From the NCBI GenBank assembly GCA_030272585.1, contig BSYQ01000005.1:5177501-5241500 (forward strand): 64,000 nucleotides of DNA, given 5' to 3'. Under the pieces are notes generated by a model. That model was not told the origin of the DNA. It did no database searches and worked only from the letters and a program-made list of their open reading frames with translations. The DNA comes from Bryopsis sp. KO-2023. Its lineage: Eukaryota > Chlorophyta > Ulvophyceae > Bryopsidales > Bryopsidaceae. Shown here piece after piece: positions 1-64,000 of this stretch; positions within the stretch are counted from its first letter, which is position 1; each line of letters begins with the position of its first letter. A program made the translations under genes and the position numbers.

Positions 1-29
1 TGGAAAAAAAAAAATGGTGAGACACCCAC

Positions 30-1533
30 GTTGAGGATGAGGAAGGCCAGAATCGGCGAAAAGTCGATGTTGGCCACAGGAGGAATCAAACCCCGAAACA
101 GGTTCAAGTAAGGATCGCACAACGTGCTGCAAAAAAAAAATGAAAAAACAGGGGCACAAATTTATCAAAACACTGAGAAAAGCATGCCAGATGGAGATCG
201 AGGATTTTTCTTGACTCATTCTTCTGTTGATTGTTGATTCGGAACGAATTCAAATTTTGAATTTTAACCGTGCAATGCCAGTCAGATGGAAAAAAAAAAG
301 TTCCGAAGCAGCGATCATTCCATCAATGAAAGAAATACTTCACAGTTCCGATGCTTCATCTGGAGGTCAAAGATAACTTTTGGGCGTAGCCCTGTTGTTT
401 TGGATTTCATCTCTCAAGTTTTCGCTCGAAGTTGGGGGATACATCAAACACAGAATCATTTGGTAGGGAAAGGTTTAAAAAGATTAAAAAATTCATGGGA
501 TTTCCACCTGAGGGGCGTGACGACCGCTTGTGGAGCTTGCGGGAACCAGGTCAAGATGAGGCGACCGATCAAGCACAAGTTGTACAGATTCCTGACCAGG
601 AAAAAAAACATTACTACATTCGACACAATTTTGCAGGAAGGATGAGAGAAAGACCCTAATTTCAGCATGGTTCTCTGTTCCAAGTGTAACGTGTCAACAT
701 TGGAAAAAGCGTGTTGTTTTAATTCTGCTTGCCTAACCCCCCCCCCCCCCCCTCCAATAGATAAAAGTGGGATTCAAATTCTACCATTCGATCACGAAAA
801 ACCACCACACTGAGGTTTTGTGTGGGTGGATGTCCGTTATTTTCTTTTGCTTTTTTTTAGAAGTGTGTTTCTACTAGCCTCTCTTTTATCAAGGCAATTT
901 CTGAATGTCGATGTCACACTTCGTTATGGTTTTTTTTTCGGAGGTTCTTGCCCACTCACAGGAAATTGTTCAGCGAATTGGTGATGACCAGCTCGGCAGC
1001 GCTGTCTCCAGGAATGACAGCTGCGAATCTGCTGGTGCTCGCGAAAGCGCGCCGGAAGCCGCCGGGGAGCGCGACCACTTCCAAAACCGGATCCCTGCAC
1101 AGGACCAAAAAAACAGGGTTCCACAAAAATGCGACACGATCACAGCGCTTCCAACAACGGCACGAAATCTGATCGATCCAAGCAACTCGTCCTTTGCCCT
1201 CGTTCCTTGTAGAGAGTTCGACTAGTGGTTCTCAACATTCTTTCTCAACTCGTTTGCCGATTTCAGGATAGTAGCGCCAACCCAACGCGCACTCTGTGCG
1301 TGACATAGGAGCACTACAGTTGCGCGTGAAAGATGGGGTGACGACCACGTTTGGATGCCGATCCAGAGTGTTTTTCCGACGTGAAACCCTGATCTCCGCA
1401 CACACCTTTGTTTGAGGAAGTCGACCACCCAAGTTCGGAGCTCTCCCAAACCGCGTTTGAACTCATCCCCCACTTCCTTAAGGTTGATCTTCAGGGGAAG
1501 GTTCAGGAGACCGCCTGGTTTCTTCTCGATCAT
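30..1533 (-). CDS. YLMG: YLMG/YggT-family plastid membrane protein (3' end outside window)
   Basis: Exons on the minus strand at 1533-1406, 1094-960, 591-508 and 126 to about 30 splice in consistent phase with GT-AG borders. The joined protein carries the YggT signature: an asymmetric first helix (NLYNLCLIGRLILTWFPQAP), then VVTPLS, then CDPYLNLFRGLIPP followed by the second helix (IDFSPILAFLILN). Plant YLMG proteins have the same two blocks and act in thylakoids or plastid envelopes, affecting nucleoid distribution and cytochrome b6 maturation. The N-terminal part (MIEKKPGG...) is not a typical transit peptide, and the frame stays open a little upstream, so the true start may lie in another exon. 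The last exon ends at a donor near 20-30 or continues past the window edge. The family is clear; start and end are not. Confidence 0.85.
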
Positions 1534-2687
1534 GGTTGCGGAGCGCGGCCAAACGAAAGACGGTGGTCGAGGGGTGAAAAGGATGCCGATTTCAACCGGG
1601 GTGCATTCCTTTTGTCAATTCCCCCTTTGATGCATTCACTCAGTTTAATTTGATGGCAGATTTGATGGAATTCGAGTTTGGGCTGATTTGTCCTGCAGCA
1701 CTTTCAGCTGTTGCAGGAAAATCACAGTGGAGACGAAAAGGAATCTTAGGAATCTTACTCTTTTTGCGAAGATGCCTTCACTGAGTGCGGAGTAAATCGT
1801 ACACAGGGGTTTGGGATATAGCACACTGAGATGATTACACAGAAAACATTGTCCCTTTATACTCCACAGGATCGTACTGTCAAACTCCTGCAACTGAACA
1901 ACCAACTCTAACCATGCTGATCAGTACAATCCAACCGACTCTAACTGCATACCCGACTGGCTCAAACCCATCGTACACACATACAGGTCTCGGCAGTACA
2001 CACATCCCATCATGGCTGCTATATGATTGTCCCATAGAAACTGACAAAGCCTACCAGAAACATCCAAACATAGATCAAGGAAAAACCCATCCTATGAATC
2101 CAATTCTGCCATCTATTCTGACACTCTTGAGAAGGCGGCTGGGGCTGTACTCCTAGGGCCTGTTTGAAGTCTCAATCAATGAGCTGTTCATGTGCACCAT
2201 TATCCTTGTCTCCATCGAAAAGGTGGCTACGAAACGCCGACGTTTTCCCCCAAAGCGTCAACGTAACGCGCGCACTGCCCCCGCTCGGCAAACTCGAGTA
2301 TCAAGACTGCTGAGGTGCTCCAGCAGGTGGCGATGCGGCGACCTCCACCAAACACAACACACACACGCAAACTTTCGACCGTTATCCTTACGCCGAGAGG
2401 GGCTTAGAAAGCGCGCCACGTCCATCCCGCCAGATCTGACCGAGAGAGTAGCTCTGGCAAAACAGAAGTGAACATATTTTCTACACCCCTCTTTCATAAA
2501 AAGATTTCTGTTGCTGTGGACGGACATCGTCCCTTCACACCTGGACCAGTATCTTTGGATGATTTGATGGATTCTGCCATTCCCCAAACGTCCCGCTCAT
2601 GTAATCACTGCTCGTGTGTGCTGAACCCCACGTTGAGCGCGTCGGGCGCCGTTCGAAAGAAAGACACAGCGAGACGGGTGGTGCGAG
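1534..2687. other. Intergenic region between divergent YLMG and F-box genes
   Basis: No coding signal is convincing in this 1.15-kb stretch. Short open frames (for example 1914-2156 and 2258-2587) lack family resemblance and splice support. It must contain the promoters of both flanking genes, which point away from each other, but I see no clear TATA box or other named element. Confidence 0.5.
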
Positions 2688-4893
2688 ATGTCAGGGACGT
2701 TCGATGCTTTGCCGGATGCTTGCGTGCATGAGATTTTAAAAAAGTCTGACGAGGCCACGATTCTACGTTTTCAAGCGACTTGCAAACGATATCTGAGTTT
2801 GGGAAGGGCGGCGTCCCTGTGGAGACAGAAACTAGAGCAGCTATGTGGTTTCAAGTTACCCCAGGCCTTATCCAACGACTCGGCCGCTTTGGCGCGAGTG
2901 GTCAGGTATGTTGGCCTATCTTTGCGTTCTGACAGGGGTCGCAGGGTTTGCCTTCGTCTTTTTTTTTTTTTTTGGGGGGGGGTTCAGAGGGGTTTTGGGT
3001 TTGTTGCTCTGTCGGGCGATGGGATGTGGAAATCTGGAATATGAGGGACGTTCACGAAGAGGTTCGCAAAGAATACCCAGGATATGTTTTGTTTCGGAAT
3101 CTGTCCTAGGCAATTTGCGAGACGATCTTTCAGAAAACGCATGGTAGATAAGAATGTCGCGTTTCGTCGTTCTCCTGGTGTATGAAAAATCGCATCCTGA
3201 TGGCGAAATCGACACACCCTCTCGGACATCTCCACATTCTTGTCTGGGTGTTTTTCCCACTGCCTGGCTTGATTAATTCATTGATCAATTCTGGGCAACA
3301 TAGCAAGACTCTGAAGGAATGATTGATGGCTGTAGGGCTGTGCTTGAATGCTCCGATGACCCCATATCATTCTCCGGAGTTTCCACCGATGGTGGGATGT
3401 ATTCAGAACGCTATTGGTTGGACAATGTGTTTCGGGAGGGGCGTTTCGGCTATTGCACCGGAGAGGATGCCGATCATGGGGTGTTCTGCATAGCCGCCCA
3501 TGAAACGGAGCGAACCAGTCCAGGCAATCGCCATGGTTATGTGAGCACCGTTCAGGGGGGGCGTTCGATCACCTGTAACGACTTTGTGGTGGAGGCTCTA
3601 GGCAGGAGGGACAACGAAAAGGAGTTGGTGGTGGTCCGGAGGATATTAGTCAACCGATCTGGGCAATATTCCTGTCCTGTTGCATCGGGGGGGGTTTCAC
3701 TCGGGCATGTGAATTGGAGGTCCCTGATGGAAGAGCAAGCATCACCAATCAACATTGCCGTCCGATTACACCAGGAGGTGGGGTGTGTGGAGGAGAATAA
3801 ACTGGGAGCCCTTGATTCCATGGAATCCGTGCTCAAAGCATGTCAAAATGGGGAGCTCCAGCCTGAGGTGGTGTCTTGGGGCGGCAATGGGGAGTGGATT
3901 CAGTTTTGTGGGGGAGACGATGTTTCGCGGCCAGTGATCTGGTTTCATTTTTTCAATGACGAGGAGTACGAGAGGAGAAAGACTGATGGGGAAAGGGAAC
4001 GAAGGTGGCGGCTCACAGGTGGGGAAATAGTGCTCGCATGGCTGTGAGATTTTGATTTTTAGTTTTATTTTTATTTTTAGTTTAGTTTATTTATTTAATT
4101 TATTAATTTTATTTTTTGTTTGTTTGTTTGAAGACACTTTGGGCTTAGAAATGTACATCGTGACACTGTGAAAAATATGGAGTTGAAGTTCAGGAAACTG
4201 TACATGGTTTGGAACGGATGACATCCAATTCACCTGTACATGATCAAACTTTAAAAGCCCAAAATACATGATACATGATACATGATTATTTTTACAAAAT
4301 TTAGCAGACTTAGCTTCTGTAGAAGCTCCTTCACTCAACGGATAAGTGGTTTTTTAATTAAAAAAAAAATTGTAGAGGATTCTTGAAAATTGATCCACAA
4401 CTCGAAAATCTATTTTAATTTGAGAAATTTCAAGCTTCTGCCCTTCCGTCGGTAGGTGATATCGTTGGGGCACTGCTAACTGGAAGTGATGCTTCAGTTT
4501 TTGATGCATGGACTTTCATCAGCTTATGTATACATCCCCCCCCCTTTTTCTCCCCCCTCTATTTTCTTATTTAAGGGCGTTTGACACTTATATCTCCTAT
4601 TAGGTGACTTCCAGAAGCTGGGAGCTGTGTGCCAGACTGTGGAGCTCGAACTGCAAAATCAAAGCAAGAAACGATCGCTGTTCACCGACTCCAGGAACCA
4701 GTTGGACATGGTGCTGACTCGGCCGGCAGTTGGATCGGTAGCTTTCATCAACTTGAACACTCACGAGCAGATCGACGAAACGGCACGGGGGGAGGGGTTC
4801 TTTTCAGCAAGCACCAACATCGACATTCAAAAACTGAAACTGGCTGGAAGCGTGGTCGACCTCATGAAATTTTGCTCCCAGCAAGCAGATTGA
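2688..4893 (+). CDS. F-box protein, probable SCF substrate adaptor
   Basis: Four exons are proposed: 2688-2905, 3336-4018, 4456-4527 and 4604-4893, all in phase, giving 420 residues. The N-terminus is an F-box (LPDACVHEILKKSDEATILR, then FQATCKRY and the LW pair), the module that binds SKP1 in SCF ubiquitin ligases. The rest (starting AVLECSDDPISFSG) has no repeat class I recognise; it may be the substrate-binding part. If intron 2 is not spliced, translation stops at TGA 4045-4047 and the protein lacks about the last 120 residues, so two isoforms are possible. Intron 1 (2906-3335) has a T15G9 run. The F-box is secure; the last two exons rest on phase and splice consensus. Confidence 0.75.
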
Positions 4894-5467
4894 TCATTTC
4901 ATTTTTTTATATAGATATTTTTTTTATTCTTTTGGGCAGGGGGGGGAGGGGAAGAGCAAGGGGGGGGGGGGGGGATTAGTTTAGTTTTTCTGAAACGTTT
5001 TGTGGGCAAACTCGGAAGTTTGTGGTATTTTCTCAGTGCCATATATATTGCATCTTGGTGAAGAGAATTTGAATGTGCGGGCTGATGTGGGGGAGTTTTG
5101 ATCCTTAACATTTGATTTTGTGTCCGTTCTAGCACCTTCAGCTGAAAACCCCCTATTTCTACAATCGACAAGCAACCAAGTTTTAGGAGGGGGGCGATAC
5201 GAAGCCTATCAGTCAAGCGTAACTCTACGGTTTTTAGGTCTGCTATTTTTGTGGTGTGGGGAAGCTGGGGCTAGATATATTGGTGACTTCGTTACTGCAA
5301 CCTTGAGGGGCTTATGTATTGTTATGTAAAAGCATTTGATTTGAGAACCAGCTGATGGCTTGGGGGTGTCCTCTTAGTTCCACCCTCCTTTTTGAGTTTG
5401 CGAAACAAGGGGTCAGAAATTCAGAAAGCAGACGAAACGATGTGAAAACATTTGGTTAAAAAAGCCG
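4894..5467. other. Region between convergent F-box and SDR genes
   Basis: This is the 3' flank of two convergent genes. A T-rich stretch runs into G-runs at about 4911-4976. No additional gene is supported. Confidence 0.5.
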
Positions 5468-6758
5468 TCAATGGATATTATCATAACCCACGAGTCTCGT
5501 CAAAAACATCAGTGGCAAATAAACAAACCTTGTGTCCCAACCAATGTAGTAGAATGCTTTTGGGAATTTGGATGAGAGTGCATGATCTAAGTGAGGCAAA
5601 ATCTGAGAGGAGGGTCCGCTCAAGGCTTCCGCCATTGCGTTCAGTTTTTTGTTTTGCTCCACCAAGGCCGAGCTGTACCTCTCCTTGACATCCTGCGAAA
5701 AACAAGCACCCAGTCAGTCAGGAAAAATCCAGGAAGGAAATTCGTGTGTGGAGTACCCCAGACGATCTGACCGCTGAGATGCTCACTTCGGACGCGTTTT
5801 TGTAGTTCTTCTGTAACTCCGACGAGTTGCTCATGACCATCTCCGTTCGCATAAATCCAGGAAGGAGCTGGGCCACCTTGACCCCGAATGGAAACATCTC
5901 TTTCCTCAAAGCATCGCTGAATGCGTTCGCCGCAGCCTTCGACGCGCTGTAGTCAGCCATACCCGGCGTGGCTTGAAAGGCGGCTGGACTGATCATGTTC
6001 ACAACCCGTCCCTTGGACTCCACGAGCATCGGCAGAAATTCCTTGCACACACGCACGACCCCCATGTAATTGACGTCCATCGTTTTCTTGAGGGTGGCGA
6101 CGGGCATGAACTCAACGTAGCAATTTCCAGCGACCCCGGCGTTGTTCACGATCGCGTTCAGCCTTTCATCGCTCGCCAAGTTGCTCAACACAAATTTTCG
6201 TGCATTGGTTACGCTGGCTGCGACCGTGACGTCCATGACGAACGGGAGGACTCGATCGCTGTTCGCCTCTTTGCTCAGCTCCGAGCATCCTCGTTCCGTC
6301 AAGCAGCCAGCAAAAATCTGAAAAACACGCAGTGGGCTGGATTGATCCGCTTGGGCAACACCAGAACTGTGACGATTCCTGCGACGACTTTCATCTCTGA
6401 ATGTTCAGATCTAACCTGGGGAGCATTCTACAGAGAATTGTGTAGAAAATTCACCCATGTGCCCCCCCTCCATGAAAAAAGTGATATCCTCCACACAGCA
6501 ATTTCATGTTGCAGTGTTGATTGATTGGCCCCCCCATTGGACTGTTGAAACCTTCAGCAAAAGAGAGCCTTTGCTCACCTTCATCCCTTTTTCTGCCAGA
6601 TGCATGCACATTTGCTTTCCCAACCCTCTATCGCATCCAGTGACCAGCACGACGTGGCCCTTCACTGAATTCAGGAACACATGGGAGGCGATCGTTGCAA
6701 GCGCGTGAAAACAAAAGCAGCCGACCGCGAGGGCCCCCACAAGCGACAAGATCTCCAT
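5468..6758 (-). CDS. Membrane-anchored short-chain dehydrogenase, SDR9C (retinol/hydroxysteroid dehydrogenase)-like
   Basis: Three exons (6758-6579, 6317-5787, 5692-5468) join in phase 0 to give 311 residues, close to the usual 315-320 of this family. The N-terminus has a hydrophobic anchor (MEILSLVGALAVGCFCFHAL). The Rossmann NAD(P)-binding motif VTGCDRGLGKQ, the LTERG segment, the VNNAG motif, the ISPAAF serine region and the active-site YSASK follow in canonical order. In animals such enzymes oxidise or reduce retinoids and steroids at the ER membrane; the substrate in an alga is unknown. An in-frame upstream codon at 6863 would add a tail that hides the anchor, so the start at 6758 is preferred. 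Fold and enzyme class are secure; substrate is not. Confidence 0.88.
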
Positions 6759-7388
6759 CTGGGGGAACGAAGAAACAGCGATGGCTGCCCAATGGCCCTG
6801 TAGAAAACGAAGGTCCGTCTGTAAAACGACGCTGTTGTTGGTGGTGTGGAAATCAACTCTCAAAAGGAGGAAACATTCGATTTTATCCGCGCATTTTCTA
6901 ATTACGAGACAAAATTTAAGGAACGACGGCGCATTCTTTTGATACTTTACGCTTCTGTTTTTTCAGTGGTATGCTTTGTCTTTGTGGGGGTGGCAGACTT
7001 CTTTTGCTGAGGGTTGCGATCACGTGATTGGTTGAGGGGCAGCATATCATATATGTGACACCAAAATTCTTAAAAAAGAGACCTCCACCACCCCACGATT
7101 AAAACAACTGAACAAGTACAGATTACAACTTAAGTTTGCAACTTGAAGAGCACAGTCTAACCCAGCCCCCAAACCTCCAGCAACATCCCCATATTCCCAC
7201 ACACACCCCCAAACCAAAATATATATATACTCTTCCATGTATAAAACCATCCTGCTGATCCCTACTATCCTTCCGTGGGATCAGTGTAAAATCCCGAAAA
7301 TCAAGTCCTAATCTCCCTCGGGTAGAACAATACGTTTTGCAATGATGCCGATTCACCAGCACCTCCACGGAAAAAACTGCAATCATTA
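6759..7388. other. Intergenic region upstream of the SDR gene
   Basis: AT-rich sequence between two minus-strand genes. It should hold the SDR promoter and the 3' end of the metallophosphoesterase transcript. No gene is seen. Confidence 0.45.
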
Positions 7389-9211
7389 TCAACTACAGCG
7401 AGTCCATTTTTCCACGTTCGTGTCAAATACCATTGGAAATGGGACTCCCTCATTTTGGGTTTTTGAGACTGCAAATCGGAACAAACGTTGCTCCTCCTCT
7501 ACCACGCATTCCCCTTCCTCCACTCTGACCCAAATATCTCTGGCCGATTCGACGCAGCCATCGGCCAGGTCCACGCAGCAGAAATGACGCCTGGATGAAC
7601 CCCGTTTTTTCAAAGACCCCACCACTCTGGGGACGACGGCTGCATTGAGAAACAGGGTGTTGGCTGCTTGATCGAACACCACCCTCCTCCGACATCCTCC
7701 CCCTTTATCGTTCAAACCAACAGTGGAGGTCAGGTTGGATTACACCCTCGCCCCCCCCCCCCCCCAAAAAAAAAAAGAAAAAAAAAGAAAGAAACAGAGG
7801 ACCAGAGAAGCACCCCCACCGTTCATTTCTGCATGCATGTGACCAAAAGCAACCAATGCTGGAGATCGGCCATCCTTCTTCAGCTTTTCCAGCGCCTCTG
7901 CCATATCCTCATCTCCCCAATCCAAATCATCTCCATGTTTCGGCTTGCCGAAATCCACTCCACAAATATCTTCCCGCTCGGAGCCCAATCCTTTCGGGCC
8001 GCAATGTCCGATCATGACGATTGCATTCTCTTTCGGGCACCCCATGGCCAGATCATGAATTTTTTCGATGTACTCCTCCAAAGAAGCCAAGCCGTACAAT
8101 CGAGAATACAGTCTCCATTGGTTTTTGTATCTTGGGCCACCCTGGATGAATGGCCAAACAAGGATCATGGTCAATGGTTTAATTGGGGGTGGAGTGGCGG
8201 ACTACATGTATGTATATAGGTAAAGATATATATATATATATTGGATGTTGAGGAGTGCTTGGCTTACCCAACTGAAAGGCCTGGCTCCAACGACAGTCAC
8301 AGCTTTCGATGGAATCTCTTTCGTGGAAAACCCTATGTGGTCATCCCCCAATAAATCCAACTGATCATTGACTGGATCTTGGTCAGCGGGGTCTCGATAC
8401 ATAGCCTCAGGACCAACTCGATGAGCTGGCAAGGTCGTGAAGCTGGGGGCAAAAATAACCCGAAAGGCAACTTAACATATTGGCAGCTTCCCCCGGATTC
8501 TGCTGTGATTTGCTATCTTTATGGGAAAAAGAGAACCCACCAAAAGGCAACTCAACATATGGGCAACTTCCCTCCGATTCTGCAGTGATTTGTTATCTTG
8601 AGTAAAGTCTGTACATTACTAAAACCTTCGAGGTGTGGGGAACACCAAATCATTTGGTATTTGAAAGGACGTAGGATATTGAATCGTGGCGAGGGCAGCC
8701 ATGGCGACCTTACCAAAAAAGGCAAAAAATCAATCCAACCTACAATGAATCGTGGTTGCCCAAAAGAACCGCTTTCGGGAAGTCTCCTTCAGCGATCCTT
8801 CTCACAAGCTTCACGTTTTCGTTCCCGATGTCGCCGACAAAAATCGTGAGGTCGGGAGCGATCGCAGAAACCGCTGCGACGTCCTCCTCATCCCAAGCAT
8901 TGTGAACATCGCCCACAATCAATAACCTAGTGGTGTTTTCTGGAGCGCAGAAACAGATGCTAACCCGGTTTAGTCAACCAATGAGGGTGGTGGATGGAAT
9001 GAACGCGCGTGTGTCGAGGAAAAGATATGCAGGCGGAGCCAGCGTGAAGTCAAGATGGAGTTGAGTCCCGACCTTTTCTCGCGTCCATTGTGGCGGCTGC
9101 AGGGTGTTGAGTCGTGATCCTCGACTTTCCACCTGTCCAGGCTGGAGTAAAGGTGGTGTTTGCTGTAGCAAACACTCGGGGGAATCGGATGGGAAGTTGG
9201 CGAGCAGCCAT
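7389..9211 (-). CDS. TIGR04168-type calcineurin-like metallophosphoesterase, probably plastid
   Basis: Exons at 8926-8744, 8442-8268, 8141-7820 and 7702-7389 join in phase. All metallophosphatase motifs are present in order: VGDVHNAWDEED, FVGDIGNEN, LLGNHDS, IGHCGPKG and FGHMHAE. The spacing, the QLDLLGDDHIG and GARPFSW blocks and the terminal LFLNAAVVPRV block match the TIGR04168 family, found in cyanobacteria and in plants and algae as a plastid-type protein of unknown substrate. Exon 1 is tentative: an arginine-rich start at 9211 (MAARQLPIRFPRVF) resembles a transit peptide, but the only phase-compatible donor near 9125 is weak. With it the protein is 359 residues. The last intron holds a C15A11 run at 7751-7776, i.e. 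T-then-G on the sense strand. Confidence 0.85.
8461..8600. repeat. Tandem duplication inside metallophosphoesterase intron (period 80 bp)
   Basis: A block of about 56 bp beginning AAAGGCAACTTAACATAT and ending in GTGATTTGCTATCTT recurs 80 bp downstream with a handful of changes. Both copies lie in the intron between the second and third exons. Function, if any, is unknown. Confidence 0.8.
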
Positions 9212-9607
9212 CAAGAATATGATCGCCAACCCCCAGTCAGATCGGGGGAAATCGGGAAGGAAATCAGGAACGAACAACAGCCAGAGAATTCTTGGTGAAA
9301 TGCGAATCGTTCTGCTGGCTTCGGTGCTGTGGTTCTGTTTGATCTGCTGACTCAAATGACAAGACTTGTGCAGCATGACAGCAACAATGGGGAAATCCAT
9401 GTGAAGTCCAAATTCCCCCTGATCCTTCGCTTTTACTAGATTTCTCAAGCCTTGTACTGTCTGCGAATAACAGTGGATTCGCATGACCATCGAAAGCTTA
9501 GCCAAACACGCAATTCGTGAGAATCAAATATTAAATCGAAAGCAATCGGCATCCCATAACACACCCAGGCCTCCAAACAATCTCTCTCCTATTTCCTCCC
9601 CGACATG
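9212..9607. other. Intergenic region between metallophosphoesterase and DDX10
   Basis: Short spacer between the 5' end of the metallophosphoesterase and the 3' end of the helicase, both on the minus strand. Overlapping small open frames are not supported by splicing or resemblance. Confidence 0.4.
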
Positions 9608-13746
<4,139 letters not shown>

Positions 13747-14021
13747 CTTTCTTGCGAACGGCAGCTCCAGAACGCATTGCTCGCCTCCAGTGCGTATTTA
13801 TAGGTGGCGGCTGCCGTACGGGTTTCTGTTCAGTGTCGTACGTTTGCCCGATCAATCTGTCGACCCAGCCTTCCGTTCCGTTTCATTCGACCGATTTCCG
13901 TGAACACGCGTGGGAAAGCAAGCGTTCTGTTAGAAATTTCCACCTCACCGCAGATCGTGTCTTTTGTTTTTCGACAGGGCAATAACTCGACGCTGTTGTG
14001 GGAGGAGAACCCGGGTCGAAG
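13747..14021. promoter_or_regulatory. Probable bidirectional promoter, DDX10/PHF5A
   Basis: Only 275 bp separate the divergent start codons of DDX10 (minus) and PHF5A (plus), so the two must share or abut promoters. The region includes a 5' leader on each side; no specific factor site was identified. Both genes serve RNA maturation, which would suit co-expression. This is inference from layout. Confidence 0.5.
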
Positions 14022-14962
14022 ATGGCAAAACATCATCCCGATCTGATTATGTGTATGAAGCAACCGGGAATAGGTGAGGCTCGACGTTCTATCGAACGGG
14101 AGTTTTGTTAATCCATTTTTGCTTTTTTTTTCTGCATAGGATATTCACTTATGTCGTGCATGTTCATTGGTTTAAGAAAAAAAAAGCAGAGTTAATTTGA
14201 ATGGACAGTTGGTCCGGCAATTGAAAGGAAACAGTGGTGCTACCTGACTGATCTTTTTGTTTTCACTTATGGTTTGGCTGTAAGAATAGAAACCAGAATT
14301 TTTATTTTATTTTTATTTACTTTTTTACTTTTTTTTATTTTTGGGGAGGGAGCAAGAAGCAAATTCTTGTCACAGAAACTTTCTCCATAAGCATATTCCT
14401 ATTCAATTTGACTTCGTGTTTGAGCAAAACATGCAGAAAGCATGATTCCAAAATCTCTCACTTCTTGTTTCTTCCCCAAGTAAGATGGTTTCGCTGATCT
14501 GATGGGGGTTTTTTGCTGCAGCAATCGGTCGGCTTTGCGAAAAATGTGACGGCAAATGTCCGATATGCGATTCTTACGTACGGCCATGCACACTGGTCAG
14601 GATTTGCGACGAATGCAATTACGGCTCATATGAGGGCCGATGCGTGATCTGTGGAGGAATAGGGGTGTCGGATGCTTACTATTGCAAAGAATGTACCATG
14701 CAGGAAAAAGATGTGAGTCATGCAGCCATTCCCCATCCTTCAATTACACACGAAAGAATCAACCTGTTTTGGATGTGGTTTAGAATTACTGTTGCTTGGG
14801 AGGAAAACAGCAGTTTGAATGTTTTTTTTGACGTAATTTTTGTGTCCTTTGTTGTTGTTTTTTTGGCCGCAGAGAGATGGCTGCCCGAAGATCATTAATC
14901 TGGGTTCCGCGAAAACCGACTTGTTCTACGAAAGGAAAAAATATGGATTCAAGAAGCGATAG
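14022..14962 (+). CDS. PHF5A: PHF5A/Rds3, SF3b splicing factor subunit
   Basis: Three exons (14022-14073, 14522-14712, 14873-14962) encode 110 residues, the exact length of the family. The protein opens [11 protein letters not shown] and carries the conserved zinc-binding cysteines ([34 protein letters not shown]) and the terminal block [17 protein letters not shown]5A is a knotted three-zinc protein in the SF3b complex of U2 snRNP and helps recognise the branch point. An M at residue 12 (CMKQPGI), where a basic residue is common, is a mild oddity. The identification is essentially certain. Confidence 0.98.
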
Positions 14963-16334
14963 GCAAAAAAACAAGCAGCTCCTCATTTTCATTTTTCATT
15001 TTTTTTTCTGTTTCGGGGAATATAGTGCTAGTAGTCGTCCGTTCAGTCACACTGGCTGAGAATCGAGTTAAGATAGGCCCAGCAGCGCTGGCAGGAAAAT
15101 GTCACTATCCAATGTAGAAGGGTTGCATTCATAGGGCAAAAAAAACGAATTAAACATTGTTGTGGGCCATCTTGTTTGAGTTTGGACCCACTCAGAAAGG
15201 AACACACACCCGACCCCTCCAAAAAAACAAGGTATATTCAGCCCAGAGTAATCCTGTCGAATAGAGTGGGAGAGGGTCGCATGAATGTTGGTGAGAAAAA
15301 AGAACCTCCTTTGCAGACTTCAGAGGATATCTTGAATTTGCATGGTGTTCCTGCAGTCAAGTAATGTCTGTGGGTTTACTTTGATGGGCGCCTTGGCCTC
15401 CCATTGCACAAATTAACAGACAACTGGCATTCACAAGGAACGTTGAGTTGCAACGTGCGATTGCTTTCTCGTTCTGGAACAGGGAAAATATCCTGGGGTG
15501 GTCACCAAAGGCAAATATCCACAACAACAAAAAGGTGACATTGAGCCCCACTCCCAGTTTATTGAGAGGCTCCTGTTCGAACACCACCACCGGCAGGCCT
15601 TAGCCACCTAAAATTCTTTTTCTTTTTATCCTGAAGATACCACAACACTTCTGAAGCTAGTTTATCCTCTCACCCAACACCACCAAGGCTTTCACATCTG
15701 CCAGCATCCATGTGGATGTATTTTTCACAGAAGGCATTCAATTTACACAAGCAAGGCCCGCACACAAACCTCACCCCTTTCCAATCGCATCAAGCAAAAC
15801 TCAGTTCAGACAAAAAAAAATCACAATCGACAATTCACTGTTGGGTCCAGTCCCTTCAAAAAAATAACATCCAACCAAAACCAGTTAAGCACACAACTGA
15901 CAAACAACCCAACCGTAACCACAGTTCCCAACTGATCGTAGCATAAAGTGACTCAACTTTGAGGCAGCTGTCATCCCAACGAAAATTCCACATTTCAAAA
16001 AACAAAAACAAAACGACATGAACACTGCTTCCAACAAGCAAAAATGAGAAAACAGAAAGAAAAAAATGAATCATCGCCACCACTGCTGCTGACCGGCGAC
16101 CAGAACCAAAGAAGAAAATATGTCGCTTTTTTTCTGATTTCTGTTTTCTTTTCTTCTTCCCCTCCCCCCGTCCCTTTTTCCTTCTCTTGTCTGACACACT
16201 CAATCAAAAATAGAAGTTAACAACTCAAACCCCCTCATTTCTTCAACACATGTATGCCCCCCACAGTCCTGTGGGTTTATTTTTCAAATGGATTCTAAAT
16301 GACCAGGATGCCCATTTCAAACATGAACCCCTTT
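14963..16334. other. Region between convergent PHF5A and NACHT-HEAT genes
   Basis: Contains the 3' flanks of two convergent genes. Several A-rich or T-rich low-complexity open frames exist (for example 15710-15946 and 15856-16203), but none has a family resemblance or splice support. Confidence 0.45.
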
Positions 16335-19300
16335 TCAATTCAGACCCCCGCCATACAAACTTCGAACGGCTTGGCGCCCCCTTCGAAGATAGCGCCCAGC
16401 TTTTGTTTCATCTAAACCAGAATCTCCTGAAGCAACGTCTTTTGCAGCCCTCTGAATTTGTTGAATAAAGTGTTGTACTTCTGTCTGGGGCTTATCCCAC
16501 TTCACCACCTCTCCTGCAGTGGGGTAGAGGACAAGGCGCGCATGGTGGGGTTTCGGGGAATTTTGAACGGTGAGGGCCGTCTTGAAGAACCTATTTGCAA
16601 ACGTAATTGGGATGCCGGATTGATTTTGTGCGACCCAAAAGCCATCCATGCACTGTTGAGGAGAAAACATTCTCAGGCTTTCCCGGGCAGCACGACGAAC
16701 GATCCACTTTAAATTTTTGCAGGCTTTGAGTAGGGGCTCTGTCAGGGGTGGAGCGACCCCTGGCACGGCCTCAACCACGTCCCCTACAACATCTAGGGCA
16801 GCAACACGAATGGAAGAATCTGAATCCTTGCAGGCATTGAGCAAGACCTCTACCAGGACTGGGGCTTGGCCTGGCTCAACCTTAACCACCCTTCCGAGGG
16901 CGTAGAGGGCATCATAACGAACATGATATTCTGGATCCTTGCAGGCATTGTGTAGGACCTCTACAAGGCCTGGGGCCAGGTCTGGATTAACCTCAACGAC
17001 CCTTCCGAGGGCAGAGACAGCATCATAACGAACAATATCTTCTGGATCCTTGCAGGCATTGTGTAGGACCTCTACCAGGCCTGGAGCTAGGTCTGGATTA
17101 ACCTCAACGACCCTTCCGAGGGCAGAGACAGCATCATAACGAACAATATCTTCTGGATCCTTGCAGGCATCGTGTAGGACCTCTACCAGGCCTGGAGCCA
17201 GGTCTGGATTAACCTCAACGACCCTTCCGAGGGCAGAGACAGCATCATGGCGAACGACCCACTTTGAATCCTTACAGGCGTTGATCAAGGGTTCTACCAT
17301 GGATGGGGCCGGGTCTAGATTAACCTCAACGACCCTTCCGAGGGCAGAGACGGCCGCACGTCGAACCTCCGTGTGCGACTCCGAATTCTTGCACATGTCG
17401 AGCAAGGGTTCTACCAGGGCTGAGGTCAGGTGTGGCACGGCCTTAACCCACTTCCCTGTGGCCCGTAGGACAACATAAAAACACTCCCGATTTGAATTAA
17501 ATGAATCGTTGAGCAGGGGCTCTTGCAGGGTTAGGACAAGGGCTCGCATGGCCTCAACCACCTTCCCTATGGCCAGGAGGGCATCAACACGAACATCCAA
17601 ATTTGCATTTCTGCAGTCCCAGAACAGGGGCTGTACTAGGACTGAGGTATGTCCTGGCACGGCCTCAACCACCTTCCCCAGGGCCTGGAGGACAGCGACA
17701 CAAACCTCCAAATTTGCATTTTCACAGCTGCTAAACAAGGGTGGTATCAGAGCTGGGGCATGTCCTGGCACAGCCTCCGCCACCCCTCCGAGGGCGCGGA
17801 GGGCAGCATGATAAAGCACACAATCTGATTTCTTGCAGGCGTTGAGCAGGGGCCCTACCAAGGCTGGGGCAAGGGCTGGCCTGGCCTCAACCATCTTTCC
17901 GAGGTCGCGGAGGGCATCACAACAACCCTCCCAATTTGAATTCCTTGCGTTGAGCAGGGGCTCTTGGACGGCTGGGGCTAGAGATAGCAAGGCCTCAACA
18001 ATCTTCACTAGTGTCTCGAGGGCAGCAACACGAACGTTCCCATGTGAGTCCTTGCAGCTGCTCAACACGGGTTGTACCAGGTCTGGGGCCTGTCCTGGCA
18101 CGGCCTCAACCACTCTTCCGAGGGTGTCGAGGGCAACAAGACGAACCTCACAGCTTGAATCCTTACAGGTGCTCAACAGGGACTGGACCAGGGCTGGGGC
18201 CTGCTCATCTGGCACGGCTTGAACGACCCTTCCGAGGGTTGAGAGGGCAAATTTACGAACCATGAAAACTGAATCCTTGCAGGCGTTGAGCAGGGACCCT
18301 ACCAAGGCTGGGGCAAGGGCTGGCCTGGCCTTAACCATCCTATCTAGGGTCTGAAAGGCAGCAGAATAATTGGAAAGGGCTGGCAGAACCTCGACGACCT
18401 TCCCTAGGTCATCGAGGGCAACAACTTGAGCCTCTGAGTGTGGATGCTTGCAGACACTGAACAGGGCCTCTACCAGGGCTGGAGGCAGGCGTGGCACGGC
18501 CTCAGCCACCTTCCCTAATGTCTCGAGGGCGACATCACGAACCTCACAGCTTAAATCCTTACAGGCGCTGAGCAGGGGCTCAAACAGGTCTAGGGCCAGG
18601 CCTGGCAGAACCTTGACGACCTTCCCTAGGGCTTCGAGGGCAACCTCTGAGTGTGAATCCTTGCAGCCACTGAACAGGGCCTCTACCAGGGCTGGAGGCA
18701 GGCATGGCACGGCCTCAGCCACCTTCCCTAATGTCTCAAGGGCAACATCACGAACCTCACAGCTTGAATCCTTACAGGCGCTGAGCAGGGGCTCTAGCAG
18801 AGATGGGACACCAACAGCTACAGTCGGTGAGCTTTGCAGCAGCCCAGTAGCGAGAACCTCTAGAAGATCCTTCCAATCGACCTTACCCCATTCTGTCTCT
18901 CGCCGCACACCCTCCAACCCTACTTGGAACCACCCCTTGAGGGACTCAAACACGTGAAACTCCCCTTCAAGATCAGCAAGGTCTCCTTCCAAGTCTTCCC
19001 CGGCTACACAAAGCCACTCATGCAGCAGCCGCACCTGCAACAGCACATGTTGTACTCCTACGATATCTCGGGGCTTTGCGTCGACCAGCTTCAAGACTTG
19101 TTTGATCTCCTCAAGCTGTCGCCTTCTACTCACCTCCCCAGCCATAAATGAGAATGTCTCTCTAAACTGCTGTGCATATTTATACTTCGCAAAAAAACTC
19201 TCAGCCTTGCCCCACTTGGCACCTTCCCTGGACAAGACCTGCTTAGCTAGCCACCGCCCAGCAAAGTACTCCTGGAACGTCAGGTGTGCAAACTGGTACT

Positions 19301-22088
19301 GCTTACCCAAGTCTTGTAGCAACAAGAAACCCGCATCTTTCAGCATGTTCCTCACACGATCGTCTTCCTCTTCCAACACCCCATCTACCAACCCTTGGCT
19401 GAGCGACACTTCTCCGCACTCCAGCCCACGGACAGCTATCCGGCCCAAAGCAGCAAAGAGTGCCTCATGGTCTTGGTATTGCAAGTGCTGCTCCCTGTGC
19501 TTCTCCTTGTATCGATGCCACACATACCACGTAAGCCTGTGGTACAGCCCAGCAAGGCTGCCATTCACTGGCACTGCATCCACCCCACCTCCCTCCCCCT
19601 GGCCTTGCCACTCCCACAAGGCACACAAGATCTGTAGGTTTACCGGTACATGGGCTATCAATGCTATGGCGGGCTGCTCTCGGATGAATGCCTGCAGTGT
19701 GGCACCAGACTGTGGGGATATTTCATGAGTTATGAATTCTTTCATCTGCGCGTCATTCAACCCTGCATGCTCTATTTCTATGTCGGCCAAGAAGCGCTCT
19801 GCCTCGATGCCATAGGGCCGAGACAGTATCAGCAGCTTGTGGCTGCCTGACTTGGCTTGATTGAGCAGCTTCTCACTGGCTCCATACCGCTCGTCCATTC
19901 CATCCAATACCACCAGCGTCGTGGGCTTGTTTAAAATCTGGCTGATCTGGTGCCGCAAACGCTTGTAACCATCCTCCTCCCTTGGAGCAAAACAATTCCT
20001 GACAATGGCATTAGCCAGGGTCTCGTCCCGGCGAAAGCTCACGTTATCATATAGACTTTGCTGCAAGGCCCGGACTGGCAGCACATACACTGCCTCAAAC
20101 ACTTGGCCCCACGTCCCTTGTGCCCATCTGTAAGCCAGCATTCGGCTCAGGGTGGTCTTCCCAGTCCCCGGATTTCCCACCAAGAGCACCTTGTGAATCT
20201 TGTGCACTGGCTCTCCAGGCTTCTTCCTTCTATCATGAAATATCTCCTCCAAGGCGATGGGCGTTTTGACCTGTATCAACCGCTCATAATGGGTGGCCAA
20301 ATGGTCTTTGGTTCTGCCTTGGACGCGCAAATGATCTTTGGTTGCACCTTGGAGGCCATCCTGAGGCTCACCGTCCTTTTTGCCAGCTTTGACCTTGGCC
20401 AGCTCAAGAAGCATCAGCTGGCACTGGAGAGAATCAACATGCTTGGGGGCCTGCCCGTCAAAGAGCGACCGCACTCTTGCAAAGTCATTGTGCTGGTAGT
20501 GGTCCCTGAGTGCTTGGCAAGCCTCTTGCACCGCTGCAGGGGAAGGGCAATCTTCGGCACCGGATATCGCACCCAAATTCAGATGCTGTGCCCTGGGAAC
20601 TTGGGGAGCTTGCAACGCCTCTCTGGGATCCAGTCTCAGCCTTCTGTTGATCTCAACAAACAAGCCACCAAAAACAGGGCCAGGAGCAACCAGGGTACTG
20701 AGTTTCTCTTCCACTGTCTGACCACCTAACCACCCTCTGATGGCTTCTTGCATTGCTGCCGCACGTTTTCCCTTGGCCCCGAGTGGCCTGCTGGTCAAAA
20801 TTTCCAAGGCCACTTCAGCCACCTCCTTTTCCTTCTCATGTCGGCTGTGCGCAGCAATGGCAGCCAGACCCTCCATCAGCTCCTCCAGGATATCCAAGTC
20901 TTCCAACCAGCACTTCCCATCAGCGATACTACAGCACTCCGCCAGAGAAGCCAGCTTCTCAACACTGGCCTTGCGTACCTCAGCATTTGCACCCTCCATG
21001 GACAGTAGACAGAGTTGCTGGACAAGGCCAAAGCGCAGGGCCTTTCGATCAGATGTCTTGCGCATGGATACCTCCTTTTCTTCCACTGCTTGCAAGCACT
21101 TGCAAAAGACATGATACTGATCAGGGTCTTCCAAATTCAACAGACATGCATGTTGCATGGCCTGGTGCCAGTCATACCAGGGTTTTGACTCAATGTGGTG
21201 GCTGGTAAAGGCAGCTTTCCAGCTCTCGCACCCCGATTCAAAGGACCCGATGTCAAAGTCGAGAGTAGCTAGGGCCTTCACACCATTGTAGAAGTGAATT
21301 ATACCCTTCAGGCCCATACCTGCCCGCCTGAGCCGATCTTGAAAACGCGCTCGATCCTCTCCTGACGCCAGGCGCTGCAGGCTTTGCTCAAGGAGGTGGG
21401 CATGGTAGCAGATCGGATACCACTGTGCACTTTCAGCAATAGCTTGCACCTTGGATTTGATTCGTCTGTACAGCCCATCCCCTTGCTTGAGGTCCAACTG
21501 ACCTGGTGCAACCTCCTGGATGAGTATGAGGGTCTGGTGCAGAGCATAGAGGGGACTGCGGTGGGTTGGGTAGGCAGCTTTTGTGAACATAATCATGGTG
21601 GGATCCAGCTTGGCAAAAAAAACATTGCCCAACTGGAACAATGAGGTAGGATTCCCTTCAAACACAGCGCTGTCCATTGTTTGCAAGGTGTATTCCAGGG
21701 CTTCGATCAGGAAGGTGCTTCCGAGACTGTCCTCTTGAAATTTACGGTGCAAGCTGTCAAAATACTCTCGCAAAATCCTCTTTTGCGCATCACTGTCCGG
21801 CTGAATGCCTGCCAAGAGGCTGTACTCTTTGATGGCAATACCTTCCTCATGGTCCAAGTTTCCGATTGGCTCTCTGTTGAACCATTTGATGTATGCCCGC
21901 ACCCACTCTTGTAAAGGTCGATCTTCAGGCGTTTGGGATGCATTAAGTTTCTCAACCAGTGATTCTGTGCTAGTAATATCCCCCTCAGCCATGCGATTTT
22001 GCAGGACCATGGAGGCGCTCCAGCCTAGGCTTTCCAGCGACAGGGGTGGTCTACTGCCACAAGCTCCAGCATCTTCGAAATTTATCAT
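16335..22088 (-). CDS. NACHT-HEAT STAND ATPase, NLR-like
   Basis: A single frame of 1917 residues begins at the ATG at 22088; the frame extends to 22142 only through a GTG codon and T-rich intron-like sequence, so a 5' exon is possible. Residues 1 to about 600 are helical and of unknown type. A NACHT NTPase follows: Walker A VGNPGTGKTT near residue 635 and Walker B TTLVVLDGMDERYG near 725, then a winged-helix/superhelical linker (FAHLTFQEYFAGRWLA). From about residue 1080 to 1815 run roughly twenty HEAT-type repeats of 36-37 residues with the pattern VxALGRVVEVxPxLAPxLVE.L..ACKD. NACHT proteins with repeat sensors are signal-dependent oligomerising switches, often in immunity or self-recognition; that role here is inference. 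No TIR, CARD or other known effector domain is visible. Confidence 0.88.
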   Translation of the reverse strand: MINFEDAGACGSRPPLSLESLGWSASMVLQNRMAEGDITSTESLVEKLNASQTPEDRPLQEWVRAYIKWFNREPIGNLDHEEGIAIKEYSLLAGIQPDSDAQKRILREYFDSLHRKFQEDSLGSTFLIEALEYTLQTMDSAVFEGNPTSLFQLGNVFFAKLDPTMIMFTKAAYPTHRSPLYALHQTLILIQEVAPGQLDLKQGDGLYRRIKSKVQAIAESAQWYPICYHAHLLEQSLQRLASGEDRARFQDRLRRAGMGLKGIIHFYNGVKALATLDFDIGSFESGCESWKAAFTSHHIESKPWYDWHQAMQHACLLNLEDPDQYHVFCKCLQAVEEKEVSMRKTSDRKALRFGLVQQLCLLSMEGANAEVRKASVEKLASLAECCSIADGKCWLEDLDILEELMEGLAAIAAHSRHEKEKEVAEVALEILTSRPLGAKGKRAAAMQEAIRGWLGGQTVEEKLSTLVAPGPVFGGLFVEINRRLRLDPREALQAPQVPRAQHLNLGAISGAEDCPSPAAVQEACQALRDHYQHNDFARVRSLFDGQAPKHVDSLQCQLMLLELAKVKAGKKDGEPQDGLQGATKDHLRVQGRTKDHLATHYERLIQVKTPIALEEIFHDRRKKPGEPVHKIHKVLLVGNPGTGKTTLSRMLAYRWAQGTWGQVFEAVYVLPVRALQQSLYDNVSFRRDETLANAIVRNCFAPREEDGYKRLRHQISQILNKPTTLVVLDGMDERYGASEKLLNQAKSGSHKLLILSRPYGIEAERFLADIEIEHAGLNDAQMKEFITHEISPQSGATLQAFIREQPAIALIAHVPVNLQILCALWEWQGQGEGGGVDAVPVNGSLAGLYHRLTWYVWHRYKEKHREQHLQYQDHEALFAALGRIAVRGLECGEVSLSQGLVDGVLEEEDDRVRNMLKDAGFLLLQDLGKQYQFAHLTFQEYFAGRWLAKQVLSREGAKWGKAESFFAKYKYAQQFRETFSFMAGEVSRRRQLEEIKQVLKLVDAKPRDIVGVQHVLLQVRLLHEWLCVAGEDLEGDLADLEGEFHVFESLKGWFQVGLEGVRRETEWGKVDWKDLLEVLATGLLQSSPTVAVGVPSLLEPLLSACKDSSCEVRDVALETLGKVAEAVPCLPPALVEALFSGCKDSHSEVALEALGKVVKVLPGLALDLFEPLLSACKDLSCEVRDVALETLGKVAEAVPRLPPALVEALFSVCKHPHSEAQVVALDDLGKVVEVLPALSNYSAAFQTLDRMVKARPALAPALVGSLLNACKDSVFMVRKFALSTLGRVVQAVPDEQAPALVQSLLSTCKDSSCEVRLVALDTLGRVVEAVPGQAPDLVQPVLSSCKDSHGNVRVAALETLVKIVEALLSLAPAVQEPLLNARNSNWEGCCDALRDLGKMVEARPALAPALVGPLLNACKKSDCVLYHAALRALGGVAEAVPGHAPALIPPLFSSCENANLEVCVAVLQALGKVVEAVPGHTSVLVQPLFWDCRNANLDVRVDALLAIGKVVEAMRALVLTLQEPLLNDSFNSNRECFYVVLRATGKWVKAVPHLTSALVEPLLDMCKNSESHTEVRRAAVSALGRVVEVNLDPAPSMVEPLINACKDSKWVVRHDAVSALGRVVEVNPDLAPGLVEVLHDACKDPEDIVRYDAVSALGRVVEVNPDLAPGLVEVLHNACKDPEDIVRYDAVSALGRVVEVNPDLAPGLVEVLHNACKDPEYHVRYDALYALGRVVKVEPGQAPVLVEVLLNACKDSDSSIRVAALDVVGDVVEAVPGVAPPLTEPLLKACKNLKWIVRRAARESLRMFSPQQCMDGFWVAQNQSGIPITFANRFFKTALTVQNSPKPHHARLVLYPTAGEVVKWDKPQTEVQHFIQQIQRAAKDVASGDSGLDETKAGRYLRRGRQAVRSLYGGGLN
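16880..17323. repeat. 111-bp tandem HEAT-coding repeats, near identical
   Basis: Four successive units of 111 bp (37 codons) start at about 16880, 16991, 17102 and 17213. The units at 16991 and 17102 appear to differ at only about two positions, and the flanking ones are still close. Such identity means recent duplication or gene conversion within the sensor region of the NACHT gene. Confidence 0.9.
18429..18810. repeat. Higher-order duplication of a two-repeat HEAT block
   Basis: A block of two HEAT units, about 215-220 bp, is duplicated in tandem. The stretch around 18447-18560 (ACTGAACAGGGCCTCTACCA onward) recurs at about 18668-18780 with few changes. This is a second, older amplification inside the same gene. 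Confidence 0.8.
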
Positions 22089-24508
22089 GCAAAAGAAAAA
22101 CAAAAAACAAAAATGAAGAGAAAGTTTTGCAGAGCACTCCACTTGCCTGGATTTCGTTCATTTGTAGATTGCTCAGTGTGGTGTTTTCCTGGAAATGTTG
22201 AATTCTTAAGCTGGAATGATGCTTCCAGATGCTTCCCCACCTCGGTGCATTCCTTTCAAGCCTTGCTTCCCAAAACAGACTAACTGGGAGGGTCTGTCGA
22301 CCCAAAAGGCCGCCCCTCAACCGTTGTTTAGCTTCCGCTCGCAGGACGCTCGAGTTTCATGTAGCAGGAGTTCTCTTCGTATTGGTGCTGCTTTTGGATC
22401 GCTTCTTTCGAAACAGGTGGTGCCAAATGGGGTGAGGTGCGACGTCGTGGGCTGACGACTCCACACCCTCTCCTCAGACCGGTGGCCGACACGACTGCAA
22501 CCTTGCGACGTCGCCACGGGTGCGACGTAAGACAGGTCGCACCCCAGGTGCGATGGTATACTCCCAACGTTGGGAAACAGGGGTTTGTGCCTGGTGAGAA
22601 GTTCGGAAAATGCACGAGTAGGACAAATGTGGGTCCTGGTGATCAGATCAGAGCACGGCTTTGTGTGGCGCGGTGTAGAACTGCCCCATCATCAAAAAAA
22701 TGGTCAGTTACAATGTTTGAGGGGGATAGAGACTCCATCTGGGAAGACTGGAATTTGAAAAACTCCATTTGTGTTCCCATTCCCCATCGCGCCGCCTTGC
22801 ATCGACATGTCCACACCGGACATGTTTTTCATCTGTGGCAAATTCTTTTGCAAGGACATCTCTTATGTTGTCGAGAGCCGGACTCTCCCCAGGGATACCC
22901 ACTTCATCGATTTGTGCTCGAAAACGTCGCAACCACCTCTTTTGGCTGCATTTTGGGAGTGCCCCTTGTGCAAAATCATTAAATTTGCATCAACCTTCCC
23001 CCTGATCTTCGATGCGAATGAACTATAACGCATTCTTCTTCTATGGATACTTTGACGCGAACTGCAAGTTTTTTTAAAGGAGGACGAACAAGCGAACACA
23101 ATGACGTCCTCTTTTCAAGGAATGTTTTCAAAAAAATTTAAAGTGAGGTGTTTCACACAGTTGCTTTTCTACAAGCGGATTGTGACCTTGCAAAAAGGTG
23201 TCTCCAAACACACAGTGAAGATGTTTTATCCTTGCACCTGACTAACATCCAGTCAACTTATAAATATAAAAATGGGCACATCAACAATGTGCATTCTGGC
23301 AGGGACAGTCCAACCTTTCAATCAATCAAGCATTACACACTTAAGAACGCCGCTGGGCCTGTTTCAAGTCAGCCTTAGAATTGTTCCATTGTACTGTGGA
23401 TCCCATTATGGTTCGATGATCTTTGGGATACAGGGACGTGCTTGTCAACACTTCACACTTTCTCCTCCCACACAGTTGAACTTTCCTTTGTCTATTGTCC
23501 CCACAGGCGCAATCCTGGGATTTCAGGGAAGGGGGGCCACAAGTTTTTTTGGGGGGCCCAATTTATTTTCAGGGGGTAAGAAACAGTTGGTTGAGGCATG
23601 GTGCCGTAGATTTCCAGGGGATTTTTTTTTTCCTTTGCTCCTTGACTTTTTTGGGGGGGCCAGAAAATTTCTAGGGGGGGCAACTTCCCCAACTGTCACT
23701 CGAAAGGGCAATTCTCCTCAACCATTGTGTCTTAGCAAGGCATAGATATCTATGCGATCGATCGCATAGCGGATGCTGAACATCACCGACATCAGATCCC
23801 AAAAACATCGCGCAAAGTGGTCCAAAACATCGCACAGCAAAGGAATTACTTACACGCGCTGTGCAATTTGAAATAGATTCAGTGCATTGATCTTGCTACA
23901 GCCGTCCAGCCAGTCGTGATAGATCCAGCTTTTTGTGCGATTGTTTCGAAGACATTGCACAGTACAGGTTTTCCCATAGTGTTTCCTTGCAAGGAAAATC
24001 AATTGATGACCTTTCTGTACGAGTTTGATGGACGGAAGGAAAGCACCTGCTGTCAAGCCGATCGACCTCTGCGAAGATATTTCCTTTTCCTTTTGATTTT
24101 CGACATTTGGGGGTCTCTGATTGATTTCGAAACCTGCACCAATTTTCCTATCGATCAGAAAAAAGGTGCAAAGGAAAAGAGTGGTTTAGCACCAACCCAA
24201 GAATTGTTTTCCCACAACTGGCATCGACAATCTTTGCTGCAGCCAGTAATGATGTGTTGTGGAAGGCTGAATTGATTCATGGGCACATCCAAAAAACCCA
24301 GCTGTCCATGGATGCACCGGGACCTCTCCGTTCAAAACTCTTTCCCTTTTTTTTTTCTCATCTGCACACACGAAAAATTTGATATCCTGAACCCACTGAT
24401 CTTTCCAACACACCTCCAGAATTGAAATTGGTGTTACTAATCATATCTACATTTTGATCTGGAGGAAAAAAAAACCATAGAAAAAAAAAAATACCAAGCG
24501 AGGGGGAG
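22089..24508. other. Region between NACHT-HEAT gene and retrotransposon
   Basis: No gene can be supported in this 2.4 kb. It holds the upstream region, and perhaps a 5' exon, of the NACHT gene. A plus-strand frame at 22807-23028 encodes 73 residues with paired cysteines (CGKFFC and CPLCK) but has no other support. A G/T-rich low-complexity stretch lies at 23500-23700 and two overlapping palindromes at 23740-23769. Confidence 0.4.
23740..23769. repeat. Two overlapping perfect palindromes
   Basis: Positions 23740-23755 (GCATAGATATCTATGC, 16 bp) and 23750-23769 (CTATGCGATCGATCGCATAG, 20 bp) are each perfectly self-complementary and share six bases. They could form hairpins or bind a dimeric protein; no function is known. 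Confidence 0.85.
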
Positions 24509-24513
24509 GGAAG
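24509..24513. repeat. Target-site duplication, left copy
   Basis: GGAAG directly before the 5' LTR, repeated directly after the 3' LTR at 30183-30187. Confidence 0.85.
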
Positions 24514-24787
24514 TGTAAAGGATTGAGGGGAAGGAGTCAGAAGATGGGCGCAGGGGATAGGGAAGATGGGTTAGGAAAGTACGAATGTGTATTGTAAAGT
24601 GGCAGTACTGTGGAAGAGGTACTGTGTATGACAAAGCAGTACAGGGACGGAACGGATATTTATTGATGGATGGAAATAGTTGCGATATCTTTGTAAGTCC
24701 CTTCTGGGCCGAGACCTTGTGTGTTTCAGTGTGTTGTATCTGATTGGGTTCATATTCACGCCCCACTCAGAAGTCTCTATTATTACA
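24514..24787 (+). repeat. 5' LTR (274 bp)
   Basis: Begins TGTAAAGGATTGAGGGG and ends CTCTATTATTACA. Read base by base it matches 29909-30182 with no difference seen. It should contain the element's promoter and polyadenylation signal. Confidence 0.95.
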
Positions 24788-24800
24788 TGGTTTCGGAGCC
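24788..24800 (+). other. Probable primer-binding site
   Basis: TGGTTTCGGAGCC starts at the base after the LTR. Its TGG would pair with a tRNA 3' CCA end, and the sequence resembles the initiator-methionine-tRNA type site (TGGTATCAGAGC) of plant elements with two changes. The gag ATG follows immediately. Which tRNA is used is not determined. Confidence 0.65.
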
Positions 24801-26807
24801 ATGAATGAGCCTGGAGAACCCGGAGAGATTTTGGCAGAGGGCTCACTACCGGAACAGGCAACCGCCATGGAGTCAGAAACTGTGAGGGCTATTCGAGCGA
24901 GCTTGCGTGAAGAATTCTCACGGCTGGAACTACGCATGTCAGCACTGGAGGCTTCGCAAGGCCTAAGGCCGTCCCCAGAACGGGTAACCATTCCACCAGA
25001 AAGCGAATATGAAGAGGTCTTTACGGTACCCAGCCCAGGTGGCCGTGAAGCAAGGCGAAATGGAACATCAGTTGAAAGTGGGGTTCGTCATCATACAGTG
25101 GCCAAAGTAAAGTTTGGCATGCCCGAATATTATACTGGGGAAAAACCTGACGAAAGTTTCCAGGATTGGTGGTTCGGAATACACGAATATCTAGAGTTGA
25201 TAGGTGAAAGCTCTGAGACTGCGAGGGTACGCTTCGTCGGGACTATGTTACGTGGTTTCGCGAAAAGCTGGTACAGAGTTCTTTTGGAACGAACTAACAT
25301 ACAAACTCTGTCTTTTGAGCTGCTACGGGAAAAAATGAGGAGTCAATTTGCAAGAAAGGACGACAACACCAGGGTTCGGAGGTTGATACGTAGCTGCTCT
25401 CAAGGCGCGAAGGGTGTTCAGGAGTACAATGCTCTGTTTCGCAAATTGGCTGTCAGGATACCAGAGGCCAGCGAGGAAGAATTAGTTGGCCACTATTTGG
25501 CAGGGCTTCACCCTCATATTCGTGTTCAAGTTGAAACGCGTAAGCCACACACGCTCGAAGACGCCACCTCGCTAGCTAGCGACTGGGAAGCTTTGGGCCT
25601 TGCAGGGAACAAGGAAGTGAAAGTAAACTCGGCAGAAGGTATCCTGGAGGACGAAGACAGGCTCGAAGTCTTTCCGATCAACGGCAAAGGGTTGGTAACA
25701 TTCCCACTTCAGCTCTCGCGCATGAATGAACTTTTGACGACGGTCCAAAAGGCTATGCGAAACCCGTGGCTTGCTGAAAGAATTACTGACATAGTCACCA
25801 CTGCCCAGACGGAGGGGGGAAGTCCTCCACAGAAATCAGTACCAGGGAAGCTTACTTCTGGAAAGGGGCCTATGGCAGGAAAGCCAGTCAAGCATGTCGA
25901 CGCCAAAGAGGAAAACACTGTCAGCACCGTATGGATGAACTCTGATTCGGACGAAGAAGACGCGTATGTGGGAGTGGGACATACTTCCGACAGCAGCCAG
26001 CAGAACAGAAGACTTATGCATGTTAATGGAATTATCAGAGGACAGCAAGTCAAGTTCTTGATTGACACAGGAGCTGCAGTCAGTATTCTCTACGAAAAAA
26101 CGTTACGAAAGTTTGGGCTTCCTTTGCAGCCGGGAAAGATCTCCATTCAGGGCATCACGCAGGACAGTGTGCAGTCCCTTGGGACAACCACAGTTTTGGT
26201 CGAAGTCGGAGAGAACCAAGCCGAACTGAAGTTCATTATTCTGGAAGGGCATGGAAGGAGCATTTTGGGCAAGGAGGCCATCGGAATGTTAGGCTTTATC
26301 ATAGACCCAGGGACTGACCGTTTGGTAGACAAGAAAACAGAGGCTGAGATAATCTGTTTTTCAGCCACTACTAAGGAAGCACCAGCAGGACACACAAAGG
26401 AGACTCAAGCCGACTCAGGAGAATGTGTACTGACTCTAGGAAACGACACCTTATTGGGGCCTGGAAGAACTACACAAGTCGTTTCCTCTGCTCGATGCTT
26501 TCTTCATGGGAATGTGGTTCTGGCTGTTAAGCCGCGAAACGTACACGCAGATAAACACGGGTTACGTGTGCATTCGCAATTGGTTGCTGGGCCCACAGAA
26601 GGGGAGCCTATCGTCATTGGCGTGGACAATGAGCGAAACCATCCAGTCTTGCTTAAGAAGGGAGCCAAGCTGGCCACGACGATTTTTTTGGAGAAAGCCA
26701 AAGTGCAGTCCACTATCTGTGCTCAAGAAGATCCAAAAAAAGGGGTCCTGGGTGCGAGTCGTCCGTGCATTCAGGAAGCGATGGTAGGACGAGCGAAGAA
26801 GGCATAA
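24801..26807 (+). CDS. Gag-protease polyprotein of the Ty3/Gypsy element
   Basis: The frame from the ATG at 24801 encodes 668 residues. Residues about 115-275 form a retrotransposon Gag capsid domain (GEKPDESFQDWWFGIHEYLE onward, with LRGFAKSWYR and YNALFRKLAVRIPE). An aspartic protease with the FLIDTGAAVS active site lies at about residues 415-510 and ends near GHGRSILGKEA. After it comes a beta-rich segment (LLGPGRTTQVV... LLKKGAKLATTIF). I see no CCHC zinc knuckle between capsid and protease, which most Ty3 elements carry. The frame ends at 26807, overlapping pol by about 150 bp. Confidence 0.92.
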   Translation: MNEPGEPGEILAEGSLPEQATAMESETVRAIRASLREEFSRLELRMSALEASQGLRPSPERVTIPPESEYEEVFTVPSPGGREARRNGTSVESGVRHHTVAKVKFGMPEYYTGEKPDESFQDWWFGIHEYLELIGESSETARVRFVGTMLRGFAKSWYRVLLERTNIQTLSFELLREKMRSQFARKDDNTRVRRLIRSCSQGAKGVQEYNALFRKLAVRIPEASEEELVGHYLAGLHPHIRVQVETRKPHTLEDATSLASDWEALGLAGNKEVKVNSAEGILEDEDRLEVFPINGKGLVTFPLQLSRMNELLTTVQKAMRNPWLAERITDIVTTAQTEGGSPPQKSVPGKLTSGKGPMAGKPVKHVDAKEENTVSTVWMNSDSDEEDAYVGVGHTSDSSQQNRRLMHVNGIIRGQQVKFLIDTGAAVSILYEKTLRKFGLPLQPGKISIQGITQDSVQSLGTTTVLVEVGENQAELKFIILEGHGRSILGKEAIGMLGFIIDPGTDRLVDKKTEAEIICFSATTKEAPAGHTKETQADSGECVLTLGNDTLLGPGRTTQVVSSARCFLHGNVVLAVKPRNVHADKHGLRVHSQLVAGPTEGEPIVIGVDNERNHPVLLKKGAKLATTIFLEKAKVQSTICAQEDPKKGVLGASRPCIQEAMVGRAKKA

Positions 26808-29800
26808 AAATACAGCTCACCCAGGAGGTGGAGTACTATCCTGAACAGTACAAGGATGTTGTCGTTTTTTACCTTAACCGAAGTATTGTGTTGGGGCCGG
26901 GGGAAGTAGCAGTACTGAGTTTACCTTACGAGCTTAGGGGAGTTCGAGGACCGATTATCGATTGTCTTAGTGCAAAAGGGGTTAGGTTGGTCATGAAACA
27001 GCGGGCAGGAGGCACGTTGTTTGGATACCTCGTTAATGACAGTAGTGAGATCCAGCACGTAACACCAAAAACCAGAGCCTGGTTTATTCCAGGACGATTG
27101 AGTGAACTGATTGATATTGACGGACGATGTGCGATCTCCAGAGTCCGAAGTAATACTTCTGACCGACTGTACGTACAAAAGACAGACAGCGAATGGAGGC
27201 GACGAAAACAGGGATCTACTGAGCAAGGAAAAGAAGGGAGTTGGATTCAGCGCAAGAAAGAGCGACAACATTTAGAACGTGGAGCGACTAAAGTTTGGGA
27301 TGTCCGTCGATCTAAGTGGGGACGATATGGGAAGTGGGATGTCCAGGGAGAGTCGCAGGATGTAAGCGCAGAAGTTATGAACAATGAGTTGTTCGAGCCA
27401 GAAAGTCACGACGAATGTTTGTCGCAACTTATGCAGCGGTTTCCTCGAGTCTTTGATTTGTCACCAGAATCGAGCGGATTGGCACGTGATATGGCCGCTC
27501 TTACTATCACGATGTCTGACTTAGAACAGATTGGAACTGCGAACTTTAGTGCTTTCAGTGACTGGCAGCCGTTATCCACGGGCCAGGAAGGGGCCGCCGA
27601 AACAGAAATCGCATCGCTCGAAAGAAGAGGGATCGTTAAAGAGCTGCGCTGGGACGAACGCGGGTTATTCTCCCAGCCGTTGGTTTTCCAAAAACCAGGG
27701 AGTACATCGGTGCGAATAACGTTGGACTGCCGACGGATAAACAAATTATTTCGAACCTGGAAAACTCCTCTCACACCTGTGAAGACGATTTTGTCTCGAC
27801 TGAACCCCGAGTATAGGGTGTTTTCCGTGATTGATCTTAAAGATGGGTTCTTTAATTTGGGGATTGACGACGAGCTTAGCAAATACTTCTGTTTTAGCAT
27901 GGGGAAGAAGCGGTACCGATTTCAGAGATTAGTACAAGGATTCAACGGGAGCGCATTAATTTTTCATTCGATTATCACGCGCGTACTGGAAGAAGCTCGG
28001 AAGATATTTCCTGATTTAGACGCCGAGGTATATATCGATGACCTCATCATCGGAGCCCGCACTGAGTGGGAACACGATCGTAAGTTACAGTCACTCTTTC
28101 AAATCTTGGACCGATTCGGTTTTAAAGTGAAAAAGGAGAAGGCTCAGCTGAAGAAAAGCCACGTCACGTTCCTTGGATTTGAGGTTTCTCACGGAACAGT
28201 CAGCTTGAACCCGTACTGTCAGAAGCTACGTGAAGGACTACCAAAAATACAAGGGCGTAAGACACTGCAACAAGCGCTTGGGATGCTAAATGTGGTGAAA
28301 GGACATGTACCTGGATTTGCGAGGAAAGTACAGACTATGTACGAGGAATTATCGGCTGTCGGGCGGGAAGCGGATTGGGATCTCGTCAATGAACGTTTTC
28401 AATCAGTGGTGGTGGACGTACTGAGTGCTGTGTACGACATGCGGATGCAGCAGCCAGGGGAGGATTTCCAACTATACACGGATTGGTCGTCAGCCGCCGG
28501 GGGATATGCTTTAACACAAGGTGATCAACTTGTGTTTTTGGGATCACACTTAAATTCTCCGAGCAAAAGGGCAGTATCCAGCTTCCTGGGCGAAGCGCAA
28601 ACAATTGTTCGTGCGCTAAAGAAAGTCGCGTGGATTACGGGAGGAGCAAACGTACAGGTTTTTACCGATTCCGAAGGGTCGGCTAAAAAGTTTAATTCGG
28701 GGAGCCTAACTGACGATTCTGATCTAAGGATGCTGCGCCTGCTCAGCTATATCACAGGAAACTACACGGTCGGCGGCAATCTTCGTTTTACGCACTTGCC
28801 AGGTAAAGTCAATGTGCTCGCCGACTTGCTTTCACGTTGGGCGAGTCATGAGACAGAAGCAAAGCTGACTCTATACCACGTTGACGAAGAAAGAAAGCAG
28901 CGAATAAACCAACTCCTTAGGGAAGCGCACAGGGGTCATTTCGGCGTCGCGAAAATGTTGAAGGTTTTACGGATGCGAGGAGAGAAGATATCCCGGCCTA
29001 TTGTGGAGTCCTACGTGCACGCTTGTGTTGTCTGTCAAAAATACGAGCGACCAAAGGAAAAGGCGCCTTGGGGAGATACGAAACGAGGGGGTTGGCCGGG
29101 ACAAGCAGTCAGTATGGACGTGGTTGGACCTTTCCCAAAAGGGACTGACGGATCCAATTATCTGGTAACCACTATCGATCATTGCTCGCGATTTGCTGAA
29201 GCACGACCTGTGTCAAGTGCGAATGCTGTTGCTGTGAGTCAAGCTTTGGAAGTGTGGATACAATCTCATGGGCAACCTAAGGTTGTCATGACTGACAATG
29301 CTGCTGTGTTTACCTCGCGCCGATTTTCTACGGTGATGGAGAAGTATGGGATCAAGCATGAGTACGTGCCTCCATATTCCCATAAAAGCGCAGGGTTGAT
29401 TGAAAGGTATCACCGCACGCTGGAGGATCGCATCAAGCGAATGACAGAAGGAAAAGTGTTGGAGGAGTGGCCAGAGCAAGTTCAGGAAGCAGAAAAATTG
29501 ATTCAGGAAATGCCACATGATGCTACAGGATTCCCTCCCAGGCAGCTGATGAAAAAGAGAGACATATGGGACCTGCCAATTTCTGACCAACAATGGAGAA
29601 ATGATGTGGGCACTGCTTGGTACCGAGATGCAATTGGACGACAGAAGAGGCAATCCAAACAGAAGTTTGTGGAAGAAAGTTATAAGGCTGGACAGTGGGT
29701 CTGGTGTTATGATCATACTCGGATGAGATCGGAAGGGGAAAAATTGAAAGCATTCTGGTATGGTCCGTGTTTGTTTGATGGGTATGTGTCTAGGCACAGG

Positions 29801-29887
29801 TGTGTGGTTAATGACCCGGATCACAGTAAGTTTTTGACTCACGTTGATTTCGTGAAGCCATGTCGGTTGTCAATGTGGGAGTATTAG
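26657..29887 (+). CDS. Pol polyprotein: reverse transcriptase, RNase H, integrase
   Basis: The frame opens after TAA 26654-26656 and runs to 29887; translation probably enters by frameshift at 26741. After a beta-rich N-terminal module come reverse transcriptase (VRITLDCRRINKL, FSVIDLKDGFFNL, catalytic YIDDLIIG near 28033), RNase H (LYTDWSSAAGGYAL, FTDSEGS, LADLLSRW) and integrase. The integrase has an HHCC zinc domain (HRGHFG... HACVVCQKY) and the D-D-E core (SMDVVGPF, VVMTDNAA, LIERYHRT). A GPY-like end (YGPCLFDGYVSRH) is present; no chromodomain is recognisable. Domain order defines Ty3/Gypsy. All catalytic residues are intact. Confidence 0.93.
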   Translation, partial: EGSQAGHDDFFGESQSAVHYLCSRRSKKRGPGCESSVHSGSDGRTSEEGIKIQLTQEVEYYPEQYKDVVVFYLNRSIVLGPGEVAVLSLPYELRGVRGPIIDCLSAKGVRLVMKQRAGGTLFGYLVNDSSEIQHVTPKTRAWFIPGRLSELIDIDGRCAISRVRSNTSDRLYVQKTDSEWRRRKQGSTEQGKEGSWIQRKKERQHLERGATKVWDVRRSKWGRYGKWDVQGESQDVSAEVMNNELFEPESHDECLSQLMQRFPRVFDLSPESSGLARDMAALTITMSDLEQIGTANFSAFSDWQPLSTGQEGAAETEIASLERRGIVKELRWDERGLFSQPLVFQKPGSTSVRITLDCRRINKLFRTWKTPLTPVKTILSRLNPEYRVFSVIDLKDGFFNLGIDDELSKYFCFSMGKKRYRFQRLVQGFNGSALIFHSIITRVLEEARKIFPDLDAEVYIDDLIIGARTEWEHDRKLQSLFQILDRFGFKVKKEKAQLKKSHVTFLGFEVSHGTVSLNPYCQKLREGLPKIQGRKTLQQALGMLNVVKGHVPGFARKVQTMYEELSAVGREADWDLVNERFQSVVVDVLSAVYDMRMQQPGEDFQLYTDWSSAAGGYALTQGDQLVFLGSHLNSPSKRAVSSFLGEAQTIVRALKKVAWITGGANVQVFTDSEGSAKKFNSGSLTDDSDLRMLRLLSYITGNYTVGGNLRFTHLPGKVNVLADLLSRWASHETEAKLTLYHVDEERKQRINQLLREAHRGHFGVAKMLKVLRMRGEKISRPIVESYVHACVVCQKYERPKEKAPWGDTKRGGWPGQAVSMDVVGPFPKGTDGSNYLVTTIDHCSRFAEARPVSSANAVAVSQALEVWIQSHGQPKVVMTDNAAVFTSRRFSTVMEKYGIKHEYVPPYSHKSAGLIERYHRTLEDRIKRMTEGKVLEEWPEQVQEAEKLIQEMPHDATGFPPRQLMKKRDIWDLPISDQQWRNDVGTAWYRDAIGRQKRQSKQKFVEESYKAGQWVWCYDHTRMRSEGEKLKAFWYGPCLFDGYVSRHRCVVNDPDHSKFLTHVDFVKPCRLSMWEY
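26735..26741 (+). promoter_or_regulatory. Candidate -1 ribosomal frameshift slippery site
   Basis: A run of seven A is placed so that in the gag frame it reads A AAA AAA, the ideal X XXY YYZ heptamer, followed by GGGG. It lies within the gag-pol overlap (26657-26807), and pol is in the -1 frame. No downstream pseudoknot was modelled. Confidence 0.7.
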
Positions 29888-29898
29888 TTCGATAGCGC

Positions 29899-29906
29899 AG
29901 AGGAAG
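29899..29906 (+). other. Probable polypurine tract
   Basis: AGAGGAAG lies two bases before the 3' LTR and is the only purine run there; it is the likely plus-strand primer, though shorter than usual. Confidence 0.5.
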
Positions 29907-29908
29907 CG

Positions 29909-30182
29909 TGTAAAGGATTGAGGGGAAGGAGTCAGAAGATGGGCGCAGGGGATAGGGAAGATGGGTTAGGAAAGTACGAATGTGTATTGTAAAGTGGCAG
30001 TACTGTGGAAGAGGTACTGTGTATGACAAAGCAGTACAGGGACGGAACGGATATTTATTGATGGATGGAAATAGTTGCGATATCTTTGTAAGTCCCTTCT
30101 GGGCCGAGACCTTGTGTGTTTCAGTGTGTTGTATCTGATTGGGTTCATATTCACGCCCCACTCAGAAGTCTCTATTATTACA
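29909..30182 (+). repeat. 3' LTR (274 bp)
   Basis: Same length and, by eye, the same sequence as 24514-24787, followed by the right target duplication GGAAG at 30183-30187. Confidence 0.95.
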
Positions 30183-30187
30183 GGAAG
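30183..30187. repeat. Target-site duplication, right copy
   Basis: GGAAG, matching the bases before the 5' LTR. Confidence 0.85.
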
Positions 30188-31085
30188 AACACAAGGCGTC
30201 AGTGACGCCGCGTCACATAAGCAATACGGTTTAATACGATGATGGCTCCAGGAGGTCGATTATTAAAGAAGGAAAGTGAGGGAGGGGTGCTAACGAAACA
30301 CTAGAAAAGGATAACAAACAAAAATATCGAGTAGTGTTTGTTTGATAGTTTTTGCCAAGAATGGACTTGCTCTGTTGCAAATTGGATGTAAACAGCAGTG
30401 TGTCGCTCCAAAGGCCGTTTTACCCTCGTGTTCTGTTTCGGGGAGGAAACTGGCAAGAGTTTCCAAAGGTCTCGTCGGACAGCGCGGGGGCGGATCCAGA
30501 GGGCGAGCGCAGGAGCGCGCGCACCCCTGTCTCATAAAGTTTTTTTTCCTTTTTGTGTGTGTGTGCACCACTCTAAAGTAGAGGGGATGATAGTTGTGCA
30601 ATGTCCAAGACATGTTTCACGTTATGAACGCACACACCCGTCTGTAAAATCATGCATCCCCCCCTTGCAGCGTACGAGTAAATACGGGATAAAGGCCCAT
30701 AGGCACGTGCCACATATCCATTTTTAAAAGCCCTGACTTCCAAAGCAACAACAAAAGAGTTGGTTGCACGTGGATCTCTCTGCACAACATTCAAGTATGG
30801 AGCGGTTTTTGCGCGCGCCAACCAACTCACACCTTTCGTTTTTGCAATGCCCGCACAGAAAGCATGATTGAAACAATTTTGAAAATGGCGCAAATCATTG
30901 TTGTGTGCGCGTGTGTGTGTGTCATGGAATCCGGCATCTCCTACACAATGTAAATGTTGTTTGTTTGTGTGTCATGGAATCCGGTGAGCTCGCATTCGTT
31001 TCCGTTTGCCAAGATCCATGATGTGACAGCCACCATTCCATAATTGCGATCGGTTTCGGTTTCGGCGGGAGGTGCTGCTGGCGAA
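30188..31085. other. Upstream region of the 1277-residue protein gene
   Basis: No gene is evident. Near the start codon of the next gene a 19-base motif, GTGTGTCATGGAATCCGG with its flanking base, occurs twice exactly 50 bp apart (about 30916-30934 and 30966-30984). It is a possible promoter or leader element. Confidence 0.5.
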
Positions 31086-34000
31086 ATGGAGCCGTGGATG
31101 AAGGAGGTGGTCGATTTGGTGAACTACAGGCACGTGCAAATTCGATTACGCTGAAAAGGACTCCATGCTTCTTTTGCTGCCATCTCCACAGCCCCTTTTT
31201 TTCCCCCTGTGTTTTTTATACTTTTTTTGTTTGGTGCATTAAAAAACCTGGGGAAGAAACCCAACAGAATTGCCCTCAATTGTGTTTGATGATAGAATGT
31301 GTTATTTAATGAAGAGGGTGGCAGATTATTTTTTTAATTTATTTTTTGTGATTTGATTTGATATTAGGCCAGAGGTTTTGGATCCTTGGTGCCCTGGAGT
31401 GACAGTCGATCAAATCCGAAAGAAAAGTAAAAAAAGAGGAAATTCGCTCAAGGAGGAGCCGCAATGGTTGAAAGAGTTCAACAAGAGGAAATGGTAATCT
31501 AACAAAAGGATACAAATAAATAACGGTCGAAAGTTACTCAGGAAATTGCATGTATTTTTTATCATCAAAAAGCTGAAATAAACTAGCACACGTACAAATT
31601 TTCAGAGAATCAAAAATGTGCAAAGGGACTCACAATGCATTTTTGTTGGGAAGGACTGCAATCGGCAATTTTTTTGCCTAATGTGAAACGTTTCAGTAGG
31701 AATGTGGAGTGAATCTGCTTTTTGATTTGATAGGGTATTGCCTAAAACTGATGTGGGGGATGATGAAAGCCAATATGAAATGTTCAAAGGGCTGTTTTGC
31801 TCCAAAGAAAAAAAAGAGGAGTTTTCGTGGGTTCATCGATTGCTGACGGAAGGGGTAAGAAGCCCCTGCCAATCATCAATTTTTTCTTCTTTTTTTTTTA
31901 TTTGCATGAATCCATATTCCCATCTTGTTTCGAAGTTTTTTTTTCCCAGCATTTTTTTTCTTCATTTAGTTCTTTTGCTTGCTTATTCCAGTTCCTCGCA
32001 AACTACTTTTCTTTGTTAACCTGTTGTTTTTTTTTTCTCTTTTTTTCTTTCTCCTCTTGTTTTTTTTTTTAATTGTTTTTGAATCTTTGTACAGAGCATG
32101 CTTTTTTTTTTTTGGGGGGGGGGGGGGTGGAGGGATTGACTGTTTTTTTGTTTCATTTTTATCCAGGAAAATGCTGTAATTCCGGAGCATGACATATCCA
32201 CTTTGATGGAAGCTCACAGGAAACTGCTGAGTAGAAATCGTTCCTCTGAAGTGAGTGGCTTTCTTTAATTTCTTTTACTATCATTGAGCTTTTTGGGGGG
32301 GGGATTGTATGTACTATGTTTTTTTCTCAAAAATCCACGGCGTTCAACCTTTATGTGATCGATCAGATTGATCAAAATGTATAAATTGGATCCGGAGATG
32401 TTTTTTTGTGAAAAAAAAAGCATATTAGGAATCTTGTATCTATTTAAAAAGAACGAAATAAATGTTGATGGAAGAAAAATATAATATCCCTTCCTTTTCC
32501 GATCATAGTGAAATCATAGTGGAATCCACCCAAGTGCCTTGTTTCTTTTTCTTCTCAAAATAATATATTATACATAGCTCCAATCGATGTTTGTTGTTTT
32601 TTTTTAATTATTCGAGGTGAATATTTCGTGCGATTCTTCTTCTTACACCAATATTTTTCAGGCGTCGTGTCCAGCCATCAGCGAAAATTGCTCCGGCCGA
32701 TCGTTCAAGAAAATCCCTGGCAGAGAACGTCGAATCAAAGATATTAGTCACCACATCGACTGGGGAAAAGATTTTCACGACGCCATGGAAGAATGCTTGG
32801 ATGTGGAGGCCTCCGATTTTCCATCCACCAAAAGGCCGAGATGGCTGGAATCGATACAGCCCACCGAAGAAAACGTTGAAACGGCAGGGACCAGAGAGGA
32901 ATTGCAACTGCAGGTATACCTCATTTCGCTGGGATTCTCACTTTCATTTTATTTCTTTGAGGGGGGGCTTGTGCAGGCACCTTTATTTTTTGTATCAATT
33001 AGGAAAAAAAGCAATTAATATCTGCAGAAATCATGTTTATATTGTCTAATTGAAGAAAGAATTATGGAATCAAATCCAATTCTATTAAAATAACATGATA
33101 CTCTTGACATGTTTGATTTTGACTAATTTTAGTATTGATTTTTGATTTTTCCGTATGTGTGTGTTAGTTGGACTCCATCGATGAAATTTTGAGGTTGGAT
33201 TTGAACAGCGACCGGATCCAATGGCCTCAATCCCAGAATTCCTCCAATCCTCCAGAATGGAGTTTGAAAACTCAACTCGACAGGATCGCTTGTCGAATCG
33301 ATAGTATTGCCACTCCAATAGAACTCCCCCAAACTGGGGTCGAACTCACCGACTCAATCCCATCAGTGTGTTGCCCCTCAGAAAAGGGTGCCAAGACAAA
33401 ACCCAATCAAAGAGAATCGACTGTGTCTGACATCGGTGCACTGGCTGCAAGTCAGACACTGGGAAATGGAGATGCCGGTTGGGGCGAAGGATTAGCTGGG
33501 CTGGATGTCTGTCAATCAAAAGGGGATGGTAGAGTACCCAAGGCTTTGCTGATGTGTGATGTGGAAATGCTGGATGTGTGTCCCACACAAGAAAATGTTG
33601 GGGAAGTGAAAGGCAAGGATATGCTGATGGCCGATGAGGGGGCGATGGCTGCATGTCAGACACGAGACGGTGGTGGTGAAGGAAAAGACGCAGACTGGTT
33701 TCGATCTCTCTTGCCAGCTTTGCTTCGGACTGCAGACAATGGGGAGGGTAAGCAAGACAAGGATTTGCTCAAAGGGGGGGTTCTGGGTGCACGTCCAACA
33801 TTAGACAATGACATTGAAGTGAGAGGCGGGGACTTGCTGGGGGTTGCTGTGCCAGCTGTATGTCAGACAGAGGGTGGTTTGAGAGGGATAGACGAGGACC
33901 CGGTCCTGTGCACAGGACCTGCGATATGCCAGACTCAGAGTAATGATGTGGAACGAGGAGAGGTCGAGGCATCGTCAATGGCTGTTTTGCCAAACAAGGG

Positions 34001-37000
34001 GGGGGATGTGGAAGCCAAGAACAGAGAAACAGACATGGACGATCCAGCTGTCTGTCATGAAGAAGACATTGGTTTGCACGCCAAACCTGAGGACTCCCTG
34101 ATGGGTGTCGGACCGGCAGCATGTCAGTCGCAAGGAAATAGCAGAGAAGGAAAGCCTGAGGCCTCTTCGATGTCTGTCCCTGGGGTATCAGCTCAGTTGA
34201 GCAATACAGAAAAAAGGGAAACATCAGCTGTATCTCAGACTGGGGTGTTGAAGTTCAATGGGCAGAATCCCCACACTGGGGACAATGTCATGTTCACATT
34301 TGGAATGATTCCCGACCCTGTTGCTTTGCCTCCGGGTAAGGATAGCGACAAGCCGTCTGGGACCGCACCACCAGCAGCGGAACGTCTGGTGGGGAAGAAG
34401 AGTCCAGCTGAGTCCAGCTTGATGAAAGGCACCCCCACCGAGAAGCCCCACACTGGGGATGATGTCAGAAACTCTGGAACAAATCCCAAGCCTGTTGCTT
34501 TGCCTCCGGGTAAAGATAGCGGCAAGCCGTCTGACACCGCACCACCAGCAGCGAAGCGGCTGGTGGGGAAGAAGAGTCCCGCTGAGTACAGCTTGATGAA
34601 AGGCACCCCAAATGGGGAATTTCTGGCAAACCTGGATGTTTTTGTCAAGGTCAGGCCCATTCCGGTGAATTCGTTCGGGAGGAGCGTCGCCAAGATGTCT
34701 TTGAAGCAGGAGGAGCGCTGGGTGACAGGAATTCTGTTGGATATTTTGGAGGAGGTGAAAATGTGCCGGCAGGATCGGGGGGATTGGAAGGGTGGGGATG
34801 AGGAAGACCCTTTCTCGAAAGTGCAAGAGTGGCTGACTGGAATTCTGGCATCGAATCCGTTAAACCATAGATGCTTGCCTGCGTTCGAAAGCTCAATCAC
34901 GCAGGTGGGTCAATTCATGCTGTGAATGTTTTCTTTTTTCCTTTGTTGATAATTTTCAAGGGTTTTGTTTGCATGCACAGAAGTCCTGCTGCTTAATTCG
35001 GAAAAATATAAAATATAAAAATTCCCTTCATAATTTCTTGTGCCATGTGTTTTTGTTTCAAAAACAAAACTCCTTTTCTGATTTCTTGTGCTGTGTTGGT
35101 TTTTGTTCCCAAAACACGTTTTCCAAAAAAAGAAAAACGATTGAAGTTTTGCAAAATGTGTTTGGCCAGGAAGACATCGAAACCTTGAAGGGCCTTTTCG
35201 ATGGAAATCTGGAAGCCTACCTGCTGTGCATGGCAAAGGTGGATCGTGAGCAGAGAGCTTTTCGGACCCTGGAAAAAGCTTGCCTGTATCCAAGGGCTCT
35301 GAAAGCTCGAGAGGCCCACAATGAAGTGGGGTTGCATCAACTGGAGGTGATCATTTCCCTGAAAAGAGCCAGGGTTCGGCAATATCCGAAAACCTACGAT
35401 CGAATCGACACCGTGAATCTTTTCGGGGCATCGACGGAAGAGGTGAGAACGAGTTTGGAGAAGTTTTTTCTGTCAGGGTTGAGAGCAATATAAAGATATA
35501 TATATATATATATATTTAAACAATAATTCTAAGATTTCATTTTATTTTATTTTGGTTAACTTACTTTGGTCTATTTTAAGGTATCAAGGAATGTAAACTT
35601 AATGACATAATTGAATTTTCACCAAGTTCAATGTTTTCTGGAAAAAAATTATGAAACTGCAGAAGTGGAACATGCGAGTTGCAGAAAGGTTAAATCTGTC
35701 CCCGGAAAAAAAAATAAAAAAATAGAGATAAAGAGTTGATGGATTCCTGTCAGGTCTGTTCTGGATGGCAGATATTCGGTTTGAAAATGGGGCGAAACCA
35801 AAAAAAAAAGGAAAAAGAAAATCGTTCATTTGATAGAAAGATGATCTTTGGCTTCCTATGCAGACTCTTTCAACTCTTTGTGGTTTTATTCTTTTTTTTG
35901 TTTGGGCCAGATTCTTTACTCCGATTCAAACACTCCAGAATTTTCTCACGTGGCCGATTTCACGCAAGTGAACCCAAGGCTGTCCAGTTTTGGTAGAATC
36001 AAAAAAGGGATGTACAATCATTTCGTCAAGAGCTGGAATCCAAAAAGGGCGCTGGCCGAGGAAGAAATTTTCGTTCCATTGGCAAAAGATCCTGCTGCCA
36101 AAAGATATGCCGATGGAATCGGGGCCGATCTTCTCATCACCAGCGAAGCACTCAGGTAAGATTCAGGATTTGAATAATTGAGGGAAAATAATTGCTCGTC
36201 TGTTTTTTTCATATTTAAAACATGTCGCATCGAGGTTCCGATGTTTCAAACATTTTGTACTTTTTTCAATCAAAAGAGTGAAAAAAAATTGTAAATTTTT
36301 TTTCGAATCAATTTTTTTGTCTTCAATTTTTTGCAATGAATCCATGTGTGGTTATGAAATTTCCATAAGCGGATTTTTTTTCTTTACCCTGTTCATTCCA
36401 CTTTGTTGCTGCAGGGCATTTGCCAGCGTGTCGATGGATCCTAAGTGTGGAGAAGGTTTTGAAATTCCCTTTTCTTCCAGCCCGACTTTTGCCTCTGGAA
36501 AATTGGGCAAGCGATTAGTCATCGATTCCCCATTGTTGGGAAGAAAATTGGGCCTCAGAGAAAGGGATTGCATGAAATTCGAAGCTCATTTCCAGGATCA
36601 ATATTGCAATGATCCTCGTGATCAGGTGAGGATATGTTCATTTTTTCAGGTGTTTTTATTTTATTTTTTTCATTCAGTTTTCATTTTTTTTCGACCATTC
36701 AGCATGGTTCAAATTCCGATTCCAAGAAGGATATGTCATTGAAACAGAGAAAAAGGGTAGGAAAACTTTTTTCACACTTTAAAATAAAAATATTGACCCA
36801 TTTTTTTTTTAAGCTTTTCCACAGCGTGTGCATCATTGAGATTTTTTTTTAAATCGTGACTTTGTTGCAATTCCAGTTTCTTTTCTGTTTTTTTCCCCAG
36901 TAGCCCTTTTTTTTTCTTTTTTTTTTTTGGGGGGGGGGAGGCAGGTACACCGCTTTCTATGTACATAAATGCTCTTTGCTTGCTTTTTTTTTAAACCACT

Positions 37001-38302
37001 CAGTTATTTTTCTCGCTTTCTGAAAACCAGTCGAAGGGTGTGTTGCTTTCGTATCATTATTCCCACTGGACTATGGATGGGCATCCGATTTTGGTCAGGA
37101 GGATCGATCGCATTCGAGCCGAAAAAAACCCGTCGAGCAGTCAAACTGTGTGTGTAAAACCCGATTATTTGGAAGGGCTGGACGAGATGTTCACTCGACA
37201 AGAACTTCTCAGTTGGTGGATGGAGAGCTATTTACGAGAACCATCCTCACCCATATTGGTAGGCTGGTTTTTCTCTGTTTATTTTTTTATTCCCTTTTTT
37301 TCTTTTTTTTGGGGGGAGGGGGAGGAGGGGTCAGATCATTGTATAGGGTTGACTCTTTTTTTGTTGAGTGCAAAGTGTTGCTTGTCGTTTTTTGTTTAAG
37401 AAGGGGGGGAGGGAGTGGGTTTCTTCTGAAGCTAGTTTAGCTGGTGTTTGTTTCGTAAAGTAACCCCTGTGTCAAAGAATTCATCATTTCGACGAAATTT
37501 TGTGCTTTGTATTGTGCCAGGTTCAGAGACTCGATGTTTTTAGACATAAAATGGGGCATGTGTTGACTTTCAAGTCGGGGTCGGCCATCGTTGGATATGC
37601 TCGCCAGCAAGGCATGCGAATCAAGGTAATACAAAAAAAGCACCTCCATGCAGTGGCCAATCTTCATCATCATTCTGCTCAAAACTTCGTTAAGCAAAAA
37701 ATTGTGTCCCATGTCAGACATCGCATTTGAAATTGAAATGGGATATGTTTTTGCATAAGAAAGCGGAAAAAATTGCCTCATCAAATTTCTTCGAGTTTGT
37801 TAGTCTTAATGCTGACGACAAGAAATGCAATTCAGCGAAAGACTAGATTCCCCCCCCCCTTTCTCATTGTCATGTTGTGGAATTCTTTGTTCAATCATTT
37901 TTTGTTCATTTTTTTTTCGACTTTTTTTTTTTTTACCACCAAACGCAGCCTCGTCAAACTTTTTCCCTCCTCCAAAAAATTATGGCTCGATTTGCGAGGG
38001 AGGACCCTGGCTCGTTTCTGCTCACCCACTGCCCAGGCCAAGTGCATTCCACCCTATATCTCGCGGTGAATTCGGACAATGTGGCTCAGCATCCCCACCC
38101 CCCCTTGCCAATCGACCCCGCCGCCTCAACTTACACAGGGTGGTTCGATCTGCACAAGGCCCACGAAAACAGCGGGGAATTCGACAAGACGAAAGAGTGG
38201 TTCCTTCCCCCCCACGCAAAGTATTACTTCGCAGACATGCCTGGGACCTTTCCCAAACGGTTGAAACTGCCAAGGAGCGAGATATGGGAAATGGTGTGTT
38301 AG
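31086..38302 (+). CDS. Large multi-exon protein of unknown function with internal repeats (1277 aa)
   Basis: Thirteen exons join in phase: 31086-31129, 31368-31493, 31734-31854, 32167-32250, 32662-32913, 33168-34904, 35170-35442, 35911-36155, 36415-36625, 36703-36756, 37031-37258, 37521-37625 and 37949-38302. Exon 1 appears to use a GC donor (ACAG|GCACGT). I do not recognise the family. The N-terminal part is charged (PEVLDPWCPGVTVDQIRKK). The 1.7-kb sixth exon is low complexity, with degenerate units built on CQT or CQS plus Gly/Glu/Lys/Asp, then a 59-residue tandem duplication. The C-terminal third looks globular, with SYHYSHWTMDGHPILVRRID and EDPGSFLLTHCPGQ; the latter faintly recalls an SH2 core. 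Real gene: high confidence; function: none. Confidence 0.82.
34269..34615 (+). repeat. 177-bp tandem duplication in coding exon
   Basis: A 177-bp unit (59 codons) at 34269-34445 is followed by a second copy one codon shorter. Both encode VALPPGKDS, then TAPPAA, RLVGKKSPAE and SLMKGTP. The duplication keeps the frame. Confidence 0.9.
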
Positions 38303-40956
38303 GGGTTTTTTGGTTTTTGTGGAAAAGAAATGTAAGTTTCAGAGGGGGGGAGGCTATGTTGAGGTTTTGTGGTTTTTGTGGAAAATAATTGTAAATTTCG
38401 GGGGGGGGGGGGGGGGGGGGGGAGAGGATCCATTGGACTGAAGATAATTGAAGGAAGGTTGTCCCCAAAAGTGGTGGAAAGAGAAAGCAAGTGGGCATTG
38501 AGCTTGAAGGTGGCACACAATGGAGGGGAAAAATCACTTTAGGGCGTAAATATAGAAGGGTTCGCTTGCAAACAGCTGTCGAAAGATCAGGGGTTACATT
38601 GGACAGGGAGTATTGAAACGCCGATGGATGGTTGGTGGTGGCGTCTTAATTCCTAGCTGGAGAAGTCTTGTGTTTCACATGCTTCCATTCTGTGTCGTGT
38701 GTTGAGCACCTTCCAAAACGCTCTATTGGGTTCAGTCCCTACAAATCCGGAACAGGAAAAAACGCGCGAAGAGAGTGAAAGAAACAGGTTCTTCCGTTTA
38801 CCGCTCCACTCAGGACTTGGCCACCGAAATGTTTTCGCATGTTCTTATAGTTGTTAATCTCAAGCGTTCAAGAGTTCAAAAAAAACCAATGTCGCAAGAG
38901 AGGGTCACAACTGTTTGGATAAAGGCGATTTTGTGGGTTTTTCGGAGTGATTTGGCTGCAGTTGATCGATATCGGGAACCAGGTTGTCTGTAACTAGATA
39001 GTTCGGCTGACTGGGGACAGTTAGCAGTTTGTTTTTAGTTGTGAGCGAGGGGAGTCGCTATTTGAAGGAACATTGACTTTGGGAACTCAGTCCTTTTGTT
39101 TTTATAATTGTGGATACTCGAAGGAACTGTGTTCTATACTGTGCGTCTGGGGAAAAAGGGTCGTGACTCCTGCACTGGTTCTCCGTCGGTCAGAATACAA
39201 ACGCCCTCGAACGAAAGGCCAATGGAAGGTCTATCTCAACACAACGGCAATCCAACTTTCGGTTAACCTTGCTCCAAATTGTCAATCAAGCTTGCTCCAG
39301 ATGCGTTTCAAAAAGCAAGAAACGTCTGCGCCGTATTTCGTTTCGCTTCCTTCTGAAAAGCTTTAAACACGACAAAGCTCCTGGTTCGAAATTTAAAAAC
39401 CGGAAAGGGGACCAGGTTGCACTGCCGTTCTAGAACGGAGATCTCCGTCGGGTCGCGTTCTGGGCGTAAAATTGCGCAGACTTGCCAACGCTCCAGCTCT
39501 TCCCAGTTCACCAAGTTCAAACGTTTTTTCACAATCACAGTTTCTTTCAAGTAAGCCTCATTCGCTATGGTTCCGTGTGATCGGAACTGCAGCGGAGAAT
39601 CGCTCGTGCAGCACGTCGAGCAGCACTCATGCTCTCATATTCTCTTCGACAGGAAAAAAAGCTCGAACGAAACTTGCGAGGAATTTTGGGATTTTCAGAG
39701 TAGAGTTCCCCCAAACCGCTCCCTTGCCCCTTATCTTTCGCGCGCACAATTTCCATACATCTCGCGCGACAAGCACAAGAATGTATATTCGTAACGCCAC
39801 ACCCATAACTTGAGTGTCGGCAGTGGACCCGTTCGGGGAGAGAAGCAAAAATCCCAGAGGTACCCAATGTCAAGAGTGCACTGCGCAAAATTTTGAGACT
39901 GGTCAGCGCTCAGTCAGACACGGTTAGATATGTGACGCTGATTTGGCGGCGGAAGTTTACATTCCGTTTTTGGTTCGGTTTCGCTGCTGTGGGGGCTACA
40001 TTTTTGGAGTCGGTTGGGGAATGCGAAGAGCGGTTGCGTGCGTAGCGTGGTGGGTCAATGGGGTGGTCAAAACAACATCTAGAAACCTTTGATATTCCTG
40101 TTGGGCGCGAAGTCACGGCTGTGACTTTTGGTCGAGTTACCGAGTGTTTTCCACGGCTTTGTTTTTTCTGTCGCCGCCGTATTTTTTGCTCGCTTCGTAT
40201 GTTTGATGTTTGACTTTCCATGGCTTGTGCGTGTTTGTATTTCGGTTGACGGTCAGATGGCCTGTTTCTGCATTTAACGGAAGATATCGCGCACATTTTG
40301 CGCGAAACTCTTCTAAGATATGCAAAGCGTGCAAAATTATCCGACCGCTCTTAACGTTTGTCTAATAGCTGCATTCATTGTTTACTTTTCCTTGCGACGC
40401 TTCACTGTCTGAGGGGATAGTGGGAATCCAGTCACTTTTCTTAATCATTTTTATCTTTTTGCTATTTTATTGCACTGTGCTCAGTGAAGCGGATGGATTT
40501 TTGTGGCAGTATTTTGGGCGTGTGCTCTTGTATTCCCTTTTTTAAGGTTCAGTGTGGTCTCCTGGCAATCGTATTGATGTGGCGCTCCTCTCAGTAATTT
40601 GATGGCACAATTGTCTATTCTTTATAACATCGTGATGTTGTCCCATTCGATCTGTTGGGCTGAGCAAGATTTTGAACCTGAATTCAAATCTGGGTTTAAA
40701 ACGATGACAGAGTTGTGGGGATGTTAGGTTTGTTTTTCTTCTTTACTCCTTTGTGGAGTGTTTGGCTGGTGGAAGCACATTTATTCCCGTTTCAATTCTT
40801 GTGTGAGTTAAAACTTTGTGTTCGTTGTGAATTTGTTCTAAAGGAGTAGAATCTCATACGATTGCTCCAAAAAACGAAAGTGGGTTTCAAAGATTTAGCA
40901 ACCGCCTGAGATTGGCATTCATGTTGGCACTAGGGCGAGGGCAGGGTGAATGAGCA
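38303..40956. other. Intergenic region with 3' repeat and G23 run
   Basis: No gene is supported over 2.6 kb. Just past the stop codon a segment starting GGTTTTTGTGGAAAA occurs twice (near 38311 and 38369), and the second copy runs into 23 consecutive G at 38400-38422. The remainder should hold the promoter and leader of the next gene. Open frames at 39073-39366 and 39472-39813 show no family resemblance. Confidence 0.5.
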
Positions 40957-43900
40957 ATGTCTCGCCAACCTGAAAGCATTCCAGCCGGGGTTTCTGCCGA
41001 AAGTGGTCCCAACCTGACGTCTTCCGGTGGAACCTCCGTCTCTTCCGTCGGCCCTGCCAACTGGATTATCGAGGGGAAGTTTTTGCAGGGGTGGAATACA
41101 GGAAAACAATGGCTACAGTACCGTCTTTCAAACAACTGGCTACCAGGCTCCAGCAAAGCCTCGACTATCTCAGCCCCTTCAACAAAATCAGGAGCCAGTG
41201 ATGGATATGAGCTTATCCCTGGAAAACAGTCCGAAATTCTGCCTGCCTCTTCGAGATCGTCCACAACGGACTATCGGCAGAGATCGAATTCCTTTTCAAA
41301 CCACCGATCAGGCAGGTTTGAGCAGCAAGATGGCGGCACCAGAGAGAACGAGGGGCTTCTTGTCGAAACATCTTGGAAGTCTGTACCAAAATGGGTCAGG
41401 CAGCTGGAAAGCTTCAGCCCAGAAGTTCAGTCGTCCCAGGGCAGCGTGGGGCCCAATCTGATGAGCGTATCGTCGACTTCGGATATTTCTCTTCAGCGAC
41501 CTCGACCGGGATACACAGTCGATGAGCCTCCTACTTCACTATCTGTCGAAAGCTTGCCAAGCATGTCGAATCTTGGCCCAGAAGATCGCTTCGAAGGGTT
41601 GAGGAAAGCGGAAATCCATAGAAGGACGATGAGAGATAATTCTACCAGCGAAACCTCAACTGCAGCTCAGGAAGATATCTTACCACGCACTGGAGGGCGA
41701 GAATTGCTTTCATCTCACCGTGTTGAGTTTGATATAGATGCCAGCTTCTCAAGCTGCGAACTGGGCTCGTTTAGTAACCAGGTCAACGCCGTTTTAACCG
41801 CCCATGATTCCCATCTTGATTCGAGGGATACGGACAAGTCCACTTGGTCGCAGTCGCGCAATCCTTCGAAGAGCTTGAGACTGTTGGGGAACGGAGGTTC
41901 CTCCCTGGGAGAGGAGGAGCTTGAATCAGGAACGCCATACACTTCACGAACAACTTCGAGATCCACAAGGACGGCGGACATTTTAGACGGCATGAGTGAG
42001 CTCCTGCAGAGTTCAGGGTCTTCGAGCACCTCTTTTCCCTCGTTGCATTCGCCAGCATCCCCGTCGCAAGGTTATGACGGAGAAAGTTTCTCGACGTTGG
42101 CGACGACATCACATTTTCCCCTGGCCCCGGCAGATGAGCTGGAGAGACCAATACCAAACTTAGTCGTCCGCTCGTCTGACGACATTCCGAGTCTATCCAT
42201 GGCACAACAAGCCCCGCTGGAATACAAATTGGGAGACTATCAGCAATTCGTTATTGGTCCAACGATGCCTGTGACCCCTCGTGATATCACAGTAAACATG
42301 CCTGCCCCCGCATTTCAGCGTGGCAATGAAAAAGGGGAGTGGTGGAGCGGCTATCTGCCAGTGACGAAATTCCAAACAGGAGGGTTTAATTCCTGTGCAG
42401 ACAACAGCAACGACTGTAATAAAAAAGACGAGGGCCAGAGCTCATATGAACCACTGTTGCCCAATCAAGACCAATCGGAACACGAGGTTGAAAACCCTCT
42501 TTGGGAGTCTAAAGGTGAGTGTTGCAGCGGGGCCCCGGATGATCAAATCCCAAAGTCTGAATAGTTTTCGCTGTGGAAATACTTGACTTTTGCGACAAGA
42601 GGATGAAGCCTTGCCAAGTGGGTTGTTTGGGGGTTAGAGCGCTCGTTGGCTGAGATGTGGTGATGATGGTTTGTTCTCAGGATCACACACCGTTGGACGC
42701 TCAAAAGACTCGATTTCATCAAGAGTGGCGGCCGTCTACAACGCTTACAGGGTAGCCGTGAATCTGTGGTCGTTCTGATTCCATTGCAATGAGTCTATCT
42801 CTTTCAACACTGCTTTATCAGCAAGGACCTTTTTTCAATTGCGCGTTCTCTTATGTCTATAATTGTGCCTTTAGGATCGAGCGGGGAGAGCGTCATTTGT
42901 ACGCGATCACAAGGAGAAATTGAAGCGCTCAACCTGTGTCTTGCTCGTGCTTTTCGTTCTTCTCCTCGCGGGTATCGTGGCAGCCTCGCTACTCATACCC
43001 AGGTATTAGATTGGCATTGCACCACTCTCGCCAGAAAAGCACCAGCAACAGCACCATTTCCAGATGTTGATGCAGTAGCTAATCTCTCGACGTTGTCGGT
43101 TTTACAGAGCGAATGAGAAAAACAATAGCAACGTAGAAGTCTCTGCCAGCTCGAACCCGGGATCAATCGATTCTGGCCCGCCGCCACCTGTGGATGTGGT
43201 CGGAGAAATCGTAGGGGGCACTGGGAGTCCTGGTCAACCTCCTGATATTGCAGAGCAATCAATTGCTGGTGGTGGTGATGAATCTGGAGATATCGTGTCT
43301 CAAGGAGAAGAGGATTTCACTCCAGTGCAAGCTCCACCTGAAGCTCAAGCTGTAACAGCACCAGACTCAAGTTCGCCCATTGTTCCCCAAGACCTACCGC
43401 AACAAGCGTTCCAGCCTCCTCCTCCTCTAATCCCATATCCGAGCCCTCCTTCCCCAGTCTCTCCAACGGCCCCCTCTTCCCCGCCATCAAGCCAATTGCC
43501 TATCGCCACGTGCTCTGTTGAAGAAGGCACAACTATCAGAAATTTGGATTCGCTGCCTGTTGGCTCTCGTCAGGAGCTCTTGACATCAATTCAGGGACCT
43601 GAGCTTACCACACTGCGGACCAATCTCCAATCAGACGAATGCTATAAGGTCCAAGTGCACGACTTCATGTTCATTCATTCAGGCCAACGGTGATGTTGAG
43701 CTACTGACAGATTTTCAACCCGTTTTGTTACAAGTATCTAACAAGAATTTCCGTTTTTCCAGATCAAAACGGCCTTGAACGATTATGGCGATGGCACAAA
43801 GGAGCTCAGAGATTTTCTGATACCCTTCAGCAGCTATCTCATCGTTTCCGTATCTCCAAAGACACCCGCTCGCAGAAGCCTAATGGCAGACAACCTGAGC

Positions 43901-46900
43901 GCACAGCGGCAGTTAACAGCAAATGAAAACTTCGGAGATATGACGGTTGTCTACGAGCCTGGAATGAAAAACCTGGAAGCCGAATTTTCTCCTCCTGGGA
44001 ACAGCATCGTTGGAGTCACCACCTCTTTCAACATCAATGGAGGTGGCACTCGAACCAGATCATTTGTTTTTGATGTCAGAGGCGTCGTCGAATCGAGAGA
44101 CGTCGGTTCCAATCCGCCTGATCGATCTTCACCACCGACAGCGGTCATTGCTGAACCCCCCGCAAACCCTGTGCTTGTGGGGGATCTGATTGATTCTGAG
44201 ATTGCACCAGGGATACCACCAGAAACAAGTGATTTGGAAAAAGAGACGCCCCTTGAACTGGGAGAGTCACCGGGACCATCAAGTGTCGAGGTCTTAACCG
44301 AGTCCTCGCCAACATCTGATTACCACCAAGGGAGTGAACCAGCGATTGCAGACCAAGGAGAAGATTCGGCTGCCAGAGTCGCCAAACCACCTCAAAGTGA
44401 GCAATATGGAGAAAACGATGTCGACAATGTTGACGATGAAGTGGAGGTCGTCGAGGAATCGGTTGCACTGTGGCCAGCATCTCACGAGCAACAGGATACT
44501 TCTATGGAGTCTATCGCTCCAAGGGAGGAATCGATTGCGATGTCGCCAAACTATGAGGATGAGCCAAGCACTGGATTATCGCAGGAATTATCTCCGATTG
44601 ATGCAGGACTGGCGTCAGAAGATTATGAGCCGGAGGGTGTTTCCCCACTTCCAGGCTCCGCTGGATTTGCACCAAGACCAGAGAAAACACCTCGTGATTC
44701 AAATGTCATTGCGCTCTCCCCACTGAGCGGTGATTCGCAGTCTGTAGACTTCATAGAGTTACAAGAACCTCCGATTGAGGTGATGCCGCACGATCGACCG
44801 GTCGTGCCTGAGCTCCCTCCGTCTGATAAGTTGGTTGATGCTCCTGAGCAGTCGAAAGATTGGGAGGACGATGAAGTCATCTCTGTTGCACCACAGCCAG
44901 CCGACGGCCTCGATTTGAACTCAGAGTCTGGCAAGAGAGGGAATGATACCCAACGGCGATTGGATTTGGATGAAAGAGATCTGGAAACTGAATTCAAGCA
45001 AATTGTGGAAGAGTTCTCCTCCAAAGGCGTTTCACCAGATTTGGATAGCCATGTGTCCGTCGACAAGGAGTCTGAACCTCCCTCCAACGGACCTGTCGAA
45101 TCTAACATTTGGGAAGATACACAAATTCCGTCGAGCAATGAATTTGAGGATATCAAACGTGAAGTGGACTTATTAGATGACGAATTCGATGGTCCAGCTC
45201 CAGCCCCAATTGAAGCCTATCGAGTTCCCATGTCTGTATTGGGTGGATCTCATGGATCGTATGGATCATCTGGGTCATATGGCGACGGATCCTCTGGAGA
45301 TGGCAGAGAGAAGACAACATTGCAAGTAGGGGAAAGCGAGGAAGCAGAATTTTGGCAGCCAGAAACTGCTCCAATGGAGCACCTCCTGGATGAGCCACCA
45401 GAAGTCACTGCGGATCCACCAAGTGAATCTCAGGCGGATTTGGAAAGGAGAATCGATGAGGAACTGAAAAAAGAGAGTCAAACAATTGAAGAGCTTGATA
45501 ATTTCATGGAGGACGAGGACGTATCTGTACCTCCAGACACATCTGTGGCGGCATCCCCTACGCACACAGTCTATATTGTAATTGGCGAGGAGGAATCTGT
45601 ATTTGTGGATGCTCGGGAAATTGAGCCCACTTCCAACGCTGAAGACAACGAGCCTGCAACGACAGCTCCACCACCGTACGCATCCGAAAGTGATGATCGT
45701 GTTTCGGAACAAAGTTTGGAGAGTTTTGATGATGGGGAGTCTCTTGCCGCGCCACCTACTCTGGACTTCGGAATGGGTGATAAAAAAGATATAGAGGACG
45801 AACTTGAGACAAACAAAGAGAGCGAAGCACCTCTCGCCACAGGACCATCGGTTGTAGATGAGATCAGAGGTGATACATATGTTTCTGATGGCATTTCTGA
45901 ACGCGAGGAAGTCGTCAAGGATGAGAATGGGAAGATGACGGTCGATGAGGAATCTCTTCCTCCGTCGCCATCCCCTGTGGACATCTCAGACAGCGGAAAC
46001 AATTTGGGCGATCAAAGTGAGGCGGAGGGGGAATCTCTTCCGCCAGACCAGTCTTCTATGGATACATTGCAGAATGAAAAACGAACGGAAGATGAAAATG
46101 GGTCGAGCGAATGGGAGCCAGCACCTCCACCACTTGGAATCCTAAATGCGGACAAGAAGAGTGAATTCGTGGGGGGTGAGGCGGATGAGTTCTCTCTCGA
46201 TCCAGCCCCATCTCCTGAGGTAATGAAGGTGGAGAAGGACACCAGTGAAGGTGAAATGGAGGTAACTGACGAGCGTGGGGCATCTTTGGGTCCAGCACCA
46301 TTCCCCTCAGACACGGAGACGCATAAAAAGGTCATGGATAACGAAAACAGCGAAGAGGAAAGTCTTGGTGGGGCATATCCTGGTTTGGCACCGAGCTCGG
46401 GAGATATATTGATGACCAACGCGGAAGGGCCTGTTGGACATGTGGGGGAAAGCGAAATTCACGCACCTGCCCAAGCACCATCTCCCAATGATACTATCGA
46501 AAATGAGGATGTGGACGCTGTGGGAAGGCATGAGCCAGAAATTTCGGAAACCGTGCCAGCTAGCAGTGGTCCACAAGCGGCCACAAGTCCCTTCTCGACC
46601 GACAACGAAATTGAGGAGCAAGGAAAGGGAGCGTCGGCAGTTGTGCCTGACGAGGGCGTTACATCCCCAACAGAGGATATAAGGGAAGTGGGCGATGGTG
46701 AACCTGCGGATGAGGACAAGGAATTGGACGTCCAGGCGGCACCTCCGGGTGGAGACCAGCGTTCAGATGCTATGGCTATCGAGAGCCAAGCCATTCCGTC
46801 CGAAATAGGTGTAGCCACGAGCTCGTCTCAGGTCCAAAAGACTGGGGCGGGCTCCAGCAAAAACTCCGTTGCCGCCGGGGGAGATGGGGGGAATGATGGC

Positions 46901-47965
46901 TTCTCCCTGTGGTGGCTTTGGGTTGTGATGGGAGGAGTGGCGGGGATTGCTGCCGTAGCCTTCTACGCAGCCACCCATGACGCTGCTGGAGGCCGGGGCT
47001 TCAGGAACATGTCCCGAATCAGCCCAGGGCCGGAACCAGAAGCACACAGCGAGGGAGAAAGCTCGAGGGGAAGCGTTCTCCCCGAGATGGACCCCAACTC
47101 CCCCCGAGGAGCGCCCACCTCCATAGCAATATGGAGCGAACAGGAGCGGACGGCGAAGATGCGCGCGGACCTCGATAGCGCTGGACACGGAGGACCCAAG
47201 AAGCGCGGCACCGAGGGGGACCCGTCAGTGCTGTCGAGCGTCTACTTCCCGTTCAAGACCTTGTTCGGGGCGATCCACACGGGCATCAACACGGTGTTCA
47301 GCAAAGGCGACGACGTGCAATCGGAGAAGGTCATCGTCAGCCCCAGCAGATCGATGACACCAGAACTGGACACGGAGCGGTGCAGAGCCCCTGATGAGGG
47401 ACCATCTTCAAGGATGGGAGAGCCAACGCCAGCCAAACAAGACACTCCAAGTGCGCGATCCACGATCCCCACCGTGCCAAACAGCACACGAAAGGAATCA
47501 TCTGGCGGCTATTTGGGGGATGCAATGTCAACAGGGAGCGAAATCGGGTGCTCAGAGATGGATGCAGAGGAAGTGGAGGAGCCCCTCATACCAAGAAACA
47601 TGGCGATGAACATCAGGACGGAGGGCTCTTCAATGGATTGGTCGCACCTCAAGACAAAGAATGACTTCCAGGAGCCCTCGTCCCCATCTTTCAGTCCCCG
47701 TGTCGCAATAAAGGAGATGGTCAGTATGGTGTCTGCGATCTATCGGAAGGTGTGGAAGAAGAACAACCAAGTGACTTCCAGCGGCACGTCTTACAGCCAC
47801 GCCACAAGCGGAGAACAGTCAATGCACTGGGCGACAAAAATTCAAGGATACAGTGCTGGAACCAGTGGGGTGTCTCTGAGAACTGACCTCCCAAGCTTGG
47901 AAAGCTACTATGCGGAAACCTATGGGGTGTTCTCTGGGGCTGAGCGCCAGGAGCACGAGTTTTAA
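40957..47965 (+). CDS. 2166-residue two-pass membrane protein with long acidic domain, family unknown
   Basis: Five exons (40957-42514, 42681-42751, 42875-43002, 43108-43648, 43763-47965) sum to exactly 2167 codons. The ATG is preceded by an in-frame TGA at 40951. Residues 1-560 are Ser/Thr-rich without a signal peptide. A first helix (CVLLVLFVLLLAGIVAASLL), after a basic stretch KEKLKRS, lies near residues 563-583. A small globular part (CSVEEGTTIRNLDSL to SFVFDVRGVV) follows. Then come about 900 residues rich in Glu, Asp, Pro and Ser, with loose 26-31-residue repeats (ESLPPSPSP, DPAPSPE, APAQAPSP). A second helix (LWWLWVVMGGVAGIAAVAFY) sits near 1815, followed by about 330 more residues. 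Both tails hold acidic-dileucine-like motifs (YEPLLP, EEPLIP). Topology with both ends cytosolic is inference. Confidence 0.85.
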
Positions 47966-49103
47966 GCGAAGGATGAAGAAACGAGACTCTGGGCAGGATT
48001 GGGGGAAGCACACGGAGCCCTTAATTTTTTTTTGTGTTGAGATAGGAAGTAGAGGGTAGGAACAGGCATATCTCAGGCGTTCATTAGGTGCAAGGAGGGG
48101 TTGTCAAAATCTTGCGCGCAGGAGTCGAAGGAAATTTTCTCGAGCAAGGAAAAGACTTGGTTGGGAGGGATTTTTTTTTGTTGAGTTGGGGGGAAAGCAT
48201 TTTTGAAGAGAACGAGTTGAGTTGACATCTATTGTGGGAATTTGCATTACATCAAACCAACAGGTTTGGGACCTGTTTGCCGGTATTTCCACATTCTCCC
48301 TTCACAGTGTTTGGAGGCAATGAGAAGCACCCCATGGATCTCCTTGAGGTTATTTTGGGTAATGATGGCCAATATTTTCCTTTCCAGTGGGGATGACCTC
48401 CACCCATCTCAAACTACAGCAGATAAGAGTTTTCGATGCAACCCATCAGGAAAAAAGTGAGAATCTGTGGTTCCATAAAGTACAGAGAGGTTCTAAGCAA
48501 CTGTGACAAAATGATTGCTCATGAGTTGCAGCTCGAAGTGCATGCCTGCATAGATTTGACCTATGCGGCTCTGGATACCTATCCCACAAACAGTTACTGT
48601 AGTTCTGGCTGATATGTTCCCTCAACCCCCCCCCCCCCAAAAAAAAAAAAAAGAAGAATCCTACATAGCAACGCAGAAAACAATTGCACCCGGCTGTTCA
48701 AATTTCAGGAAAGAAATTGAACTTGGGATGGTTGAATGAAATGAGCTCCAAGAGCACCTTCCCAAATAGATGATCCCAGCCTAGATTTGGAAGTCACAAA
48801 TCATATCACGGCCTCCCTTCAAGAACTATTGGCAAGCTTTCAAAGACCTACAGACATCAGCACCAAAATTTCAAACACACAGTGGACTCCTAAACATGGT
48901 TTGTTGGCAGGCATTTTGCACAACACCTCCAGACTGGCTGAATGGAATATATCCCACAACACAACAATAAATAGAAAAAATGTCAAAGGGTTGAGAATCG
49001 GGCAGCTGGGATGTTCCGTCTCGTTCGTGCATGGGAGGATGAATTGAAGCAGCCAATTTTTGTGTTTGTAGCGATATCACTAAACAGATCAGTAAGCGAG
49101 AAC
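47966..49103. other. Region between two convergent genes
   Basis: 3' flanks of the two-pass protein gene and the small secreted-protein gene. A C-run followed by an A-run lies at about 48629-48653. A downstream exon of the minus-strand secreted protein could be here; none could be fixed. Confidence 0.4.
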
Positions 49104-49727
49104 TCACTCTGTTTTCTGAGGCGGGCTTTTCACGGCGCAGAGAAAAAACACGTCTTCCGCGTTCAAGTCTTCGAGAGCAACGGCAAACTCCAACTCCTTG
49201 CACCCAAACCAGGTGGTCTTATCTCTCCACTTCCCCACAGTCCAGGCATACCCATTTGCCGCAGCCGAACATCTCGGCTGGATAGCTCGATTTATGTTTA
49301 CAGCGCCCATCCCGCCGATCAGCAAGGGCTCCCCTCCTTCCACGTTGCTGCAGTCCGGCTTGGCCTTCCCTTTGTCGAGAGTTCCCCAGAAATAGTCCCC
49401 ATCTTCCAACAACGACCAAGTTGGGGGGTTCTTCCACTCCTTTCCACGCCACGGAAACCAAGAAACCACTTCATTCCCATTCAGTTCACAGGCCCCGAAG
49501 ACGCTTTCACCTTTGAACAGCGGATCTTCCGACCAAGCCACAAAGTATATGCCCCTCTCTACTCGGAAAGGTATTGCTGGAAAACGGGCTTTCGACACGG
49601 GATCAGCAAGCTTTGCGAAACTCGTTCCAGAATCCGAAGCAAAAAACCGGTCCGCTCCACTCGCGGTTCGTGCAACTGCGAGCAAAATCACAAAGAACTC
49701 GAGCAGTTGTACACTCCTCGACCACAT
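49104..49727 (-). CDS. Small predicted secreted cysteine-containing protein, unknown
   Basis: From the ATG at 49727 the frame gives 207 residues. The start MWSRSVQLLEFFVILLAVAR followed by TASGA is a good signal peptide. The mature part has five cysteines (GACEL, PDCSN, PRCSA, FGCKE, FLCAV) and many Trp and Gly. I do not recognise a family. The frame stays open upstream to 49850 without resembling anything. Near the stop, GA|GTGAGT is a strong donor, so the true C-terminus may lie in an unseen exon, which could supply a sixth cysteine. It is divergent from the secreted protease gene, 405 bp away. Confidence 0.6.
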   Translation of the reverse strand: MWSRSVQLLEFFVILLAVARTASGADRFFASDSGTSFAKLADPVSKARFPAIPFRVERGIYFVAWSEDPLFKGESVFGACELNGNEVVSWFPWRGKEWKNPPTWSLLEDGDYFWGTLDKGKAKPDCSNVEGGEPLLIGGMGAVNINRAIQPRCSAAANGYAWTVGKWRDKTTWFGCKELEFAVALEDLNAEDVFFLCAVKSPPQKTE

Positions 49728-50132
49728 TTGGCCTGGGGTGACAAAGAATGTGTGGAAGCAAGCCGCTTTGCCCCTTTTTCGTATTCTCAAGAACCAGTTT
49801 CCTTGCCGGTCCCCCCAGCCCCAGTTCTTCAATCCAGTGGAATGGACCAAACCTCAGTTCATATTTTGTGACAGATCAAACTTTCGTGAGTAGCACATTA
49901 TCTCTCGTTGGCATTTCAGATTTTCCATTCCCCCAGGGTAGGATGGACTCCAGGTTCGATCAGCGTATTCGCATGCAATTTCCATGTTCGATTGTTCTTT
50001 TCAGTGTACAATCACTCACAACTGAAGTCAACCCTGCGCCAGTCACACTTTCCTCTTGTGTTTCAAACGCTGGACCCTGCGGGTACGTCCAGAATTTCCT
50101 TGCAGTTGTTTCTCAACAAAACGAAAACAAAA
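49728..50132. promoter_or_regulatory. Shared upstream region, secreted protein/secreted protease
   Basis: 405 bp between two divergent start codons whose products both carry signal peptides. A shared or coordinated promoter is plausible but is inferred from layout only. Confidence 0.4.
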
Positions 50133-51163
50133 ATGAAAATTCCCTCGACAACTTTCTTCGTTGGTTTGATTTGGTGTTGGTCGGTTGTTCTGGCGTCCCC
50201 GTCCCTAGAACACGTAAAACGCGAAGGTGTATATTTTCACTTGGTTTCCGTGTTTGGTTTCCCTGGCCCAGTGTGTTGGTAGTTTTACGCATCCCTTCCA
50301 AAACCTCGGCAAGGAAAAACTTTCGAGTTTTTTGTTTTGTGTTGCAGACGTTCTGGTTAGGGGTGCGTCGCGGCAGGTGCTGCAAGATGAAGTCGCCGCG
50401 AAAATTCTCGTAGGTGGCCCCAAAGATTCGCATTCCACTCTCAAGGCTGAACTCTTTCCAGCACTACCGTCGACTCAACAAACACATTAAAAAAACATTC
50501 GTCGCGAAAAGTACTGCAGCTTCCGGGTGTGTTGGTCTACCAACATCAATCGAATGTTGTGCAGAGATTCAACACACATCCATTATAACACCCATTTTAA
50601 TTTCATGTGGTTTGATGGCCAGGGGGGTGAAACCGCTGCTGAGGGTCGATTTCCATATGCAGTTTCACTGCAGGATTCTGGAGGTAATCACAGATGTGGG
50701 GGAACCCTGGTGGGCAAGCAGTGGATCTTGACAGCTGCACATTGCATCGACCCAGGATTCCCGAGCGCACTGGGACGAAATCCCAATGTTGTTATTAGCA
50801 TCTATGCATCGGATGGCTCTGGGGGAGCTTCCGAGGTCAGTTTTTCCTCAGAAAAAATTATAACACTCATCAAATCATGGTGGTGGGGCCACTGGTCAGG
50901 ATATGAAGAGAATATGATCAAGGGAAACCAAGTGTGTCTTTTGCATGGGCTGATTCTAGTGATATTTCTAAATATGACCTGAGTGCTTGCAGAAATTAAT
51001 TGGTTGGGTGACAGGATGTTCATCTCTAAAAAGGAAGTGTGACCATGGTGCAGATCAAGAGGGTCACCGAAAGCTATCTCCATCCGAAGTGGACAGGAAA
51101 GGCAAGCATTTGGCCAGATGGCATGTGTCTAAAGCGACTTCAATCGCTTTGATCGTTCCTCTC

Positions 51164-51197
<34 letters not shown>

Positions 51198-53207
51198 AAA
51201 AAAAAAAAAGTTCAATAACCCCACCCCCCCCCCCCCTAAAAAAGGGCACATGCTTGAAGAAAGCAAAATGATGGTGTTATTCTTTGGATCCCGTTGCGCT
51301 GCTTTCTTTCATTACTGATTCATGGTTTTTCTGTGGGGGAGAGGGCAGCATTTCGGGATCAACCGTCGCTTCGTTTATCACAGTAGCTGAAAGGAACCTT
51401 ACATCTCTTTCCAAAACATTACTTTGTTTTTCATTCTTTCAATGCATTGAAATCACATTTATCAAACCCACGTGATGTCAAATGAACTGCAGTGTTTTTC
51501 CTTGCATGCAGTTGGAGGATGGGTTTGACATCGCTCTGCTTCTTCTTCCAAGTCCATCGGTGCATAACCCTGTTGGCCTACCAAGTGCCCAGGCCGAGTT
51601 CAAGAGAAGCTCCAAACTATTGGCGATCGGACTGGGGAAAACGGGGCAGGAGCCCTTGCCAGATTTCCTTCAGCAACTGGAGTTGGAAGTGGTGTCCGAG
51701 GTGAAATGCACGGAGCGGTGGAAGGCAAGCGTTACCATCCGAAAAGAAATGCTGTGTGCGTTTTCTTTACAAGGAGATGTTTGCAGAGGTTAGTGTAGAA
51801 TCGAGTATTTTACCCTTGAATTTTTTTTTGTCCTCCATATCTTGTTGGGTATTTTTTTGCCCTTTCTAAAAAAGTATTGGTGTCGAAATGACCCTGGAAA
51901 TGTTGAATGTCGATGGATGGGATGTTTTGGGTTAGTTCACATTTTCCTCCTTTTCCACTGAAATATGGACAGATTTTAACCGCCTTTCTCTAAAAAATAC
52001 CTTTGTGTTTTGGGGCTTCCCTCCTTTTGTGAAAAAAGGTGATTCTGGGGGTGGCCTCTTGCAAGTCAACGCTGGCGATCAAGGGTTGAATGTCAGTATC
52101 GGGAATCCTGAGCTGGACATCGTTGCTGGAGTCACCTCTTTCGGGACCACATGCACCACTAGTGCCGACCTACAAAGGGCTGTCAAAAACCCTGGGGTTT
52201 ACACTCGAGTTTCCAGCTTCCGGGACTGGATAATGGACACCATGGAATCGAACCAGGGGGCAGGTGGGGACTCCCCAGCCCCAGCTCCGAAACTGCCACC
52301 GGTCAAAATCGGAGAAAAAGACGACTTGATGTATTACTGGCCTGGCAACGGATGTCACTTTTTCAAAACCTTGAAATGCGCTGAGTTTACCAAGATCGGG
52401 GTGTCGAAGTGTGGGGGCGACTGGGATTTGGCGATCACAGGAAACTTTGATGGGACCGGCTTGACGGACGTTTTCCTTTACAAAAAGGATGGGACCGGTG
52501 CTTTCTTGATGCATGGCGACTCAGTGACAACTCCGGACGCCAGATATGATGTAACCCTGGAGAAGGGCTGCGAAATCATCCTCCCTGGCGATTTCAATGG
52601 GGACGGGACCACAGATGTTCTCTGCTATGTGAAAAGCCAAGGGCTGGGCGTCAAATACCTGATCCAGAAGGGAGGCAAACTGGAGGTGCTGTTCAAGCAC
52701 ACGTACTGGAGGAAGACTTGGACCTCCATCGCCACCGGGAATTTCGATGGCAAGGGGGGACCCACAGGGCTCATGTTTTACGATGGCACGAAAGGGGAAC
52801 TGGAGTTCTACACCTCCCTGAAAAACGGAGAAATCATGGGCATCGCACCCACTCTGACGAACGTCGGGGTTTGGGATCAGGTTTTGACCGGTAATTTCGA
52901 CGGGGCAGGGAAAACCACCGGGGTGATGTTCTACAAACAGGGCCAGCCGATCATTTTCCACTCCACGGATGGGAAGGGGGGCATCAAGGCATTGGAGAAG
53001 ACCCCCACGTTTCCAAACGATTGGGATTTGATCATCCCTGGAGATTTCCATGGACGTGGAGGCACCACATCGCTGTTGTTTTATGAGAGGAAAACCGGGG
53101 TGGGGGCATTTTACACCACGGATGGGAAGGGAGGCTTGTCTATGACCTTCCAGAGCGATACCTTTACCAAGACTTGGACGAACATCAGCCCAGGCACTTT
53201 TTCTTGA
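50133..53207 (+). CDS. Secreted trypsin-like serine protease fused to VCBS/FG-GAP-like beta-propeller
   Basis: Six exons (50133-50226, 50348-50409, 50623-50835, 51054-51101, 51512-51788, 52039-53207) give exactly 620 residues. A signal peptide (MKIPSTTFFVGLIWCWSVVL) and a short propeptide end at K|ILGGETAAEGRFPYAVSL, the S1 zymogen activation site. The triad is present: His in LTAAHC, Asp in FDIALLLL, Ser in CRGDSGGG. The residue six before the catalytic Ser is Asp, predicting cleavage after Lys or Arg, so self-activation is possible. After about residue 330 come about five blades of 45-50 residues built on TGNFDGTGLTD or PGDFNGDGTTD, a calcium-binding VCBS/FG-GAP pattern, closing with a partial sixth. 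Intron 4 uses a GC donor (AAG|GCAAGC). Protease and domain order are confident; substrate is unknown. Confidence 0.92.
51166..51233. repeat. C22-G-A21 homopolymer junction and second C-run in protease intron
   Basis: An intron tract of 22 C, one G and 21 A is followed by a further C-run and A-run. On the sense strand it is C-then-A, the opposite orientation to nearly all similar tracts in the window. Confidence 0.85.
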
Positions 53208-54525
53208 GAAAGGAAAAAACTGGAAATACGGGTGGGCTAGTTTTCCGTCTTTTTGGATGGCGGAGGGGGGAGGGGGGAGGAACAAAAGACTGGGTTGACC
53301 TTTTGTTGTTGAAGGCAGGTCGATCGTGAATTCAAACGAAAAAAAAATCGACGTTCGTCTGAAATGAGTGGTATGTGGAATGACTGTACTCATTACATCG
53401 TGAGGTGAAAATTGAAAAGGGGGGGGGGAACAGGGGTATAATTTTCATTTTAACAAAAAAACAAGAATGTCCAAAGATGTTGGTTGCATCGGCATCCAAG
53501 TCCCTAAGCCGGTCAATAACTTAGCAAATATAGAGTCATTTTTTTTAAAAGCATTGCAAGGATTTGTAAGGATTTTGCTGGAGTTTTTGTTCGTGTGCGT
53601 TGGGGAAACTTGAAACTTGTGCGTGTGGGATTATCCCTGCTGTAATTTGTTATTCTTTTGTCGACATTTGCTCTGTGTGGTGGGATGGAACAGAAAGGGA
53701 AAAGAAACGAAACAACAGATGTGTGTGTGGGGGGGGGGGGAGTGAATCCGTGGGGGCAGTCATAAAAACTGTGTCGCCAGTTCATGCACAGACTTGATAT
53801 CTATGGCTGGTTTCCTTTTTGGACAATTCATTTCATCCAGAAAAAAGACCGATCGAAGACGTCGTAACAGGTGTTTTCAATGTCATTCCAAAACTTAGGA
53901 GACGTTTGCACAACTCCCAGGGTGCATCATCAATTTTTTGCATGAGGGGGCCGATATCATTCATTCTTGTTGCAGTCTAATAGAATAATCCGATATCCTG
54001 TATATACAATAATGTAATAATGTCCTGGATGGGGCTTTCTTTCCTCGGGGAGATTTGGTGGTGTGGTGCTGTGTGTGGTGGTTGGCTTGTGAATGCATGG
54101 ATCATGGGTTAAATGAGATTTAGCCTTTTTTTAAGGTGAGCTGATGACTGACTGCTCTGAAGTGGTCCTCTTTACTTGCTTCTGCTTTTCTTGCAAGAAG
54201 AAGAGAAAAAGGAAAGGGGGAGGGGGGAATTCATGGAAAATTCTCTTGACAAAACTCAAAATAGACCACCAGCTTCGCATGACAAATGCAAGATAATTCG
54301 GGCTGGTGGGCGACAGAGTTTGCCGAAAAAAAAGCACCAGCCAGTGGTGTTTTTCTCATTCTTTTTTTTTTTTCGCTCCACCAGAACGCCTTCGCGACTG
54401 CCGCTGTACGCAACACAAACGCACAAAAAAAGAGGAACAAAAAGAAAAAAAAAAGACAGGAGAATTTTTAGATAACCGACAGTCGCTCTACAGACTCTCC
54501 ACTCGCTGTTTTCGCAAAAACCGAT
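53208..54525. other. Intergenic region
   Basis: No gene recognised in 1.3 kb. Low-complexity A/T and G runs; must hold the 3' end of the protease transcript and the promoter of the next gene. Confidence 0.45.
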
Positions 54526-57234
54526 ATGAACCCGGGGGCGCTGTCTGCTGCCTTCCGGTGTTGCTTTCGCTGGGATTTACGCCAAGGAATATTTGCTTAC
54601 GGATGGGCGCTGATCGTAGCGTCGATATTCAGGGCCTCGGCTGCAGCTGTGGTGATTTGGGACCAAGGCAACGCTTTCTTTTTACTTTTCGTCGGTGCAG
54701 CGTTGTGAGTTTTTCAATCCAGCACCTTGGGGAAATCGCGCGTCCGTTATTATTGAAGGTTTGCGCATCCCCCCCCCCCTCCCCCCCCTCCTTCAACCTT
54801 TTAAAGATTTCCGGATTCTGCTGAGACTTGGTGGTTTGGCGTCTTGTTTTTTTCTGCTGCGCTGTCTTTTTGCTGATTCCCTTCGCAGCTCCTGTTTCGA
54901 ACTCGTTTCGAAAAGTAAAAAACATATGTTTCAACTGAAAACGCGCATGGTGGGAATTTTGAACCTATCGATCGCGAACGCCGTTTTTTAAAACCAGCTG
55001 GGGTTTCGAGGGTTTCGTTGAACGAGCTCGAGTGAGAGGAAAAAGCGAGAAGGAATCGTTTTTTTTTGTTTTTTTTTGGGGGGTCGTGACGACCATAGTC
55101 GTCGGCACCGAGAGTTCGCGTCAAAAAAGAGTGAAAAGTGTGTCCATCACAGATTGTGCTCGTCAGAATTTTTGAATTGAAATGGAAATTTTGAAAAAGG
55201 AAACAAGCAAGGGTTTGCAAAAGTACATAGATACTCTACAGCTGCATTTTTTTTCAATTACTAATGATGTCTTTCGGCAGCCAACCATTGGGTCAGTTTG
55301 AGTGACCTCCTCCCAACACATGCATCTTTATGTATGATATATAAAGGTATATATATTCTGGTCAAAAAGGAAAGATTCAAAAATGTATATAGCTGACATG
55401 TGATCTTATAAAGTATTTTGGATTGTTGTGTAGGTATGTCGGTTATGGATGGGCTTGTATACGGGCGACTAAAGGTAAAAGCCAGTTATTCTCATTTGGA
55501 AAACCCCTGCATTTTATTGAAAAAGGAGTCGATCATTGATCTGGAGTTGCGAATTTTTACCACGAAGTTTTCTTGCGATTTTCATTCTCATTTTGTTAGT
55601 ATTTTTTTATTTTTTTTTTTATTTTTTTTTTTGGGGGGGAGAGGCATTCCATCCATCCATCCATCACTAGGATATCACCTGATGGCTTCTTAAATTGCAC
55701 AAAAAAAACGCCAAAAAAAAACACGGAAACACGCACACATAAACACGTTTTTTTATACATTATTGAATGTAGATTATCGAGCTGTTTTGGGGTGGAGCCC
55801 TCAAATTCGAGAGGCATCCACCATGGCTATCGGCTTGAGCGTGGCGACTATCGTGGTGGATGGAGCCACCCTTTTATATTTAGCTACATGGTCCGGCGTG
55901 CATGACAAATCGGATGCGATTCTGGTGTACATCCCCTTGCAACAGAGCCTGCTGCTGCTGATGGAAGCCTACATGACTTACATCCTTTGGAGTTATTATG
56001 CTCGCTTGTCGGAGTACAAGCCGGTCATCCCGGAGCAGGAAAATATCCCGGTGTGGACCAAATAGATGCTTGTTAATTTTTTTAATTTTTAATTTTCCTT
56101 TGTTTTTTGTTTTAATTAATGTTTTTTTTGTTTGTTTCCTTTTCTTCTTTAATGAGGACCGAATAGATGCTTTTAATTTTTAATGTTACCTGTTTTTTTT
56201 TCTTTCCTTTTTCTTCTTTAAGGTTGAAAACTTCATTCCTTTTTGTTTATTCTCTTGTTAAAAAAGATAGCAACATGTTTTTATGCTTTTATTTTATTTT
56301 TTTCTAATATTACTGTATTTTTTTTCTGTTTCCTTTTTTTTTAACAAACAATTGCTTGCTTTCACAGCCGCCGGCAACCAGTGCAGCATACCCCCCCTCC
56401 GCCTTCGCCCCGAATCCACACGTCATGAAACCTGACACCAAACCGATATCGAATGGCGACGGGGCAGAGGATTCCACTGGGCTGTATTCCAAAGGCAGCA
56501 CTCCGAAACTCATCGACCACAAAGACGTGATTTTCTTGAAACAAACCACAGGGATGGAAACCTACTCTGGAGACCTCGGAGGAATCGAAATGATGAGCGT
56601 GGCCCCACACCACACTCACACAGGTGCTTTTTTTTGCTTTCCGTGCCATTGCGGCCATCATTTGAGAGTTGTGACTAATGGGAGGGGGGAAGGATGGATA
56701 AATAAACGAATAATGAAATAAACGAATAAAGAGGATAAATTAATAAATTAATAAGTTAGGATTGAAAGAACAGTGGCGAATCTGTCTTCGTGGAGCGGAT
56801 AAAATTGCAAAGAGAATTTTTTCATTTCAATTTATACTTTCGTTCTGTCGTCATTTTTTTTTTTTTTTTAAAAGCGACATACCATTGGTGTGATTTTTTT
56901 TTCTTCTTCTTTTTTTGTTGTTCCAGGGGTAACCATATTCGAAACGGAAGATGTGGTGCCTGACAGAAACTTGTCGAAAAATTCCAGCACCAGCTCAGCG
57001 TCGGCTTCTGTTGAGATGCTGCCAGTCAGTCACACTCCGATGGGAAGCGTCGGATCGGAGCACATTTCCGTTGAAGTGTGTGAAAGGATTTCGGAGGCCG
57101 ATTCAGATAAACCGGAGCTAAAAACAGAACCTGAACCGGAAGTAGAGGTTTTAGTGGAACGGATTCAAGCAGAAATCGTGGAAAATGCCGAAGAGGAGGA
57201 AAAAACAGTTGTTGATGTGACGAAAGCAGAATGA
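54526..57234 (+). CDS. Four-helix membrane protein with long cytosolic tail, family unknown (353 aa)
   Basis: Five exons (54526-54704, 55434-55474, 55773-56050, 56368-56623, 56927-57234) join in phase to 353 residues. The first half has four hydrophobic segments: IFAYGWALIVASIFRASAAA, FFLLFVGAALYVGYGWAC, AIGLSVATIVVDGATLLYLA and LLLLMEAYMTYILWSYYA. This tetraspan layout recalls MARVEL or tetraspan vesicle proteins, but I cannot assign a family. The C-terminal half is hydrophilic, Pro/Ser-rich, then strongly acidic (ending ENAEEEEKTVVDVTKAE). If the intron after 56050 is retained, the protein ends at TAG 56063-56065 without the tail. The exon chain is good; function is unknown. Confidence 0.72.
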
Positions 57235-59433
57235 TTTGTTGTAGGGGTTGATAATGAAGAAGGGAAAGAGAAAAAAAAAAAACTTGCAGCTAATAGATGA
57301 TTAACGGTGGGGTTTCGTCTGTTGAGGGAGGGAATGGAGATGTTTGAAAAGGGGGGATAGAAGGAAAAAAAGTAAGTTTAACAATGAAAAAAAAGAAAAA
57401 TCGAAAACGTAGCCTGACAGATCTCTCGGTGAAATTTTCTTCTTCCTTTTTTTTCTTGCTTCCCTTTTGCTTTCCCTTATTCCTTTTTTTTTGGGTGCAG
57501 TTGAGAGTATATGGGGAGTGTTGAGAGTGGTATGGATCTAGATGTTTGAAACAAATTTTCGAGTGATTTTTCTAAGGCAAAAAGAGGGGGAAGGGGGGAA
57601 GGGGGGAGCTTTTTTCTGGATGAAAAAAAAAAGAGGAACATATACAGAGAATAGGCTATTCTCAAAAACCAACAATTTTTGCCTCATGATTAGGTGTCAT
57701 CCTAATTCCCGACTTCTTTCTTTTTTGGAATTTTTTTTGTGTTTTTTTCGATCTGCAGAAAGTTTGATCCGTCTCGACCAGAATGCTATCTTTCCCCCCT
57801 TTTTTCTGAGAATGGTTATCTCGGGTTGTCGTTTTTTTTTTCAACAGAATTATACTTGTTTTGCCCTTTTTTGGGGGGTTTCTTTTTGGTCTTTTATATT
57901 TTTCATCCTCGAAAAGAGTTGTGTTATATTTTTGTTCATTTTCGCTTGAGAGAGAAAAAGGGGTTGAAAATAATTAGGGAAAAAAAAAGAGAAAAAGATA
58001 GATCCTTCAAATTATGGGAGGGAAATACAGTGGCGTTTTGTTATCGACAGAAACATTGACGTTCGACATACTGGGTTTTTGTATTTTTAATTTCAGGTTG
58101 AGACTCCTTTTTGTTCGTTTTCGTTTTCATTTTTTTTTTTGGCCAGTCGAGAAAAAAAAAAAAAAATTGGGCAAGAAAGACAAGTGTCTTGAGAAAATTT
58201 CAAGTTGCAGACGGTGAGAACAGAAAGAGTGAGGGAATAGATAACAAAGGGGGTAAAAAAGAGTGACAAAGGGGAAAAAGAGTGAGAGAGAAGTGGAGGA
58301 AAAGATAATAATTTAAGTGGATGCTGCAGGATTCAAACTCTGGGTTCAACAGTGGGTCAACATGGCAAGCCATAAGAGTTTTTTCGTTTTTTTTCGTTTC
58401 TGTTGGAATGAATGTTGATTTCTGTTGTGCGAACAAAGAAAATCCAGTGACAGTTGTAAAGGAATGAGAGGTCGAAACAAAAAAAAGAAAAATAGAAAAA
58501 AAAACTTTCTTAAAATGCAAAAGATGAAAACAACATTCCATCTCGATTCTGTTTTTTTCATTCCCGGGGTCTCGTTCTTTCGAAAAATGCAGGAAAAAGA
58601 TGAAAAAAAAAGTACAAAAAAAACGTTTCGAGGGTCAGGGACATGTGTGACGATGTTCAAGGGGTTCTATCGGGGGTTGGATATTTGTCGTCTGATTTCC
58701 ATATGATGTTTGTTTTTTTTAGTTCGAAAACTGAAAGGGTGGGGGAAGGGCATCCGTTCCTTTTTTTTGATTTTTGTTATGTCATGACGCAGTGTTTTTT
58801 TCTTTTTTTGAGAAACTGCTGTATTGCTCTGGAGAAGGATCATGTAATGAATGCTGAGGCATGTAAAATTATCGTGACGTCAGCGTTCATGTCATGTATT
58901 CATTGTTTTTTTTCCCTTTTTTTTTTGAATGCAATGACCAGTTCAGCGGTTCATACACATGTCAGGCTTTTTTTGCACAGAAACAGAAATTACAGGTTTT
59001 CTTTCTTTCATTTTTTAAATGCAATGATCAGTTCAGGGGTTCATACATATATTTTTTTTTCGCAGAAACAGAAATCACAGGTTGAAAAGGGCAGTGAGCA
59101 CTGTCTAGATTTGCTGTTTTCCAGAAACAAGGAATCCTTTTTATCAAATGAGAGAAATCTGATGTCAGCAAAATTGCTTTATGCTGTTCTTAACACGACG
59201 AGTCATGTGCTCTGTTATGAAAAATGACAAATCGATCGAGACTCAGCAATGCCGATAATCGACACGTAGAATGGCAAGTAAAGAAAAAAAAATAAAGAAA
59301 AGGATATGTCACCGTTGCTTTTCCCCTCTTTGACAAGCAAATTATGTCTGGACCGGATGATTTGGTTTGAAAGAAATTACAACCAGATTTAGAAACAAAA
59401 GGTTAAAACCTTCTGATTCATGTGACGGCGTCT
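57235..59433. other. T-rich region between convergent genes
   Basis: About 2.2 kb, very rich in T and A runs, with no supported gene. Contains a tandem duplication at 58928-59082. Long open frames here (for example 58643-59227) are phenylalanine-rich products of T runs. Confidence 0.5.
58928..59082. repeat. Tandem duplication, about 65-70 bp, period 90 bp
   Basis: AATGCAATGACCAGTTCAGC onward (58928) recurs at 59018, including GGTTCATACA and CAGAAACAGAAAT, with several changes. Non-coding context. Confidence 0.85.
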
Positions 59434-60470
59434 CTAAGCATGCAGTTTACTTACTTCATCAAACTCTGCCTGTTAAAAAAAACAGAGAGGTGGGGGTGAG
59501 GGGGGGTGGAGCACAGGCAAAAAAGCCACACAAAAACACAAAACATTCAGGAGTAGTCTAGAGTATATAAAAAGTATTTAAGACAGGACTCCTTGTATAA
59601 AAAATGAACCATTGTATAACTTATAGTTGTGCTCGTTCGTTATCAATTTAAAGGTCGGCAAATATTGGATTCTTATATTATCGACTTACCCCATAGTCTA
59701 ACGTATCTTATTCACTAAATGCAAATAAAATAATCCTATTAAGGTGGATCACAAGTGGCATATCGACCCCTCGAAAACGAAAAAAAAAAATCGAAAAAGA
59801 AGAAAAATGACCGAAATTCTTCAGTGCCTTGCTTGAAATAATAATAGAAAAAAGTGCTACAGTCTTTTGATTGGTTTTTTTGCAGTGCTTTATATATGTT
59901 GGTGTCGACACTCCGTTGAAGGCAATGATTTGCATTACCTTCAGCTGCTCTATTTTCAACCCCATGGATCTTTGTAACTTGGCCTTCGGCTCATCATCCA
60001 GTTTTCCCAGGAGCGCATTCCATTTGTCCAGCACCTCCGTTACAAGTTTTCTCGACTCCTCCACAGCTTCGTCAAAATACACCTATCATCAGCACCACCG
60101 CATTAAAAAAAATGCTTTTTGTTTTTTCTTTAAGAAAACTACTCTACGGCAACCCCCCTTCCAAAAAAAAAAATACTAATGCTAAATACAAAAAACCTGA
60201 AAAAAAGTATAATAAAGAGTGTTGGAAGAAAGAAATACCAAGAAACACACACAAAAAAACCTGGTCATCCAGATGGATTCTTGAATTCCATTAATTTTCC
60301 CTCCTTACCAGCACATCTCCGTGGAAAACATGCATATCTGCACGATGATGATTATCTTTCCTCATATATCTCACATATTAATTATCCTTTTTTTTTGAGT
60401 CAATCGGATCATTAATCATGGGTAGCTGAACGGCGGCTGTGGCGGCTGGTTGAGACAATTAATGACTAAT

Positions 60471-60507
<37 letters not shown>

Positions 60508-61037
60508 CAAATCTTTTCCTATTCTTACGCTTACTAGCATTCACAGAAACGAGGCACTAAGTGAAAATGTACAGATTTGGGCATGGCCTCTTTGGTAATT
60601 CTCCAGTGCTTCCCATCACTTGATGCTGTCTCACCGTTTCTGAGTCATCCCTAGCATCCTTGATCTCTTCTCTAGCTTGAGCGAACAACTCATTGATTTC
60701 ATCCACCTAATGGAAAAACACACACACACACACCCTGGTGTAAATAAAACGTTCATCAATATTCGGCAGATTGCCGTTTTCATGGTGTTTTTTTTTATGG
60801 TGGCACAGGGTTTTGGTTGATCCATTAACGTTTCACCTCGTCCTGGTGCGGTTGGGCCGATGCTGCGAAATTTCGAGCGAAATCCCATGCGACATTCCGT
60901 TCATGGAGTCTCCAACCTCCCCAGGCAGAAGGAGGTTCAATCGGAGTGGAATTCCTGACGGTTTCCTTGCACCCTCCAACCCGAGCCAGCGCCACCAACG
61001 ATCTAGCCGCCGTCAATCTCTGAAAACGTGAGAGCAT
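59434..61037 (-). CDS. EMB2735-like small mitochondrial protein (150 aa)
   Basis: Four exons (61037-60837, 60706-60635, 60082-59939, 59469-59434) join in phase 0 to 150 residues. The start MLSRFQRLTAARSLVALARV is an arginine-rich amphipathic presequence typical of mitochondria. The body VDEINELFAQAREEIKDA, then ETVYFDEAVEESRKLVTEVL and RSMGLKIEQLKAEF, matches from memory the conserved plant EMBRYO DEFECTIVE 2735 family, a helical protein of poorly known role; I could not verify this by search. The last exon is only 36 bp (AEFDEVSKLHA plus stop). Its gene starts 190 bp from MSRB on the other strand. Confidence 0.8.
60475..60505. repeat. (AT)n microsatellite
   Basis: About 15 AT dinucleotides in an intron of the EMB2735-like gene. 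Confidence 0.9.
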
Positions 61038-61227
61038 CGCGGTGGTTTTTTGCGAAGGAAATCCCCGAGAAATCGATCGATCAACGGAACGATCGCTCGT
61101 TGGCGGGGTTGGGGAGTCGATGAATCGTCGATAAGAGAGTTTTGGATGGAACAGATTGAATCGAAATGCTACAAAACCAGCACTGGACGTTTCGCGTTAT
61201 GCTTCGCTGCTGCACAACATCATCATC
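61038..61227. promoter_or_regulatory. Probable bidirectional promoter, EMB2735-like/MSRB
   Basis: Only 190 bp lie between the two divergent start codons, both for organelle-type proteins. Shared promoter inferred from spacing; no specific element identified. Confidence 0.5.
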
Positions 61228-62742
61228 ATGTCTTGTGGAGCTCTTCGCGCCAGCGGATTAGTTAGAGCAGCGAGCGGCGTTTCCCGTATTCCTTTGGTTC
61301 GTGGAGTTCGATTGGCACGTGGGCAGTGTTCGCGCGTTTTCGCTGCCGCCGACGACATGTCGAAAAAAAACCTCGATAAAACGACATCCAATGAAGACTG
61401 GATGAGCATCTTGTCTCCAGAAGAGGTTCGTTTTTTTTTCCTTTCTCTTTTTTTCTTTTTTTTTATTGCGGGATCACCAATTGTACGAGTTGGCTTGTTA
61501 CAAGAAAACACACTCACACACACATGGTTTCACATCATATATTATTATATTATTTCTTATTATTATTTTCTTTTTTTATTTCTTATTATTATTTTCTTTT
61601 TTTATTTCTTATTAGTATTTTCTTTTTTATTTATTTATTTATTTTATTTGGTTTGGTTTGGTTTATTTCGTTTTGTTTTTTTTTTCTTTTCAAAGTTTCG
61701 AGTTTTAAGGATGAAGGGAACTGAAATGCCGGGAACCGGAGCTTACAACAAATTCAACGAAGCGGGTGTCTACAATTGTGCAGGATGCGGAGCCCCTCTC
61801 TTCACGTACGCCTACAATAAACATCTTTTTAATTTTTATTTTTTTTCCAAACAGGCAGATTTTCTTCTGTGCTGATCACCGTCGCATCAACTGAATTTAA
61901 CCGTATGTTTGGGCCCATCTGGTGTTGATTTGATGCCGATTTTGGCTTTTTTTTTCGGGGGTTGAGGGAATTGTACGTAGCCACACCCAGAACTTTTTTT
62001 TTTTGCCAAAGAAATGTGTTATAGTCTGACTCAGAAGTAAACCACCGTTTCATCCCAATGTTCGTATCTAGCTCTCTTCCCCAAAGGCAAGCAAAGAAGA
62101 AACTGAGTCGAGAACCTCCAGAAAAAAAACGCTGGCGATCGGCTAATGTATGTGTGTTTTTTCCTTTGATTTGTAAATGCAGTTCTGAGCAGAAGTTCGA
62201 TTCTGGTTGTGGATGGCCTGCATTTTTCGACGAAGTGCCCAACTCCATAGACAGGGAAGTCGACTCTTCGATGGGTGCAGTTCGAACCGAAATCCTGTGT
62301 AAAAAATGTGGAGGGCATTTGGGGCATGAATTCAAAGGAGAGGTGATTGCTTGTTGAAAAACTTTGATTTCGTTTTTTTTTCTGGACTTGGGTTTTGTTC
62401 CCAGAATTGGGAATCCCCAGGGTGGAAACAATCGATGGAAAAAAAAAGAAAAAGAAAAAAAGCATTCTTGAAAAGTAAAATTAGGTTCGGGGACGGTGGT
62501 GTGCAAAGCATGCATATAGATGCCCTCTTTCATTTCTATTTTTTGAGAACGAGCACAAAAAAATGCTATGCCACATTTTTTGTGAACGAAAAAGATGCGT
62601 GCTTTTTCGTGCTTGTTTTTTTTTTTCACCCCAATTATTTTCAACCCATTTCTGTGTTCCTTTGCAGGGCTTCCCTAACCCAACCGATATTCGCCATTGT
62701 GTCAACAGCGCTGCCCTCAAATTTAAGAAAAAAGATGAATAG
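61228..62742 (+). CDS. MSRB: Peptide methionine-(R)-S-oxide reductase MsrB, organellar
   Basis: Four exons (61228-61425, 61696-61805, 62183-62342, 62668-62742) join in phase to 180 residues. The first about 45 residues, rich in Arg, Ala and Val (starting [16 protein letters not shown]), look like a plastid or mitochondrial targeting peptide. The MsrB fold follows: [44 protein letters not shown], and the active site [11 protein letters not shown] with its catalytic Cys. Two CxxC pairs (CAGC and CKKC) make the structural zinc site. The enzyme reduces methionine-R-sulfoxide in oxidised proteins using thioredoxin. Upstream of 61228 the frame is open but has no ATG. Very confident. Confidence 0.96.
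62012..62083. repeat. 72-bp dispersed intron repeat, copy 2
   Basis: Second copy of the segment at 12361-12432, here in the sense orientation in the second MSRB intron. Differences are about 6 or 7 substitutions, mostly C/T or A/G. Confidence 0.85.
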
Positions 62743-63222
62743 GACTTCTTCTTCGACTTTTTTTTTTTTCTTTTTTTTTGGGGGGGGGGAGACTCTCATC
62801 AGAAGCTCTGTTGTACACATTGGGGGTTTTAAATTATGTGCGTGGTTAGCGCTGGTTTGGACAGCCAACGAATCACAAAAATAATTTTCTAGCCAAGAGC
62901 TGAAAATCTCCAGGGTGAAAACAGAAAAAAATCTCTTTAAAGAAAGAAAGACAGAAAGCAAGAGCAATGTTGAAATTCTTGAGGTGTCGGGAAACAGGCA
63001 GCTCTGGGCGAAATCGTTAGAAGAATCTGGCCTCTCCCCAAATTACTCATTCTCATCAACACAAACGCGCGTTCCCCTGTACAGACGTCTAGAGTCCCGA
63101 GCCCAGAGTCGGGCCCCGTCAAACCATCAGCGTTTTCGGCTTTCGTTTCCTCTTTTTCCTGTATCTTTCTAGGGGGGTTTTCGTCGGAACGGATAAGCTC
63201 CTGAACGGAATCGTTTCGCGCC
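62743..63222. other. MSRB 3' flank
   Basis: Begins with a T-run/G-run junction at about 62758-62789 directly after the MSRB stop codon. No gene seen. Confidence 0.45.
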
Positions 63223-63321
63223 ATGAACGTTTCTCCGTCGAGTTGTCGTGGATGCAACGGCTTGCTCCCGCAAAGAGCGCGGCTATCCGTCGGCCTCCGA
63301 CGACTCTCGCTAACCGTCCAG
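63223..63321 (+). CDS. Possible first exon of a gene running off the window
   Basis: The ATG at 63223 opens 33 codons (MNVSPSSCRGCNGLLPQRAR, then LSVGLRRLSLTV and Q) ending at CAG|GTATGG, a good donor. The arginine, serine and leucine content would suit an organellar targeting peptide. No following exon could be fixed in the last 680 bases, so this is only a suggestion. Confidence 0.3.
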
Positions 63322-64000
63322 GTATGGAGTCATTCTTCGTTCGTTTCTGTCGAAAAATGTCCTTTGAGAGGTGCTTTCCAACATTCGCTTCGTCTCTTGT
63401 AGGGATATATATCCGTTTAGAAGAATATACATTTCGTCGCAGTGTGGTATTCCCCCCTTTTTCAGAATAAAAAGAAATCGAACCCCTCAAGTTTTGTTCA
63501 TTGAATCAATTTATGATTTCAGACTCCTTTGTTCAGACTACATGTCTCTACACAGAAGATTAAGCCAAAAAAAATAAATATGCCTATCTGTCTGAAAGGT
63601 TTTTTTTTTGATGTTCACACAGCAAAGAAGACCAATCCATCGGTCTCAGGTCGTGAAGGTACGAGGATGATGGAAAAATAAGAGAATAAAAATAAAAAAA
63701 AAGTATATTAAAGTATCCAGAGACTATTTTCCAATTAGAGATTGTGTCTAGCTGTGAGCTTTCTTCTTCTTTTTTTTGTTGCATTGATGAATCTATACTT
63801 TTAAAAAAGTTTTGTGTAAAGCTAAAATAGCACAAGGAGTTTTACGGATGGATACCGATTGAATGCAATTTTTAGGTTTTTTCTTTTGATCTTCCTTTTT
63901 GTCTATTTTTTTTTTTTTTGGAGGGGGAGTAGAAAGGAGTGGTGTTGTGTTGAAAAAAGAAAAAAAAAGCGTTTTGCGGTCATAGGTATATTTTGATGAA
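63322..64000. other. Window end, no supported feature
   Basis: AT-rich sequence with a T-run followed by G-rich bases at about 63908-63929. May be an intron or leader of the putative gene at 63223. Confidence 0.4.

Follow-up and report, generated by a model that had tools for sequence, protein, structure and literature searches.

An orphan, predicted two-pass membrane protein with a giant acidic loop in the green alga Bryopsis sp. KO-2023

The window analysed here, 64,000 nucleotides from the genome of the giant coenocytic green alga Bryopsis sp. KO-2023 (PMC12509668), carries a five-exon gene that runs from a start ATG at 40957 to a stop codon at 47965 (Table 1). Splicing of the five exons gives a protein of 2,166 amino acids with no internal stop. 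A protein search that took as query the 160 N-terminal residues of the last open frame (43742-47965, which contains exon 5) led to the deposited hypothetical protein BSKO_06446 of the same alga, whose gene is placed on a contig of 7,048,199 bases, and full-length comparison showed 2,166 of 2,166 residues to be identical. The first-pass annotation, which had proposed five in-phase exons, was thus right in arriving at the deposited model. BSKO_06446 carries neither a function name nor a precomputed Pfam domain in its deposited record, and a literature search for the locus tag found no mention of it.

Several other features share the window. A 1,940-residue single open frame on the reverse strand (16335-22157) combines a NACHT NTPase domain with many HEAT repeats, an immune-receptor-like plan. 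On the forward strand, a Ty3-type retrotransposon (24513-30182) has overlapping frames for gag/protease (24744-26807) and for reverse transcriptase/integrase (26657-29887); its long terminal repeats, each of 275 nt (24513-24787 and 29908-30182), are identical, and the insertion is therefore probably recent. The same strand holds a 585-residue open frame (33168-34925) whose C-Q-T type units recur on visual inspection and which matched no Pfam family at E up to 0.1; two trypsin-type protease pieces (50491-50982 and 51936-53207, within 50491-53207), the second followed by FG-GAP-like repeats; and the first part of a gene for SelR (methionine sulfoxide reductase B; 61135-61875), the frame of which includes a T-rich, intron-like stretch.

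Table 1. Exons of the BSKO_06446 gene and the part of its putative folded domain in exon 5 (positions in the window)
Feature	Positions	Strand	Content	Basis
Exon 1	40957..42514	+	Residues 1-519; predicted cytosolic N tail, Ser-rich, disordered type	Splice and deposited model
Exon 2	42681..42751	+	Residues 520-543, N tail	Splice and deposited model
Exon 3	42875..43002	+	Basic juxtamembrane stretch and helix 1 (566-584)	Splice, codon use, charge counts
Exon 4	43108..43648	+	Pro-rich stalk (about 588-719; PSPPSPVSPTAPSSPPS at 697-713) and start of putative folded domain	
Exon 5	43763..47965	+	Remainder of putative folded domain, acidic part of loop (about 877-1811), helix 2 (1818-1836), C tail (1838-2166)	
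Folded-side part in exon 5	43763..44092	+	Residues 767-876	Charge-hydropathy plot; low-confidence beta-strand models

The exact codon count on which the five-exon model had been put forward is correct at 2,166 but weak as evidence, since a scan of GT-AG combinations in ranges around the same junctions left 4,188 open models, 95 of which yield 2,166 residues. By a consensus score with assumed weights, the deposited model ranked second of the 4,188 (20.19), behind a variant of 2,168 residues in which the intron 4 donor lies 6 nt later (20.52). Codon-use scores trained on exon 5 favoured the correct forward frame in exon 1 (0.089 versus -0.242 and -0.169) and in exon 4 (0.291 versus -0.305 and -0.373). 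For exon 2 the in-frame score of -0.069 was the highest of the forward frames yet lay under two reverse frames (0.062 and 0.056), and for exon 3 both other forward frames scored above the in-frame value (-0.305); the Leu/Val-rich helix encoded there makes this exon unlike the acidic training exon.

The scores of exons 2 and 3, the slightly better-scoring alternative donor of intron 4, and intron 2 and intron 4 donors that fall below zero with the same weights speak for a model that has fused two genes or taken a wrong junction, most likely at intron 4 or in the link between exons 1-2 and exon 3, and the deposited model may itself depend on the same sequence signals. We nevertheless consider such an error improbable: the deposited model is identical, intron 1 has an almost ideal donor (AAG|GTGAGT), and the triplet immediately before exon 3 is an in-frame stop codon. 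No in-frame start codon for exon 3 was found ahead of helix 1, the first Met after residue 500 being M807, past that helix. The deposited annotation and the lack of an in-frame start in exon 3 support a single gene spanning all five exons, as far as can be judged from sequence; the helix-1 part of the gene may also have an alternative first exon.

Simple hydropathy and counts of flanking charges were used to predict the topology of BSKO_06446. As the first-pass annotation had noted, two clear membrane helices enclose a giant loop: their Kyte-Doolittle means are 3.11 (helix 1) and 1.96 (helix 2), against 0.97 for the third-best window of the protein. Counted over 15 residues, K+R/D+E is 6/2 on the N-side and 1/2 on the C-side of helix 1, and 0/2 on the N-side and 3/1 on the C-side of helix 2. 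Positive charges thus lie on the tail side of both helices, and by the positive-inside rule both tails are predicted to be cytosolic, the pattern of a two-pass protein with both ends inside. The N terminus is not strongly hydrophobic (best 11-residue mean 1.02, at 28, among windows starting at 1-50), so that hydropathy indicates no N-terminal signal peptide; helix 1 could double as an internal signal anchor.

The two tails had also been described as oddly alike, a view that did not hold. Their local alignment scored 48.0, a value reached by 88 of 200 shuffles (mean 47.6), and they share 47 3-mers (46.7 expected) and three 4-mers (4.5 expected). Origin of matched tails by duplication was rejected, the similarity being at shuffle level. 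What they do have in common is one EPL(L/I)P each and a general Ser-richness (17.0% over residues 1-575 and 15.5% over 1850-2166). Joint occurrence of EPL[LI]P in both tails was met in none of 20,000 shuffles, a figure that applies to a pattern picked after being seen; the segments around it aligned at 28.0 versus 25.6 (550 of 2,000 shuffles reach it) or, with softer gaps, at 46.0 versus 36.2 (195 of 2,000). The canonical acidic-dileucine form is [DE]xxxL[LI], which neither EPLLP nor EPLIP fits, contrary to the earlier assignment; true matches are present elsewhere in the N tail (DGYELI at 82 and ENEGLL at 130), as are tyrosine-type YxxPhi motifs. Of the aromatic/basic helix near the membrane that had been claimed for both tails, the sequence shows a basic/aromatic stretch in the N tail only (about 534-562), and this stretch is absent from the top five amphipathic windows there; in the C tail the highest-ranking windows begin at 2081 and 1930, some 245 and 94 residues beyond helix 2.

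The loop proper (588-1814) comprises 1,227 residues with a net charge of -190, and Glu, Ser, Pro and Asp dominate residues 610-1820 (12.3, 11.8, 11.1 and 8.9%, respectively), in agreement with the roughly 1,230 residues first described. Most of the charge lies in residues 875-1810 (net -171), and each full 100-residue bin from 888 onward carries between -15 and -26. In a charge-hydropathy plot the stalk (588-719), the acidic part (877-1811) and both tails fall on the disordered side, the tails barely so, and residues 720-876 are the sole stretch of the loop on the folded side. The loop has no more than two Cys, at 721 and 764, and both lie early in this stretch. From these sequence properties, the loop would begin with a Pro-rich stalk, continue with a single small domain that is probably folded (about 720-876) and end in some 935 residues of acidic chain of the disordered type.

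Tandem Repeats Finder returned short arrays only (45244-45282 and 47268-47294). An ESL-x-PAPSP pattern recurs by eye, but tandem repeats were rejected for the acidic loop, autocorrelation over 880-1812 being not above that of shuffles; within 1401-1760, 30 of 200 shuffles equalled the strongest lag (30). A single motif regex matched at four places in the acidic part (shuffle mean 0.7, maximum 5), too few to claim a repeat. No complete EF-hand loop pattern and no Pfam family for it were found, a partial match at 1506 having Q in place of an acid at position 12. Acidic runs of at least four residues number only two (EDDE and EDED), and the calcium binding suggested in the first-pass annotation is accordingly not specially indicated, at least in a strong form. 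The surface or matrix role suggested there is tentative.

Searches for relatives returned BSKO_06446 alone. No Pfam family matched the three exon pieces (E up to 0.1) or the whole protein (E up to 10), the latter including the formin homology domain, and no PDB sequence matched the domain (E up to 1) or the whole protein (E up to 10). Protein searches with the domain (E up to 1), the helix-1 region and the C tail (both E up to 10) gave the self-match only, among 312, 642 and 7,138 candidates, respectively; candidates had to share exact words with the query and be of similar length, and distant or shorter relatives could for that reason be missed. The absence of a known family, which had been proposed at the outset, is in line with all these searches. 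In the DNA of its own assembly (91,088,769 bases in 28 contigs), window bases 43500-44500 matched one place, the gene itself, and there is therefore no near-identical second copy of this kilobase. AlphaFold2 run without an alignment built beta strands at a pLDDT of 52 for residues 767-882 and 34 for residues 716-878, models too poor to use. Foldseek with the 767-882 model gave 266 matches, none at E 0.001 or better; the 50 best of the 266 were all neuraminidase chains (best E 0.17, TM below 0.3, rmsd 12-16), which we rejected as chance beta-sheet matches.

The loop carries sequence signals of the glycosylation type. It contains 48 AP/SP/TP dipeptides where 32.5 would be expected (a count attained in 2 of 1,000 shuffles), ten X-P-X-P clusters, a pattern of our own choice, against 2.7 expected (1 of 1,000 shuffles), and five N-glycosylation sequons. 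The tails show no excess of AP/SP/TP, with 9 versus 11.1 in the N tail and 10 versus 7.2 in the C tail (132 of 1,000 shuffles). Published arabinogalactan protein (AGP) filters include an N-terminal signal peptide, a total PAST of about 50% (common) or 42% (high-PAST groups) and, for low-PAST AGP-like stretches, at least five glycomodules, at least 60% PAST and an index of at least 0.20 (PMC5266747). Total PAST is 35.2% in the whole protein and 35.0% in the loop, which rules out a classical AGP. In our own implementation of the AGP-like rule, where the index is the number of modules divided by length in residues, residues 697-713 of the stalk are the only stretch of the whole protein to pass the low-PAST thresholds (six modules, 94.1% PAST, index 0.353). 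At loose thresholds the loop, with 11 modules in two chains, is not clearly above shuffles (mean 4.3 modules; 113 of 1,000 reach it), and this measure is non-specific because residues 1959-2003 of the predicted cytosolic C tail pass as well (eight modules, 53.3% PAST, 0.178). Extensins are defined by at least two SPPP repeats (PMC4769139); BSKO_06446 has no SPPP and no YxY, and the absence of SPPP rules out an extensin.

AGPs have been reported in Ulva (PMC10762512) and long chimeric extensins in green algae (PMC4769139). With the chimeric AGPs and extensins of green plants BSKO_06446 shares a Pro-rich stretch and clustered AP/SP/TP on the predicted outer side, but it differs in its mostly acidic composition and low PAST, its two membrane passes and its lack of a known partner domain. 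The extracellular part of class I formins is Pro-rich and O-glycosylated, and these proteins have been proposed to coordinate wall, membrane and cytoskeleton (PMC9232206); for SYFO1, one of the formins, a role in mediating a membrane-wall continuum has been reported (PMC8231094). On these accounts the likeness to class I plant formins is one of mechanism only, in that a Pro-rich extracellular part is joined to a membrane anchor and a cytosolic part, whereas BSKO_06446 has no formin domain and carries its loop between two helices.

In pherophorin-type algal matrix proteins a Pro-rich rod adjoins a globular domain. The stalk and putative domain of BSKO_06446 resemble this arrangement, but the protein has no Pfam match, is predicted to be membrane-bound and has only two Cys in its loop. 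As BSKO_06446 fits no family definition completely, we leave it unassigned; among orphans it is of a familiar general type, being a membrane-anchored green algal protein that is acidic and rich in Pro.

The absence of a detected relative would probably make BSKO_06446 a lineage-specific surface component, and our preferred, still tentative reading is that of a two-pass plasma-membrane protein particular to the Bryopsis lineage, whose lightly glycosylated acidic loop ties the membrane to the wall matrix. We infer location, glycosylation, binding partners and function as follows. Helix 1 would act as a signal anchor that leaves the N tail in the cytosol while the chain is threaded outward, and helix 2 would return it, so that both Ser-rich tails, as predicted from hydropathy and charge, remain inside. 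The Pro-rich and probably O-glycosylated stalk would keep the small folded domain away from the membrane, and the long acidic disordered chain, with its scattered AP/SP/TP sites of the glycosylation type, would occupy the gap between plasma membrane and wall as a tethered polyelectrolyte. Coupling to the wall matrix might be direct, by glycans, or by divalent-cation bridges to sulphated polysaccharides, and phosphorylation, together with sorting signals, would retain the tails inside and direct their sorting. The protein would then resemble class I formins and other membrane proteins linked to the wall in its way of working, not by descent.

The charge pattern with both termini inside, the Cys pair of the loop, the AP/SP/TP excess, residues 697-713 and the five sequons all favour wall coupling. 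The low total PAST, the lack of SPPP and the non-specific outcome at loose AGP thresholds count against it; sulphated polysaccharides would not be the first partners to expect for a polyanion, and the [DE]xxxL[LI] and YxxPhi matches of the N tail equally fit sorting to internal membranes. It is accordingly possible, though doubtful, that the loop projects into the ER, Golgi or vacuolar lumen as a low-affinity cation buffer or lumenal scaffold, with tails that bind coat or tether proteins. The topology is compatible with any endomembrane and the strong negative charge of residues 875-1810 would suit such a buffer, but the acid is spread out with no full calcium-loop pattern, and the AP/SP/TP excess better suits a secreted glycoprotein. 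Rather unlikely, in our estimate, is a fast-evolving filler protein, the product of a gene that is young or in rapid divergence, with a loop that serves no sequence-specific purpose other than bulk and charge, as might be the case in gametes or wound gel. The self-matches of the protein searches and a long low-complexity chain whose acidic part lacks significant periodicity are what such a gene would show; on the other hand, it has a stretch of the folded type with two Cys and two well-placed helices, and the limits of the searches could hide relatives.

To our knowledge, no protein that fastens the Bryopsis membrane to its wall has been identified so far, and BSKO_06446, under the wall-coupling reading, is a large orphan candidate of the surface type for this task; if located elsewhere, it would be one more uncharacterised lineage-specific disordered membrane protein. 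Bryopsis rebuilds its cell from extruded protoplasm, and its protoplasts reportedly stay alive in seawater for 10-20 minutes while lacking a membrane (PMC3252328). That double-tethered brushes of two-pass acidic glycoproteins, found solely in Bryopsis or in siphonous green algae, fasten membrane to wall and aid resealing after wounding is a further extension, but a long shot.

At the 5' end of the gene, a short forward frame (40950-40973), noted by eye, begins with an ATG at 40950, comprises seven codons and a stop, and overlaps the start codon at 40957; it might reduce translation of BSKO_06446.
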